From positions 15,896,698 through 15,960,697 of the forward strand of contig NC_023749.2 in the NCBI RefSeq assembly GCF_000499845.2: a stretch of DNA of 64,000 nt. Direction: 5' to 3'. Under the pieces are notes generated by a model. That model made no database searches. It was not told where the DNA came from and was given only the letters and a program-made list of their open reading frames with translations. The position numbers were made by a program, and so were the translations under genes. This DNA comes from Phaseolus vulgaris (taxonomy: Eukaryota; Streptophyta; Magnoliopsida; Fabales; Fabaceae). Below are positions 1 to 64,000 of the stretch, piece by piece. Each line of letters starts with the position of its first letter. Positions within the stretch are counted from its first letter, which is position 1.

Positions 1-28
1 TCTCTTTATTTTTCCTGCATAAGCAATT

Positions 29-912
29 TCAAGTAGCAAGATTTGGTCCCCTTACAAATTTGGGTCCGTTTGACTTTTCTTTGCAGTTAGAAACATCACA
101 TCCCTTTGGAATCCATTTCATAAAACCTCTTGGAACAGAATATTTTCTAATTTTACAGAACCTAACAGAGTGGCCTTTCTTCATGCAGTAAAAGCATGTA
201 ACAACCGGTTGTTTCGTCTTAACAATCGGTTGTTTCGTCTTAACAATCGGTTGTTTTTCTGATTTTCTTGAAAAACTTTTTGAAAATCTATCTTGCTTGT
301 TTTGTGGATTAAAGTTTAAACCAGCCTTTCCAAAAACACAGCTTTGAGATGCAAAGACATTCTCAAAGTTTGATTTCCCCTTTGAAAGCTTGTCCACAGT
401 TTCAACAAGATAGTGAACCTTTTTCTCAAGATTTTCACAATTTGTGCAAATGAGAGTATCACACTTGCAAGAGGCATTTTTGAAATGATTTTCCAATTTT
501 TCAAAATCACTTTTTGCTTTTTCCAGATCCTCTTTAAGTGACTTAACTCTCTTTTCAAGCCAACTGTTAAGATCTTTCAATCGGTTGTTTGAAAGAACCA
601 ATCTATTAGCTTCATCATGTGTTTCTTGAAAAGTTTCAAGCAATTCACTATAATTTTGTTCATTTAAGGAAGCACATGAACTTACCTCACTTGAGTTGCA
701 AGATTCATCATCATTTTCAGCTACCAAACATATGTTTGCTTTTTCATCTTCACTTGATGAAGAACTTGATGATGACACCTCATTTTCATCCCAAGCTATG
801 TAGGCTCTTTTTGTCTTGCCTTTCTTCTCCTTGTAACTAGTCTTTTTCTCTTTGCTCTTGTTGGGACAATCTGCCTTTATATGACCTTGCTCACCACAAC
901 CAAAACAAGTAT
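29..912 (-). pseudogene. Ty1/copia gag, C-terminal part with two zinc knuckles
   Basis: C-terminal half of a copia nucleocapsid protein, which packages element RNA in cytoplasmic particles. A serine-rich acidic stretch and a long coiled-coil-like middle separate two CX2CX4HX4C zinc knuckles: CFGCGEQGHIKADC near the start and CFYCMKKGHSVRFC near the end. The end (MKWIPKG, then GPNLAT) is typical of plant copia gag. The reading frame stops at 29-31, where related polyproteins normally continue into protease, so a frameshift or nonsense mutation is likely; the rest lies outside the window. The upstream half is at 1974-2845, separated by a solo LTR inserted within codons just before the first knuckle. 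Family identity is confident; SIRE versus Tork lineage is not resolved. Confidence 0.85.
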
Positions 913-1973
913 TGATCCGGTCGGTCATCGGTAGTCGATGACGTCAGCAACAGATAACCACGTGGACCACTCGCAGGGTGACACGTGGATCAGGTGGCAG
1001 AGAAATCAGGGAGGAGATCACCCGGTATGGTGATCGGTGGTCAGTAACCGAGTGGCCACCGACAGATCAGTTCCAAGATAAACACCTGGGGGAGAACGCG
1101 AGAAGCAATAGAGCACCGATCAGTCATCGGGTGCATGGTCATCGGGGTTTCGTGTTACACGCAGTTAAACTGGGACTGAGATTCCCAGCGAGAGCGTTAC
1201 GCATGGACCTCGCATGATCATACCTCAGAGAAAGAAGAGCTCCTCGCCGGTATAATTGTGCACGAGAGTGGCCCGAGGGAGTTAGTAAACCAGTCAGTGA
1301 TTGGTAACTTCCTCAACCCATTACGTGCATGACGTCGTGAAGGGGAAATCGCGTATGTAGAGAGCAGTGCTTGGTGAGTGTGCCTAGTCCAGCCACGCCT
1401 GGCGTTCTCCTGGGAATGTGCGATTCACCCAGATGGAAGAAACGCGCTAAGTTACTCCGCAAGGGAATAACTTAGGCGAACAAAGAGATGCGTTAGAGCC
1501 CTTCAGGTGGTGGCACGTGTACGGTTAGATGTGAGTTGCATGCCTCCACGTGTCGCTGTCTGAGAGGGGCGCGACCCAGATAAAGGTGCACTCCGTGTCG
1601 TGAAAGGTACATACAGAAAACCCAGACACCCACGACCCTGACTGTGGTACGTTTTCGTACAAAAGCATAACAGAATTCTGACACACGCAGAGAATAGCGT
1701 AACAGAATTCTGTTAGGCACAGACACAGAGGGAGATAAAAAGAGAATCAGAGAGAAATACACACACACATCATTTTTGGTTAGTGATTCTGTGATCTAAC
1801 TTGAGCGTTGGAGTGCAAACGGCCGCTAGAGGCGTCGTCTGTGTGTTTTGCAGGTTGCATTTGAAGTTCCCAGAGAAGGTTCTAAGAGCACTCTTGCAGA
1901 TAACACAGTCGCCAAAGGCGGGGCAAGGAAGCGACAAGGCAATTCCTCCACGCTTGAGTTGTCGGCAGGATCA
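913..1973. mobile_element. Solo LTR of a Tat-like Ty3/gypsy family, inserted in copia gag
   Basis: A ~1.06 kb block interrupts the copia gag frame. It starts TGATCCGG and ends GGCAGGATCA, the same end as the Tat-A/Tat-B LTRs, and carries the shared block cttgagcgttggagtgc followed by GGCCGC and a pyrimidine-rich TTTTGCAGG near its right end (about 1799-1855). No primer site, polypurine tract or coding region follows, so it looks like a solo LTR left by LTR-LTR recombination. Flanking 5-mers are AGTAT and TTTAT, only a 3/5 match, so the target-site duplication is eroded or the edges are off by a base or two. The U3 part is too diverged to place in the Tat-A family. Confidence 0.7.
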
Positions 1974-2845
1974 TTTATAGTTATTTGAATTGAATTCATT
2001 GGGTTTCTTGTTTCCATACCTATCCTTGTTGTTGTCTTTGTTGTGGTTTCTCTTTAGGAATTTGCTGAATTTTCTTGACAGCAAGCTAAGGTTTTCCTCA
2101 TCACTATCATCACTTGAATATTGCTTTCCCTTGTGTTTGGATGCTTTCAAGGCTATGCTCCTTGTGTGCTTATCTTCACTCTCTTGAACATTGAGTCTAT
2201 TCATCTCTAGCTCATGTTCCCGAAGCTTTCCAAACAAAGAAGCAACACTTAATGATGTTAGATCTTTAGATTCGGAAATAGCAGTTACCTTTGGTTGCCA
2301 TGCTCTATCAAGACATTTCAAGATCTTTATGTTCAGCTCTTCTTTGTCAAAGGTCTTGTCTAGGCTCATAAGGTGATTGATGATGTGCATAAACCTTTTT
2401 TGCACCTCAGCAATTGTTTCTCCTTTAAGCATTCTAAACATCTCATACTCTTGGATGAGAGCATGCTTTCTAGCTCTTTTCACCTCATTTATTCCTTCAT
2501 GAGTGACTTCCAAAGTGTCCCACATTTCTTTTGATGATTTGCACTGTGAGACCCTGAAAAACTCATCAGAATTTAAAGCAGAGGTTATAATATTTTTGGC
2601 AATGCAATCGAATTTGGCCTTTTTTCTTTCTGCATCAGTCCATTGAGACCATGGCTTCTCAATGACAGATCCATCTTTTTCAAACTTTGGGATAAAAGGA
2701 CCATTTTCGATTGCATCCCAAATTCCTTTGTCAAGAGATTCCATAAATATTTTCATTCTTACTTTCCAAAACTGGTAGTTCAAACCACAGAACAAAGGTG
2801 GTCTGTTAATTGAAGCACCTCCCCAAACGGTAGTTTATCAGCCAT
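1974..2845 (-). pseudogene. Ty1/copia gag, N-terminal part (UBN2-type capsid domain)
   Basis: N-terminal half of the same copia gag. It begins at the ATG at 2845 (MADKLPFG), then loses one G in a G run at about 2824, so the frame recovers only around 2795. The rest is a recognisable gag/UBN2 capsid region: FWKVRMKIFMES, then W..WTDAERKKA, then DALNS-like and MWDTLEVTHEG motifs, ending in a basic KFLKRNHNKDNN tail. It then breaks at the solo LTR. It is broken by the frameshift and by the insertion, so no functional gag is expected. Confidence 0.85.
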
Positions 2846-2890
2846 TTAAAAAGATTTTTAGGATCAACTTGAATAACTTTCAAGAACCAA

Positions 2891-2904
2891 GCTCTTGATG
2901 CCAA
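2891..2904 (-). other. Copia primer binding site, initiator tRNA-Met type
   Basis: On the minus strand, TTGGCATCAAGAGC directly follows an LTR end reading CTAACA. This matches the usual plant copia site TGGTATCAAGAGC with one change (T to C). It fixes the copia orientation as minus and the start of its 5' LTR at 2906. Confidence 0.75.
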
Positions 2905-2905
2905 T

Positions 2906-2955
2906 TGTTAGAAAAGATGGCTTTAAACTAGAGGGGGGGGAGTGAATTGTTCTAG
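2906..2955 (-). repeat. Copia 5' LTR, U5 end fragment
   Basis: Starts tgttagaaaagatgg and includes a G-rich run before sequence with homology to another LTR family takes over around 2950-2956. I could not find the continuation of this LTR with confidence; 42726-42776 is the candidate place. Confidence 0.5.
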
Positions 2956-3083
2956 TACCAGTAGGGGGTAACCTGACTCGTGAAGTACCCACGCCCAGGG
3001 GAGAACCACATGCATGGTACGAGAGAAAGTTAGATACACTCCCAGGGCGAGAGACTAGAGGCTGGGGCACATGAGTTGACACC
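2956..3083. repeat. Left part of an old LTR related to the Tat-C LTR
   Basis: The stretch gtaacctgactcgtgaagta matches the reverse complement of the Tat-C LTR (near 48608-48632), and the piece ends ...atgagttgacacc. The right part resumes at 42036 with gcacccagaaagtcaccc, matching the next bases of the same LTR. Tat-A therefore landed inside this LTR. The left edge is blurred. Confidence 0.7.
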
Positions 3084-4030
3084 TGTACCGACCAGGTAGT
3101 CGGGAGTGATGACGTGGCAGCAAGAGATAAAATAGGCATGTTGAGCGGAACACTTGGCTGGCAGAAGGGAAGGAAGTCGGGAAACTCGTGTAGTCGCCAA
3201 TCGTTAAGTTGGCGTGCTCCGATCTCCAGCATATCTAAACCGGCGGTCACCAGATTTGTGTCGTAGTCACCGGATGTGAACCCAGGCGACCAAGTGATCA
3301 GAGATCGCCGAAAGGAGGACATCGCCGAAAGATCAGGAAAGCTTGTTCAAGGCTTTCAAGGGGCACGAGTACGAAGGATGAAGTTATTAGAAGATCATTC
3401 CCTAGCCAGAGGTTGAGGCCAGGGAACAGTTTGTCAGAACATGTACTGTGAAGCAAGTGAAGCAGATCATGATGGCAGCCGGCGAGGCCACAGGGAAGGT
3501 GTGCATGGTGACACCCGTACTCGCCACACAGAAGAGATCGCGCTCCAAGGCAGCTATACACCGAGTTACTCCTTGCATGAGTAACTTAGTCGAACAGCCT
3601 GAAGAGTAAGAGGTGACGCTCAAGCAGAGGACGCTCCAGATGGTGACACGTGTACAGCTGGATGCGAGACACGTGTTCAGATGTGTAACCGTCAGGAGAG
3701 AGAAAGTGCACAGGTATATAAGAGATTCTAACGAACTTCTGAGGTACGCGCGTTTAGAATACTTCTTTACGCTTGGAGAATACTTGAGTGACTGAGAGAG
3801 TTTTTGCACGGTTCCTTGAGTTCTTAGTTTCTCTCTTAGAGTTTTGGTGGTTCCGTCACTGACTTGAGCGTCGGAGCGCGACCGGCCGCAGCGGCGCCAC
3901 TCTGTCTTTTGCAGGTTCTTGAGGTGAATCAAGGTGCGAAGGACGGAAGCTAGCGTGGTGCAAAGCCGATCCAGAGGAAGATACCTTTGACGAGGCGAGG
4001 CTCTTGCGTTCTGGTCAACAGGCAGGATCA
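3084..4030 (+). repeat. Tat-A 5' LTR
   Basis: 947 bp, TG...CA. It contains a TATA box (3715-3722), the conserved block cttgagcgtcggagcgcgac (about 3864) with GGCCGC just after, and a pyrimidine tract ending TTTTGCAGG near 3914. It exceeds the 3' LTR by 26 bp in two small indels near 3310 and 3456. Confidence 0.93.
3715..3722 (+). promoter_or_regulatory. TATA box of Tat-A 5' LTR
   Basis: TATATAAG about 150 bp before the GC-rich U5 block. The same box is at 41720-41727 in the 3' LTR and, on the minus strand, at 9297-9304 and 17016-17023 in the Tat-B LTRs, so the family keeps it in place. Confidence 0.75.
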
Positions 4031-4051
4031 TCAGGCGCCCACCGTGGGGCC
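4031..4051 (+). other. Tat-A primer binding site region
   Basis: Directly after the 5' LTR end the sequence reads tcaggcgcccaccgtggggc. The GGCGCCCACCGTGGGGCC core is identical in Tat-B (minus strand, 16696-16716) and Tat-C (60999-61017). I do not assign the tRNA species. Confidence 0.75.
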
Positions 4052-4066
4052 GTGTAAAACCTGTTC

Positions 4067-4776
4067 TGATGGCATTTCATGAAGGTCTTCTTGAATCATG
4101 TAAGAAAAAGTGGTGCGGAAGCTATGAAGGTGTGTGAGCAAGATCCTCCTAAGAGTGGTGTTGATCTTGAAGGTGCATGATGGGTATGAAGCTAGGGAGG
4201 TTCGGCCAACCCAAGGAGAGGTGAAGGAGATGAAGTTTAGAGCCTAGAATTATAGGGAGAAGCAAAGCTTGGCACAAAATGGCAGCATAACTTTACTCAC
4301 AATAAACTTGCAAATACAAGGTGTAGGCCTCCCTATTTATAAGCTACTTGGCCGTAAGTTTTAAGCTAATGCCTAATGAAATGAAAACCAAATTAAATGC
4401 ACTTCACAAAGCCATGTGCCATGTGCTCATGACCGGCCAAACCTAGAGAGTTTCTAGAATGTTTCACTCAACTATGCTTTCTACACTACTCTAATTACTA
4501 AGCACCCCTAATGGGCCTTTATGCAACATGTACAAAGCTTTCTCTCTTCCATCCGTGGCTTCATTCAATTGGGCTTGAATATGCTTAGCCATTGACCTTG
4601 TGATAGGTCCTAGACGGTCTAGGTCTCCTCCTAGACGCTCCATGGGTAGCCTTTCCTCTTCACGTCCTAGACGCTCCATCCTTCTAGCTAGACGCTCATC
4701 ATGGTCTAGACGCTCTTCATGGTCTAGTGTTGGGCTTTGGCTTTCATGGTTAGATGTGCTTGGCCCTCTTCCATCA
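4067..4776 (-). repeat. Crm-1 3' LTR
   Basis: 710 bp. Its U3 (right end, about 4600-4760) is crowded with copies of CTAGACGCTC (reverse complement GAGCGTCTAG), which also lie in the terminal pol frame. A TATA-like TATAAATA on the minus strand sits near 4334-4341. The polypurine tract TCCAAGGGGGAGGGGA adjoins its start at 4777-4792. Confidence 0.93.
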
Positions 4777-5070
4777 TCCCCTCCCCCTTGGAAAGGATTT
4801 GTCCTCAAATCCAGCTCGTCATCGTCATTGGTACCTACAAATGGAGAAAGGTCAATTACATTAAAAGTGTCATGTACTCCATATTCAAGAGGTAGGTCCA
4901 ATTTATATGCATTGTTATTGACTCGCTTGAGGACTTGAAAGGGTCCATCACCTCGGGGACTTAGTTTGGACTTCCTTTGAGTTGGAAATCTATCTTTGCG
5001 AAGGTGAAGCCAAACTAAGTCTCCTTCCTCAAAATTATTTCTCTCTTCCCTTTATTGTTGTATTTTGTGT
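4491..5070 (-). pseudogene. Crm-1 pol C-terminal tail, extending into the 3' LTR
   Basis: Continuation of the integrase C-terminus after a small frameshift near 5020-5040. It contains a GPF-type stretch (SPRGDGPFQVLKRV), then HDTFNVIDLSPFVG and DLRTNPFQGGGDD at the LTR border. Inside the LTR the same frame reads ERLDHDERL-type repeats encoded by the GAGCGTCTAG arrays, and ends with GPITRSMAKHIQAQL and GREKALYML before a stop at 4491. A pol frame that ends within the 3' LTR is known for CRM chromoviruses. No classical chromodomain is visible. Confidence 0.75.
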
Positions 5071-6643
5071 ACTTCTCATTTTGGTTTTGTATTTGGAGTT
5101 TAATCTTCTCGTGCATTTTCTTTACAAAGTCAGCTTTGATTACTCCTTCCTTATGCACAAAATCTTGTGGATTAGGAAGAGGTATCAAATCCATGGGTGT
5201 GAGAGGATTAAAACCATATACTACTTCAAAAGGAGAAGCATTAGTAGTCTTGTGAACCACTCGATTGTAAGCAAATTCAATGTGGGAAAGATACTCATCC
5301 CAAGATTTGTGGCTGCCCTTCATGATAGCCCTAAGCATAGTTCCAAGAGATCTATTGACTACTTCGGTTTGCCCATCCGTTTGAGGATGACAAGAAGTTG
5401 AAAATTGTAGTCTTGTTCCAAGTTTACCCCAAAGAGTTTTCCAAAAGTGGCTTATAAACTTGGGATCTCTATCGGACACTATACTTATAGGGAGACCATG
5501 GAGTCTCACCACTTCTCTAAAGAAGAGTTTAGAAATATTTTGAGCATCATCTACTTTGTGGCATGGAATAAAATGGGACATTTTGCTAAAACGGTCCACT
5601 ACCACAAAGATAGAGTCATGGCCTCTTGCAGTCCTAGAAAGTCCTAAAATGAAATCCATGCTAATGTCTTCCCAAGGAGCATTTGCAATCGGCAAAGGGG
5701 TGTAGATTCCATGCGGCATTGTTCTAGACTTTGCTTTTAAACATGAGATGCATCTAGAACAATGTCGTTGGACATCTTTCCTCATGTGTGGCCAACAAAA
5801 TTTTGCTTTTAAAAGATCTAGAGTCTTATCAACTCCAAAATGGCCCATGAGTCCCCCCTCATGTGATTCTTTGACAAGGAGTTTCCTATGTGTTCCTTGG
5901 GGAATGCAAAGTTTTCCCTCTTTAAAAAGATATCCCTCGGACACATAGTAACCTCCTTGCGCTCTATGTAGACATTGGGCATAGATGGATGAGAGTTCTT
6001 GATCTTCTTGGTAAAGCTCTCTTATGTGGTCAAATCCAAGAATTTGGGCACCCAATTTTGAAAAGAGTGTATGCCGTCTTGAAAGAGCATCGGCCACTAT
6101 ATTGGTGCTTCCTTTCTTGTATTTGATTACATAAGGAAATTGTTCAAGAAATTCCATCCATTTAGCATGTCTCTTGTTGAGCTTGTGTTGGCCCTTTAAA
6201 TATTTTAAAGACTCGTGATCACTATGGATGACAAATTCTTTGGACACAAGGTAGTGTTCCCAAGTCTTTAGGGCTCGCACAAGAGCATAGAGCTGTTTGT
6301 CATAGGTGGGGTAGTTGAGGGTGGCACCATGGAGTTTTTCACTAAAATAAGCAATGGGGTGTCCACCTTGCAACAAAACCGCACCTATGCCTACCCCCGA
6401 TGCATCACACTCTATCTCAAAAGTTTTGGAAAAATTTGGGAGAGATAGAATGGGTGCATTGGTGAGTTGAGCTTTTAGCCTTTGAAAGGCTTGCTCATGC
6501 TTTTCATTCCAACAAAATGCAACATCTTTTTTAACAAGTTCATTCAATGGAGAAGCTAGACTAGAAAAATTAGGCACAAACCTTCTATAGAAGCTAGCTA
6601 ACCCATGAAAACTTCTTACATCACTTACATTTTGTGGAGTTGG
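5015..6643 (-). pseudogene. Crm-1 RNase H and integrase
   Basis: Open frame of about 520 codons from 6577, with related sequence back to 6643. The order is the end of the RT connection region ([13 protein letters not shown]), RNase H ([16 protein letters not shown], then the E in [10 protein letters not shown], then [12 protein letters not shown]), integrase HHCC finger ([14 protein letters not shown] ... HCSRCISC), then the catalytic core with D (SMDFILGL), D (SDRDPKF) and E (DGQTEVVNR). The domains look complete in themselves, but RT is absent upstream and the frame shifts near 5030, so this copy cannot be autonomous. Confidence 0.85.
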
Positions 6644-8028
6644 CCACTTGCTTGTCTACATGTAGTTCCCCATTTTCATTAAGCTATCGAAGTTTATAAG
6701 GTTTTGGGTGAGGAACTACTTGTAGCTTAAGCTTCTCCACCATCCTAGCGCTACAACAATTGCAACTAGATCCACTATCCACAATGAGAGAACATATGTT
6801 TTCTAAAACATTGCATCTTGTATGAAATATGTTCTCTCTTTGTGTTTCAATGGATGTGCTAGGGTGATTGTTGAGGGTTCTCCTAATCATAAGCAATTCT
6901 CCCTCTAGTGGAGCTACCCTCTCATCCTCTCCCCCCTCTTCTCTCTCACTAGGCTCATCCTCGCCACTAGTGTACTCGTCTACACCCTTAAGAAACAAAG
7001 TCCTTTGGTTTGGACATTGTGCTTGCACATGCCCTCTACCATAGCACTTGAAACACTTGACATCTCTAGCTCGGATGGGTGGGGTGGAGGTTTCTTTGGT
7101 AAAAGGTTTGGTAGGTTCTTTTGGTTTTTCTTTGGATGTACTACCCTCCCTTCTAAACTCTTTCTTGGGATAAAAGTTAGAGTAAGGGCTCACCTTTTCA
7201 CTTGATGTTTTGCGTAAAATTTGTTGCTCAACTTTAATGCAAAGTTGAACCAAATCATTCAAGTCTTGATAAGGTAAGAGCTCCACTCTATCTCTTATCT
7301 CAAGTGATAGGCCACTAAGGAACCTAGCTATTGTGGTATCCTCCTCTTCTCTAATGGAGGCTCTCATCATGTAGAGCTCCATTTTTTGTCTATACTCTTC
7401 CACACTCATGTTTTTTTGTTGGAGTCTTTGGAGCTTGTCCATCAACTCCCTATGGTAGTAGGAAGGTATGTGTCGGCGTCTTAGGGCTCCCCTAAGGTCA
7501 TTCCAATATGTAATGGGAGGTTCCCTATGAAGACGCCTTTCTCTTTCGAGAGAGGTCCACCAATACATGGCGTTCCCTTGGAAGCTAAGGGCAGCTAAGG
7601 GTACTTTACGTTCCTCACTTACCCTATGGCAAGCAAAGAGTTGTTCTACCTTCATCTCCCAATCTAGATAGATTTCTACATTTTCCTTTCCATGAAAATG
7701 AGGTAGGTCTACTCTAGTTTCCCTTGGCACCTCTTGCTCCCTTTGCCTATTTCCTTCTAGGGGGTGGTTGGTAGTAGTCATTAATTCTAAGGCTTCCCTC
7801 CCCTAGAGACTCATTACTCCTAGATGCATGAGTATGAGTTTTTTTTTTTTTTTTTTGTGATTTTTGTGATTTCTCTTCTTGAGCTTTAGCCATCTCATTG
7901 ATTTTGTTCTCATTCTCCAATTGTCTAAAAGAAATCAATTGTACCGCTTGTGATACTTCTTTCAAAAGAGTTTTCAAAGATTTAACTTCACTTTCAATAG
8001 ACTTTGGAGAGTGAGAAGAAGAAGACAT
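6644..8028 (-). pseudogene. Crm-1 gag and protease
   Basis: Starts at the ATG at 8028 (MSSSSHSPKSIE). An A-rich Lys tract is in frame here, unlike in Crm-3 and Crm-4. The frame breaks near 7770 by an inserted base (after QPPPRR), then runs open from about 7765 to 6684. The order is gag capsid (LPHFHGKENVEIYLDWEMKV, then NAMYWWTSLERER), CCHC knuckle (CFKCYGRGHVQAQC) and protease active site (LIVDSGSSCNCC, with D-S-G). It ends at HVDKQV, where the RT deletion begins. The gag resembles CRM/Reina chromoviruses. Confidence 0.85.
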
Positions 8029-8997
8029 GGCTAAAACTTTGTGTATATAGGTGTTTGACCTTGAGAAAGTTTAGGAAAGTTAAAGAAGGTAGTTTTCCAG
8101 GTAAGGGAGGTGAGTCACAAAGGACTACTTAAGTACCAAGCCTTTTCCTTGCCAAAAACTATCCCCCAATGCCTTTACACAAAACTTTCTCTTAGTAAAG
8201 CACTTAGAACACAAGTAAGTTGAGAAAACAAAACTTGTTTTTCAATGCAAGAAAACAATGTATGCTAACTAATTTAACAAAGCTAGTCGGTTTAACACAA
8301 AATAAGCATGCAAAGCGTCACTACTAAGCAAAAAGAAAGACAATCACTAACAATTAACAATTGCTAATTAAGAATTCTATACTAGTCGGCCCTAGGTGAG
8401 GCTTCTTGGACACTTTGAGCCCTTGAAGACACACTCACCGTCTAAAACGTAATTAAGAGGTAATTAACAAAAATTAAGTTGTAAGGAAATTAAGAAAAAC
8501 TCCCTTTGTTGATCCTCTTTTTGCTAAGTGCACTTCCTTTTTGTCTTTGCTTGTTAGCCCTCCAAATGTGTGTAGTGTTTTGAGAAAGTTTGCTTCGGCT
8601 TTGTCTTTGTCTTCCCCTTAGAATGAAGGTCTTGATTCTCCAATTTCCAGCACCTATCAAAGGACTAAACCTTAACCAAGTCAAGTTTCATTCACATAAG
8701 CACCAAAGGAGAATAAATTCCAGAATCCAAATTAGAGGTCAAAGAACAAAAGCAAGAAACAATTTAATTGAATAAAACAGTACCACCAAAAGGACTTAGA
8801 TTATGACAACTAGAAAGAGGTTCAAGAAATATTAAGCAAGCAAATAAAAGGTACCAAAATAAAGGTAGGCACACAAAAGAATCCTAAGAATAGCACTAGA
8901 ATTAGATGACCAAATAAAAAAAACAGCACCACTGGAAAATGTTGTGGGCCAGAAACGTGTTTTTCCCCAATTTATGCTGAGCTGTGTTTTTAAGATA
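8029..8997 (-). other. Crm-1 leader, gag-proximal part
   Basis: Untranslated leader between the Tat-B insertion and gag. It is A/T-rich, with no ORF of note, and matches the leader of Crm-3 (about 32495-33465) and Crm-4 (about 45395-46368) along its length. It includes a 12-base stretch gacggtgagtgt (minus strand), a possible splice donor shared by all three copies; that role is only a guess. Confidence 0.75.
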
Positions 8998-9882
8998 TGA
9001 TCCTGCCTGTTGACCAAAACGCTGGAGCTTTGCCTCGTCAAACTTGGATCGACGTATGCGCTGTGTTTGCCTCCGTCCTTCACCGCGATCCACCTCAAGA
9101 ACCTGCAAAAGACGAAATGGCGCCGCTGCGGCCGATCACGCTCCGACGCCCAAGTCAGCGACTGAACCACCAATTACTTAAGAGTAAAACTCAAGAACTC
9201 TAAGGAACCGTGACCAGTTCTCTCTCAGTGTACTCAAGACTTGCAAGCGTAAAGAAACAATCTGAACGTGCGTACCTCAGAAGTTCGTTGGAAACTCTTA
9301 TATACCTGGGCACTTTCTCTCTCCTGGCAGTTACACATCTGGACACGTGGCTCGCATCCAGCTGTACGCGTGCCATCATCTGGAGCATCCTTGACTTGGG
9401 CGCTACTTCTGACTCTTCTTTGGCTAAGTTACTTATGCATGGTATACTCAGTGCATAGTTGCCTTAGAGCGTGATCTCTTCTGGGTGGCGAGTTCGGGCG
9501 CCTTCGTACACACCTTCCATGTGGTCTCGCCGGACGCCTTCATGATCTGCCCTACCTGTTTCACTGTACATGTTCAAGCAAGCTGTCCCCCGACCTCCTC
9601 CTCTGGCCAGCTGGGAAATGCTTATCTGCCTTCATCTTCGGCGATGTCCTTGCTTCGGCGATCTCTAATCACTTGGTCGCCTGGGTTCACATCTGGCGAC
9701 TTCATCTTCAACTCGGTGACCGCCGGTTTAGGTATGATGGAGATCGGAGCACGCCAACTTAATAACTGGCGACTACACGAGCCCCCTGACTTCCTTCCCT
9801 TCCGCCAGCTAGGTGTCCCATCCATCACGCCTATACAATAGCTTGATGCCACGTCATTACTTCCGACTACCAGGGCGGTACA
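8998..9882 (-). repeat. Tat-B 3' LTR
   Basis: 885 bp. On the minus strand it begins TGTACCGCCCTGG and ends GGCAGGATCA. TATA box at 9297-9304 (minus). The polypurine tract lies next to it at about 9886-9897 (minus strand ACTGGGGGGCTTG). Confidence 0.93.
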
Positions 9883-10476
9883 CAAGCCCCCCAGTCTTAA
9901 GCGAAGACTTGTCCAGCGAAAAGACTGAAGGAGTCACGTCACTACCGATCTACGTGGCGCTGGCGCAGAATTCCAAACGTTTGTACTTTCTGCTTTCCTG
10001 ACGCTCCACCAAACACTCTTCTAATCGCTCGACACGTGGCTTCATCAACGGTTGCCTTTAGTTGTCGTTTGCGCTTCCAAAAACCATTTGAAAAACCTTT
10101 AAACCCATTTCACTTCTACTGTTCCATCACCTCTTTGCTTTCTCAAGCGCTCTGAGTTTCTTCTGCGAAAACCCACGACGCTCTTCAACCTTCTGGATTC
10201 TCAACTTCCTTCATCGTTCTTCTGATCATAGAAAGGTACTCCCTTTACTTCTTCTGCTGAGTTTTCCTCCATTTTAACCGATTCGCATCATCCATTAACT
10301 GTCTGGTGCATACGCTGTGGGCTGTTTCTTCTGTTTCTCCCTTCTCGTAACTTAGGGCTTCGTCTCCATTACAACGAACCTTCGTTCGTTCGTTTTTTCA
10401 TCCTTCTTTCACGATCGAGTCAGCCTCTGCGAACGCTGCTCACCTTTCCCTTTCTTTTTCCTTTGCAGTTTCCGCG
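9883..10476 (+). promoter_or_regulatory. Upstream region and 5'UTR of the Tat-B antisense gene, with predicted 5'UTR intron
   Basis: No ORF here. It starts with the element's polypurine tract and leads to the ATG at 10477. A donor (GAAAG|GTACTCC at 10236) and an acceptor (TTTTCCTTTGCAG, ending 10468) predict a 233-bp intron in the 5'UTR. Equivalent donor and acceptor positions exist in Tat-A (40766 to 40528, minus) and Tat-C (49480-49707), which supports the prediction. An AT-rich cctttaaaccc near 10097-10107 is the only TATA-like candidate and is weak. Confidence 0.6.
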
Positions 10477-13091
10477 ATGGCTCGCTCAAAGATCACCCCA
10501 AATCCTCCTCCCTCGTCACGAAACCCTCCGTCTCAAGCTCATAACCCCCCACGAGCACCTGGTGCTTCTTCTTCCCAGGCTGAGAGGCCTGCAACCTCTC
10601 GCCCTGACTTGGCTCAGGCTACTCCACCGGTCGCCGGAGGAGCCTCCGTCCCCACTCCAGACTATAAAAAACTTTACCCTTGGGCCAGCTCGGCACTGCT
10701 GAAAGAAACTTCTTCGATAAACTCTGCAATGGCGGTACTCCGACTAAGGAAAGGGGACCAGTCGGATCTTTCTTTTCACAAGGAGCATGATAGCAAGATG
10801 GCCGTGCTGCCTTGCCACCCTGAGGAACCGATCTGCGCTGATGACAAAGCGAGCGAGGGCGAGTCGTTCTGCTTTCTCTATACGACGTTCTTCAAGAAGG
10901 TGAAGCTCCGACTTCCCTTCACTCATTTCGAGCGAGAGCTGCTGACCGAGCTCGACATCGCCCCCGCCCAGCTTCACCCCAACAGCTGGGCGTTCGTAAG
11001 GGCGTTCCAGATCATGTGTGCACATCTGGGACTGCTAGCGTCAGTGGACGTTTTCCTCTTCCTTTTTGAAGCTAAGCATCCAGGAGATCGCCTTTGGGTG
11101 AGTCTGAACGGGATTGCTGGGAGGTCGATCCTTTCTATCTTCCAGCAATCTTATAAGGATTGGAAGGGGAAATTCATTCAAATACGCCAAAACGACCAGG
11201 ATGCTTCGCTGCTCGACGGGTTTCCCTTGTACTGGGTAAACAAGGGAAACAAAGACTCCAAGGGAAGCTTTAGGAGGCCAAGAAGCCCTGACAACATGGG
11301 AGCCTTGGACAAAGATCTGTGCCTCTTCTGGAAGAGCGTGGCAGACGCCAACATCACTTTCCTCACCACTGTGCTCATTTCCTTCGAGTTCTTCGAAGAC
11401 CAACTCGAGGCTCGAATAGGTTAGAGCTCACCTCAATATCTAAGTTATTGCTCTTGGCGATACCTCTGTTAACTGTTTTTGGGCGTCTTGTCTGTTGTGC
11501 ACAAGACTTGGGTTTATTTTCTGCACAACTTATCTGCTTTACTTGCATACTGACTCATGTGTTTATCTTTCTCTCTGAGCTGACCCATGTACCTTTGTAT
11601 TATATAGATCTCATGTTGGGCAAGGGAAAACTGGCTGAATTGAGGGCGCTCGCCCGAGCCCATGGGTTGGCGTCGGGTTCCCAGACCGTGCCAAATTCAG
11701 TGGTAGAGATCGTCGCTGCCAAGGGCAGATCGCCCCCTAAAGGCCCAGCCCCTTCAGAGGCCCAGCCCGCCCCACAACCCAAAAAGCTCATCCTCAGGAA
11801 GTCAAAGAGGAAAACCCCTCAGGTGGTCCACGAGGATGAAGAAGAAGACGATGAGGCAACTGAAGATGGCCTCATCACCAAAAGAAAGAGGGTGGCGCCT
11901 TCTTCACCACCCGCCCCACCTCCTCTTCCAACATCAACACCACCTTCCACGCCAGCTCCACCTCCAACACTGCTTCCTCCCCCAGTTCCCACATCGCCAG
12001 TCCAAGCAATTCCCTTGGCGGCTGCATTTCCCGCCGTTGAGGCTGCTGGGCCCGACTTCCTGGAGAACCCCCCGAGCGCCTCCACGTCATATGTATCTGC
12101 TGGAGGGGGTCCTCCTTCAACTGCCTCAACGGCGGAAGCTGCACCAGGCGGGGATGAAGGTGCTCACAACTCGCCTATCATCATCACCGAGTCCCCCTCG
12201 TCACCACCACGCCAAGAAGCTCCAACCCTACAACCAACTCAAGAAGGTGGTGGCGAGAACCAGCAACAGGCTCCCCCAGCGCTTCCACGAGCAAACCTCT
12301 CTCTTGAGGTCAAAAGGGTGTGGGAACCCTTCTCAGCAAAACTCAAGATGATGGCAGAGGATTTTCCCTCCATCATATCAAAAGCTGTGGAGACTTCCAG
12401 CAAAAAACTCCAGGATGACATCTTCGTGCTCCAAGAGGAGAATCGCACAATAAGGATCGAGGCGGAGAAGTTATCCTGCAATCTCATGCTCGCGGAGATC
12501 GATCACTCCCGAGTGGAGGATGCTATGAGCACCGAGCTTCGGGTGGCACGCAAGGAGGCCACCGATCTACGCCATAAGGTGCAGCTCTTAGCTCAAGAGA
12601 AGATCGAGCTGGAGAGCAAGCTGGTCCCTTATCGCGTCAAAGTGGCTGACCTGGAGGCGTCGATCAAAGCAGATGTCGCCAAGGTAAAAAACCTTGAGAA
12701 GAGGTCAGCAGATCGGGAGGTCTTCTTGGGGAAGGTTGAAAAGGAGAGAGACGACACCATGGCCAAACTCGCCGAGGCCAAAGAGGAAAATGGGAAGATC
12801 GCCACAAAGCTGGCTCAGGCGCAGGCGGAAACCAAGAAGGTTGCTGAGGACCTCCTTCAAGCTCAGAAAACAAATGAAGAACTCAAGAAACAAGCTGAAG
12901 AGCTAAAACAGCAGAACGAGGGGCTCAAGAAGCAGATTGAAGAACTCGGGCTGAGCTCTGCCCAGATCCTCGCTGCTGGGTTCGATCCTGCCTTGGAACA
13001 ATTCGCCTGCCAGTACCCTGACTTGGATCTCTCCATGGTGTCGCTGAACAACGAGGTGGTGGACGGGAAGATTGTTCCTTCTGAAGATTAG
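10477..13091 (+). CDS. Intact antisense extra gene of Tat-B (PF04195-like N-terminus, coiled-coil C-terminus)
   Basis: Two exons, 10477-11419 and 11608-13091. The 188-bp intron starts GTTAGAG and ends TATATAG; it has phase 1 and gives IDLMLGKG at the junction, ~808 aa in all. Residues about 60-310 form a globular domain with KLYPWASSALLKE, LPFTHFERELLTEL, QLHPNSWAFVRAF, FEAKHPGDRLWVSL and LDGFPLYW, resembling Pfam PF04195 ('putative gypsy type transposon'). A Pro/Ser-rich acidic linker (about 330-500) and a long Glu/Lys coiled coil (about 510-770) follow, ending VVDGKIVP. No nuclease or polymerase motif is seen and its function is unknown. It lies opposite gag-pol, as extra ORFs of some Tat elements do. 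It is the only intact gene in Tat-B. Confidence 0.8.
11420..11607 (+). other. Coding intron of the Tat-B antisense gene
   Basis: Predicted from a canonical donor (ATAG|GTTAGA) and acceptor (TTATATAG|AT) that join two open frames, and from the matching position and phase in Tat-A (39540 to 39379, minus) and in both Tat-C genes. The lengths differ (188, 162, 211 and 99 bp) while the flanking protein is conserved. Confidence 0.75.
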
Positions 13092-14479
13092 TTGCTTCCC
13101 TCCATCCATTATTCCTATGCTTTCTCCTTTACACATACTCGCTTGTAATAAGTTTTTCCCTTTTTCTGTACATGTATTTTGAACTGATCATACTTTATTA
13201 TAAAGTCTTTGTGCTTTTTCTTACAACTTCTCTGTTTGCCTTATCTCTCCTTGTACAATTCACTTCAACGAAATTAACTTGGCAATTCTGCGAGCGCAAT
13301 TGTATACCAACTGCTTCAAACCATTAACTTTCGAACGATAACATTCTAACAACTCGTAAACTTTTAAAAGCAGCGAACTTCATCGTAAAACTACTCACTA
13401 AACAGCAAGTTTCACTTCAACTGACAGCTTAAGGCACAGCTTACCTGATCTGCTCCATTAAACGGGCCTTTGCTCGTGCCACCGCCCGAATCTGATCGCC
13501 AGAGGGTCTTGGCGATGTAGGCTTTCTCTTGCCCTCACGACTTGGCCATTGTTCCCTCATCTGGGGGGTAAAGGCGCCTTTCGGATCCTTCTCTACCTCC
13601 CTGAGCTTCAGAACAAAGAACCGGGTGGCTGGGCGTTCTCTTCGAACCTACCTTAGCCACCCTCTGAACTTCTCCCACCCTTTACACCATACCTAAACTC
13701 GTTCGAGACGAGAAGGATTTTATCTTGCCTGAACTCACTCAACAGTGAGAAGGTCTCTAACTCGCGTGAACTGGCTCATCGGCGAGAAGGTATTTTAACT
13801 CGCCTGAACTCGCTCATCGGCGAGAAGGTCTTTTAACTCGCCTGAACTCGCTCATCGGCGAGAAGGTCTTTTAACTCGTGCTTCTACATTGCCCCGGGGG
13901 CTACATCTTCTCTCCCCCAGAAACACTGAGGACTTTTTGCTGGTGCCTCTACATTGCCCCAGAGGCTACATCCCCTCTCCCCTGGAAGCACTGAGGACTT
14001 TTTACCGGTGCCTCTACATTGCCCCAGAGGCAACATCTTCTCTCCTCTGGAAGCACTGAGGACTTTTTACTCTTTCTAGCCTGCACTCGCTCGACGGCGA
14101 GGAGGTCTTTATCTCGCCTCAGGACGCGCGAGGGCGTTGAGGTCTTTTAACTGGTGCCTCCGATCGCCGAAAGACGATGAGGACTTTAAACTTTAACTGA
14201 TGCCACCAATCACCGAAAGACGATGGGGACTTAGAAACTTTTTAGAAAGCATGCAACATAACTCCAACTTGCCTTAAATCACATATAAGTGACAAGGTCT
14301 TTCTTCAAAACTTTCGGAAATCAACAAGCATGCAATCTAAAACACTTTAAACTTTAAAACTCTTCTTTATTGGGCGGCCTCATTAAAAACCCTCCTTAGG
14401 GAAAAAAGAGTGCCCCCTCCAAACTGTTTTAACAGAAACATTGTCAAGCTTTTCGTGTTTGTTCTTACTTACAAAGTTC
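13092..14479 (-). repeat. Tat-B 3' spacer with tandem repeats
   Basis: Non-coding gap between the end of pol and the end of the antisense gene. It holds about four copies of a 38-bp unit (phase marks gagaagg at 13747, 13784, 13822 and 13860), each with an internal ctcgcc/ggcgag inverted repeat. It also holds about three copies of a 65-bp unit (ctacattgcccc at 13884, 13949 and 14014). Diverged motifs with the same ctcgcc theme continue to about 14220. Tat-A has a different repeat, 98 bp, at the equivalent place. Confidence 0.8.
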
Positions 14480-15875
14480 TTAACTGTAATATAACTTGAG
14501 GTGCGTGGCGTTCCAAGTGCGAGGAATCGCCCCTCCTTCCAACGTTTCTATGCGGTAGGCGCCGTTCCCGAGCGTCTTGGTTATCCTGAACGGTCCCGTC
14601 CACTTAGGCGACAGCTTGTTCTCCATCTCGTACTGGTGGGCCTTCCTCATCACCAGGTCGCCTTCTCTGAACTGTCTTGGCATCACCTTCGAGTTATACC
14701 TTCGTTCAATCCTTCTTTTCACCGCCTCAGCCTTCACTCTCGCCTCCTCCCTGACCTCATCCAGCAAATCCAGATTCAGCCTTCTTTCCTCATTCGAGTC
14801 TTCCGCTACAAAGTTCTGGAATCTCGGCGAGCTCTCCTGGATTTCTACTGGAATCATTGCGTCGCACCCATAGACCAGGCTAAACGGGGTCTCATGGGTT
14901 CCTGACTGCTCGGTGGTGTGGTACGCCCAAACTATACGGGGTACCTCCTCAGCCCAACTTCCTTTGGCTTTCTCTAGCCTTCTCTTCAAACCTCTCAGCA
15001 ATACCCGATTGGCTTACTCTACTTGGCCATTCGTCTGAGGGTGCTCGACGGATGCAAATACCTGTTGAATTCCCACCCCTTCGCACAGTTTCTTCAATAG
15101 GTGGCTTGCAAACTGAGTCCCGTTGTCCGACACCAGGCGCTTGGGCACACCAAACCGGCACACGATGTTCTTCCACACAAAGCTCTCGATCTTGTGCGCG
15201 GTGATCTGGGCCACTGGCTCTGCTTCGATCCACTTGGTGAAATACTCAATCGCCACCACCAAGTACTTCATCTGCCTGATCGCCAGCGGGAATGGTCCCA
15301 GGATGTCGATTCCCCATGTATGAAACGGCTAAGGGCTGTAAATCGACTTCAACTCCTCGGGAGGCGCCTTGTGCCAATCGGCGTGCTGCTGGCATTGCTT
15401 GCAGCACTGCGCATACTTCTTGCAGTCTTCTCTCATTGTTGGCCAGTAGTAACCTGCACGGAGAGTCCTTGCAGCCAGAGCTCGACCCCCGACGTGGCTT
15501 CCGCAAATCCCTTCGTGGAGCTTGGCCATGATTCTTGTACATTTTTCCCCGTGCACACATTCCAGGAGTGGGTGAGTGAACCCAAACCTGTACAACTCGC
15601 CATCAATCATTGTGAACTTGCTAGAATTCTTCTTTATCTTCCTAGCCTCCGTCGGATCCAGCGGGAGAAGGCCATCCGCCAGGCATCGCTTGTACTGTGT
15701 TACCCAGGTGTCTGGCTCATGGGTCGTGCAAACCTGCGTCATGTTCTCCTTTTCTCCCCGACATGCTCTTATTCTTGGCGACCTCAAGGTCTCTTGAGTC
15801 AAGGATCTGTCACTCCTCGCCGCTTTCTCCGTCGACTTGTTTATCTGAAGAACCAGGTGATCTGCCACAAATGCA
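14480..15875 (-). pseudogene. Tat-B integrase region (pol C-terminus)
   Basis: In one frame from the deletion junction to 14480, broken by two stops: near 15330 (TGG to TAG in IYSPWPF) and at about 15014 (after NGQVE). Visible parts are the HHCC finger (LHEGICGSHVGGR ... CCKQCQQH), then WGIDILGPF and VAIEYFTKW with the first catalytic D, VSDNGTQFAS with the second, and HPQTNGQVE with the E. The C-terminal GDLVMRKAHQYE and KWTGPFRI stretch follows. RT, both RNase H domains and protease are deleted. Confidence 0.88.
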
Positions 15876-16307
15876 GTACACAGCGTCTGATCCTCCTGAC
15901 AGCATCATTTGCGTATGGAACGTGGTGAGATGTGCCTCAGGATCCTCCACGCCGGTAAAAACAGCCTTCACAGGTACCACACTCGCTGGGATAGGCGTGT
16001 CCGTAATCGCCTGAGCGAAAGGCATAGGGAAAACGCGAGGCGGCGTGGACGGCGCGACCTCTTCAGCGACTGGGCGCCCTCGCTGCTCCTGAAGAGCTTG
16101 GTGCAATTCTTCAGTCACTCTGCTAAGCTCGTCATTCCTGGCCCGAGAGGCGACCAGGTCCTCGTGCATTCTTGCCTGCTCTATACGCGAGGCTTCCACA
16201 TTCGCCTACAGCAAACGCATGATTTCCACCATCTGCGCCATAGTCATGGAGCCTTCAGCAGCAACGGGCGCAACTGGACTTGAACGGTTGCTTCTCATTT
16301 TTCTCAT
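15873..16307 (-). pseudogene. Tat-B gag, N-terminal fragment
   Basis: Begins at the ATG at 16307 (MRKMRSNRSSP). It is interrupted by a TAG at 16206-16208 where Tat-A has CAG, then runs through ASRIEQARMHEDL and PRVFPMPFAQAI to LSGGSDAVYC. At 15873-15875 it joins pol out of frame. Compared with Tat-A, everything from gag residue ~146 to just after the second RNase H is missing. Confidence 0.88.
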
Positions 16308-16716
16308 GAAAACTTGACAAATCACAGAGAGCGATGAACAACACCTTCTTCAGCGACGATCGATTCAGCGATCAATCGGTCAGAACTTCGCGAAATTTCG
16401 AAAAGCCTCAAGAACACAACGAACCTTCACAAAAACTCGCAACTCCACCAAAGACCAACGTTTCTACCACGAAAATCCAAACGAGCAACAGAACTCAGAT
16501 CTCACCGATTAAAAATCGCGCAATCAGCGAAAAACCTCACCTCACCGAAAAAAAACCCAAACGAACGGTGGAAAACGCGAAATTACCGAACAAAACCTAG
16601 ATGAACAGCGGACAATGGTTGCACCAGCACACAACCACACAGAAACTGCAGAAACCTCCAAGAACTCACGCTGTGGATGGGAACAGGTTTTACACGGCCC
16701 CACGGTGGGCGCCTGA
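16308..16716 (-). other. Tat-B leader and primer binding site
   Basis: Leader between the 5' LTR and gag. The primer site core (GGCGCCCACCGTGGGGCC, minus strand) lies at 16696-16716. Only one or two copies of the ttcgttc/cggtgaa leader repeat can be seen (around 16540-16600), against about six in Tat-A. Confidence 0.75.
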
Positions 16717-17542
16717 TGATCCTGCCTGTTGACCAAAACGCTGGAGCTTTCCCTCGTCAAACTTGGATCGACGTATGCGCCGTGTTTGCCTCCGTCCTTC
16801 ACCGCGATCCACCTCAAGAACCTGCAAAAGACGAAACGGCGCCTTTGTGGCCGATCACGCTCCGACGCCCAAGTCAGCGACTGAACCACCAATTACTTAA
16901 GAGTAAAACTCAAGAACTCTAAGGAACCGTGACCAGTTCTCTCTCAGTGTACTCAAGACTTGCAAGCGTAAAGAAACAATTTGAACGTGCGTACCTCAGA
17001 AGTTCGTTGGAAACTCTTATATACCTGGGCACTTTCTCTCTCCTGGCAGTTACACATCTGGACACGTGGCTCGCATCCAGCTGTACGCGTGCCATCATCT
17101 GGAGCATCCTTGACTTGGGCGCTACTTTTGACTCTTCTTTGGCTAAGTTACTTATGCATGGTATACTCAGTGCATAGTTGCCTTGGAGCGTGATCTCTTC
17201 TGGGTGGCGAGTTCGGGCGCCTTCATACACACCTTCCCTGTGGTCTCGTCGGCCGCCTTCATGATCTGCCCTACCTGCTTCACTGTACATGTTCAAGCAA
17301 GCTGTCCCCCGACCTCCTCCTCTGGCCAGCTGGGAAATGCTTATCTGCCTTCATCTTCGGCGATGTCCTTGCTTCGGCGATCTCTAATCACTTGGTCGCC
17401 TGGGTTCACATCTGGCGACTTCATCTTCAACTCGGTGACCGCCGGTTTAGGTATGATGGAGATCGGAGCAAGGTGTCCCATCCAACACGCCTATACAATA
17501 GCTTGATGCCACGTCATTACTTCCGACTACCAGGGCGGTACA
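16717..17542 (-). repeat. Tat-B 5' LTR
   Basis: 826 bp with TATA box on the minus strand at 17016-17023. It is identical in layout to the 3' LTR except for a 59-bp deletion near 17470 and scattered substitutions, several clustered at about 16837-16855. Confidence 0.93.
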
Positions 17543-18386
17543 AGATATGATTCTGAAATTTGATATGCAAGATATTCAAGATCTTATCTAAGATTTGGCT
17601 TTGGAATCACTCAAAACGCATGCACCAATATTTTTTAATAAATTTTGCAATTTTGGTGTTCAGTTACGCCAGCTGTAGCGCCTCAGATTTGCACACTGAT
17701 TTTAAAAGATTTATCATTTTTTTCTGTTGATTCTTTTGGACTAATTCTTTTTTTTGTCCTTTATATAACACTTCAAACTTGCAAATTCCAGAGAATCAAA
17801 ATTTTCCTATGAGTGTAAATATTTTTCTGGATCAAAACAGTCAGCACAGAAAATCTGAAACAGGGGATTCTGGAAACTGGAAACAAAAACAGCAAGATAC
17901 CAAAGTTTAGACACAATGGAAATTTTTGAAATAGAATTGTGTAGGATCTAAACACAATATGAACTCAAACTAAAATTAAAAAGGCACCGAAAGATCAAAG
18001 AACAGCAGATTTAAAGCAAATAAAGATACCCAAAATCAAGAAACAATCAAGCCAAATAAAGGACTACTAAGAATTGTTGACATTGTGGATGAACATTACT
18101 TGACAAAACATATAAGATTCAGAAATTAAAGACTCAAAAGCATAATATGAACCAAATAAGAAAGCAATAAAGACTCAAAAGCCTAAAACAAAATAGCAAC
18201 TCAAAGGTGTATGGAATCCTATCACAATTTGCACAGGAACTTGTTCAAGATCAATTGAACAAAAGTGCTTCGGTTGGATCTTCCACAAAGCACACCAAAA
18301 CAATTAAAATGTAAAAAAAACATTTGAACTAAAAATGAAAGACCAAAAGCAACTCATCTTGAAGAACCATAGCTCATGATACCAAA
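17543..18386 (-). other. Crm-1 leader, LTR-proximal part, with primer binding site
   Basis: Non-coding leader. On the minus strand the 5' LTR end (CCATCA) is followed by TTTGGTATCATGAGC at about 18372-18386, an initiator tRNA-Met-type site (TGGTATCA) with one extra T. The rest is A/T-rich and collinear with the leader of Crm-3 and Crm-4. Confidence 0.8.
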
Positions 18387-19096
18387 TGATGGCATTTCAT
18401 GAAGGTCTTCTTGAATCATGTAAGAAAAAGTGGTGCGGAAGCTATGAAGGTGTGTGAGCAAGATCCTCCTAAGAGTGGTGTTGATCTTGAAGGTGCATGA
18501 TGTGTATGAAGCTAGGGAGGTTCGGCCAACCCAAGGAGAGGTGAAGGAGATGAAGTTTAGAGCCTAGAATTCTAGGGAGAAGCAAAGCTTGGCACAAAAT
18601 GGCAGCATAACTTTACTCACAATAAACTTACAAATACAAGGTGTAGGCCTCCCTATTTATAAGCTACTTGGCCGTAAGTTTTAAGCTAATGCCTAATGAA
18701 ATGAAAACCAAATTAAATGCACTTCACAAAGCCATGTGCCATGTGCTCATGACCGGCCAAACCTAGAGAGTTTCTAGAATGTTTCACTCAACTATGCTTT
18801 CTACACTACTCTAATTACTAAGCACCCCTAATGGGCCTTTATGCAACATGTACAAAGCTTTCTCTCTTCCATCCGTGGCTTCATTCAATTGGGCTTGAAT
18901 ATGCTTAGCCATTGACCTTGTGATAGGTCCTAGACGGTCTAGGTCTCCTCCTAGACGCTCCATGGGTAGCCTTTCCTTTTCACGTCCTAGACGCTCCATC
19001 CTTCTAGCTACACGCTCATCATGGTCTAGACGCTCTTCATGGTCTAGTGTTGGGCTTTGGCTTTCATAGTTAGATGTGCTTGGCCCTCTTCCATCA
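18387..19096 (-). repeat. Crm-1 5' LTR
   Basis: 710 bp. TATAAATA on the minus strand at 18654-18661. The U3 end (right side) has the CTAGACGCTC array. The edge is fixed by the TSD TGTTC at 19097-19101. Confidence 0.93.
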
Positions 19097-19685
19097 TGTT
19101 CCCATCCACAGCGTGAGTTCTTGAAGTTTCTGTAGTTTCCGCGTGGTTGTGTGCTGGTGCAACCATTTTCCACCGTTCATTCGAGTTTTGTTCGGTGAAG
19201 TCGAGTTTCCACCGTTCGTTCGAGTTTTGTTCGGTGAAGTCGAGTTTTCCACCGTTCGTTTGAAGTTTTGTTCGGTGAAATCGAGTTTTCCACCGTTCGT
19301 TCGAGTTTTGTTCGGTGAATTCGAGTCTTCCGCCGTTCGTTTGGGTTCTAATCGATAGTCTGAAGTTTGCCACCGTTCGTTCAAGCTTTCGATCGATTTC
19401 TTGAGGTTTCTTGCTGTTTGTGCGGTTTTCAATCGGTTGACTCGAAGCTTAACCGTTCGTTCGCGTTTCTGTTTGGTGAATCAGGAGTTTTGCTGGAGAA
19501 GTGGTAGGTTCTTGGTGCGATTGCAAGTTTCTGTGAAGGTTTCGACGTCCGAATCTATCGGCGTGCTGTTGCAGTCGCGTTTTTGGAGGTTCTTGGGAGT
19601 TTGAAGGTTTTTGACCGATTGATTGCTGAGTCGATCGTTTGCTGGTGAAGGTTTTGCTCGTTGAAGTCTGATTGGCTGATTTTTC
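19097..19685 (+). repeat. Tat-A leader with six-copy 40-bp tandem repeat
   Basis: Continues the Tat-A leader after Crm-1. Phase marks c(a/g)ccgttc occur at 19171, 19210, 19250, 19291, 19331 and 19371, so the unit is 39-41 bp, containing ttcgttcgagttttgttcgg. More diverged copies continue to about 19470. It lies between primer site and gag, where packaging and translation signals are expected. No gene here. Confidence 0.85.
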
Positions 19686-22600
19686 ATGAGAAAGATGAGA
19701 AGCAACCGTTCAAGTCCCGTTGTTCCAGTTGCTACAGAAGGCGCCATGACCATGGCGCAGATGGTGGAGATCATGCGCGCGCTGCAGGCGAATGTGGAGG
19801 CCTCGCGCGTAGAACAAGCGAAGATGAATGAAGACTTGGTCGCCTCTCGGGCCAGGAATGAGGAGCTCAGCAAAGTGACCGAGGAGTTGCGTCAAGCTGT
19901 TCAGGAGCAGAGAGGACGCCCAGCTGTTGAAGAGGTCGCGCCGTCGTCGCCACCTCGCGTTTTCCCTATGCCGTTTGCTCAGGCGATCACAGACACGCCT
20001 ATTCCTGCGAGCGTAGTACCAGTGAAAGCTTCTTTCACCGGCGTGGAGGACCCTGAGGCACATCTCACCATGTTCCACACGCAGATGATGCTGTCAGGAG
20101 GCTCGGATGCTGTATATTGCAAGATGTTTGTGAGCACGCTCCAGGGAACAACGCTGGAATGGTTTGTGAGCTTGCTTACAGGTCACATAACCAACTTTCA
20201 ACAGTTTTCGAAGCTTTTCGTCGAGCAGTACATTGTGAACAAGGCGCCACCTAGGGTGTCTTATGACCTGTTCGACATAGGGCAATACCAGAGAGAGTCC
20301 CTCAGGGACTATCTGAATCGTTTTGGAGCACAGATGGTCCGCTCCCCTGCTAAAGACGAGGAGATGCTGGTATACGCCTTCAAAAAGGGCGTGCTGCCGG
20401 GACCTTTATGTGAGGCGTTGATTAGGGCACACCCCGCCACGTTTGCTGAGGTTAGGCGACTTGCGGTGACCCACATCGCCGACGAGAGTGAGGTCGCCGA
20501 GAAGAGAGGAAGCGTGGCCCTTGCTAGGCCACGAGCCCAGACTAGAATCCAGCCGCAGAGGGTGCTGGAGACAATGGCGGCCAAGAAGGATCAGAGGACT
20601 CGCCATCCTTATGATCCAAGAAAGAACAAGGGGAGGGGCCCAGGATGCCCCAAGGAGTATAATCGCCCACCAAAGCACAAGTTTGTCATGGGGTTGGCGG
20701 ATCTGATCGCCATTCCCAACATAGCAGCCAGGCTTAAGGCGCCTGAGAAAGTGAGCGATAAGGTGTTAGGACCAAAACCAGACGCCTGGTGTGAGTTCCA
20801 CTAGAGTTTTGGTCACACTGTTGATTCGTGTTTGGCCCTGGGATACCAGCTCGACGACCTGGTCAAGAGCGGTTTCTTGAATGATTACCTGCTGGACAGG
20901 AGGACGGGAGGTACGTCGAGCTCCCAGCCGACGAGTGGCGAGATTCAACAGCACGAGATGCCCACTCATGGCGAGATCCACACCATCGCTAGAGGATTCT
21001 CGGGTGGTGGATGCACTGCGTCACAGAGGAAGAAATACGCAAGGTCTGTGATGACGGTGGACATGTTCGAGGACCACTCCCCTGATGTGGACATCACGTT
21101 CACGAAAGAAGATCTCAGGGACGTTGTGCCTCACGACAACGATCCCATAGTTATCTCGCTCGTCACAGCGGGAAGGAAAGTCCATCGGGTACTGGTGGAC
21201 CAAGGAAGCTCGGCGGATGTGATGTTCTGGCCGACTTTCACGTAGTTGCAACTACCCCTTGACCAGCTAAGACCCTATGGAGGGTGCTTGTATGGTTTCG
21301 CTGGCGATCAGGTGGAGGTCAGGGGGTACATCGAGCTAAGAACAACGTTCACGAATGAGGTGGCCTCGAGGACGGAGAAAATCAAGTACCTCGTTGTGAA
21401 TGCCCCCTCAGCATATAACATTCTGTTGGGAAGACCAACCCTCAACAGAATAGGAGTTGTGCCCTCAACTAGGCACATGAAGGTGAAGTTACCATCGATG
21501 GAGGGGGTGGTGATCATCATCAGATCTGACCAAAAGGAGGCGAAGAAATGCTATGAGAATAGCCTCAAGAATAAGAGGTCAATAAGTTACATCACCACGA
21601 CACCGCCTCCTGGTGTGAAGCCCAAGCCAACAGAATGGCGAGTTGTTGATGCGGCGATGGAGGAGACCGGAGGCGATGTCACCATGGTGGATGCTGAGGT
21701 TGAGGGAGAGAGCGCCCGACGGGAGGAAGAGGCGAGGAACTGCCCAGAGGAAGCAAGGGAATTGGGAATCGCCAGGGCAGTGATCGCCAGGGAAACCAGA
21801 CCCAAACCCGTCGAGGAGTGGCTCGAAAGGGAGATCGGGGGAAAAGTCTTCAAGCTGGGAAGATCTTTGGAGGCTGGGCTCCAAGACCAGATCGCCAAGG
21901 TGATAGAACGGCATCTGGATGCTTTTGCATGGTCTGCTTCAGACATGCCGGGAATAGACCCCGATTTCTTGTGTCACCATTTGGCAATGGACACACAAGT
22001 TAGACCAGTGCGGCAGAGAAGAAGGAAATTTAACGAGGAGAGGAGGCAGGCGATCAGGGATGAAACACAGAAGCTCCTCGCCGCAGGCCATATCACGGAA
22101 GTCCAGTACCTTGAGTGGTTGGCCAATGTCGTACTGGTGAAGAAAAGCAATGGGAAGTGGCGCATGTGCGTCGACTTCACTGACCTGAACAAGGCTTGCC
22201 CAAAGGATTCGTACCCTTTGCCAAGCATAGATGCCCTGGTCGACAGTGCAGTAGGGTGCAAGTTGCTGAGCTTTCTGGACGCCTTCTCGGGGTATAATCA
22301 GATAAAGATGCATCCTATGGATGAAGAGAAAACTGCCTTCATGACTGAGAGGTCGTGTTACTGTTACAAGGTGATGCCCTTTGGGCTGAAGAATGCGGGG
22401 GCCACGTACCAAAGATTGATGGATAAGGTACTTGCACCAATGCTGGGAAGGAATGTGCAAGCGTACGTAGATGATATGGTCGTGGCCTCGCCAGAAAAGA
22501 GTAAGCACATTGCGGATCTGGAGGAGTTGTTCACCACAATCGCCAAGTTCAGATTAAAGCTGAACCCCGAGAAGTGCATTTTTGGCGTGGAGGCAGGGAA

Positions 22601-25121
22601 GTTCTTGGGATTCCTCTTAACTGAAAGAGGAATAGAGGCAAATCCTGATAAATGTGCTTCCATTTTGGCGATGAGGAGCCCAGCTACCGTGAAGGAGGTG
22701 CAGCAACTTACAGGTCGGATGGCCGCCCTGTCTCGTTTCGTATCGGCTAGCGGAGAGAAAGGCCATCCGTACTTCCAGTGTTTAAGGCGAAACAATAAGT
22801 TTGCCTGGACGAAGGAGTGTGAAGAGGCCTTGGTCAAGCTTAAAGAGTACTTGGCGAGCCCGCCGGTTTTGTGTAAACCCTTGGTGGGAACCCCTCTCAG
22901 GTTGTATTTTGCTGTGACGGAGAGAGTGGTGAGTGCGGTGCTCGCCCAAGATCAAGACCAGGCTCAGAAGCCTATTTATTTCGTCAGCAAGGTGTTGCAA
23001 GGCCCGGAGGTGAGGTACCAGGCCTTGGAGAAAGCTGCACTGGCTGTAGTATTTTCGGCGAGGAGGTTGCGCCACTATTTTCACAGTTTTACAGTGCTGG
23101 TGATGATCGACTTGCCCATCCAGAAAGTCCTGAAGAAGCCTGATGTAGCTGGGAGAATGGTGAAGTGAGCGGTAGAGCTGTCGGAGTTCGACATCAAGTA
23201 CGAGCCCCGAGGTCCGATCAAGGGGCTGATTTTCGCTGATTTTGTGGTCGAGCTCTCGTCGGAAGCAGCACGAGTTGAAGGGGATGATTTTCGTTGGGTG
23301 CTCTCGGTGGACGGATCGTCAAACCAGCAGGGTAGCAGTGCTGGAGTCATTCTAGAAGGGCCCAACGACGTGCTGATAGAACAATCCCTGAGGTTTGCCT
23401 TCAAAGCCAGCAACAATCAAGCAGAGTATGAGGCGTTGATCGCCGAAATCTTGCTGGCCAAGGAGATGGGAGCTAGGGTGCTAATGGCTAAGAGTGACTC
23501 GTTATTAGTCACGGGACAAGTAACAGGCGAGTTCCAGGCCAAGGATCCACAAATGGCGGCTTACTTGGAGTATGTGCAGGAGTTGCAGAGTTCCTTTGTC
23601 TCGTTTGAAGTGGTGCATGTGCCCAGAGAGCAGAATGCCCGAGCAGACTTGCTGGCTAAGCTCGCCAGTTCGGGAAAGGGGGGTAGGCAGAGGACAGTGA
23701 TCCAAGAAACTCTGAAGACGCCTAGAGCATTTGTGGCATACCACCTGGTTCTTTAGATAAGCAAGTCGACAGAGAAAGCGGCGAGGAGTCACAGGTCCTT
23801 GACTCAGGAGACCTTGAGATCGCCGAGAATAAGAGCATGTCGGGGGGAGAGGGTGAACATGACGCAGGTCTATGCCACGCATGAGCCAGACACATGGATA
23901 ACACAGTACCAGCGCTGCCTGGCAGATGGCCTTCTCCCGCTGGATCCGACGGAGGCTAGGAAGATAAAGAAGAACTCCAGCAAGTTCACCATGATTGATG
24001 GCGAGTTATACAGATTTGGGTTCACACACCCACTCCTAGAATGTGTGCACGGAGAAAAATGTACAAGAATTATGGCCGAGCTCCACGAAGGGATATGTGG
24101 AAGTTATGTCGGGGGTCGAGCTCTAGCTGCAAGAACTCTCCGTGCAGGTTATTACTGGCCAACGATGAGGGAGGACTGCAAGAGGTATGCACAGTGTTGC
24201 AAGCAATGTCAGCAGCACGCCGATTGGCACAAGGCGCCTCCAGAGGAGTTAAAGTCAATTTACAGCCCTTGGCCGTTTCATACGTGGGGAATTGACATCC
24301 TGGGACCTTTCCCATTGGCGATCAGGCATATGAAGTACTTGGTGGTGGCGATTGAATACTTCACCAAGTGGATCGAAGCAGAACCAGTAGCCCAGATCAC
24401 CGCACACAAGATTGAGAGCTTTGTATGGAAAAACATCGTGTGCCGGTTTGGTGTGCCTAAGCGCCTGGTGTCAGATAACGGGACTCAGTTTGCAAGTCAC
24501 CTACTGAAGAAGCTGTGCGAGGAGGTGGGAATCCAGTAGGTGTTTGCATCCGTCGAGCACCCTCAGACAAATGGCCAAGTAGAGTCTGCCAATCGGGTGT
24601 TGCTAAGAGGCTTGAAGAGAAGGCTAGAGAAAGCCAAGGGATCGTGGGCTGAAGAGGTGCCCCGCAAAGTTTGGGCGTACCACACCACCGAGCAGTCAGG
24701 AACCCACGAGACCCCGTTTAGCTTGGTCTATGGATGTGATGCAATGATTCCAGTGGAAATCCAGGAGAGCTCGCCGAGACTGCAGAACTTTGTGGCGGAA
24801 GACTCGAACGAAGAAAGAAGGTTGAATCTGGATTTACTGGATGAGGTCAGGGAGGAGGCAAGGGTAAAGGCTGAGGCAGTGAAAAGGAGGATTGAGCAAA
24901 GGTACAACTCGAAGGTGATGCCAAGGCAGTTTAGAGAGGGCGACCTAGTGATGAGGAAGGCCCACCAGTATGAGATGGAAAACAAGTTATCGCCTAAGTG
25001 GACAGGATCGTTCAGAATAACCGAGGCGCTCGGGAACAGCGCCTACCACTTAGAGACGTTGGAAGAAGGGGCGATTCCTCGCACTTGGAACGCCACACAC
25101 CTCAAGTTATATTACAGTTAA
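19686..25121 (+). pseudogene. Tat-A gag-pol polyprotein, one frame with five stops
   Basis: A single 1,812-codon frame holds gag and pol. Gag (about residues 1-372) shows FPMPFAQAI, then TGVEDPEAHL, and has no CCHC knuckle. Protease has VLVDQGSSADVM (about 500). RT has VDFTDLNKACPKD and YVDDM (about 927). The RT-linked RNase H lacks the usual first Asp. A second, archaeal-type RNase H (about 1,200-1,340) keeps SVDGSS, NQAEYEAL, KSDSLL and ARADLLA. Integrase has an HHCC finger, WGIDILGPF, SDNGTQF and NGQVE. Stops lie at 20802, 21243, 23166, 23754 and 24537; I see no frameshift. The dual RNase H layout is characteristic of Tat-lineage elements. Confidence 0.92.
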
Positions 25122-25279
25122 AGCATTGTAAGTAAAAACGAACATGAAGAGATTTGCAAGCTTTCTGTTAAAACAGTTTGAAGGGGGCACTCTTTTTTCC
25201 CTAAGGAGGGTTTTTACTGAGGCCACCCAATAAAGAAGAGTTTTCAAAGAGTTTAAAGCTTCTAAGATTGCATGCTTGT
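25122..25279 (+). other. Tat-A 3' region before Crm-2
   Basis: Short non-coding stretch after integrase. It carries the phrase ctcttttttccctaaggagg, also found at the equivalent place in Tat-B. The TSD CTTGT of Crm-2 ends it at 25275-25279. Confidence 0.7.
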
Positions 25280-26006
25280 TGATGGAGGAGGGCCCAAGCT
25301 CACCACACGATGAAAGCCAAGCCTCCAAGACTAGACGGTCTAACCTATGATGAGGAGCGTCTAGACTCAAAAAGGAGCGTCTAGCCCATGAAGAGGAGCG
25401 TCTAGGCCATGATGAGGAGCGGCTACATAAGGAGCGTCTAGGCCATGATGAGGATTCCTTCTAGATCGTCTAGCTTCACATACACATGGGTCAAAGCTAC
25501 GGTTTTGGGAAGAGAAGACCTTTGTAATTGTTACATAAAGGCCCATTAGGGGTGCTTAGTAATTAGAGTAGTGTAGAAAGCATATTTGTGTGAACATTCT
25601 AGAAAGACCATGGAGGGGGTGAGCATAAAAACTAGACACACCCCTCCCCATGTGCTCATTTGTGCACCCATGTGCCATGTGCACCCATGTGCTTCACATT
25701 TACATTTCATTTGGCTAGCATTAGGGTTGCATTATGGTCCTCCTTAGCCTATAAAAGGAGGAGCCAACACCTTGTATTTTCAAGTTTATTGTGAGTAAAG
25801 TTATGCTGCCAATTTGTGCTCAACTTTGCTTCTCCCTAGAATCCTAAGCTCTAAACTTCAATTCCTTCATCTTTTCCCTTGAGCTGGCCGAACCACTCAA
25901 TACCCATACCTATCATGCACCTACAAGATCAACACCACTCTTAGGAGGATCTTGCTCACTCTCATTCATTGCTTCCGCCCCATACTCTACATTGATCCAA
26001 GAAGAA
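25280..26006 (+). repeat. Crm-2 5' LTR (3' end truncated)
   Basis: About 727 bp. GAGCGTCTAG-type units run at 25376-25445; TATAAAAG lies at 25750-25757. It breaks after aagaa at about 26006, where Crm-3 continues cttcatgaaaatgccatca, and joins gag sequence directly. Confidence 0.88.
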
Positions 26007-27882
26007 TGATTTGGTTCAACTTTGCATTAAAGTTGAACAACAAAATTTGCGCAAAACTTCAAGTCTAAGGGTGGGTTCTTACTCCAACTCTTATCCCAAG
26101 AAAGACTTTAAAAGGGAGGGTAGTACACCTAGAGACGAATCCAAAGAAACTACCAAACCCTTAGTGAAAGATGCCTCCACCCCATACATCCGTGCTAGGG
26201 ACACCAAGTGTTTTAAATGTTTTGGAAGAGGGCATGTGCAAGCGCAATGTCCAAACCAAAGGGTTTTGTTTTTAAAAGGAAAAGATGAGTACACAAGTGG
26301 TGAGGATGAACCTAGTACTCAAGAAAAAGGGGACGGAGAAAGGATAAATCCTTTGGAGGGGGACTTATTGATGATTCAAAGAATCCTCCACAATCAACCT
26401 AGTGCATCCAACGAGACACAACGAGAGAACATTTTTCATACTAGATGCAATGTTTTAGAAAATATATGCTCTCTTATTGTGGATGGTGGGTCATGCTGCA
26501 ATTGCTGTAGCACTAGATTGATTGAAAAATTAAAACTACAAGTAGTTCCTCATCCAAAACCGTACAATTTACAATGGATCAATGAGGATGGAGAACTACG
26601 TGTAGACAAACAAGTGGAAATCGAGCTTTCTATAGGTAACTACAAAGACAATGTTTTATGTGATGTAGTACATATGGAAGCTTGCCACATCTTATTAGGT
26701 AGACCATGGCAATTTGATAAGAAAACCTCCCATAATGGTCTAACTAACGAGATTTCTTTCATCCACAAGCACAAAAGATTTGTACTTAGCCCTTTACCAC
26801 ATTCCCAAGTGGTAAAAGACCAAATACAAATGAAACACAAAAGGGATGAAGAAAAAATAGAAAAAGAGAAAAATTTTGGGAAACAAAAGGCGTGGGAGAA
26901 TAGTGTTCCTTCCCACAAGGTCATTCAACAAGTCAAGCACATTGACAATACCTTTACAAACATGCTTCTTGTTGAACAACCTAGCCTTTCCTTTTGTAAA
27001 GGAACACTCGCAAGCATAAGCACAAAAGAAAAGTCTTTAAAAGAAGCTTGCATAGATCAAGACTATTTCTCAAATGTGTTAAGATACCCCCAAAGGAATG
27101 ACAAGTTATCTATAAGCACCTACCAATTTTTGTATGAAGTAGTGCCTAGAACAACTTGCCATGTCTTATTGAGACAACCATTGCAAAAGGTACAAATTTT
27201 CATAAACCATGGTTGTACCAACGAGACTCTCTTGGCACATAAGAGAAAAAGTCTACAAGAAGGAGAACTCATGGGACAAATGAGAGTTGATAAAACTCTA
27301 GAGCTTTTAAGGGGAAAACTTTTGTCACCCATGAGAAAAGAAGTTCAAAGACATTACTTTAGGTATACCTCTTGTTTTCAAACTACACCTAAAGCAAAGT
27401 CCCAAGAACTCTATCCTCCTTCGCCTTTTGTAAAAGATCATTGGGAAGCCACACATTTCACATTAGAGCTTCCTAGGACGACAAAAGGTCTTGATTCTTT
27501 CTTCATGGAAGTGGATAAACTCTTCTTAAGAAAAGTGACAAGCCTCCATGATTTATTTTCAAAAATAAGGGATAGAGCTCCAAAATTTGAAAACATAGCT
27601 CTCCCTTCTATGCTTCATGAAATCATGAGGGACACCCACAATTCTTGGGATAAGAATCCTTTTCTTTTTATGCATGCATACAATGGAGTAGTCCACAAGA
27701 TTACTCATATCTCTCCATTTGAAGTTGTATGTGAACATAGTCCTCTTGCCTTTTTAAAGTTGTCACCATTTCCTAAAGGGATTATGCCTAAGGAAAAAGT
27801 AACTACTTTTGGAAATTTTAGAAAACATAAGAGGATTAGAAGGCACCTACAACCATCAAAGGGAAGCATTGTGAGAAGTTGA
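26007..27882 (+). pseudogene. Crm-2 mosaic gag-protease-integrase frame
   Basis: One open frame of about 623 codons. It starts in late gag (LVQLCIKVEQQ), then CCHC knuckle (CFKCFGRGHVQAQC), then the protease site, altered from VDSGSS to VDGGSC. Post-protease sequence follows to [15 protein letters not shown] and RNase H are missing. A second, diverged copy of the post-protease motif appears (EVVPRTTCHVLLRQP versus [15 protein letters not shown]), then shortened integrase pieces (MRVDKTLELLRGK, LELPRTTKGLDSFF, AYNGVVHKITHISPFEVV). The integrase D-D-E core is not complete. It ends at a TGA at 27880. Long open length despite several joins makes a once-translated non-autonomous element possible. 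Confidence 0.8.
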
Positions 27883-28166
27883 CCAAAACAAGAGAAAAAC
27901 AAAGATGGCAACTTCACACAATTAATTGTTCTCCAAATACTCACTCTAACTCCTTTGCTTTGTTTCAAGATTCTCATAGGTTGATATTTGATCCGGGAGG
28001 ACACACCTTGACGAAGCAAGAGGCTGCTATCCGAGATCAAGTTAGCAAATCTGAGGATAGATCTTTTCCCGAAGGAGGAGATGATGGACACCATCCAGCC
28101 ACAACAAGCCCCCTCAAAAGCAAAAGCTTTGGATTTGAGGACAAATCCTTTTCAAGAGGGAGGGGA
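27883..28166 (+). other. Crm-2 pol tail remnant and polypurine tract
   Basis: Diverged tail with a remnant of the LDLRTNPFQ peptide near 28129-28155 in a shifted frame, then the purine run agagggagggga just before the 3' LTR. Confidence 0.7.
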
Positions 28167-28903
28167 TGATGGAGGAGGGCCCGAGCTCACCACACGATGA
28201 AAGCCAAGCCTCCAAGACTAGATGGTCTAACCTATGATGAGGAGCGTCTAGACTCAAAAAGGAGCGTCTAGACTCAAAAAGGAGCGTCTAGCCCATGAAG
28301 AGGAGCGTCTAGGCCATGATGAGGAGCGGCTACATAAGGAGCGTCTAGGCCATGATGAGGATTCCTTCTAGACCGTCTAGCTTCACATACACATGGGTCA
28401 AAGCTACGGTTTTGGGAAGAGAAGACCTTTGTAATTGTTACATAAAGGCCCATTAGGGGTGCTTAGTAATTAGAGTAGTGTAGAAAGCATACTTGTGTGA
28501 ACATTCTAGAAAGACCATGGAGGGGGTGAGCATAAAAACTCCCCATGTGCTCATTTGTGCACCCATGTGCTTCACATTTACATATCATTTGGCTAGCATT
28601 AGGGTTGCATTATGGTCCTCCTTAGCCTATAAAAGGAGGAGCCTACACCTTGTATTTTCAAGTTTATTGTGAGTAAAGTTATGCTGCCAATTTGTGCTCA
28701 ACTTTGCTTCTCCCTAGAATCCTAGGCTCTAAACTTCAATTCCTTCATCTTTTCCCTTGAGCTGGCCGAACCACTCAATACCCATACCTACCATGCACCT
28801 ACAAGATCAACACCACTCTTAGGAGGATCTTGCTCACTCTCATTCATTGCTTCCGCCCCATACTCTACATTGATTCAAGAAGAACTTCATGAAAATGCCA
28901 TCA
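28167..28903 (+). repeat. Crm-2 3' LTR
   Basis: 737 bp, complete TGATGG...CCATCA. It has one more copy of the 20-bp gactcaaaaaggagcgtcta unit than the 5' LTR and lacks a ~27-bp stretch present around 25636-25690 there. Confidence 0.9.
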
Positions 28904-30183
28904 CTTGTTGTTTCGAAAGTTGTAGTAAAAAGACCTTATCACTCGTACGTGATTCAAGGCAAGTTTAAAGTTATGCTGCATGCTTTCTAAGTAAAAGTTT
29001 TGAAGTCTCCATCGCCTTTCGGCGATTGGCGGCATCAGTTAAAGTTTTAAAGTCCTCATCTTCTTTCGGCGATCGGAGGCACCAGCGATAGAAAAAGACC
29101 TCCTCGCCCTCGAGCGAGTGCAGGCGAGAAAGAGTAAAAGACCTCCTCGCCGTCGAGCGAGTTCAGGCGAGAAAAAGTCCTCAGTGCATCCAGGGGGAGG
29201 AGATGTACACCCTGGGCAGGTTGAGGCACTAGATAAAGTCCTTCTCGCCGTCGAACGAGTTCAGGCGAGAAAAAGTCCTCAGTGCATCCAGGGGGAGGAG
29301 ATGTACACCCTGGGCAAGTTGAGGCACCAGATAAAGTCGTTCTCGCCGTCGAGCGAGTTCAGGCGAGAAAAAGTCCTCAGTGCATCCAGGGGGGAGGAGA
29401 TGTACACCCTGGGCAAGTTGAGGCACCAGATAAAGTCCTTCTCGCCGTCGAGCGAGTTCAGGCCGGATAAAGTCCTTCTCACCTCAGAGTGAGTTCAAGC
29501 AAGATAAAATCCTTCTCGTCTTGAACGAGTTCAGGTATGGCGTGAAGGGTGGGAAAAGTTTAAAAGGATGGCTAAGGTAGGTTCAAAGAGAACGCCTCGC
29601 TGTTCGGCTTATTGTTCTGAAACTCAGGGAGGTAGAGAAGGATCCGAAAGGCGCCTCTACCCCCAGATGAGGGAACAATAGCCAAGTTATGAAGGCAAAG
29701 AAAGCTTACATCGCCAGAACCCTATGGCGATCAGAGGAATTCCAGGCGATGACAGGAGTAAAGGCTAACCTTGCCAGGCAGATCAGGTAAACTGTATTGT
29801 AATACCAGTTTAAGTTAAAACCTGCTGCCTAGTAAGTAGCTAATTGCCTTAAGTTTGCAAGTTACGTTAAATGTCATCATTTGAAGGTTAATAAGTTGCT
29901 CAAGTTTTACTTTGAGTTAACAGTTGATGAATTGTTATAAGATTGATAGTTTGCTCAAGTTCAAAGCAGTGAGTAAACGGTTAAGCCCGAGGAATCGATG
30001 GGTTGATTTGTTTAAGCAAGTTTCACCAGATGAGTTGATCAACCATACAGCAAGGTACAAAAGCAGAAGAAGTCATATGAAAGCAGTGTCAGTTCAAATA
30101 CATAAGAAGAAGAGTTGCAAGTAAAGTTCGTTCAAACAGAAATAAGCGCTAAGTCTCAAAAAACAAGCGATGGAGGGAAGTGA
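28904..30183 (+). repeat. Tat-A 3' spacer with 98-bp tandem repeats
   Basis: Non-coding region between integrase and the antisense gene. Three copies of a 98-bp unit begin at 29182, 29280 and 29378 (start cagtgcatccaggggg), each ending in the gagcgagttcaggcgagaaa theme. Simpler ctcgcc...gagcgag motifs lie on both sides (29090-29180, 29460-29530). From 29540 to 30183 I see no repeat or gene; the piece near 29600-29660 matches Tat-B around 13560-13640 in reverse. Confidence 0.85.
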
Positions 30184-30905
30184 TTAATCTCCGGAGGGCA
30201 CGATCTTCCCATCCACCACTTCGTTGCAGATGGACACCATGGTCAGATCCAGCTCGGGGTATTGGCAAGCAACTTGCTCCAAAGCGGCGTCGAACCCGGC
30301 GGCAAGGACTTGGGCGGAGTTTTGCTCGAGCTCTTCGGTTTGTTTCTTCAGCTCTTCAGTTTCCCCGCGAGCTTGAGCAAGGTCTTCAGCAACCTTTTTG
30401 CCTTCGTCCCGCGCCTGGGCCAGCTCTGCAGTAGTTTTCTTGTTTTCCTCTTGAGCTTTGGCGAGCTCAGCCACGGCGTCGTCCCTCTCCTTCTCGACCT
30501 TCCCGAGGAGGACCTCCCGATCAGCTGACCTCTTTTCAAGGTTCTCCACCTTGGCTGCATCTGCTTTCATTGATGCCTCCAAGTTGGCCACCTTAAGCCT
30601 GTAGGGTATCAGCCTACTCTGCAGCTCAATTTTCTCTTGAGCTATGAGGTGTAGTTTTTGGCACAGATCGGAGGCCTCCTTACGCGCGCCCCTTAGCTCA
30701 GCGCTCATGGCGTCCTCCAGCCTTGAATGATCGATTTCTGCCACCATCAGGTTGCAAGACAGTTTTTCTGCCTCCATCCTTATCAGGTGGTTTGCCTCCT
30801 TGAGCGCCACGTTCTCGTCTTGAAGCTTCTTGCCCAAGTTCTTCACAGCCTTCATTATGATTGAGGGGAGATCCTCTGCCATCATCTTCAGTTTGGCTGT
30901 GAAGG
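30184..30905 (-). pseudogene. Tat-A antisense gene, C-terminal coiled-coil part
   Basis: Continuation of the gene at 38662-40519 after Crm-3; the frame matches across the TSD. It encodes TAKLKMMAEDLPSII, then a long Glu/Lys/Ala coiled coil (KLHLIAQEKIELQSRL, KRSADREVLLGKVEKERD), and ends VVDGKIVPSGD with TAA at 30184. About 240 residues align without gap trouble to the Tat-B copy. This part has no stop of its own. Confidence 0.85.
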
Positions 30906-31604
30906 TGATGGAGGAGGGCCAAGCACATCTAGCCATGGGAGCCAAAGCCCACCCCATGAAGAGCGTCTAGACCAAGGAGAGCGTCTAGCTCCAAGGAATG
31001 AGCGTCTAGACCGTGAAGAAGGGAAACGTCTACCCATGGAGCGTCTAGGTGTGGCACTAGACCGTCTAGGTCCTTTCACAAGATCAATGGCTAAGCATGT
31101 ACAAGCACAAGTGGAAGAAGCCACGGATGGAAGAGAGAAAGCCTTGTATATGTTGCATCAAGGCCCAATAGGGGTACTTAGTAGATAGGGTAGTGTAGAA
31201 ATTATTTTGAAATGAAACCTTCTAGAACTTTGCTAGGTGTGACCGGTCATGGCACATGGCATAGCTTTGCATTTCATTTGGTTTACATTTCATTAAGCAT
31301 TAGCTTAGGATTTACGTCCCAAATAGCCTATAAATAGGGAGGCTATCTCATGTATTTTGCAAGTTTATTGTGAGTAAAGTTATGCTGCCAATTTGTGCTC
31401 AACTTTGCTTCTCCCTAGAATCCTAGGCTCTAAACTTCAATTCCTTCATCTTTTCCCTTGAGCTGGCCGAACCACTCAATACCCATACTTATCATGCACC
31501 TACAAGATCAACACCACTCTTAGGAGGATCTTGCTCACTCTCATTCATTGCTTCCGCCCCATACTCTACATTGATTCAAGAAGAACTTCATGAAAATGCC
31601 ATCA
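30906..31604 (+). repeat. Crm-3 5' LTR
   Basis: 699 bp. U3 has four to five GAGCGTCTAG-type units (30960-31065). TATAAATA at 31329-31336. It has one 18-bp unit fewer than its 3' LTR. Confidence 0.93.
31329..31336 (+). promoter_or_regulatory. TATA box of Crm-3 5' LTR
   Basis: TATAAATA in cctataaatagggagg. The same site is at 38386-38393 (3' LTR) and 44230-44237 (Crm-4), and on the minus strand at 18654-18661 (Crm-1). Confidence 0.75.
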
Positions 31605-33465
31605 TTTGGTATCATGAGCTTTGGTTCTTCAAGATGAGTAGCTCCTTGTCTTTTAAATTTTAGTTCTTCTTTATTTCATATTGTCATTTACTTTCCTTAC
31701 TTGTCTTGCTATTTTTTACATTTTAATTTGTTCTTGGTGTGCTTTGTGGAAGATCCAACCGAAGCACTCTTGTTCATTTGATCTTGAACAAGTTCTTGTG
31801 CAATTTGTGATAGGATTCCATACACCTTTGTGTTGCCATTTTCTTTTAGGCTTTGAGTCTTTATTGCTTTCATTATTTTGGTTCATATTATGCTTTGAGT
31901 CTTTAATTTTCTGAATCTATACATGTTTTGTCAAGTCATGTTCATCCATATTGTCAACAATTCATGGTAGTCCTTTTATTTGGCTTAATTGTTTGTTGAT
32001 TTTGGGTCTCTTTATTTGCTTGAATCTGCTGTTCTTTGCTCCTTTGGTGCCTTTTAATTTTTAGTTTGAGTTCATATTGTGTTTAGATCCTACACAATTC
32101 TATTTCACAAATTTCCATTGTGTCTAAACTTTGGTATCTTGCTGTTTTTTGTTTCCAGTTTTCAGATTCCCCTGTTTTCACCTTCTCTGTTTTGGCTGTT
32201 TTAACCCAGAAAAATATTTCCACCCATAGGAAAATTCTGATTTTCTGGAAAAAGCAAGCTTAAATTGTTATAGAAAGGACAAAAAAAGAATTAGGTCAAA
32301 AGAAGCAACAGAAAAAAAATGATAAATCTTTTAAGATCAGAGTGCAAATCTGAAGCGCTCCAGCTGGCCTAACCGAACACCAATTTTGCAAAATTTATTA
32401 AAAAACAATGGTGCATCCGTTTTGAGTGAATCCAAAGCCAGATTTTAGATAAGATCCTGAATATCTTGCATAACAAATTTCAGAGGCAAATTCCAAAAAT
32501 ACAGATCAGCATAAATTGGGGAACAAACACGTTTTCTGGCCCACAACATTTTCCAGTGGTGCTGTTTTTTTTTATTTGGTCATCTAATCTAGTGCTTTTC
32601 TTTAGGAATTCTTTTGTGTGCCAACCTTTAATTGAGTACCTTTATTTGTTTGCTTTAATTACTTGACTCTCTTTCTAGTTGTCACAATCTAAATCCTTTT
32701 GGTGGTACTGTTTTATTCAATTAAATTTGTTTCTTGCTTTTGTTCTTTGACCTCTAATTTGGGTGCTGGAATTTAATTCTTCTTTGGTGCTTATGTGAAT
32801 GGGAACTTGATTTGGTTAAGGTTTAGCCCTTTGCTAGGTGCTGAAAATTGGAGGATTAAAGACCATCATTCTAAGGAGAAGACAAGGTCAAAGCCGAAAC
32901 AAACATTCTTGAAACAAACACTACAAACACTTGGAAGATCAACAATCAAAGACAACAAGGAAGTGCACTAATCAAAGAGGATCAACAAAGGGAGTTCTCT
33001 TATTTCCTTTGCAACTTGGTTTATTGTTAATTACCTTTGTTAATTACGTTTTAGACGGTGAGTGTGTCTTCAAGGGCTCAAAGTGTCCAAGAAGCCTCAC
33101 CTAGGGCCGAATAGTATAGCATTCTTGATTAGTAATTGTTACTTGTTTGTAATTGCTTTTCTTTTGCTTTTATAGCTACGTTTTGCATGTTTGATTTTGT
33201 TTAATTTGTGTGCTAAACCGACTAGCTTTGTTGCATAGTTAGCTTACATTGTTTTTCTTGCATTTATTTCTCAACTTATTTGTGTTCTAAGTGTTTCACT
33301 AAGAGAAAGTCTTGTGTGAAGATATTGGGGGATAGTTTTTGGCAAGGAAAAGGCTTGGTACTTAAGTAGTCCTTTGTGACTCACCTCCCTTACCTGGAAA
33401 ACTACCTTCTCTAACTTTCCTAAACTTTCTCAAAGTAAAACACCTATATACACAAAGTTTTAGCC
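31605..33465 (+). other. Crm-3 primer site and long leader
   Basis: Begins with tggtatcatgagct at 31607 (initiator tRNA-Met-like TGGTATCA, then one extra base). The rest is ~1.85 kb, T-rich, without a convincing gene; the short ORFs here are not conserved in Crm-1. It is nearly identical to 44506-46368 in Crm-4. Confidence 0.85.
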
Positions 33466-35107
33466 ATGTCTTCTTCTTCTCACTCTCCAAAGTCTATAGA
33501 AAGTGAAGTAAAATCTTTGAAAACTCTTTTAAAAGAAGTATCCCAAGCGGTACAATTAATCTCTTGTAGACAATTGGAGAATGAGAACAAAATCAATGAG
33601 TTGGCTAAAGCTCAAGAAGAGAAGTCACAAAAATCACAAAAATAAAAAAAAAACTCATGCATCCCATTCTCAAAGTATTGAGTCTCTAGGGGAGGGAAGC
33701 CGTAGAATCAATGATTATTACCAACCACCCCCTAGAAGAACTAGGCAAAGGGAACAAGAGGTGCCAAGGGAAACTAGAGTAGACCTACCTCATTTTCATG
33801 GAAAGGAAAATGTAGAAGTATATCTAGATTGGGAGATGAAGGTAGAGCAACTCTTTGCTTGCCATAGGGTAAGTGAGGAACGAAAGGTACCCTTAGCCAC
33901 CCTTAGTTTCCAAGGGAACGCCATGTATTGGTGGACCTCTCTCGAAAGAGATAGACGTCTTCATAGGGAACCTTCCATTACATATTGGAATGACCTTAGG
34001 GGAGCCCTAAGACGTCGACATATACCTTCCTACTACCATAGGGAGTTGATGGACAAGCTCCAAAGACTCCAACAAAAGAACATGAGTGTGGAAGAGTATA
34101 GGCAAAAAATGGAGCTCTACATGATGAGAGCATCCATTAGAGAAGAGGAGGAAACCACCATAGCTAGGTTCCTTAGTGGCCTATCACTTGAGATAAGAGA
34201 TAGAGTAGAGCTCTTACCTTATCAAGACTTGAATGATTTGGTTCAACTTTGCATTAAAGTTGAGCAACAAAACTTGCCCAAAACCTCAAGTCAAAAGGTG
34301 AGCCCCTATTCTAGCTTTTATCCCAAGAAAGAGTTTAGAAGGGAGGGTAGTACATCCAAGGAAAAACCAAAAGAGCCTACCAAGCCCTTCACCAAAGAAA
34401 CCTCAACCCCACCCATCCGAGCTAGAGATGTTAAGTGTTTTAAGTGCTATGGTAGGGGGCATGTGCAAGCACAATGTCCAAACCAAAGGACTTTGTTTCT
34501 TAAAGGTGTAGATGAGTACACTAGTGGCGAGGATGAGCCTAGTGAGAAAGAGGAAGGGGGAGAGGATGAGAGGGTAGCTCCACTAGAGGGAGAATTGCTT
34601 ATGATTAGGAGAACCCTCAACAATCACCCTAGCACATCCATTGAAACACAAAGAGAGAACATATTTCATACAAGATGCAATGTTTTAGAAAACATATGCT
34701 CTCTCATTGTGGATAGTGGTTCTAGTTGTAATTGTTGTAGTGCTAGGATGGTTGAAAAGCTTAAGCTACAAGTGGTTCCCCACCCAAAACCTTACAAACT
34801 TCAATGGCTTAATGAAAATGGGGAACTACATGTAGACAAGCAAGTGGAAATCAAGTTTTCCATAAGGAACTACAAAGACAAAGTTTTATGTGATGTAGTG
34901 CCTATGGAAGCTTGTCATATTTTATTAGGGAGGCCATGGCAATTTGATAAGAAAACCTTGCATGATGGTCTCACTAACGAAATTTCCTTCACCAATAAGT
35001 ATAAAAAGTTTGTACTTAGTCCTTTACCACATTCTCAAGTGGTAAAAGACCAAATACAAATGAAGCAAAAGAGGGATGAGGAAAAAAAAAAAAAAAAAGA
35101 GCGCTAG
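33466..35107 (+). pseudogene. Crm-3 gag and protease
   Basis: ATG at 33466 gives 59 residues (MSSSSHSPKSIES...KSQK), then TAA at 33643 within an A-rich tract. The rest of gag is open in another frame to 35107. It has capsid motifs HFHGKENVEVYLDWEMKV and NAMYWWTSLERDRR, CCHC knuckle CFKCYGRGHVQAQC, and protease LIVDSGSSCNCC with its D-S-G. A second A run (about 35082-35098) shifts the frame before RT. The first frameshift is shared exactly with Crm-4. Confidence 0.9.
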
Positions 35108-36455
35108 AAAAAGAGAAAATCCTTAGGGATAGGAAGGCGTGGGAGAAGAGTGTTCCTTCCCACAAGGTTGGTCAACAAGCAAAGCCTCTTGAAAACGTCT
35201 TTGAAAACTTGCTTCTTGTTGAACAACCAAGCCTTATCTTGTGTAAAGGAGCACTTACATGCACTGCCACAAGTAGTGAACTTATGAATTTACCTCCTCA
35301 AATCGAAAATCTTTTGAGTGAATTTGAAGATCTATTCTCACAAGAAGGACCCATTGGGCTTCCTCCTCTAAGGGGCATAGAACATCAAATTGACTTTATC
35401 CCGGGGGCAAGCCTACCAAATAGGCCTGCTTATAGAACCAACCCCGAGGAAACTAAGGAGATAGAATCACAAGTTGAAGACTTGTTGGAGAAGGGTTGGG
35501 TTCAAAAGAGCCTAAGCCCTTGTGCTGTACCTGTCTTGTTGGTGCCAAAAAAAGATGGAAAATGGCGCATGTGTTGTGATTGTCGAGCAATCAACAACAT
35601 CACCATCAAGTATAGGCATCCAATTCCAAGGCTTGATGATATGCTTGATGAATTGCATGGGTCAACTCTATTCTCCAAAATTGACCTTAAAAGTGGATAT
35701 CACCAAATTCGAATCAAGGAGGGTGATGAGTGGAAAACCGCTTTTAAGACCAAATTTGGATTATACGAGTGGTTGGTGATGCCCTTTGGGCTTACTAATG
35801 CCCCAAGTACATTCATGAGGCTTATGAATCACACCTTGAGGGATTGTATAGGTAAATATGTAGTAGTTTACTTTGATGATATTTTAGTATATAGTAAAAC
35901 CCTAGAAGACCATCTAAGTCACCTTAGGGAAGTTCTTCTAGTTCTTAGGAAAAATAGTCTTTTTGCAAATAGGGACAAGTGTACCTTTTGTGTAGATAGT
36001 GTAGTCTTTTTAGGCTTCATAGTAAACAATAAGGGGGTGCATGTAGATCCCGAGAAAATCAAAGCCATCCGAGAGTGGCCAACTCCACAAAATGTAAGTG
36101 ATGTAAGAAGTTTTCATGGGTTAGCTAGCTTCTATAGAAGGTTTGTGCCTAATTTTTCTAGCCTAGCATCTCCTTTGAATGAACTTGTTAAAAAAGATGT
36201 TGCATTTTGTTGGAATGAAAAGCATGAGCAAGCCTTTCAAAGGCTAAAAGCTCAACTCACCAATGCACCCATCCTATCTCTTCCAAATTTTTCCAAAACC
36301 TTTGAGATAGAATGTGATGCATCGGGGGTAGGCATAGGTGCGGTTTTGTTGCAAGGTGGACACCCCATTGCTTATTTTAGTGAAAAACTCCATGGTGCCA
36401 CCCTCAACTACCCCACCTATGACAAAGAGCTCTATGCTCTTGTGCGAGCCTAAAG
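35108..36455 (+). pseudogene. Crm-3 reverse transcriptase and RNase H
   Basis: RT copies the element [21 protein letters not shown], then [32 protein letters not shown] and [13 protein letters not shown] (catalytic FDD) are visible. The connection [15 protein letters not shown] and the RNase H start [16 protein letters not shown] follow. The frame ends at LYALVRA because one C is missing at about 36449 relative to Crm-1. Catalytic residues are otherwise present. Confidence 0.92.
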
Positions 36456-38245
36456 ACTTGGGAACACTACCTTGTGTCTAAAGAATTTGTCATACATAGT
36501 GATCACGAGTCTTTAAAATATTTAAAGGGCCAACACAAGCTCAACAAGAGACATGCTAAATGGATGGAATTTCTTGAACAATTTCCTTATGTAATCAAAT
36601 ACAAGAAAGGGAGTACCAATATAGTGGCCGATGCTCTTTCAAGACGACATACACTCCTTTCAAAATTGGGTGCCCAAATTCTTGGATTTGACCACATAAG
36701 AGAGCTTTACCAAGATGATCAAGAACTCTCATCCATCTATGCCCAATGTCTACATAGAGCGCAAGGAGGTTATTATGTGTCCGAGGGATATCTTTTTAAA
36801 GAGGGAAAACTTTGCATTCCCCAAGGAACACATAGGAAACTCCTTGTCAAAGAATCACATGAGGGGGGACTCATGGGCCACTTTGGAGTTGATAAAACTC
36901 TAGATCTTTTAAAAGCAAAATTTTGTTGGCCACACATGAGGAAAGATGTCCAACGACATTGTTCTAGATGCATCTCATGTTTAAAAGCAAAGTCTAGAAC
37001 AATGCCGCATGGACTCTATACCCCTTTGCCGATTGCAAATGCTCCTTGGGAAGACATTAGCATGGATTTCATTTTAGGACTTCCTAGGACTGCAAGAGGC
37101 CATGACTCTATCTTTGTGGTAGTGGACCGTTTTAGCAAAATGTCCCATTTTATTCCATGCCACAAAGTAGATGATGCTCAAAATATTTCTAAACTCTTCT
37201 TTAGAGAAGTGGTGAGACTCCATGGTCTCCCTAGAAGTATAGTGTCCGATAGAGATCCCAAGTTTATCAGCCACTTTTGGAAAACTCTTTGGGGTAAACT
37301 TGGAACAAGACTACAATTTTCAACTTCTTGTCACCCTCAAACAGATGGACAAACCGAAGTAGTCAATAGATCTCTTGGAACTATGCTTAGGGCTATCATG
37401 AAGGGCAGCCACAAATCTTGGGATGAGTACCTTCCCCATATGAGTTTGCTTACAATAGAGTAGTTCACAAAACTACTAATGCTTCTCCTTTTGAAGTAGT
37501 ATATGGCTTTAATCCTCTCACACCCATGGATTTGATACCCCTTCCTAATCCACAAGATTTTGTGCATAAGGAAGGCGTAATCAAAGCTGATTTTGTAAAG
37601 AAAATGCATGAGAAGATTAAACTCCAAATACAACAACAAAATGAAAAGTACACAAAATACAACAATAAAGGGAAGAGAGAAATAATTTTTGAGGAAGGAG
37701 ACTTAGTTTGGCTTCACCTTCGCAAAGATAGATTTCCAACTCAAAGGAAGTCCAAACTAAGTCCCTGAGGAGATGGACCTTTCCAAGTTCTCAAGCGAGT
37801 CAACAACAATGCATATAAATTGGACCTACCTCTTGAATATGGAGTACATGACACTTTTAATGTAATTGATCTTTCTCCATTTGTAGGTACCAATGACGAT
37901 GACGAGCTGGATTTGAGGACAAATCCTTTCCAAGGGGGAGGGGATGATGGAGGAGGGCCAAGCACATCTAGCCATGGGAGCCAAAGCCCACCCCATGAAG
38001 AGCGTCTAGACCAAGGAGAGCGTCTAGACCAAGGAGAGCGTCTAGCTCCAAGGAATGAGCGTCTAGACCGTGAAGAAGGGAAGCGTCTACCCATGGAGCG
38101 TCTAGGTGTGGCACTAGACCGTCTAGGTCCTTTCACAAGATCAATGGCTAAGCATGTACAAGCACAAGTGGAAGAAGCCACGGATGGAAGAGAGAAAGCC
38201 TTGTATATGTTGCATCAAGGCCTAATAGGGGTACTTAGTAGATAG
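36456..38245 (+). pseudogene. Crm-3 RNase H end, integrase and LTR-embedded tail
   Basis: Continues RNase H ([12 protein letters not shown]), then the integrase HHCC finger ([14 protein letters not shown] ... HCSRCISC) and core ([31 protein letters not shown]). A one-base loss near 37440 breaks the frame. The C-terminal part (about 37463-37768) stops at TGA 37766, a CGA to TGA change in LSPRGDG. The tail reopens to 38245 through VIDLSPFVG, DLRTNPFQGGG, ERLDQGERLDQG repeats and TRSMAKHVQAQV inside the 3' LTR. Confidence 0.9.
37930..37944 (+). other. Crm-3 polypurine tract
   Basis: ccaagggggagggga directly before the 3' LTR. It also codes for the end of the DLRTNPFQGGG peptide, so primer and protein functions overlap. 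Confidence 0.75.
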
Positions 38246-38661
38246 GGTAGTGTAGAAAGTATTTTGAAATGAAACCTTCTAGAACTTTGCTAGGTGTGAC
38301 CGGTCATGGCACATGGCATAGCTTTGCATTTCATTTGGTTTACATTTCATTAAGCATTAGCTTAGGATTTACGTCCCAAATAGCCTATAAATAGGGAGGC
38401 TATCTCATGTATTTTGCAAGTTTATTGTGAGTAAAGTTATGCTGCCAATTTGTGCTCAACTTTGCTTCTCCCTAGAATCCTAGGCTCTAAACTTCAATTC
38501 CTTCATCTTTTCCCTTGAGCTGGCCGAACCACTCAATACCCATACTTATCATGCACCTACAAGATCAACACCACTCTTAGGAGGATCTTGCTCACTCTCA
38601 TTCATTGCTTCCGCCCCATACTCTACATTGATTCAAGAAGAAGTTCATGAAAATGCCATCA
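37945..38661 (+). repeat. Crm-3 3' LTR
   Basis: 717 bp, with a duplicated accaaggagagcgtctag unit (18 bp) at about 38009-38045 compared with the 5' LTR. Ends CCATCA at 38661, followed by the TSD GAAGG. Confidence 0.93.
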
Positions 38662-40519
38662 GAAGGGCCCCCAGATCTCTTCGATGGAGGATGGGAGGCT
38701 TGCAGTTGTTGCTGGTGGAGGTACTGGAGGAGCCTGGTGTTGACTTTCACCACCACCCTCTTGAGTCTGTAGAGCAAGGGGGGCTTCTTGGCGTGGTGGT
38801 GAAGTCGGAGATTCTGTTATCAGGATTGGCGAGTTATGGCCACCCTCATCTCCTTCTAGTTCAGCCCCAGCGATAGAGGTAGTTGAAGGAGGACCCTCTC
38901 CAGCAGATACAAATGGCGTGGAGGCGCTTGGAGGATTCTTAATGAAGTTAGGCTCGCTGCGTTCAACCACAGGGGACGCAACAGCCAAGGGTGTTGCTTG
39001 GACTAGCGGTGTTGGAGCTGGAGGAGAGGGTGGTGTTGGAGCTGAAGGAGAAGGAAGCGTTGGTGTTGGGAGAGCGGGTGGTGAAGAGGGTGCCACCCTT
39101 GTTCTTTTGGTGATGAGACCGTCTTCAATCGCCTTGTCATCCTCTTCATCCTCTTGTACCACCTGAGGATTTTTCCTCTTTGGTTTCCTCAAGAAAAGTT
39201 TTTTTTCTTTGAGGGGCAGGTAGTGTCCCCAAAGGAGTTGGACCTTGAGGAGGAGTTTTGCCTTGGGCGACGACGATCTCCACTACCGAGTTGGGCACGG
39301 TTTGGGAGCCCGCCGCCAGCTTGTGATTTCGAGCGATCGCCCTCAATTTAGCCATTTTGCCTTTTCCCAGCATGTTATCTGCACAAGGCAAAAAATAGGT
39401 GAGCAATTAAAACAGAAGCAGAAGATACAAGCATGTCTGTACAGGGATAACACAAGCAGCGCATAAGTTAATAACGGAATGCCAAAGTAGAACGGAGAAA
39501 AATGCTAAGTTGGTAAATTTGATGGTGAGGTGGGGTTTACCGATGTGGGCTTCGAGTTGGTCCTCGAGGAATTCGAAGGTGATTATTGAAGAAGTAGGAA
39601 AGTTGATCTGGGCATCAGCCACCCTCTTCCAGAAAAGGCAGAGGTCCTTGTCCAACTCGCCCATGATGTCAGGACTTCTTGGCCTTCTGAAGTTTTCTTT
39701 GGAGTCCTTGCTCCCCCTGTTTACCCAATACAAGGGGAAGTCGTCGAGCAGCGAGGGGTCTTGATCATTTTGACGCACTTGGACAAACTTTCCTTTCCAG
39801 TCTTTGTAGGATTGCTAAAAGATTGAGAGGATCGATCTCCCAGTAATCCCGTTTAAGCTCACCCAGGGGCGGTCCCCGGGATTCTTGGCCTCGAACAAGA
39901 AAAGGAAGACGTCTACCGAGGTCGGTAGTCCCAAGTGCGCGCACATGATTTGAAATGCCCTCACGAATGCCCAGCTATTGGGATGGAGCTGGGCAGCGGC
40001 AATGTTGAGCTCGGTTAGTAGCTCTCGTTCAAAGCGGGTGAAGGGAAACCTGAGTTTCACTTTCTTGAATAGAGTGGTGTAAACGAAGCAGAACAACTCG
40101 CCGTTGTTCCCCGTGTCATCCGCGCAGATTGGCACGTCGGGAGGGCAAGGCAGCACCATTAACTTGTCGTCGTGCTCCTTGTGGAACGAGAGGTTGGGTT
40201 TGTCCCCTTTCCTCAACTGTAGCACTGCCAACGCAGAGTTTACTGAAGAGGTCTCCTTCAGCAAAGTTGGGGTGGCCCACGGGTAGAGTTTCTTATAGTC
40301 TTGTGTGGGAATGGAGGCTCCTCCAGCGACTGGTGGGGTTGCCTAAGCGGGGTTGGCGTGAGAAGTTGCAGGCCTCTTAGCCTGGGTAGAAGGAGCACCA
40401 GATGCTCGTGGTGGGTTACGCGCTGATGGAGGATTTGCCCCAGGAGCAACCCTACGTGCTTGGGGTGGAGGGTTTCACGACGAAGAAGGAGGGTTCGCAG
40501 TGGATTTTGTATGAGCCAT
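38662..40519 (-). pseudogene. Tat-A antisense gene, N-terminal and linker part
   Basis: ATG at 40519 (MAHTKSTANPPSS). Exon 1 runs to 39541 and exon 2 starts at 39378; the intron is 39379-39540 (donor G|GTAAAC, acceptor TTGTGCAG). The PF04195-like domain shows LPCPPDVPICADD, FPFTRFERELLTEL, QLHPNSWAFVRAF and LFEAKNPGDRPWVSL. Damage: TGA at 40475 (from CGA), TAG at 40343 and 39815 (from CAG), and a frameshift in a T/A run near 39200. It is cut by Crm-3 in the Pro-rich linker. The same gene is intact in Tat-B. Confidence 0.85.
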
Positions 40520-41114
40520 CGCAGGAACTGCAAAGGAAAGTGAAAGGGATGAACAAAGGTTACAGAGAACGACTCAATTGAGAATGAAGAAGACAGAGCG
40601 AACGGACAAGAGTTCGCTAGGATGAACGTGATGAAGAACGAAGCCCTAAGCTATGAGAGAAGGAGAAAAGGAAAAAACAGCCCACAACGTATGCTTCAGA
40701 CAGATAATGGATGATGCGAATCGGTTAAAATGCAGCAAATATCAACAGAAGAAGTAAAAGAGGTACCTTTTTGTGATCGGTTGAGTGTTGAAGAGAGTTG
40801 GAGATTGAGAGAGTTGAGAGACTTTGTGGGTTCGCAGAGAAAAACTTAGAATGTGTGAGAATGCAGAAAAGTGATGAAACAGTGGAAACGAAAGGGTTTA
40901 AAGGGTTTTTCGAACGTGTCTGGAAGCGCAAACGTCAATTAAAGATGACCGTTGATGAAGCCACGTGTCGAACGATGGGAAAGAAGTTGGTGGAGCGTCA
41001 GAAAACAAAGGGTATGGATGTACGGAAACCTGCGCCAGAGCCACGTAGATCGACGGTGGCGTGACCTCTTAGTCTTTTCGCTGGACAAGTCTCCGCTTAA
41101 GACTGGGGGGCTTG
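40520..41114 (-). promoter_or_regulatory. Upstream region of the Tat-A antisense gene and Tat-A polypurine tract
   Basis: Predicted 5'UTR intron from 40766 (donor AAAAAG|GTACC) to 40528 (acceptor TTTCCTTTGCAG), matching Tat-B. No ORF of note. The Tat-A polypurine tract (aagactgggggg, about 41099-41110) on the plus strand ends the stretch. The antisense promoter should lie between here and the 3' LTR; no strong TATA is visible. Confidence 0.6.
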
Positions 41115-42035
41115 TGTACCGACCAGGTAGTCGGGAGTGATGACGTGGCAGCAAGAGATAAAATAGGCGTGTTGAGCGGAACACCTGGCTGGCAGAAGGG
41201 AAGGAAGTCGGGAAGCTCGTGTAGTCGCCAATCGTTAAGTTGGCGTGCTCCGATCTCCAGCATATCTAAACCGGCGGTCACCAGGTTTGTGTCGTAGTCG
41301 CCGGATGTGAACCCAGGCGACCAAGTGATCAGAGATCGCCGAAAGATCAGGAAAGCTTGTTCAAGGCTTTCAAGGGGCACGAGTACGAAGGATGAAGTTA
41401 TTAGAAGATCATTCCCTAGCCAGAGGTTGAGGCCAGGGAACAGTTTGTCAGAACATGTACTGTGAAGCAGATCATGATGGCGGCCGGCGAGGCCACAGGG
41501 AAGGTGTGCATGGTGACACCCGTACTCGCCACACAGAAGAGATCGCGCTCCAAGGCAGCTATACACCGAGTTACTCCTTGCATGGGTAACTTAGTCGAAC
41601 AGCCTAAAGAGTAAGAGGTGACGCTCAAGCAGAGGACGCTCCAGATGGTGACACGTGTACAGCTGGATGCGAGACACGTGTTCAGATGTGTAACCGTCAG
41701 GAGAGAGAAAGTGCATAGGTATATAAGAGATTCTAACGAACTTCTGAGGTACGCACGTTTAGAATACTTCTTAACGCTTCGAGAATACTTGAGTGACTGA
41801 GAGAGTTTTTGCACGGTTCCTTGAGTTCTTATATTCTCTCTTAGAGTTTTGGTGGTTCCGTCACTGACTTGACCGTCGGAGCGCGACCGGCCGCAGCGGC
41901 GCCACTCTGTCTTTTGCAGGTTCTTGAGGTGAATCGAGGTGCGAAGGACGGAAGCTAGCGTGGTGCAAAGCCGATCCAGAGGAAGATACCTTTGACGAGG
42001 CGAGGCTCTTGGGTTCTGGTCAACAGGCAGGATCA
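41115..42035 (+). repeat. Tat-A 3' LTR
   Basis: 921 bp. TATATAAG at 41720-41727, U5 block at about 41868-41905. Followed by GCACC, one base different from ACACC left of the 5' LTR. Confidence 0.93.
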
Positions 42036-42725
42036 GCACCCAGAAAGTCACCCCTTTGCGCTGGATGCACTTCAAGAAAGGAGGACTTACACGATGGATT
42101 ATCCCTAAGTTGGGTTACGATGCTGTAAGGCCCTCCACGAAGAGTAGCGTTCAAGTCAGAAGAACACACGACAGAAAGCATTGCAACATCAAGGTATATC
42201 ATTTTCCCTAAAAGTTTGCTAAGGTACGCATTAATTTAGTTTACATTTCGAACGCTTTAAGGCACTTTAAATTCTTTAAATGCTTTAAACGTTTTAAACG
42301 CGTTGAACGTTTTTATACGCTTTAAATGCGCTTTAAGACGCTTTAAATGCTGGAGGCGTTTAAAAGGGGCTTTAGACGTTTGAGACAGGATCCGAGTTTT
42401 GACCTAATTCTCGCAGTTTTACACACACAGAAACCCTAGTTGTCTTGTTGGTGCACCCACTGTACGCACAGGAAGTTAGGGCAAAAAGCACTAGTTACTC
42501 AGTTATTTGACCACCTTCAGAGGATCCATTCACGGTGTTCCGATACGGAGGTGTGTCACTTTGATGTTTCTCGCTAGCTGACTTGATCGTTGGAGTGCAA
42601 ACGGTCGCGAGGGAGCCCCTTTGTCCACTTCTTTTCAGGTACTCACAGACGGAGCAGAACGAAGGTGCCCTAGCTCGCAAGGACAAGCCACGCACGAAGA
42701 CGACCCTGGTCAACCGGTGGGAACA
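42036..42725. repeat. Right part of the old LTR split by Tat-A
   Basis: Continues the 2956-3083 piece, diverged from the reverse complement of the Tat-C LTR. It keeps a dense GCTTTAA array (42250-42350), a TATA-like gtttaaaagg near 42358, the conserved gacttgatcgttggagtgca block near 42580, and an end reading ggtcaaccggtgggaaca at 42725. No primer site follows, so it is a solo LTR or a 3' LTR. Its own TSD was not found. Confidence 0.75.
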
Positions 42726-42776
42726 ACCAATAATGAGTACAATAATGAATGAATGCACATAAATTAGCCAATAAAG
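42726..42776. other. Short unassigned stretch
   Basis: A/T-rich 51 bp between two LTR-like blocks. It may be the continuation of the copia LTR or older flank. Nothing else is seen. Confidence 0.3.
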
Positions 42777-43476
42777 TGTACAAACTGTCCCGAGCAGTCC
42801 TCGGTCATCGATTTAGAGACTGACCTCAGACATCGTGCACCGATGCTTTGTAATGGAAGGGGGCCACGTGAGGTGGACCCCAGACGCACCTACTAGGGAG
42901 TTGGTTAGTCTTTGATATTGCTATCCTAAGACCGATGTTGGAGATCGATATCGGACCTCGACTAATGGAGGGAGAAGATCGCACATCGGTCGTTTGAACA
43001 TTGCAAAGGGCCACGTAAGGTGGGTCCCAGAGTCATGATAAGTTAACAGTTAAAGACATGAGATATGTTGGAAGCCTAAGTCACGAGGGATCCATGCTCG
43101 TGGTGTGTATGACGCATGAAGGTGCAGCACGTGTGGATAATCCTAGGAGGCGTTAAGGCTCATTAGGGTTAGGGTTTCCAGGGAAAGTTGCATGCATGGC
43201 ACGTGAATACTTAGGGCACCCAAGAAGGAGATGGTGCAAAAGATTAGGTGCATAAGTTGGTACCCAAGCGTCCACTCTGTGATTCGTTGCACTCTAGTTA
43301 AAGGAAGTTCATGTGCCAGATACGCTAAGATTCTATGAATAGCGATGCAAGAACATTCTCCAAGGAACCCTAGTCGAGGGTAACGACATAAAGGTAAACC
43401 CTAGTTTCAGCCTATATAAAGGGTGCTAAGAACCCTAGTAAGGTACACAGTTTCTAAGACTGAAGCTAATATACAC
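42777..43476 (+). repeat. Unassigned LTR-like sequence with a TATA box
   Basis: Begins tgtacaaactgtccc and has a clear TATATAAAG at 43413-43421 about 60 bp before it is cut by another LTR. Paired phrases (gccacgtgaggtggaccc and gccacgtaaggtgggtccc) recur at about 42870 and 43010. No coding region. Only U3 and part of R would be present; the family is not recognised. Confidence 0.5.
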
Positions 43477-43806
43477 TGATCCTGCCTGTTGACCAGAACG
43501 TTGGAACTTGCCTCGTCAAACTTGGATCGACGTGTGCACCGCTTCTACCTTCGTCCTTCGTCGCGATCCACCTCAAGAACCTGCAAAAGAACAGAGCGGC
43601 GCCGCTGCGGCCGATCACACTCCAACGCCCAAGTCAGTGACCGAACCACCAAATACTAAGAGCAATAACACTCAAGAACTCTCAAGGAACCGTGCAATGT
43701 TCTCTCTCACAGTATGCTCAAGAACTCGCAAGCGTAAAGAGTATAATCTGAACGTGCGTACCTCGAAACTTCGTTGGGAAACCCTTAAATACCTGGCCAC
43801 TTTCTC
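43477..43806 (-). repeat. Tat-A/B-family LTR fragment (R-U5 end, minus orientation)
   Basis: Starts tgatcctgcctgttgacc and matches the Tat-B LTR for 330 bp, including the U5 block, then is cut by Crm-4 in actttctc. No primer site lies to its left, so it is a 3' or solo LTR. The remainder would lie beyond Crm-4, outside the window. Confidence 0.85.
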
Positions 43807-44505
43807 TGATGGAGGAGGGCCAAGTACATATAGCCATGGGAGCCAAAGCCCACCCCATGAAGAGCGTCTAGACCAAGGAGAGCGTCTAGCTCCAAGGAAT
43901 GAGCGTCTAGACCGTGAAGAAGGGAAGCGTCTACCCATGGAGCGTCTAGGTGTGGCACTAGACCGTCTAGGTCCTCTCACAAGATCAATGGCTAAGCATG
44001 TACAAGCACAAGTGGATGAAGCCACGGATGGAAGAGAGAAAGCCTTGTATATGTTGCATCAAGGCCCAATAGGGGTACTTAGTAGATAGGGTAGTGTAGA
44101 AAGCACATTTGAAAGAAACCTTCTAGAACTTGGCTAGGTGTGACCGGTCATGGCACATGGTCTAGCTTTTCATTTCATTTGGTTTACATTTCATTATGTA
44201 TTAGCTTAGGATTTACGTCCCACATAGCCTATAAATAGGGAGGCTATCTCATGTATTTTGCAAGTTTATTGTGAGTAAAGTTATGCTGCCATTTTGTGCT
44301 CAACTTTGCTTCTCCCTAGAATCCTAGGCTCTAAACTTCAATTCCTTCATCTTTTCCCTTGAGCTGGCCGAACCACTCAATACCCATACTTATCATGCAC
44401 CTACAAGATCAACACCACTCTTAGGAGGATCTTGCTCACTCTCATTCATTGCTTCCGCCCCATACTCTACATTGATTCAAGAAGATCTTCATGAAAATGC
44501 CATCA
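43807..44505 (+). repeat. Crm-4 5' LTR
   Basis: 699 bp. GAGCGTCTAG array at 43860-43960, TATAAATA at 44230-44237, end CCATCA at 44505. Its U3 is still open in the pol-tail frame (GPLTRSMAKHVQAQV). Confidence 0.92.
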
Positions 44506-46368
44506 TTTGGTATCATGAGCTTTGGTTCTTCAAGATGAGTAGCTTCTTGTCTTTTAAATTTTAGTTCTTCTTTATTTCATATTGTCATTTACTTTCCTTA
44601 CTTGTCTTGCTGTTTTTTACATTTTAATTTGTTCTTGGTGTGCTTTGTGGAAGATCCAACCGAAGCACTCTTGTTCATTTGATCTTGAACAAGTTCTTGT
44701 GCAATTTGTGATAGGATTCCATACAGCTTTGTGTTGCTATTTTGTTTTAGGCTTTTGAGTCTTTATTGCTTTCCTTATTTGGTTCATATTATGCTTTGAG
44801 TCTTTAATTTTCTGAATCTATACATGTTTTGTCAAGTCATGTTCATCCATATTGTCAACAATTCATAGTAGTCCTTTTATTTGGCTTATTTGTTTCTTGA
44901 TTTTGGGTCTCTTTATTTTGCTTGAATCTGCTGTTCTTTGCTCCTTTGGTGCCTTTTTAATTTTTAGTTTGAGTTCATATTGTGTTTAGATCATACACAA
45001 TTCTATTTCACAAATTTCCATTGTGTCTAAACTTTGGTATCTTGCTGTTTTTTGTTTCCAGTTTTCAGATTCCCCTGTTTTCACCTTCTCTGTTTTGGCT
45101 GTTTTAACCCAGAAAAATATTTCCACCCATAGGAAAATTCTGATTTTCTGGAAAAAGCAAGCTTAAAGTGTTATAGAAAGGACAAAAAAAGAATTAGGTC
45201 AAAAGAAGCAACAGAAAAAAAATGATAAATCTTTTAAGATCAGAGTGCAAATCTGAAGCGCTCCAGCTGGCCTAACCGAACACCAATTTTGCAAAATTTA
45301 TTAAAAAACAATGGTGCATCCGTTTTGAGTGAATCCAAAGCCAGATTTTAGATAAGATCCTGAATATCTTGCATAACAAATTTCAGAGGCAAATTCCAAA
45401 AATACAGATCAGCATAAATTGGGGAACAAACACGTTTTCTGGCCCACAACATTTTCCAGTGGTGCTGTTTTTTTTTATTTGGTCATCTAATCTAGTGCTT
45501 TTCTTTAGGAATTCTTTTGTGTGCCAACCTTTAATTGAGTACCTTTATTTGTTTGCTTTAATTACTTGACTCTCTTTCTAGTTGTCACAATCTAAATCCT
45601 TTTGGTGGTACTGTTTTATTCAATTAAATTTGTTTCTTGCTTTTGTTCTTTGACCTCTAATTTGGGTGCTGGAATTTAATTCTTCTTTGGTGCTTATGTG
45701 AATGGGAACTTGATTTGGTTAAGGTTTAGCCCTTTGCTAGGTGCTGGAAATTGGAGGATTAAAGACCATCATTCTAAGGAGAAGACAAGGTCAAAGCCGA
45801 AACAAACATTCTTGAAACAAACACTACAAACACTTGGAAGATCAACAATCAAAGACAACAAGGAAGTGCACTAATCAAAGAGGATCAACAAAGGGAGTTC
45901 TCTTATTTCCTTTGCAACTTGGTTTATTGTTAATTACCTTTGTTAATTACGTTTTAGACGGTGAGTGTGTCTTCAAGGGCTCAAAGTGTCCAAGAAGCCT
46001 CACCTAGGGCCGAATAGTATAGCATTCTTGATTAGTAATTGTTACTTGTTTGTAATTGCTTTTCTTTTGCTTTTATAGCTACGTTTTGCATGTTTGATTT
46101 TGTTTAATTTGTGTGCTAAACCGACTAGCTTTGTTGCATAGTTAGCTTACATTGTTTTTCTTGCATTTATTTCTCAACTTATTTGTGTTCTAAGTGTTTC
46201 ACTAAGAGAAAGTCTTGTGTGAAGATATTGGGGGATAGTTTTTGGCAAGGAAAAGGCTTGGTACTTAAGTAGTCCTTTGTGACTCACCTCCCTTACCTGG
46301 AAAACTACCTTCTCTAACTTTCCTAAACTTTCTCAAAGTAAAACACCTATATACACAAAGTTTTAGCC
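44506..46368 (+). other. Crm-4 primer site and leader
   Basis: Primer site tggtatcatgagct at 44508. Almost base-for-base the same as 31605-33465. No gene. Confidence 0.85.
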
Positions 46369-47773
46369 ATGTCTTCTTCTTCTCACTCTCCAAAGTCTAT
46401 AGAAAGTGAAGTAAAATCTTTGAAAACTCTTTTAAAAGAAGTATCCCAAGCGGTACAATTAATCTCTTGTAGACAATTGGAGAATGAGAACAAAATCAAT
46501 GAGTTGGCTAAAGCTCAAGAAGAGAAGTCACAAAAATCACAAAAATAAAAAAAAAACTCATGCATCCCATTCTCAAAGTATTGAGTCTCTAGGGGAGGGA
46601 AGCCGTAGAATCAATGATTATTACCAACCACCCCCTAGAAGAACTAGGCAAAGGGAACAAGAGGTGCCAAGGGAAACTAGAGTAGACCTACCTCATTTTC
46701 ATGGAAAGGAAAATGTAGAAGTATATCTAGATTGGGAGATGAAGGTAGAACAACTCTTTGCTTGCCATAGGGTAAGTGAGGAACGAAAGGTACCCTTAGC
46801 CACCCTTAGTTTCCAAGGGAACGCCATGTATTGGTGGACCTCTCTCGAAAGAGATAGACGTCTTCATAGGGAACCTTCCATTACATATTGGAATGACCTT
46901 AGGGGAGCCCTAAGACGTCGACATATACCTTCCTACTACCATAGGGAGTTGATGGACAAGCTCCAAAGACTCCAACAAAAGAACATGAGTGTGGAAGAGT
47001 ATAGGCAAAAAATGGAGCTCTACATGATGAGAGCATCCATTAGAGAAGAGGAGGAAACCACCATAGCTAGGTTCCTTAGTGGCCTATCACTTGAGATAAG
47101 AGATAGAGTAGAGCTCTTACCTTATCAAGACTTGAATGATTTGGTTCAACTTTGCATTAAAGTTGAGCAACAAAACTTGCGCAAAACCTCAAGTCAAAAG
47201 GTGAGCCCCTATTCTAGCTTTTATCCCAAGAAAGAGTTTAGAAGGGAGGGTAGTACATCCAAGGAAAAACCAAAAGAGCCTACCAAGCCCTTCACCAAAG
47301 AAACCTCAACCCCACCCATCCGAGCTAGAGATGTTAAGTGTTTTAAGTGCTATGGTAGGGGGCATGTGCAAGCACAATGTCCAAACCAAAGGACTTTGTT
47401 TCTTAAAGGTGTAGATGAGTACACTAGTGGCGAGGATGAGCCTAGTGAGAAAGAGGAAGGGGGAGAGGATGAGAGGGTAGCTCCACTAGAGGGAGAATTG
47501 CTTATGATTAGGAGAACCCTCAACAATCACCCTAGCACATCCATTGAAACACAAAGAGAGAACATATTTCATACAAGATGCAATGTTTTAGAAAACATAT
47601 GCTCTCTCATTGTGGATAGTGGTTCTAGTTGTAATTGTTGTAGTGCTAGGATGGTTGAAAAGCTTAAGCTACAAGTGGTTCCCCACCCAAAACCTTACAA
47701 ACTTCAATGGCATAATGAAAATGGGGAACTACATGTAGACAAGCAAGTGGAAATCAAGTTTTCCATAGGGAAC
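46369..47773 (+). pseudogene. Crm-4 gag and protease
   Basis: Same layout as Crm-3: 59 residues from ATG 46369, TAA at 46546 in the A-rich tract, then gag capsid, CCHC knuckle (CFKCYGRGHVQAQC) and protease (LIVDSGSSCNCC), open to the Tat-C insertion. The last codon before the insertion is AAC of FSIGN, and the frame resumes with TAC at 62231. The gag frameshift is identical to that of Crm-3. Confidence 0.9.
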
Positions 47774-48979
47774 TGTTCCGTCCGGTTGACCGGGACGTCT
47801 TCGTGCACGACCTCAACCGTCAGCTGGGGTTGGTTGCCCGCGGATTCCTGCAAAAAAAGGGGACAAAGAGGCGCCCTAGCGGCCGTGTGCACTCCGACGC
47901 TCAAGTCAGCCAGCAAGAAACACCAAAAAACTGTCCACCCACGTATCTGAGCACCGCGTGTGGCACTCTGAAGGTGGCAAAAGAACTGTGTATATGTGTG
48001 TGTGTTGTCTCCTTCAGGAAAAAATATTCTCCAGTCACTTGTACGTAATCTCACGGGCAAGCAACCAGAGAGTTTCTCGTAAATTTGCCAAAGGTTCCCA
48101 CCCTTTTTCCGACATTCCCAGCGCTATTTAAACTGCCCCAGCATTTAAAGCGCCTTAAAGCGCTTTTAATCTCAAACGTAACGCACTCATTAAAGCGCTT
48201 AATTACGAAACGTAGCGCATTTAAGACGTTGAAACGCTCGGGAGCCATAATAGTACCTGAATGCTCGAAAGGGAAACTGTATTGAATATCTTTAATTACC
48301 TGGCACCTGACTAGAGGGTGTTTCTATTCTGGCATGGCTGTCGTACACGTGGAGGGCCTCACGACGCCATGAACCCATCTGGGGGCGTTTCTGTCCACCT
48401 GGGGACGTCTCTACGTGTGAGCCCTCCTGCTTGGGAGTGCTACTGCGCTAGGGGTGACTTTTTGGGTGCGAACTCATGCCCCCAAGTATCTAGCCACTTA
48501 CTTTGAGAGCGTATCTGCCTTCCTCTCGTACCCTGCACCCGCTTACCCTGGGCGTGACCTTCCTCTTGGGTCGTATCTGTCCCGAAAGCGTCTCTGGGGT
48601 GGCAGGGGTACTTCACGAGTCAGGTTGCCCTACCCTGATGTCATCACTATGGCCTTGAAGCCACCTTTTTTTCTCTTCATCACTTTCCCGAGATATCGGG
48701 TCCTGAGGCTTTCCCACGGCGTCGCTCCCTCCATGGTCTTTCCTACCCATGGGTATCGGGGAACCATACCGTGATTGCCTTACTTTTACACTGTTTGATC
48801 TGGCTACCCCCTGGTTGGGCGACGCCTCCACCCAGGCGACGCCTTGCCTTGGCGACGCCTTGTCCTATCTTGGCGACGCTTCCTCTTGGCGTCTCTACAC
48901 CTGGGCGACACCTTGAGTTGACTTTGACTTTCCAGTCGTTGACTTTGACTTAGTCAACGCCCTGATACGGGACGGTACA
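47774..48979 (-). repeat. Tat-C 3' LTR
   Basis: TGTTCCGTCC to GGACGGTACA on the plus strand. It contains the conserved R/U5 block (47871-47910, minus), an AAAGCGC/GCTTTAA array (48135-48235), and a ggcgacgcc-rich stretch at 48815-48910. It is followed by the polypurine tract (minus strand GACTGGGGGGCTTG, about 48980-48994). Confidence 0.93.
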
Positions 48980-49718
48980 CAAGCCCCCCAGTCTTAAGCC
49001 GAAGACTTGTCTTCAGCGCAAAGACTAAAGCCTTGCCCCCACCATCCGCGTGCTTTCCTGATGACGTGTCATTCTCTGCTGACTCAGCAATTTTTCGAAT
49101 TACTGACGCGACACTTTCTGAACCACAGGGTATTCTTAATGACCGATTGGACATTCCCTGAAATGGGGATGATAACGCCTTTTGGGCTACCCTTGATCGC
49201 GCGCCACGTGGCCCATCGCGTGGTCCTCCTTTAGGGACCTTTGCGTTTCCCCTGGGCAATCGACCCTCTGACGCGTGGCCCGATCCTGCGGTCCTTAGTT
49301 AGCGCCTCTTGAGTTGCGAAATGTAACGTTTAAGTTATTCCAAACCCCGCGCTCACCCTACTGTTACATTCATTCACTCTGCTACTTCGCACTGTTCATC
49401 GCCTCCAAAACCTTTTTTCTCTACAATTGCGATTCTCCCCTTCCTGCGCTCTCCTACCGCCTCCATTTCAACAGCAAAGGTATGGTTTCGAGCACTCTCA
49501 ACTCTTCACTTTCGTCGCATTATCGGAAACTGCCTGGGACTGTTGTTATTCTCGTATTTCTCTGGATATTGTTTGTATGCTTCGTTGTTCCTCTCGCTTC
49601 CCTTCGTTCTATTGTGGGTAGGGCGCTCCTAGGGTTCTTCCATTTTCCCCTTTTCTTCTCCCCAAACCCCTTTTCTCTGAACCCTTTCTTTCTCTTTTGA
49701 TCTTCAGCATTGGCGTTG
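48980..49718 (+). promoter_or_regulatory. Upstream region and 5'UTR of Tat-C antisense gene 1
   Basis: No ORF of note. A predicted 5'UTR intron at 49480-49707 (donor CAAAG|GTATGG, acceptor TTGATCTTCAG) sits at the same place as in Tat-A and Tat-B although the sequence around it is diverged. The CDS start is the ATG at 49719. Confidence 0.55.
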
Positions 49719-52700
49719 ATGGCGAAAACCAAGACCACCGCGCCTCCCCCGCTCCCCAAGTCTCATTATAAGGGCGAATATGACTGGGCCCCCGATGAAC
49801 TTCTGGACGAATGTTCCCTCCTGAACTCTGTTGAGGACGTGGAGGCTCATAGGGGGGACCCTGCCCTCTATAACTTCAATGCGTTCCACAAAAATCACGA
49901 ATCCCAAGTCCTGGTAAGCCGGGTGCGACCTGGGATGCCCGTTCGTGCGGACTCACGGGATACTGGGGGATGCCCTTTCTTCTTCCTCTATCAGATGGTG
50001 CTCAAGAGGGTGGGCCTGCATCTACCCCTCACTCCCTTCGAAAAAGAGCTACTGACAGAGATAAACACTGCTGCCGCCCAACTCCATCCCAACAGTTGGG
50101 CTTTCGTGAGGGGGTTGCAAATTCTCTGCGGCTGTCTAGGCGTTCCTTCCTCCATGGACGTTTTTCTTCACTTCTTCGAGGTAAAGAAGCAAGGGAAGAG
50201 TCTCTGGATGAGCTTTTCTGGCATCGCCGGGCGCATCATCCTTACGCTCTTCCAGAATTCGTTCAAAGGATGGAAGGGGAAATTCTTCAAGGTACGCGCG
50301 ACCAAGTGCGATCCTTCCATCCTAGAGGGCTTTCCCCTGTACTGGACAGACAAACCCATAACCATGAAGCCCTTGCTCTGGACGAGCTCGCCCCGCCTGA
50401 CCGGGATGTATGCAAAGCCTTGGCGGGACTGGGAATAGTCTTCGATACCGCCAAACTCATCGCGAACGAATTCAATGCCCATGGGCTTTCTACCTACTTC
50501 GGTATCTGCTTTTGGTGATTTATGATGCATTAGTTGTTGTGGTTATCTGCATGTTTTGGCCATAGAATCTTCCTTCTGATTCATCTGAATTAAACTTATG
50601 CTACCATTTTTCGCTGTACAATGTTACTTGCATTTTCGCGCCTCTTCATGTATTGTGAATTCGCATAACTGTTCTAGTGCTAATCCTTGTTATTTGGCCT
50701 GTCTTGATATAGGATCAGTGATGGGCGTTTCCAAAAGAATAATGTTGGCGAAAGCACTGAAGGAGGCTCGTGCCGCCAAGGCAGGTGTCTCCTCCAGCCC
50801 TGTTGCCAATCCGGTTCTCCCACCGGCTCCGTCACCGACGCCTCCAGTCATTGCTGAAGCTGCTTCTAGCCCATCTCCGACGTCTCCACCTGGCTCCAAA
50901 GTGCTTCCAACTCCCAATTCTCCTCCGCCTATCGCCGTCGTTCCCCTAGCTGCAGCCTCGTCACCGGCTCCAACCCCTCTTGACAAAGGGAAAAGGGTTT
51001 TGGAGGTTCTGTCAGATGATGAGGAATCAGAGGGCGTGGCACCCTTCAGAAGGAGAAAATCCGCGCGGGTTCCTCTTCTGGTAGAGACGTCGCCACAGGG
51101 AGGGAACCCCTTTATGGACAACCCTCCAAGCGCAACCTCACTCCCTCCTATGATTCTCCAAGAGGAAAGGGGCGAAGGTGCTGAATCTGCGCCGCCTCCG
51201 CCGTCGCCAGAAACCACTGCTTCCCCGGCTCCCGACGTTGCTGCCCCCGACTTCATCGCCATCCCTCCTCCAATCATGCACCTGATGAGGGGTTTCAGTG
51301 GCGGGACTATGCCAGAAGGTACCGACAGGAGGGAAGGCATGCCTTTCTACTTGGGGGCCTTCTTGGCGGTGGCCCTTGAATGGCGCTCCCAGGCCAGAAA
51401 CGCGATCCTGCAAGCTCATACCCTCCAAGCCTTGGAAACAAAAGCATCTACTCTGGAAGAGGAAATGAGGACCCTGGGACGCCAGAACGAAGCCTATCAA
51501 ACTTCTCTGAGACAAATACAAGAGTCCAAAGCGGAAACAGAGAGGCAACTGACGGAGGCATTGGAGCTCCAGGCAGGCTTCTACACTCGGGAGGTTGCTC
51601 TCCAAGTACAGGTGGCGGGTCTTCAGGAATTGGTCAAAGCGGATGCAGAAACTCACAAGGACCTGAAGGACCGTTGCTGTGAACAGGCTGCCAAGGTGGA
51701 GCGGATGGAGGAGGAAATGGCCACCCAGGCCAAAGCTATGGACCTTCTCCGAGTTGACTACGACAAACTGCGGGTCGAGGTTAGCCGGCTTCGCGTCACC
51801 AAGAACAATTTAAAATATAAAAACAGCAAGACAAGTAAGGAATTGAAATGACAAAGATGAAATAAAGAAGAACTGAAATTAAAAGACCAAGCTACTCATC
51901 TTGAAGAACCAAAAGCTCATGATACCAAATGATGGCATTTCATGTGTTCTTCTTGAATCAAAGTAGTGAAAGTGATGCGGAAGCAATGGGTGAGTGAAAC
52001 AAAGCCCTCCTAGGAGTTGTGTTGGCTTTGAAGGTGCATGATGAGTATGGGTTCGAGAGGTTCGGCCAGCTCAAGGGAGAAAGGTGAAAGGATTGAAGTT
52101 TATAGCCTAGATTTCTAGGAGAAGTAAAGCTAGTGCACAAAATGGGCAGCATAACAATACTCAATTAAACTTGTCAAATACAATGAGATAGCCTTCCTAT
52201 TTATAGGCCATCTTGGACGTAAAAGGTAAGCTACTTTCTAATGAAAAGAAAACAAAAATTAAATGTAAAACCTAAGCCATGTGCCATGTGCAATGACCGG
52301 CCACACTAACCTAGTTTCTAGAATGTTTCCTTCACAAAGTGCTTTCTACACTATCCTATCTACTAAGTACCCCTAATGGGCCTTTATGCAACAAAGCCTT
52401 CTTGTCCCAAACCGTAGCTTGGCTCATGTGTGTGTGAAGCTAGACGGTCTAGGACTCTTCATAGATGCTCCTTATGTAGCCATGGCTAGACGCTCCCTTG
52501 TGAAGCTAGACGCTCCATTTGGAAGACTAGACGCTCCTTTGAGAGGCTAGACGCTCATTTGTGAAGCTAGTCTTAGTCTTTTGGCTTTCATAGTGTGGTG
52601 AGCTTGGGCCCTCTTCCATCAAAGAGGCTCTGGAGAAACAGGTGGCCTCTGGAGACGCCGCCATTGAGGAACTAGAGAAGGAGAAAAAGTCCCTTATCCA

Positions 52701-52845
52701 GGAGATGGCGGGTACCTTCGAGGAGGGGTTCCAAGAGGCCCTGACCCAGGCGTCCTGCGAGAATCCTGGCGTCAACCTTTCAAACTGCGACTCCACACAC
52801 CACGTCGTCGACGGGAAGGTCGTGCCCATGGACTTGAACGACTGA
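49719..52845 (+). pseudogene. Tat-C antisense gene 1 (PF04195-like, coiled coil), interrupted
   Basis: Exon 1 is 49719-50501. It begins MAKTKTTAPPPLPK, with EYDWAPDELLDECS, LPLTPFEKELLTEI, QLHPNSWAFVRGL, FEVKKQGKSLWMSF and LEGFPLYWTD, then shifts frame once near 50355 before ANEFNAHGLSTYFG. The intron is 50502-50712 (211 bp). Exon 2 (from 50713) gives a Pro/Ser-rich linker and a coiled coil to about 51806. The Crm-5 fragment (to 52621) interrupts it, and the end 52622-52845 finishes HHVVDGKVVPMDLND. It is homologous along its length to the Tat-B gene. The function of this family is unknown. Confidence 0.82.
51806..52621 (-). mobile_element. Crm-5: truncated chromovirus-like element (5' LTR plus leader start)
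   Basis: LTR at 51930-52621 (692 bp, minus; starts TGATGGAAGAGGG on that strand, ends ATGCCATCA) preceded by the primer site (minus strand TTTGGTATCATGAGC, 51915-51929) and ~110 bp of leader. The leader breaks into the gene around 51806 through an aagaaca stretch shared by both sides. No second LTR and no clear TSD, so most of the element has been deleted. LTR units carry GAGCGTCTAG variants (52455-52570). Confidence 0.82.
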
Positions 52846-54141
52846 ACCGCTGCCCCTCATCCGCCACCTTCCTCTTCAAGCTTAACTCTTCATTCTTTAC
52901 CTTCGTTTTTTTTATTTTATCTGTCAAAACTTGTAATTCTTTGAACTATCCGCACTCTTGTTACTGATTTGGGACGTTCGTATGGTTGCCTTTATTTCTT
53001 TGTCACATACGATTCTGCCTATGCGATCTCATTCTCATCTTTTCCCTTCACGCGCTTCACTTACTTTATCTGGGTTCTGCCCATTTCTTTCACTTCGTTG
53101 GGCGGTTTGGTATGATTGGGTAAGGTCGCCCGCCAACCCTCACGCCCATGGAGAGGCTCACTAAGTGGCGCCGTATCGTCCACGAGACGTCTCTGATACC
53201 GAAAGGTCCTTTATTTGATCTTTTAACGGTCGACGCCCACGCCTAAGGAGAGGCTTGCTAAAGCAGCACCGTATCGTCCCCGGGTGTCTAAAACGCTGAG
53301 TGCTGTGGGGGTCTGTTCCCTCCATGGTCTTTCCTGCCCATAGGTATCGGGGAACACCCTGCCAGTGACTCGCTGGCGTTTGACGGTCTCGTCTCCCTCC
53401 ACAGTCTTCCCTACCTGTGGGTATCGGGGAGGCGACGCCTATGACTAACTTTGCTTTTCTTTGCTTTCGTCTCCCCCCACAGTCTTTCCTACCTGTGGGT
53501 ATCGGGGAGGTGAAGCCAGTCGGTATTTGGGTTGGCGACGCCCGCGACATCTCGCACTGTCGTCGCCCTTTACGTCCTTCCTGGCAACGCCTCGGGCGTT
53601 ACCTTTACTTCGACATTGACCTTAATTCTTGCCTTGGTCAACGCCTGATAACAGCGAAGAGCCCAAGGCTTTGCCTGTGCCATCCACATGGCGCTCCTTG
53701 TGTAGCTGATGGGACCTTCTGTCATTCGACTTGATCCACGTGGCGCTGCTTGCATGGTTGATGGGGTATCTAGTCATTCCATTTTCTGACTCCTGCTGTA
53801 CCCCTGGCTCACTTTCGACGGTGCATCGTACCACTGGATATTCTGCTGATACGACGTTTTCTGATTTAAACCAGTGGTGCCAGCGTCATCCTTTCATCTT
53901 CTGCCACGTGTATCAATCGCGCGGTGCATCCGTTCGCGTCGTTTGGCGCTCTAACCGCTTTATTTAACTCTTCAAACTCTGGAACTATCTTCATCATTTT
54001 CTCACTCTTCATAACCTACTTGCGTTCTTTCTCCTTGCACCCTTCCTTCTTGCACCCTTTCTTCTCTGTCGAAGGGTTGTTCTAACCTTCGCTCCCCTCG
54101 CTCAACTCTTGCATTTCTGGCCATCCCGATCTTGTTAAAGA
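52846..54141 (+). other. Spacer between the two Tat-C antisense genes, with a repeated tatcgggga motif
   Basis: No ORF I can support. It holds at least three copies of a 35-40 bp motif (about 53318-53355, 53392-53432 and 53469-53510; core cctacctgtgggtatcgggg), which also occurs in the Tat-C LTRs at 48727-48762 and 61973-62008. The right end should hold the promoter and 5'UTR of gene 2; ctttatttaa near 53957 is the best TATA-like candidate. Confidence 0.6.
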
Positions 54142-55107
54142 ATGTCTTCTCACGATGCTTCCTCCAGGGTCCGTCCCAAAGACTTGTACCCTTGGGCCTC
54201 GAGTGAACTTCTTGATGAGTGTTCATGCTTGCTCTCCACCAGGGCCGTACGGGAACACAAAGGGGAGTTGTGTTCTTATGACCACCGGGCCTTCGCAAGG
54301 AGGCACGATGACGACATCGCTGTGCTCCCTTGCACTCTGGGGGAGCCAGTGTGTGGAGACGAACGAGCCAACGACAGGGTCCCTTTCTTTTACTTTTACC
54401 AGGTGGCGTTCAAGACCATCGGGGTGCGCTTACCCATCTCCTGGTTCGAGAAGGAACTGCTGACGGAGATCAACGTTGCTCCGGCCCAGTTATACCCCAA
54501 CAGCTGGGCCTTTGTCAAAGCCTTCGACGTTCTCTTCGGGTTTCTGGGTTGTGCACCCTCGGTTTACCTCTTTCTTCACTTCTTTGAGGTGAAGAGACAG
54601 AGACACAACCTCTGGGTAACTCTCAGTAACGTGCCCGGGAGGGTTCTCTTCACACCCTTCCAGAGCTCGTTCACCGGGTGGAAAGGCCGGTTCTTCAAGA
54701 TCTGTCGTACTGACCTTGTTCCCGACGCTCTGGATGGGTTTCCGCTGTACTGGGTGAGAGAGGAAAAGGCCCTCAAAGCCAAACCCCTCAAGAATCTGGC
54801 TCCAAGTGATCAAATAGCTTGCCGGATTCTTGCTGAGGCGGGAGGCTTTGACTCTGCTACGGTGATCAGCTTGGAGTTCAACGCTAGGACTCTTGAGAAG
54901 TACATATGTGAGAACCACTGCCTTAGGCAACTTCGGCCTTCGTTACTTTCTAACTGTGTCTGTCTTTCTTCACGGTGTCTCTAATACATCTGTTCCCTTT
55001 GTGCAGGTTCGAAAATAAGCCAAGAAAAGAGGACACGACTTACTCGAGCGCTGCGGGCTGGGAAAGGGGCTTCGCCTTCCTCCAGTGATGACTCTGATGA
55101 GCGCTGA
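54142..55107 (+). CDS. Tat-C antisense gene 2, intact (short PF04195-like protein)
   Basis: Two exons, 54142-54907 and 55007-55107; the 99-bp intron has donor AT|GTGAGA and acceptor CTTTGTGCAG, phase 1, giving 288 residues. Start MSSHDASSRVRPKDLYPWASSELLDE. The domain shows LPISWFEKELLTEI, QLYPNSWAFVKAF, LHFFEVKRQRHNLWVTL and LDGFPLYWVRE. The short basic and acidic tail ends SSSDDSDER, without the Pro-rich linker and coiled coil of gene 1. It is thus a shorter paralogue. No stop or frameshift. It lies between gene 1 and the 3' end of pol, reading toward pol. Function unknown. Confidence 0.78.
54908..55006 (+). other. Intron of Tat-C antisense gene 2
   Basis: Canonical GT...AG with good flanking consensus. 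Splicing restores an open frame to 55107 and adds 32 residues. Without splicing the frame ends at 54984. Confidence 0.7.
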
Positions 55108-55506
55108 GAAGTGGCTTGTTTGTGTTTTTGCATTTTGTACTGGACATTGCTTGTAACAACAACTTTTCAATATCATAATTCTTTACAACGCCACTTTACT
55201 TTGCGTATGCTTCATATACCGCGCGACTTCCTTTCGTCTCGTTCTGCCAACGATGCATGCTTTTACTTGGGCGACGCCTTCTTTCTGGGCGACGCCAAGA
55301 CCTAGGCGACGCCTTCTTCCTTGGCGACACCATGGCCTAGGCGGCGCATCACATTACTTCTAACAAGGAAAGATAAAGGCTGAAAACCAAGGCACTTCTT
55401 TTTCTCAACTGGTTTTTCCATTTATTAGGGTGACCTCATTAAAAAACCCCCGAAAGGGAAAAAGAGCGTCCCCTTCAACTAAATTGTTACATGCTGCTTA
55501 CATAAG
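55108..55506. other. Convergent 3' region between gene 2 and pol of Tat-C
   Basis: Both the plus-strand gene 2 and the minus-strand pol end here, so transcripts probably overlap tail to tail. It contains ggcgacgcc units (55271-55350), as in the LTR. No gene. Confidence 0.6.
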
Positions 55507-58500
55507 TCAACTGAAATAAAATTTTAAGTTGGCTGCATTCCAACTGCGCGGGATAGGGCCTCCATCTAAAGTCTCCAGGTTGTACGAACCGTTGCCCTTA
55601 GCCTCAGTAACTCTAAAGGGCCCGGTCCACTTGGGAGACAGCTTATTCTCCAACTCGTATGGGTGAGCTTTCCTCATCACTAGGTCGCCCACCTGAAACT
55701 GTCGCGGCTTTACTTTAGAGCTATATTGCCGCTCCACTCTTCTCTTCATCGCTTCAGCTTTTATTCTAGCTTCTTCCCTGGCCTCTTCTAGCAGATCCAG
55801 GTTTACCCGTCTCTCCTCATTAGATTCCTCCACCACAAAGTTTTGAAAACGCGGTGAGCTTTCGTGTATTTCTACTGGAATCATCGCGTCCGACCCGTAC
55901 ACCAAACTGAAAGGCGTCTCCATAGTAGAGGATTGGGGCGTGGTGTGGTATGCCCATACAATCCTTGGCACCTCTTCCGCCCACGCCCCTTTGGCCTTCT
56001 CTAACCTTCTTTTTAACCCCCTCAACAGAACTCTGTTTGCTGACTCTACTTGTCCATTGGTCTGGGGGTGTTCGACCGACGCGAACACTTGCTTGATTCC
56101 CACTTCAGCGCACAGATTTCTCAACTGCTGATTGGCGAACTGGGTCCCGTTGTCAGATATCAGGCGCCTGGGTACGCCAAAGCGACACACGATGTTTCTC
56201 CACACAAAATGCTGTACCTTATACGCAGTGATTTGTGCCACGGGCTCTGCCTCTATCCACTTAGTGAAGTATTCTATGGCGACGATCAGATACTTCATCT
56301 GCCTGATTGCCAGTGGGAAAGGGCCCAGGATGTCAATTCCCCATGTGTGGAAAGGCCACGGGCTGTATATGGACCGCAACTCTTCTGGCGGCGCCTTGTG
56401 CCAGTCGGCGTGCTTTTGGCATTGCTTACACCGCTGGGCGTGCCGTGCGCAATCCTCTTTCACTGTTGGCCAGAAGAAACCTGCGCGTATTACCTTGGAG
56501 GCTAAGGACCTTCCTCCTACATGGCTTCCGCAGATGCCTTCGTGTAGCTCCGCCATTATCCTGGTGCACTCATCGCCACTGACGCATGTTAGGATAGGGT
56601 GAGTGAAACCGTGCCTGAACAGCACCCCATCCACCAAAGTATATCTTGCGGCATTTCTTTTGATTTTCTTACCCTCTTCAGGGTCCACTGGAAGGGCCCC
56701 ATCCGCCAGGTATCGTTTATAGGGCGTCATCCAGGTGTCTCCCTTGGACAGGACACAGACCTGCATCTGCTCTTCCTCAGACACACCCGCGTATATACTA
56801 ATGCGGGGCGCCCTCTGCGTATCTTGGGTCAATGAGGAATGACTCCTCGGCCTTCCCCTTGATGCATAAATCTGGAGGACATCCACCCTGTTGTCTTCCA
56901 CGAATCGACGCGGAGCTTTGAGAGTCTCCTGGATCACTGTCCTCTGTCTACCCCCCTTGCCTGAGCTGGCCAGCTTTGCGAGCAGGTCAGCTCTGGCATT
57001 CTGCTCCCTCGGGACGTGTATTAACTCAAGAGCGTTGAACGCCCCTCTCAACAACTGGACGTATTTTAGATACGCCGCCATCTGTGGGTCCTTCGCCTGG
57101 AACTCACCCGACACCTGCCCCGTAATCAACTGGGAGTCGCTCTTCACTAGGAGGTTCTGTGCGCCCATCTCCTTGGCCAAGAGCATTCCTGCAATCAGGG
57201 CTTCATATTCTGCTTGATTGTTACTTGCCTTGAAGGCAAAACGCAAGGCCTGCTCGATCAGTATGCCGTCGGGTCCTTCCAGCACTATTCCCGCACCACT
57301 CCCTTGTTGGTTTGAGGAGCCATCAACCGAGAGCAGCCACTGTGAACTCGCTTCCACCTCTTGCTCACCTCCGGGCGAAAGTTCCGCTACAAAATCCGCG
57401 TACACCTGCCCTTTGATGGGTCCTCTAGGCTCGTACTGTATGTCGAATTCTGACAGCTCCACTGCCCAGCGTACCATCCTTCCTGCCACATCGGGTTTCT
57501 GCAGCACTTTCTGTATGGGGAGATTGGTCATCACTACCACCGTAAAACTGTGGAAGTAATGACGGAGCCTCCTAGCAGAAAACACTACCGCCAGCGCCAC
57601 CTTCTCCAGTGCTTGGTACCTTGTCTTAGCCCCCTGTAAGGCCTTGCTTACAAAGTAGATGGGCTTCTGACTCTGGTCCTGCTCTTGGACCAACACAGAA
57701 CTGATGGCCCGCTCCGTTACAGTAAAATACAACCGGAGGGGCACGCCTGTTACCGGCTTGCAGAGAACCGGTGGCGTCGCCAGGTACTCCTTCAGCTTAA
57801 TGAAAGCCGCTTCGCACTCATCAGTCCAGGCAAAGCGACTGTTTCTCTTGAGGCACTGGAAGTACGGGTGCCTCTTTTCTCCTCCGGCGGAAACAAACCT
57901 CGAGAGCGCCGCCATCCGCCCTGTCAACTGTTGCACCTCCTTTACCGATGTCGGACTCCGCATGGCGATAATAGCCGCACATTTGTCGGGGTTCGCCTCT
58001 ATTCCCCTCTCGGTGAGCAAAAAACCCAAGAACTTACCAGCCTCTACCCCGAAAACACACTTTTCGGGGTTCAACTTGAGGCGGTATTTGGATATTGTGT
58101 TGAACAACTCCTCGAGGTCTGTCATGTGCTGCACCCTACTCTGCGACGCCACCACCATGTCGTCGACATAAGCGTACACATTCCTCCCAAGCATTGGCGC
58201 CAGGACCTTATCCATTAGCCTCTGGTACGTGGCGCCCGCATTTTTCAGCCCGAAGGGCATCACCTTATAACAGTAACTGCATGTCTCCGTCATGAATGCA
58301 GTTTTGCTCTCGTCTCTTGGGTGCATCTTGATTTGGTTGTACCCTGAGAAGGCGTCCAGGAAACTCAACACCTTGCTGCCGGACGCGCTGTCTACCAAGG
58401 CGTCGATGCTGGGCAGCGGATAGGAATCCTTTGGGCATGCCTTGTTCAGGTCCGTGAAGTCAACGCACATTCTCCACTTTCCGTTCGCCTTTTTCACCAA

Positions 58501-59793
58501 GACGACATTGGCGAGCCACTCAGGGTACTGAATCTCCCTAATGTAGCCAGCACTCAGCAGCTTCTGCGTTTCGTCTCTCACCACCTGTTGTCCTTCCTCA
58601 TTGAACTTCCTCCTTCTCTGACGCACGAGGCGGACCGTGGCGTCCATGCTGAGGTGGTGACACAGGAAATCAGGGTCGATACCTGGCATATCCGAGGCGG
58701 ACCATGCGAAGGCATCCAGGTGGCGCGAAATCACTTCTACCACCCCTTCCTGTTCTTCTAGGCTTAACGAGCTTCCTAACCTGAAAGCTTTGCCGCCAAT
58801 CTCCCTTTCTATGGCGTTAGCTGCAGGCTGCTCCCTGCTATCATCTTCGACGGACGCCGCCTCTTCGACAGGCGCCGCCTCTTCTACGAGCGCCGCGTCG
58901 TCAGGGCCTTCCTCCATTGGCACATCTGCTTCGGGCCTCGCCCTCTCTGCTATGGCCGCTTCAGGCGTCAGCCCAACGGGCGTCGCCTCAACCATCGTCG
59001 TGTCCGCTCTTGGCGGACGTTCATACACCATAAATACGCCTCTCTTCGTCTTCAGGCTGTTTTCATAGCATTTCCTCGCCTCCTCCTGGTCTGACCTGAT
59101 GACTATCACCCGGCCACTGAGGTCCGGTAGCTTCATCTTCATGTGACGGGTGGAGGACACTGCACTCAGACGGTTTAACGCCGGTCTGCCCAGCAAAATA
59201 TTGTAGGCAGAATTGGCGTTCACGACGAGGTACCGAATGCTCTCTGTACGGGAGGCCTCTCCGTCTGTGAACGTAGTCCTCAACTCCAGGTACCCCCGGA
59301 CCTCTACCTGGTTATCCCCAAACCCATACAAACATCCCGTATAGGGACTCAGCAGATCGGGGGACAACCGTAACTTATTAAAGGTCGACAGAAACATGAC
59401 GTCTGCCGAGCTTCCTTGATCAACAAGCACTCTGTGGACCTTCCTTCCAGCTGTGACGACTGAGATGACAACGGGATCGTTGTCGTGGGGCACCACATCT
59501 CGGAGGTCTCTTCTTGTGAACACAATATCTGACTCCCAGGGCTCCCCCGAGAGCCTCTCTTCGATTGAATTCACCCCCCTCGCGTATTTCTTCCGCTGGG
59601 AGGCGGTGGGTCCTCCGCTGGAAAAACCTCCAGCAATGGTGTGGACCTCGCCAAGCACAGGCATCTCGTGTGCTGGCTCATCTGCCGGCGGCGGCAAGGT
59701 GGCGGTCGTGGTGGAATCTGCGACATAATCTTTCAAAAACCCAGTCCTCACCAGCTCATCTAGCTGGTAGCCCAACGACAGGCAATTATGAAT
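55507..59793 (-). CDS. Tat-C pol polyprotein (protease, RT, RNase H, second RNase H, integrase)
   Basis: 1,422 codons open from 59775. Protease: VLVDQGSSADVM (Asp ~119). RT: VDFTDLNKACPKD, LDAFSGYNQIKM, YVDDM (~536-540). The RT-linked RNase H (~640-780) lacks its first Asp (LYFTVTERAISSVL), while the second, archaeal-type RNase H (~800-930) keeps SVDGSS, NQAEYEAL, KSDSQL and ARADLLAKL. Integrase: HHCC finger (LHEGICGSHVGGR ... RCKQCQKH), WGIDILGPF, SDNGTQFAN, NGQVESANR and a KWTGPFRV tail. All key residues for RT and integrase are present. Translation normally continues from gag, but a TAA at 59794 separates them. Confidence 0.9.
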   Translation of the reverse strand: MHNCLSLGYQLDELVRTGFLKDYVADSTTTATLPPPADEPAHEMPVLGEVHTIAGGFSSGGPTASQRKKYARGVNSIEERLSGEPWESDIVFTRRDLRDVVPHDNDPVVISVVTAGRKVHRVLVDQGSSADVMFLSTFNKLRLSPDLLSPYTGCLYGFGDNQVEVRGYLELRTTFTDGEASRTESIRYLVVNANSAYNILLGRPALNRLSAVSSTRHMKMKLPDLSGRVIVIRSDQEEARKCYENSLKTKRGVFMVYERPPRADTTMVEATPVGLTPEAAIAERARPEADVPMEEGPDDAALVEEAAPVEEAASVEDDSREQPAANAIEREIGGKAFRLGSSLSLEEQEGVVEVISRHLDAFAWSASDMPGIDPDFLCHHLSMDATVRLVRQRRRKFNEEGQQVVRDETQKLLSAGYIREIQYPEWLANVVLVKKANGKWRMCVDFTDLNKACPKDSYPLPSIDALVDSASGSKVLSFLDAFSGYNQIKMHPRDESKTAFMTETCSYCYKVMPFGLKNAGATYQRLMDKVLAPMLGRNVYAYVDDMVVASQSRVQHMTDLEELFNTISKYRLKLNPEKCVFGVEAGKFLGFLLTERGIEANPDKCAAIIAMRSPTSVKEVQQLTGRMAALSRFVSAGGEKRHPYFQCLKRNSRFAWTDECEAAFIKLKEYLATPPVLCKPVTGVPLRLYFTVTERAISSVLVQEQDQSQKPIYFVSKALQGAKTRYQALEKVALAVVFSARRLRHYFHSFTVVVMTNLPIQKVLQKPDVAGRMVRWAVELSEFDIQYEPRGPIKGQVYADFVAELSPGGEQEVEASSQWLLSVDGSSNQQGSGAGIVLEGPDGILIEQALRFAFKASNNQAEYEALIAGMLLAKEMGAQNLLVKSDSQLITGQVSGEFQAKDPQMAAYLKYVQLLRGAFNALELIHVPREQNARADLLAKLASSGKGGRQRTVIQETLKAPRRFVEDNRVDVLQIYASRGRPRSHSSLTQDTQRAPRISIYAGVSEEEQMQVCVLSKGDTWMTPYKRYLADGALPVDPEEGKKIKRNAARYTLVDGVLFRHGFTHPILTCVSGDECTRIMAELHEGICGSHVGGRSLASKVIRAGFFWPTVKEDCARHAQRCKQCQKHADWHKAPPEELRSIYSPWPFHTWGIDILGPFPLAIRQMKYLIVAIEYFTKWIEAEPVAQITAYKVQHFVWRNIVCRFGVPRRLISDNGTQFANQQLRNLCAEVGIKQVFASVEHPQTNGQVESANRVLLRGLKRRLEKAKGAWAEEVPRIVWAYHTTPQSSTMETPFSLVYGSDAMIPVEIHESSPRFQNFVVEESNEERRVNLDLLEEAREEARIKAEAMKRRVERQYSSKVKPRQFQVGDLVMRKAHPYELENKLSPKWTGPFRVTEAKGNGSYNLETLDGGPIPRSWNAANLKFYFS

Positions 59794-60941
59794 TTAGTGC
59801 CCGAAAGCCTCGTGAAATTCGCACCAAGAGTCTTTGCGGGGCCCTAACACCTTGTCGGTCTTCGCCGGTCGCCTCAGCCTCTCGGCTATGTTGGGTACGA
59901 CGATCAAATCCTTCAACTCAACTACGAAGTTGTACCTCGCCAGTCTTGCTCTTTCTCTGGCGGGGCGTTCGCCTCCTGCTGGGCCCCGGGGCTGGGGCTT
60001 TCTGGCTTCGTAGGGGCGTCTCGCCTCTGGCTTCTTTCTCCCCGTCGTGGTCTCATTGACTCTGATGGGTTGAACTCGCGCCGGTCCCCTCGGGCGTGAG
60101 GGCACGGCGCTGGTGCGCTTCACACATACCTCCCCTTCCGAAGCAATATGCTCTACTGCCCTGCGCCTAATTCAGCGAAAGTCCTAGGGCGATTACGTAT
60201 AATGGATTCTCCGAAGGGGCCGGGGCATACGCCTTTCACAAACGCGTACACGATCATAGGCTCTTCTGTTGTGCCAACCTTCACGACCTGGGCCCCGAAG
60301 CGATTGATATACTCCTTCAGGGTCTCCCCCTGATATTGCTTCACGTCGAACAGGTCGTAGGAGACCGGCGGCGGGGCCTTGTTGGCTAAGTACTGTTCTC
60401 GGAATAACCGCGACAATTGGCGGAAGGATGTGATATGACCTTCTGGGAGGCTAATGAACCAGTCCATAGCCATCCCGGTCAGGGTGCTCATGAAGAGCTT
60501 GCACTTGGCAGCATCAGAACCACCTATCAGGACCATCTGCGTGTGAAATGCAGCCAGGTGCGTCTCTGGGTCCTCCATCTCGGTGAAGATCACCTTGGGT
60601 CCCGCGAACGTGTTCGGGATCGCTGCGTCTAGGATCTCCTGTGAGAAAGGAGTGGAAAACTCCCTTGGTGGGGAATGGTTCTCCGTCTCGTCATGCCCAG
60701 GCCGCCTCCTATCGTTTCTCAGGCCCTGGCGCAACTCCTCATTCACACGGTGGAGCTCTTCGTTCCGCTCATGCGAGGCGTCAAGGTCTGCCTGCATGCG
60801 CTCCTGCTCCATTTTGGAATCCGCCATGTCCTGCTGCAGCCCCCTCATTATTTCCAGGACCTGCTGCATGGATAGGTCTACTGGGGCTGCGCGCGCTGCT
60901 CTTCGTCTGGTGGGGGCCATTGTCACTCCAAACTCCTTCAA
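59794..60941 (-). pseudogene. Tat-C gag
   Basis: Starts at the ATG at 60941 (or the internal ATG at 60920, MAPTRRRAARAAP), only about 60 bp after the primer site. Capsid region: SPPREFSTPFSQEIL, TEMEDPETHLAAFHTQM, DWFISLPEGHITSF, YDLFDVKQYQGETL. One base is missing near 60170, after RTFAEL; the frame resumes with RGPARVQPIRV and ends at TAA 59794 (AFGH*). As in Tat-A there is no CCHC knuckle. It needs two changes to join pol, so the copy is almost intact but not autonomous as read. Confidence 0.88.
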
Positions 60942-60998
60942 CGTTACTGTAACTTGATAAACCTTCTCGAACTTGTGATGGGACTGATGTTTTATATC

Positions 60999-61017
60999 GG
61001 CCCCACGGTGGGCGCCA
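60999..61017 (-). other. Tat-C primer binding site
   Basis: TGGCGCCCACCGTGGGGCC on the minus strand, two bases after the 5' LTR end. It starts with TGG as expected for pairing with a tRNA CCA end. Same core as Tat-A and Tat-B; tRNA species not assigned. Confidence 0.8.
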
Positions 61018-61019
61018 AA

Positions 61020-62225
61020 TGTTCCGTCCGGTTGACCAGGACGTCTTCGTGCACGACCTCAACCGTCAGCTGGGGTTGGTTGCCCGCGGATTCCTGCAAA
61101 AAAAGGGGACAAAGAGGCGCCCTAGCGGCCGTGTGCACTCCGACGCTCAAGTCAGCCAGCAAGAAACACCAAAAAACTGTCCACCCACGTATCTGAGCAC
61201 CGCGTGTGGCACTCTGAAGGTGGCAAAAGAACTGTGTATATGTGTGTGTGTTGTCTCCTTCAGGCAAAAATATTCTCCAGTCACTTGTACGTAATCTCAC
61301 GGGCAAGCAACCAGAGAGTTTCTCGTAAATTTGCCAAAGGTTCCCACCCTTTTTCCGACATTCCCAGCGCTATTTAAACTGCCCCAGCATTTAAAGCGCC
61401 TTAAAGCGCTTTTAATCTCAAACGTAACGCACTCATTAAAGCGCTTAATTACGAAACGTAGCGCATTTAAGACGTTGAAACGCTCGGGAGCCATAATAGT
61501 ACCTGAATGCTCGAAACGGAAACTGTATTGAATATCTTTAATTACCTGGCACCTGACTAGAGGGTGTTTCTATTCTGGCATGGCTGTCATACACGTGGAG
61601 GGCCTCACGACGCCATGACCCCATCTGGGGGCGTTTCTGCCCACCTGGGGACGTCTCTACGTGTGAGCCCTCCGGCTTGGGAGTGCTACTGCGCTAGGGG
61701 TGACTTTTTGGGTGCGAACTCATGCCCCCAAGTATCTAGCCACTTACTTTGAGAGCGTATTTGCCTTCCTCTCGTACCCTGCACCCGCTTACCCTGGGCG
61801 TGACCTTCCTCTTGGGTCGTATCTGTCCCGAAAGCGTCTCTGGGGTGGCAGGGGTACTTCACGAGTCAGGTTGCCCTACCCTGATGTCATCACTATGGCC
61901 TTGAAGCCACCTTTTTTTCTCTTCATCACTTTCCCGAGATATCGGGTCCTGAGGCTTTCCCACGGCGTCGCTCCCTCCATGGTCTTTCCTACCCATGGGT
62001 ATCGGGGAACCATACCGTGATTGCCTTACTTTTACACTGTTTGATCTGGCTACCCCCTGGTTGGGCGACGCCTCCACCCAGGCGACGCCTTGCCTTGGCG
62101 ACGCCTTGTCCTATCTTGGTGACGCTTCCTCTTGGCGTCTCTACACCTGGGCGACACCTTGAGTTGACTTTGACTTTCCAGTCGTTGACTTTGACTTAGT
62201 CAACGCCCTGATACGGGACGGTACA
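61020..62225 (-). repeat. Tat-C 5' LTR
   Basis: 1,206 bp. A TATA-like TTTAAATAG lies on the minus strand at about 61370-61378, next to the GCTTTAA array (61380-61480). Edge confirmed by the TSD GGAAC at 62226-62230. Confidence 0.93.
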
Positions 62226-62230
62226 GGAAC

Positions 62231-63524
62231 TACAAAGACAGAGTTTTATGTGATGTAGTGCCTATGGAAGCTTGTCATATTTTATTAGGGAGGCCATGGC
62301 AATTTGATAAGAAAACCTTGCATGATGGTCTCACTAACGAAATTTCCTTCACCCATAAGTATAAAAAGTTTGTACTTACTCCTTTACCACATTCTCAAGT
62401 GGTAAAAGACCAAATACAAATGAAGCAAAAGAGGGATGAGGAAAACAAAAAAAAAAGAGCGCTAGAAAAAGAGAAAATCCTTAGGGATAGGAAGGCGTGG
62501 GAGAAGAGTGTTCCTTCCCACAAGGTTGGTCAACAAGCAAAGCCTCTTGAAAACGTCTTTGAAAACTTGCTTCTTGTTGAACAACCAAGCCTTATCTTGT
62601 GTAAAGGAGCACTTACATGCACTGCCACAAGTAGTGAACTTATGAATTTACCTCCTCAAATCGAAAATCTTTTGAGTGAATTTGAAGATCTATTCTCACA
62701 AGAAGGACCCATTGGGCTTCCTCCTCTAAGGGGCATAGAACATCAAATTGACTTTATCCCGGGGGCAAGCCTACCAAATAGGCCTGCTTATAGAACCAAC
62801 CCCGAGGAAACTAAGGAGATAGAATCACAAGTTCAAGACTTGTTGGAGAAGGGTTGGGTTCAAAAGAGCCTAAGCCCTTGTGCTGTACCTGTCTTGTTGG
62901 TGCCAAAAAAAGATGGAAAATGGCGCATGTGTTGTGATTGTCGAGCAATCAACAACATCACCATCAAGTATAGGCATCCAATTCCAAGGCTTGATGATAT
63001 GCTTGATGAATTGCATGGGTCAACTCTATTCTCCAAAATTGACCTTAAAAGTGGATATCACCAAATTCAAATCAAGGAGGGTGATGAGTGGAAAACCGCT
63101 TTTAAGACCAAATTTGGATTATACGAGTGGTTGGTGATGCCCTTTGGGCTTACTAATGCCCCAAGTACATTCATGAGGCTTATGAATCACACCTTGAGGG
63201 ATTGTATAGGTAAATATGTAGTAGTTTACTTTGATGATATTTTAGTATATAGTAAAACCCTAGAAGACCATCTAAGTCACCTTAGGGAAGTTCTTCTAGT
63301 TCTTAGGAAAAATAGTCTTTTTGCAAATAGGGATAAGTGTACCTTTTGTGTAGATAGTGTAGTCTTTTTAGGCTTCATAGTAAACAATAAGCGGGTGCAT
63401 GTAGATCCCGAGAAAATCAAAGCCATCCGAGAGTGGCCAACTCCACAAAATGTAAGTGATGTAAGAAGTTTTCATGGGTTAGCTAGCTTCTATAGAAGGT
63501 TTGTGCCTAATTTTTCTAGCCTAG
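62231..63524 (+). pseudogene. Crm-4 protease end and reverse transcriptase
   Basis: Resumes the Crm-4 frame after Tat-[27 protein letters not shown], then an A-rich tract that is in frame here (unlike Crm-3), then RT with [32 protein letters not shown] and [13 protein letters not shown]. It is cut at [10 protein letters not shown] by the LTR at 63525. The stretch from 62231 to the cut is fully open. Confidence 0.92.
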
Positions 63525-64000
63525 TGTACCGCCCTGGTGGTCGGGTGTGATGACGTGGCATCCTGCTACAGTGTAGGCGTGTTGACAAGGCGCCAGGTTG
63601 GCAGAAGGGAAGGAAGTCGGGGGGCACGTGTAGTCGCCAGTTGTTAAGCTGGCGTGTTCCGACTTCCAGCTTACCAGAATAGGCGATCGCCAGGTTGAAG
63701 ATGAAGTCGCCCGATGTAGATTCAGGCGACCTAGTTATTGGAGATCACCAGAGAAAGCACATTGCCGAAGATGAAGGAGAAGCAGATTATGAAGGCGGCC
63801 GGCGAGACTACAGGGAAGGTGTATGAAGGCCCCTAACTCGCCAGTTCCAGTAGAGATCGCACTCCTAAGTTAGCTATGCACTGGGCAGTACCATGCATAA
63901 GTAACTTAGCCAAAATGAGAGTAGAAGCAGCGCCAAGTCAAGGAGCCTCCAGATGATGGCACGTGTACAGTTGGATGCGAGCCACGTATCCGAATCTGTA
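63525..64000 (+). repeat. Tat-B-like LTR, 5' part, running off the window
   Basis: Starts tgtaccgccctggtggtcgg, directly after cctag of Crm-4 RT, and matches the Tat-A/B LTR (U3 side) to the window end. Plus orientation. Whether it is a 5' LTR, a solo LTR or a break product cannot be told here. Confidence 0.85.

Follow-up and report, generated by a model that had tools for sequence, protein, structure and literature searches.

The window analysed here, 64 kb of contig 11 of the Phaseolus vulgaris genome, holds four TRP28 genes as detected by tblastn with three TRP28 queries, one in each of the elements Tat-A and Tat-B and two in Tat-C (Table 1). Tat-C is delimited by LTRs of 1206 nt each, with TG...CA ends and different at 9 of 1206 positions, and the 5-bp TSD GGAAC flanks it on both sides. 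It is nested in another gypsy element, which, according to self-BLAST, is interrupted by the insertion. At a substitution rate of 1.3e-8 per site per year, the 9 LTR differences date the insertion to about 0.3 million years. In the present copy, gag-pol is interrupted between gag and pol by one frame change and one stop. Both antisense TRP28 genes of Tat-C lie on the + strand and gag-pol on the - strand, all within one LTR pair, and PF04195 (Transposase_28, TRP28) is matched in both genes, in agreement with the initial annotation of two antisense genes of one family against gag-pol. The antisense TRP28 ORF between pol and the 3' LTR, a mark of Retand elements, is found in Tat-C. Compared with the sizes given for Retand elements in the text of PMC11963269 (LTR 315-1194, internal region 7380-12869, pol-3' LTR 2.9-6.6 kb), the internal region of Tat-C (~12.0 kb) and its pol-3' LTR interval (~6.5 kb, including a 0.8-kb insertion) are inside the range, and its LTR is 12 nt above. 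Tandem repeats adjoin pol in Tat-A and Tat-B (13709-14070 and 29137-29476), as likewise described for other Retand elements.

Table 1. Features of the Tat-C element in window coordinates
Feature	Position	Strand	Basis or remark
Tat-C, complete Retand/Tat-type LTR retrotransposon	47774-62225	-	LTR pair, TSD, gag-pol on -
3' LTR, upstream of the antisense genes	47774-48979	-	self-BLAST and LTR ends
26-nt motif, once per LTR	48737-48762 and 61983-62008		motif search
Gene 1 exon 1, TRP28 domain	49719-50500 (end approximate)	+	PF04195; frame change at ~50.35-50.38 kb
Gene 1 exon 2, proline-rich then coiled-coil-like tail, interrupted	50713-52845 (start approximate)	+	sequence reading
LTR-like repeat inside gene 1 exon 2	51797-52622 (limits approximate)	.	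similar sequence at >6 other places of the window
Gene 1 3'-flank block	53118-53310	+	kind found 2.5-3.6 kb downstream of the antisense ATG in 7/16 pair-less loci
Three 26-nt motif copies, palindromic core, 77-78 nt apart	53328-53508	+	motif search
Gene 2 exon 1, TRP28 domain at residues 88-151	54142-54907	+	Pfam match, spliced frame
Gene 2 phase-1 intron, GT-AG, 99 nt	54908-55006	+	spliced frame
Gene 2 exon 2, short basic then serine/acidic end, stop	55007-55107	+	spliced frame; short end in relatives
pol open frame	55507-59793	-	whole-length match in L069; two abutting pieces in L070
gag N-terminal frame	60153-60920	-	start codon by reading of sequence
5' LTR	61020-62225	-	self-BLAST and LTR ends

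The exons and phase-1 intron of gene 2 (54142-55107) are as first proposed: the spliced frame, joined at 54907|55007, measures 867 nt and codes for 288 amino acids plus a stop. Its exon 1 matches PF04195 with an E-value of 4e-9 (37 bits, against a curated cut-off of 26.2), and so do, at E up to 1, 75 of 75 aligned relatives; the match in exon 1 of gene 1 has an E-value of 7.5e-9. Translation of gene 2 would stop 33 codons past the splice site, where gene 1 continues into a proline-rich and then coiled-coil-like region (a reading of the sequence by eye), and the description of gene 2 as short and devoid of the coiled-coil tail is therefore confirmed. That gene 2 is undamaged is correct as to its frame, which is open, yet the Tat-C copy deviates at four sites that are uniform in 65 to 72 of 73-74 other rows. 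The AlphaFold2 model of the protein is weak (mean pLDDT 65), and no solved fold was matched by it in structure comparison.

Gene 1, in turn, is indeed broken in Tat-C, and twice, by a frame change near 50.35-50.38 kb and by an LTR-like insertion of ~0.8 kb (~51.80-52.62 kb); the VVDGKVVP... end of its frame is common to other long forms. This is a trait of the present copy and not of the family, since 137 of 150 scored gene-1 exon-1 hits in the same genome, ranked by score and thus favouring intact copies, have no internal stop by our own count. Several TRP28 genes of this genome have open frames of 775-791 codons, and some TRP28 families therefore seem to lack the intron or to read through it.

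To what extent gene 2 is conserved was assessed in the window's own genome (537.7 Mb). Exon 1 gave 149 scored hits of 12498 candidates, 94-100% identical and all full length or short by no more than two residues, with no internal stop in 131 (own count). A second gene-2 subfamily, here called the P0003 type after a database protein, accounts for 124 further scored hits (86-99% identity), none of which overlaps with the former list. Exons, intron and 3' end were read in 20 copies fetched from the genome: the 766-nt exon 1 is retained in all of them, and in 18 (among them L048, whose exon 1 contains a stop) so are both splice sites, a 101-nt exon 2 and the short terminus. Of the other two, L031 lacks the 3' end of the gene and L042 carries a deletion across the intron and the start of exon 2. 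The whole structure, short end included, is also retained in L013, a relative at 76% protein identity, and three other relatives (L009, L014 and L028) are broken or cut short. In intact relatives the intron measures 98, 99 or 101 nt. At lengths of 98 and 101 nt, the reading frame carries on into exon 2 only if the intron is removed; from these length changes among copies we infer that the frame is maintained through splicing at 54907|55007. Moreover, the database proteins P0003, P0004 and P0019, which read through the intron, have a gene-2-like end ~33 residues past the splice site. Judging from these sequences, the tail-less form is a family trait and not an accident of the Tat-C copy. As a separate observation, three P0003-type gene 2 copies form a tandem array at C11:28176987-28186328, 4.19 kb apart and on the same strand.

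The 149 gene-2 and 150 gene-1 hits form 50 pairs, all on the same strand with gene 1 first, at a spacing of 3232-4420 nt (3450-3654 nt in 44 of them), as against a mean of 0.145 and a maximum of 2 chance pairs in 200 shuffles of the positions; no reversed or opposite-strand pair was found within 8 kb between the two hit lists. Nine further pairs involve a second gene-1 type, 69-73% identical to P0090, bringing the paired gene-2 hits to 59 of 149, and none of the 80 P0090-type genes of 74% or more is paired with a listed gene 2 (140 of 141 rows were used, the omitted row being the second piece of a listed gene). Only 3 of 124 P0003-type gene 2 hits were paired using the available gene-1 lists, which do not hold the gene-1 type adjoining P0003-type gene 2 in L009 and L014. 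In the 1.25 kb upstream of the 20 fetched copies, we found Tat-C-type gene 1 exon 1 in 12 (two of them in two pieces), the 70% type of gene 1 in one and gene 1 intron plus exon 2 in another; altogether, gene 1 is present in 14, the 3' LTR stands in its place in 4, and 2, next to other elements, were left unassigned. Paired copies, the search for which had been proposed with the initial annotation, are thus common in the window's own genome. Four of 20 strong TRP28 loci picked by the Pfam model are pairs of the Tat-C kind, and loci with a single TRP28 gene of either kind exist within the 9.9 kb read per locus. Gene 2 is hence a regular component of a large Retand family of the Phaseolus vulgaris genome. 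Elsewhere, at C1:22438295-22442145 and C11:18961741-18964846, genes of the P0024 type are preceded at 2.3-3.0 kb, on the strand they occupy, by a 73% relative, possibly a second kind of antisense pair, and L027:4660-7039 contains two distant TRP28 stretches of the P0153/P0143 type, ~1.7 kb apart on one strand.

Selection was estimated as dN/dS by NG86, with gene 2 represented by the window and 17 copies (18 rows, L048 left out). L013 against the 18 rows gave 0.162/1.79 = 0.09 (0.091), a value free of score ranking, yet from a single sequence with dS near saturation. For L013 against the window's gene 2 the bootstrap range was 0.055-0.164 (96 usable of 100 resamples), with 67/35/131 differences at the three codon positions over 288 codons. 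Between subgroups A (5 rows) and B (13 rows) dN/dS was 0.125, within B 0.18 and within A 0.13, the ranking of the copies by protein score favouring conserved and intact ones and so lowering dN within these close groups. For gene 1, comparison with 11 rows gave 0.081 for L009 and 0.076 for L014; the value was 0.12 among the 11 rows themselves and 0.20 for L009 against L014; for the long form, Tat-A against Tat-B gave 0.04-0.08, with dS above 1. Overall, the ratio is well below 1 for gene 2 (0.09 to 0.18) as for gene 1 (0.08 to 0.20), the outcome that had been said to support function, and gene 2 is under strong purifying selection.

These figures bear on two other explanations. Antisense transcription as a silencing route has been discussed for such genes (text of PMC7264820), so that only the antisense RNA might matter, through double-stranded RNA and small RNAs, with the protein unused; a dN/dS of ~0.09, the piling up of differences at third codon positions and a divergence between subgroups A and B that is greater in the intron (0.153) than in the coding sequence (0.065) make this very improbable. 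The pair might also have arisen recently, by a duplication confined to a single element that by chance is still intact, in line with the single TRP28 gene in two of the window's three Tat elements. Neither of the two outcomes that the initial annotation tied to a private duplication was observed: 14 of 20 gene-2 copies have gene 1 upstream, and dN/dS lies far from 1. We reject this for Tat-C, and give it practically no credence, in view of the 149 near-identical hits, the 50 pairs and a dN/dS far below 1.

Upstream of gene 2, and in both LTRs of Tat-C, a 26-nt motif with a palindromic core was found, TCTTTCCTRCCYRTRGGTATCGGGGA, with 5 matches in the window and 0 in 100 shuffles. Its three copies before gene 2 sit at a distance of 0.63-0.81 kb, and copies are likewise present upstream of gene 2 in L009 (3), L013 (2), L014 (3) and L028 (7). 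Among 16 loci without a pair, the motif occurs once, 0.5-1.3 kb upstream of the antisense gene and on the same strand, in 9, and was not found there in 7 with up to 4 substitutions allowed; of 20 other TRP28 loci of the genome, many have it and some do not. In the LTR alignment of 11 loci, picked for holding the motif, the motif block is the best-conserved part (0.97 against a mean of 0.63), and conservation extends ~10 nt past the search pattern. In front of pol, gene 2 makes up a second antisense unit, preceded by a block of its own in which the LTR motif is repeated. As Tat-C is laid out with a gene-1-type 3' flank, then the motif repeats, then gene 2, motif, gene and 3' flank seem to form one unit per antisense gene, and Tat-C would have two such units.

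For the phylogeny, the protein database was searched with both genes at E up to 0.001, giving 237 relatives for gene 2 and 333 for gene 1, of which the best 120 each were listed. In all, 176 rows were collected; 137 of them had at least 195 residues or came from the window, and after a further filter, which asked for 80% of the core to be filled and again exempted window rows, 100 were left for the tree, a quick search with SH-aLRT support only. Gene 2 falls inside a clade of 30 rows and gene 1 inside another of 28 rows, both with SH-aLRT 100; in this tree they are not sisters. The initial annotation of a paralogous tandem pair is right in that the two genes are adjacent and of the same TRP28 family; simple tandem duplication is not what the pair resembles, given 49% protein identity (tblastn) and the placement of each gene with those of other elements. 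The nearest rows outside the gene-2 clade are P0030 and a six-row group, of which only P0036 reads past the intron and is long-tailed, the tails of most nearest relatives being unreadable where the database proteins stop in the intron. L018, a gene-2-like long antisense gene at 80% to P0024, has a tail in a broken frame. Since these nearest readable relatives are long-tailed, gene 2 probably lost its tail from a long-tailed ancestor.

Compared with relatives from this genome, the pol of L018 groups with three of five P0090-type elements (96/92), so its antisense gene and its pol differ in affinity and antisense genes seem to move between elements, an argument drawn from this one element and 1 kb of pol. 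Given this apparent movement and the unit layout, the pair was likely formed by recombination that combined antisense units of two Retand lineages. It is also conceivable that the pair is an old in-place tandem duplication, after which gene 2 became tail-less and other lineages lost either copy with no exchange. Indeed, both units are alike in layout, with an upstream motif and a gene with a phase-1 intron, and the two P0024-type genes with a 73% relative upstream suggest that antisense pairs may be older and wider than Tat-C. Under such a history, the single-TRP28 loci, in the 9.9 kb read for each, would require many separate losses, and it fits poorly with a tree in which each of the two genes clusters with those of other elements and with the differing affinities of gene and pol in L018; we consider it plausible, but short of probable.

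Gene 2 can also be found alone. In L033, L035 and L038 gene 1 has been lost by deletion and gene 2 is open; the deletions run from 49.44-49.54 kb to 52.97-53.04 kb in Tat-C coordinates, remove the whole of gene 1 and leave 1.1-1.2 kb upstream of gene 2. Their breakpoints are all different, with short shared sequence of ~3-7 nt by eye, and we read them as separate deletions. In the two of these elements that were examined, L033 and L035, the 7 kb beyond gene 2 match Tat-C gag, pol and 5' LTR: L069 is 96.7% identical over 7.1 kb, L070 98.4% over 6.1 kb plus an LTR, and the gag N-terminal query is matched over 273 of 277 residues. As sampling was on gene 2, the opposite loss, of gene 2 with gene 1 kept, could go unseen. 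The three elements argue against an obligate partnership in cis, though not in trans.

Published work places the protein of the antisense Grande gene23 in the nucleus (PMC7264820, PMC11963269) and predicts DNA binding for TRP28 (PMC11963269), as stated in their main texts. Together with the motif, these suggest a possible regulatory role for gene 2. Less surely than for its origin, the gene 2 protein may work in the nucleus as a DNA-binding regulator, expressed from an antisense promoter of its own. The target would be the LTR-type palindromic motif, contacted through the TRP28 domain; neither the assembly that the tail mediates in the long protein nor a gene 1 in cis would be needed, and the effect would be to adjust the transcription of the element itself or of the antisense genes it carries. 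Taken as a whole, a selected tail-less TRP28 gene that arose by tail loss, was brought in with joined units and encodes a DNA-binding regulator appears to us the best explanation, with a probability of roughly 0.55.

Retention of the TRP28 domain without the tail, similar selection on both genes and 50 pairs at near-fixed spacing would also suit a natural antagonist or modulator of the long protein, competing for DNA or forming inactive mixed complexes, which is the form taken here by the partner-and-regulator idea of the initial annotation. Such a role is, in our opinion, unlikely: gene 2 is open in L033, L035 and L038 without gene 1, and in the genome lists it is paired with two kinds of gene 1, so that there is no tight one-to-one matching. 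More doubtful still is a two-component switch on one palindromic LTR motif, in which the tailed TRP28 protein would assemble and the tail-less one would compete, or activate from its own motif-rich promoter, elements with gene 2 alone borrowing the long protein in trans. Whatever the action of gene 2, the Tat-C family offers a natural experiment, namely long and tail-less TRP28 forms both strongly selected, losses of gene 1 and a shared LTR motif. It could help to separate the effect of the domain alone, the contribution of the tail and the LTR motif as a possible target, and the pair makes the question of what antisense extra genes do easier to test.

What the antisense TRP28 genes of Retand elements do is described as an open question in the main text of PMC11963269, according to which only two of 63 clusters of recent Retand elements lack such genes; a broader survey gives 23% of Retand elements (text of PMC6317226). 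From Table 1 and the text of PMC11963269 we counted, by our own arithmetic, 57 TRP28 ORFs of at least 600 bp in 56 of 63 clusters, hence at most about one cluster with two of them. For 15 Ty3-gypsy families of common bean (Gao et al. 2014, PMC4093653) one ORF2 size is tabulated per family, and the passages on the ORF2 table mention neither a TRP28 pair nor a spliced short form. No TRP28 pair within one element is described in the text consulted from PMC11963269, PMC7264820, PMC4093653 and PMC6317226, and literature searches showed none. An antisense TRP28 gene is a published hallmark of Retand, and a pair with a tail-less member is, in that text, undescribed. Tat-C resembles the Retand aORF (Vicient 2025, PMC11963269, main text) in the TRP28 domain, in the antisense orientation to gag-pol and in the location between pol and the 3' LTR, and differs from it in having two TRP28 genes, the second of which is tail-less. 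Gene 2 is likewise comparable to Grande gene23 (2013), which the texts of PMC7264820 and PMC11963269 present as an antisense accessory gene with its own promoter and a nuclear protein, but as a single gene. By analogy only, the deltaretrovirus antisense genes HBZ and APH-2, as treated in the text of PMC11963269, offer a further example of an antisense regulatory protein encoded by an LTR element.
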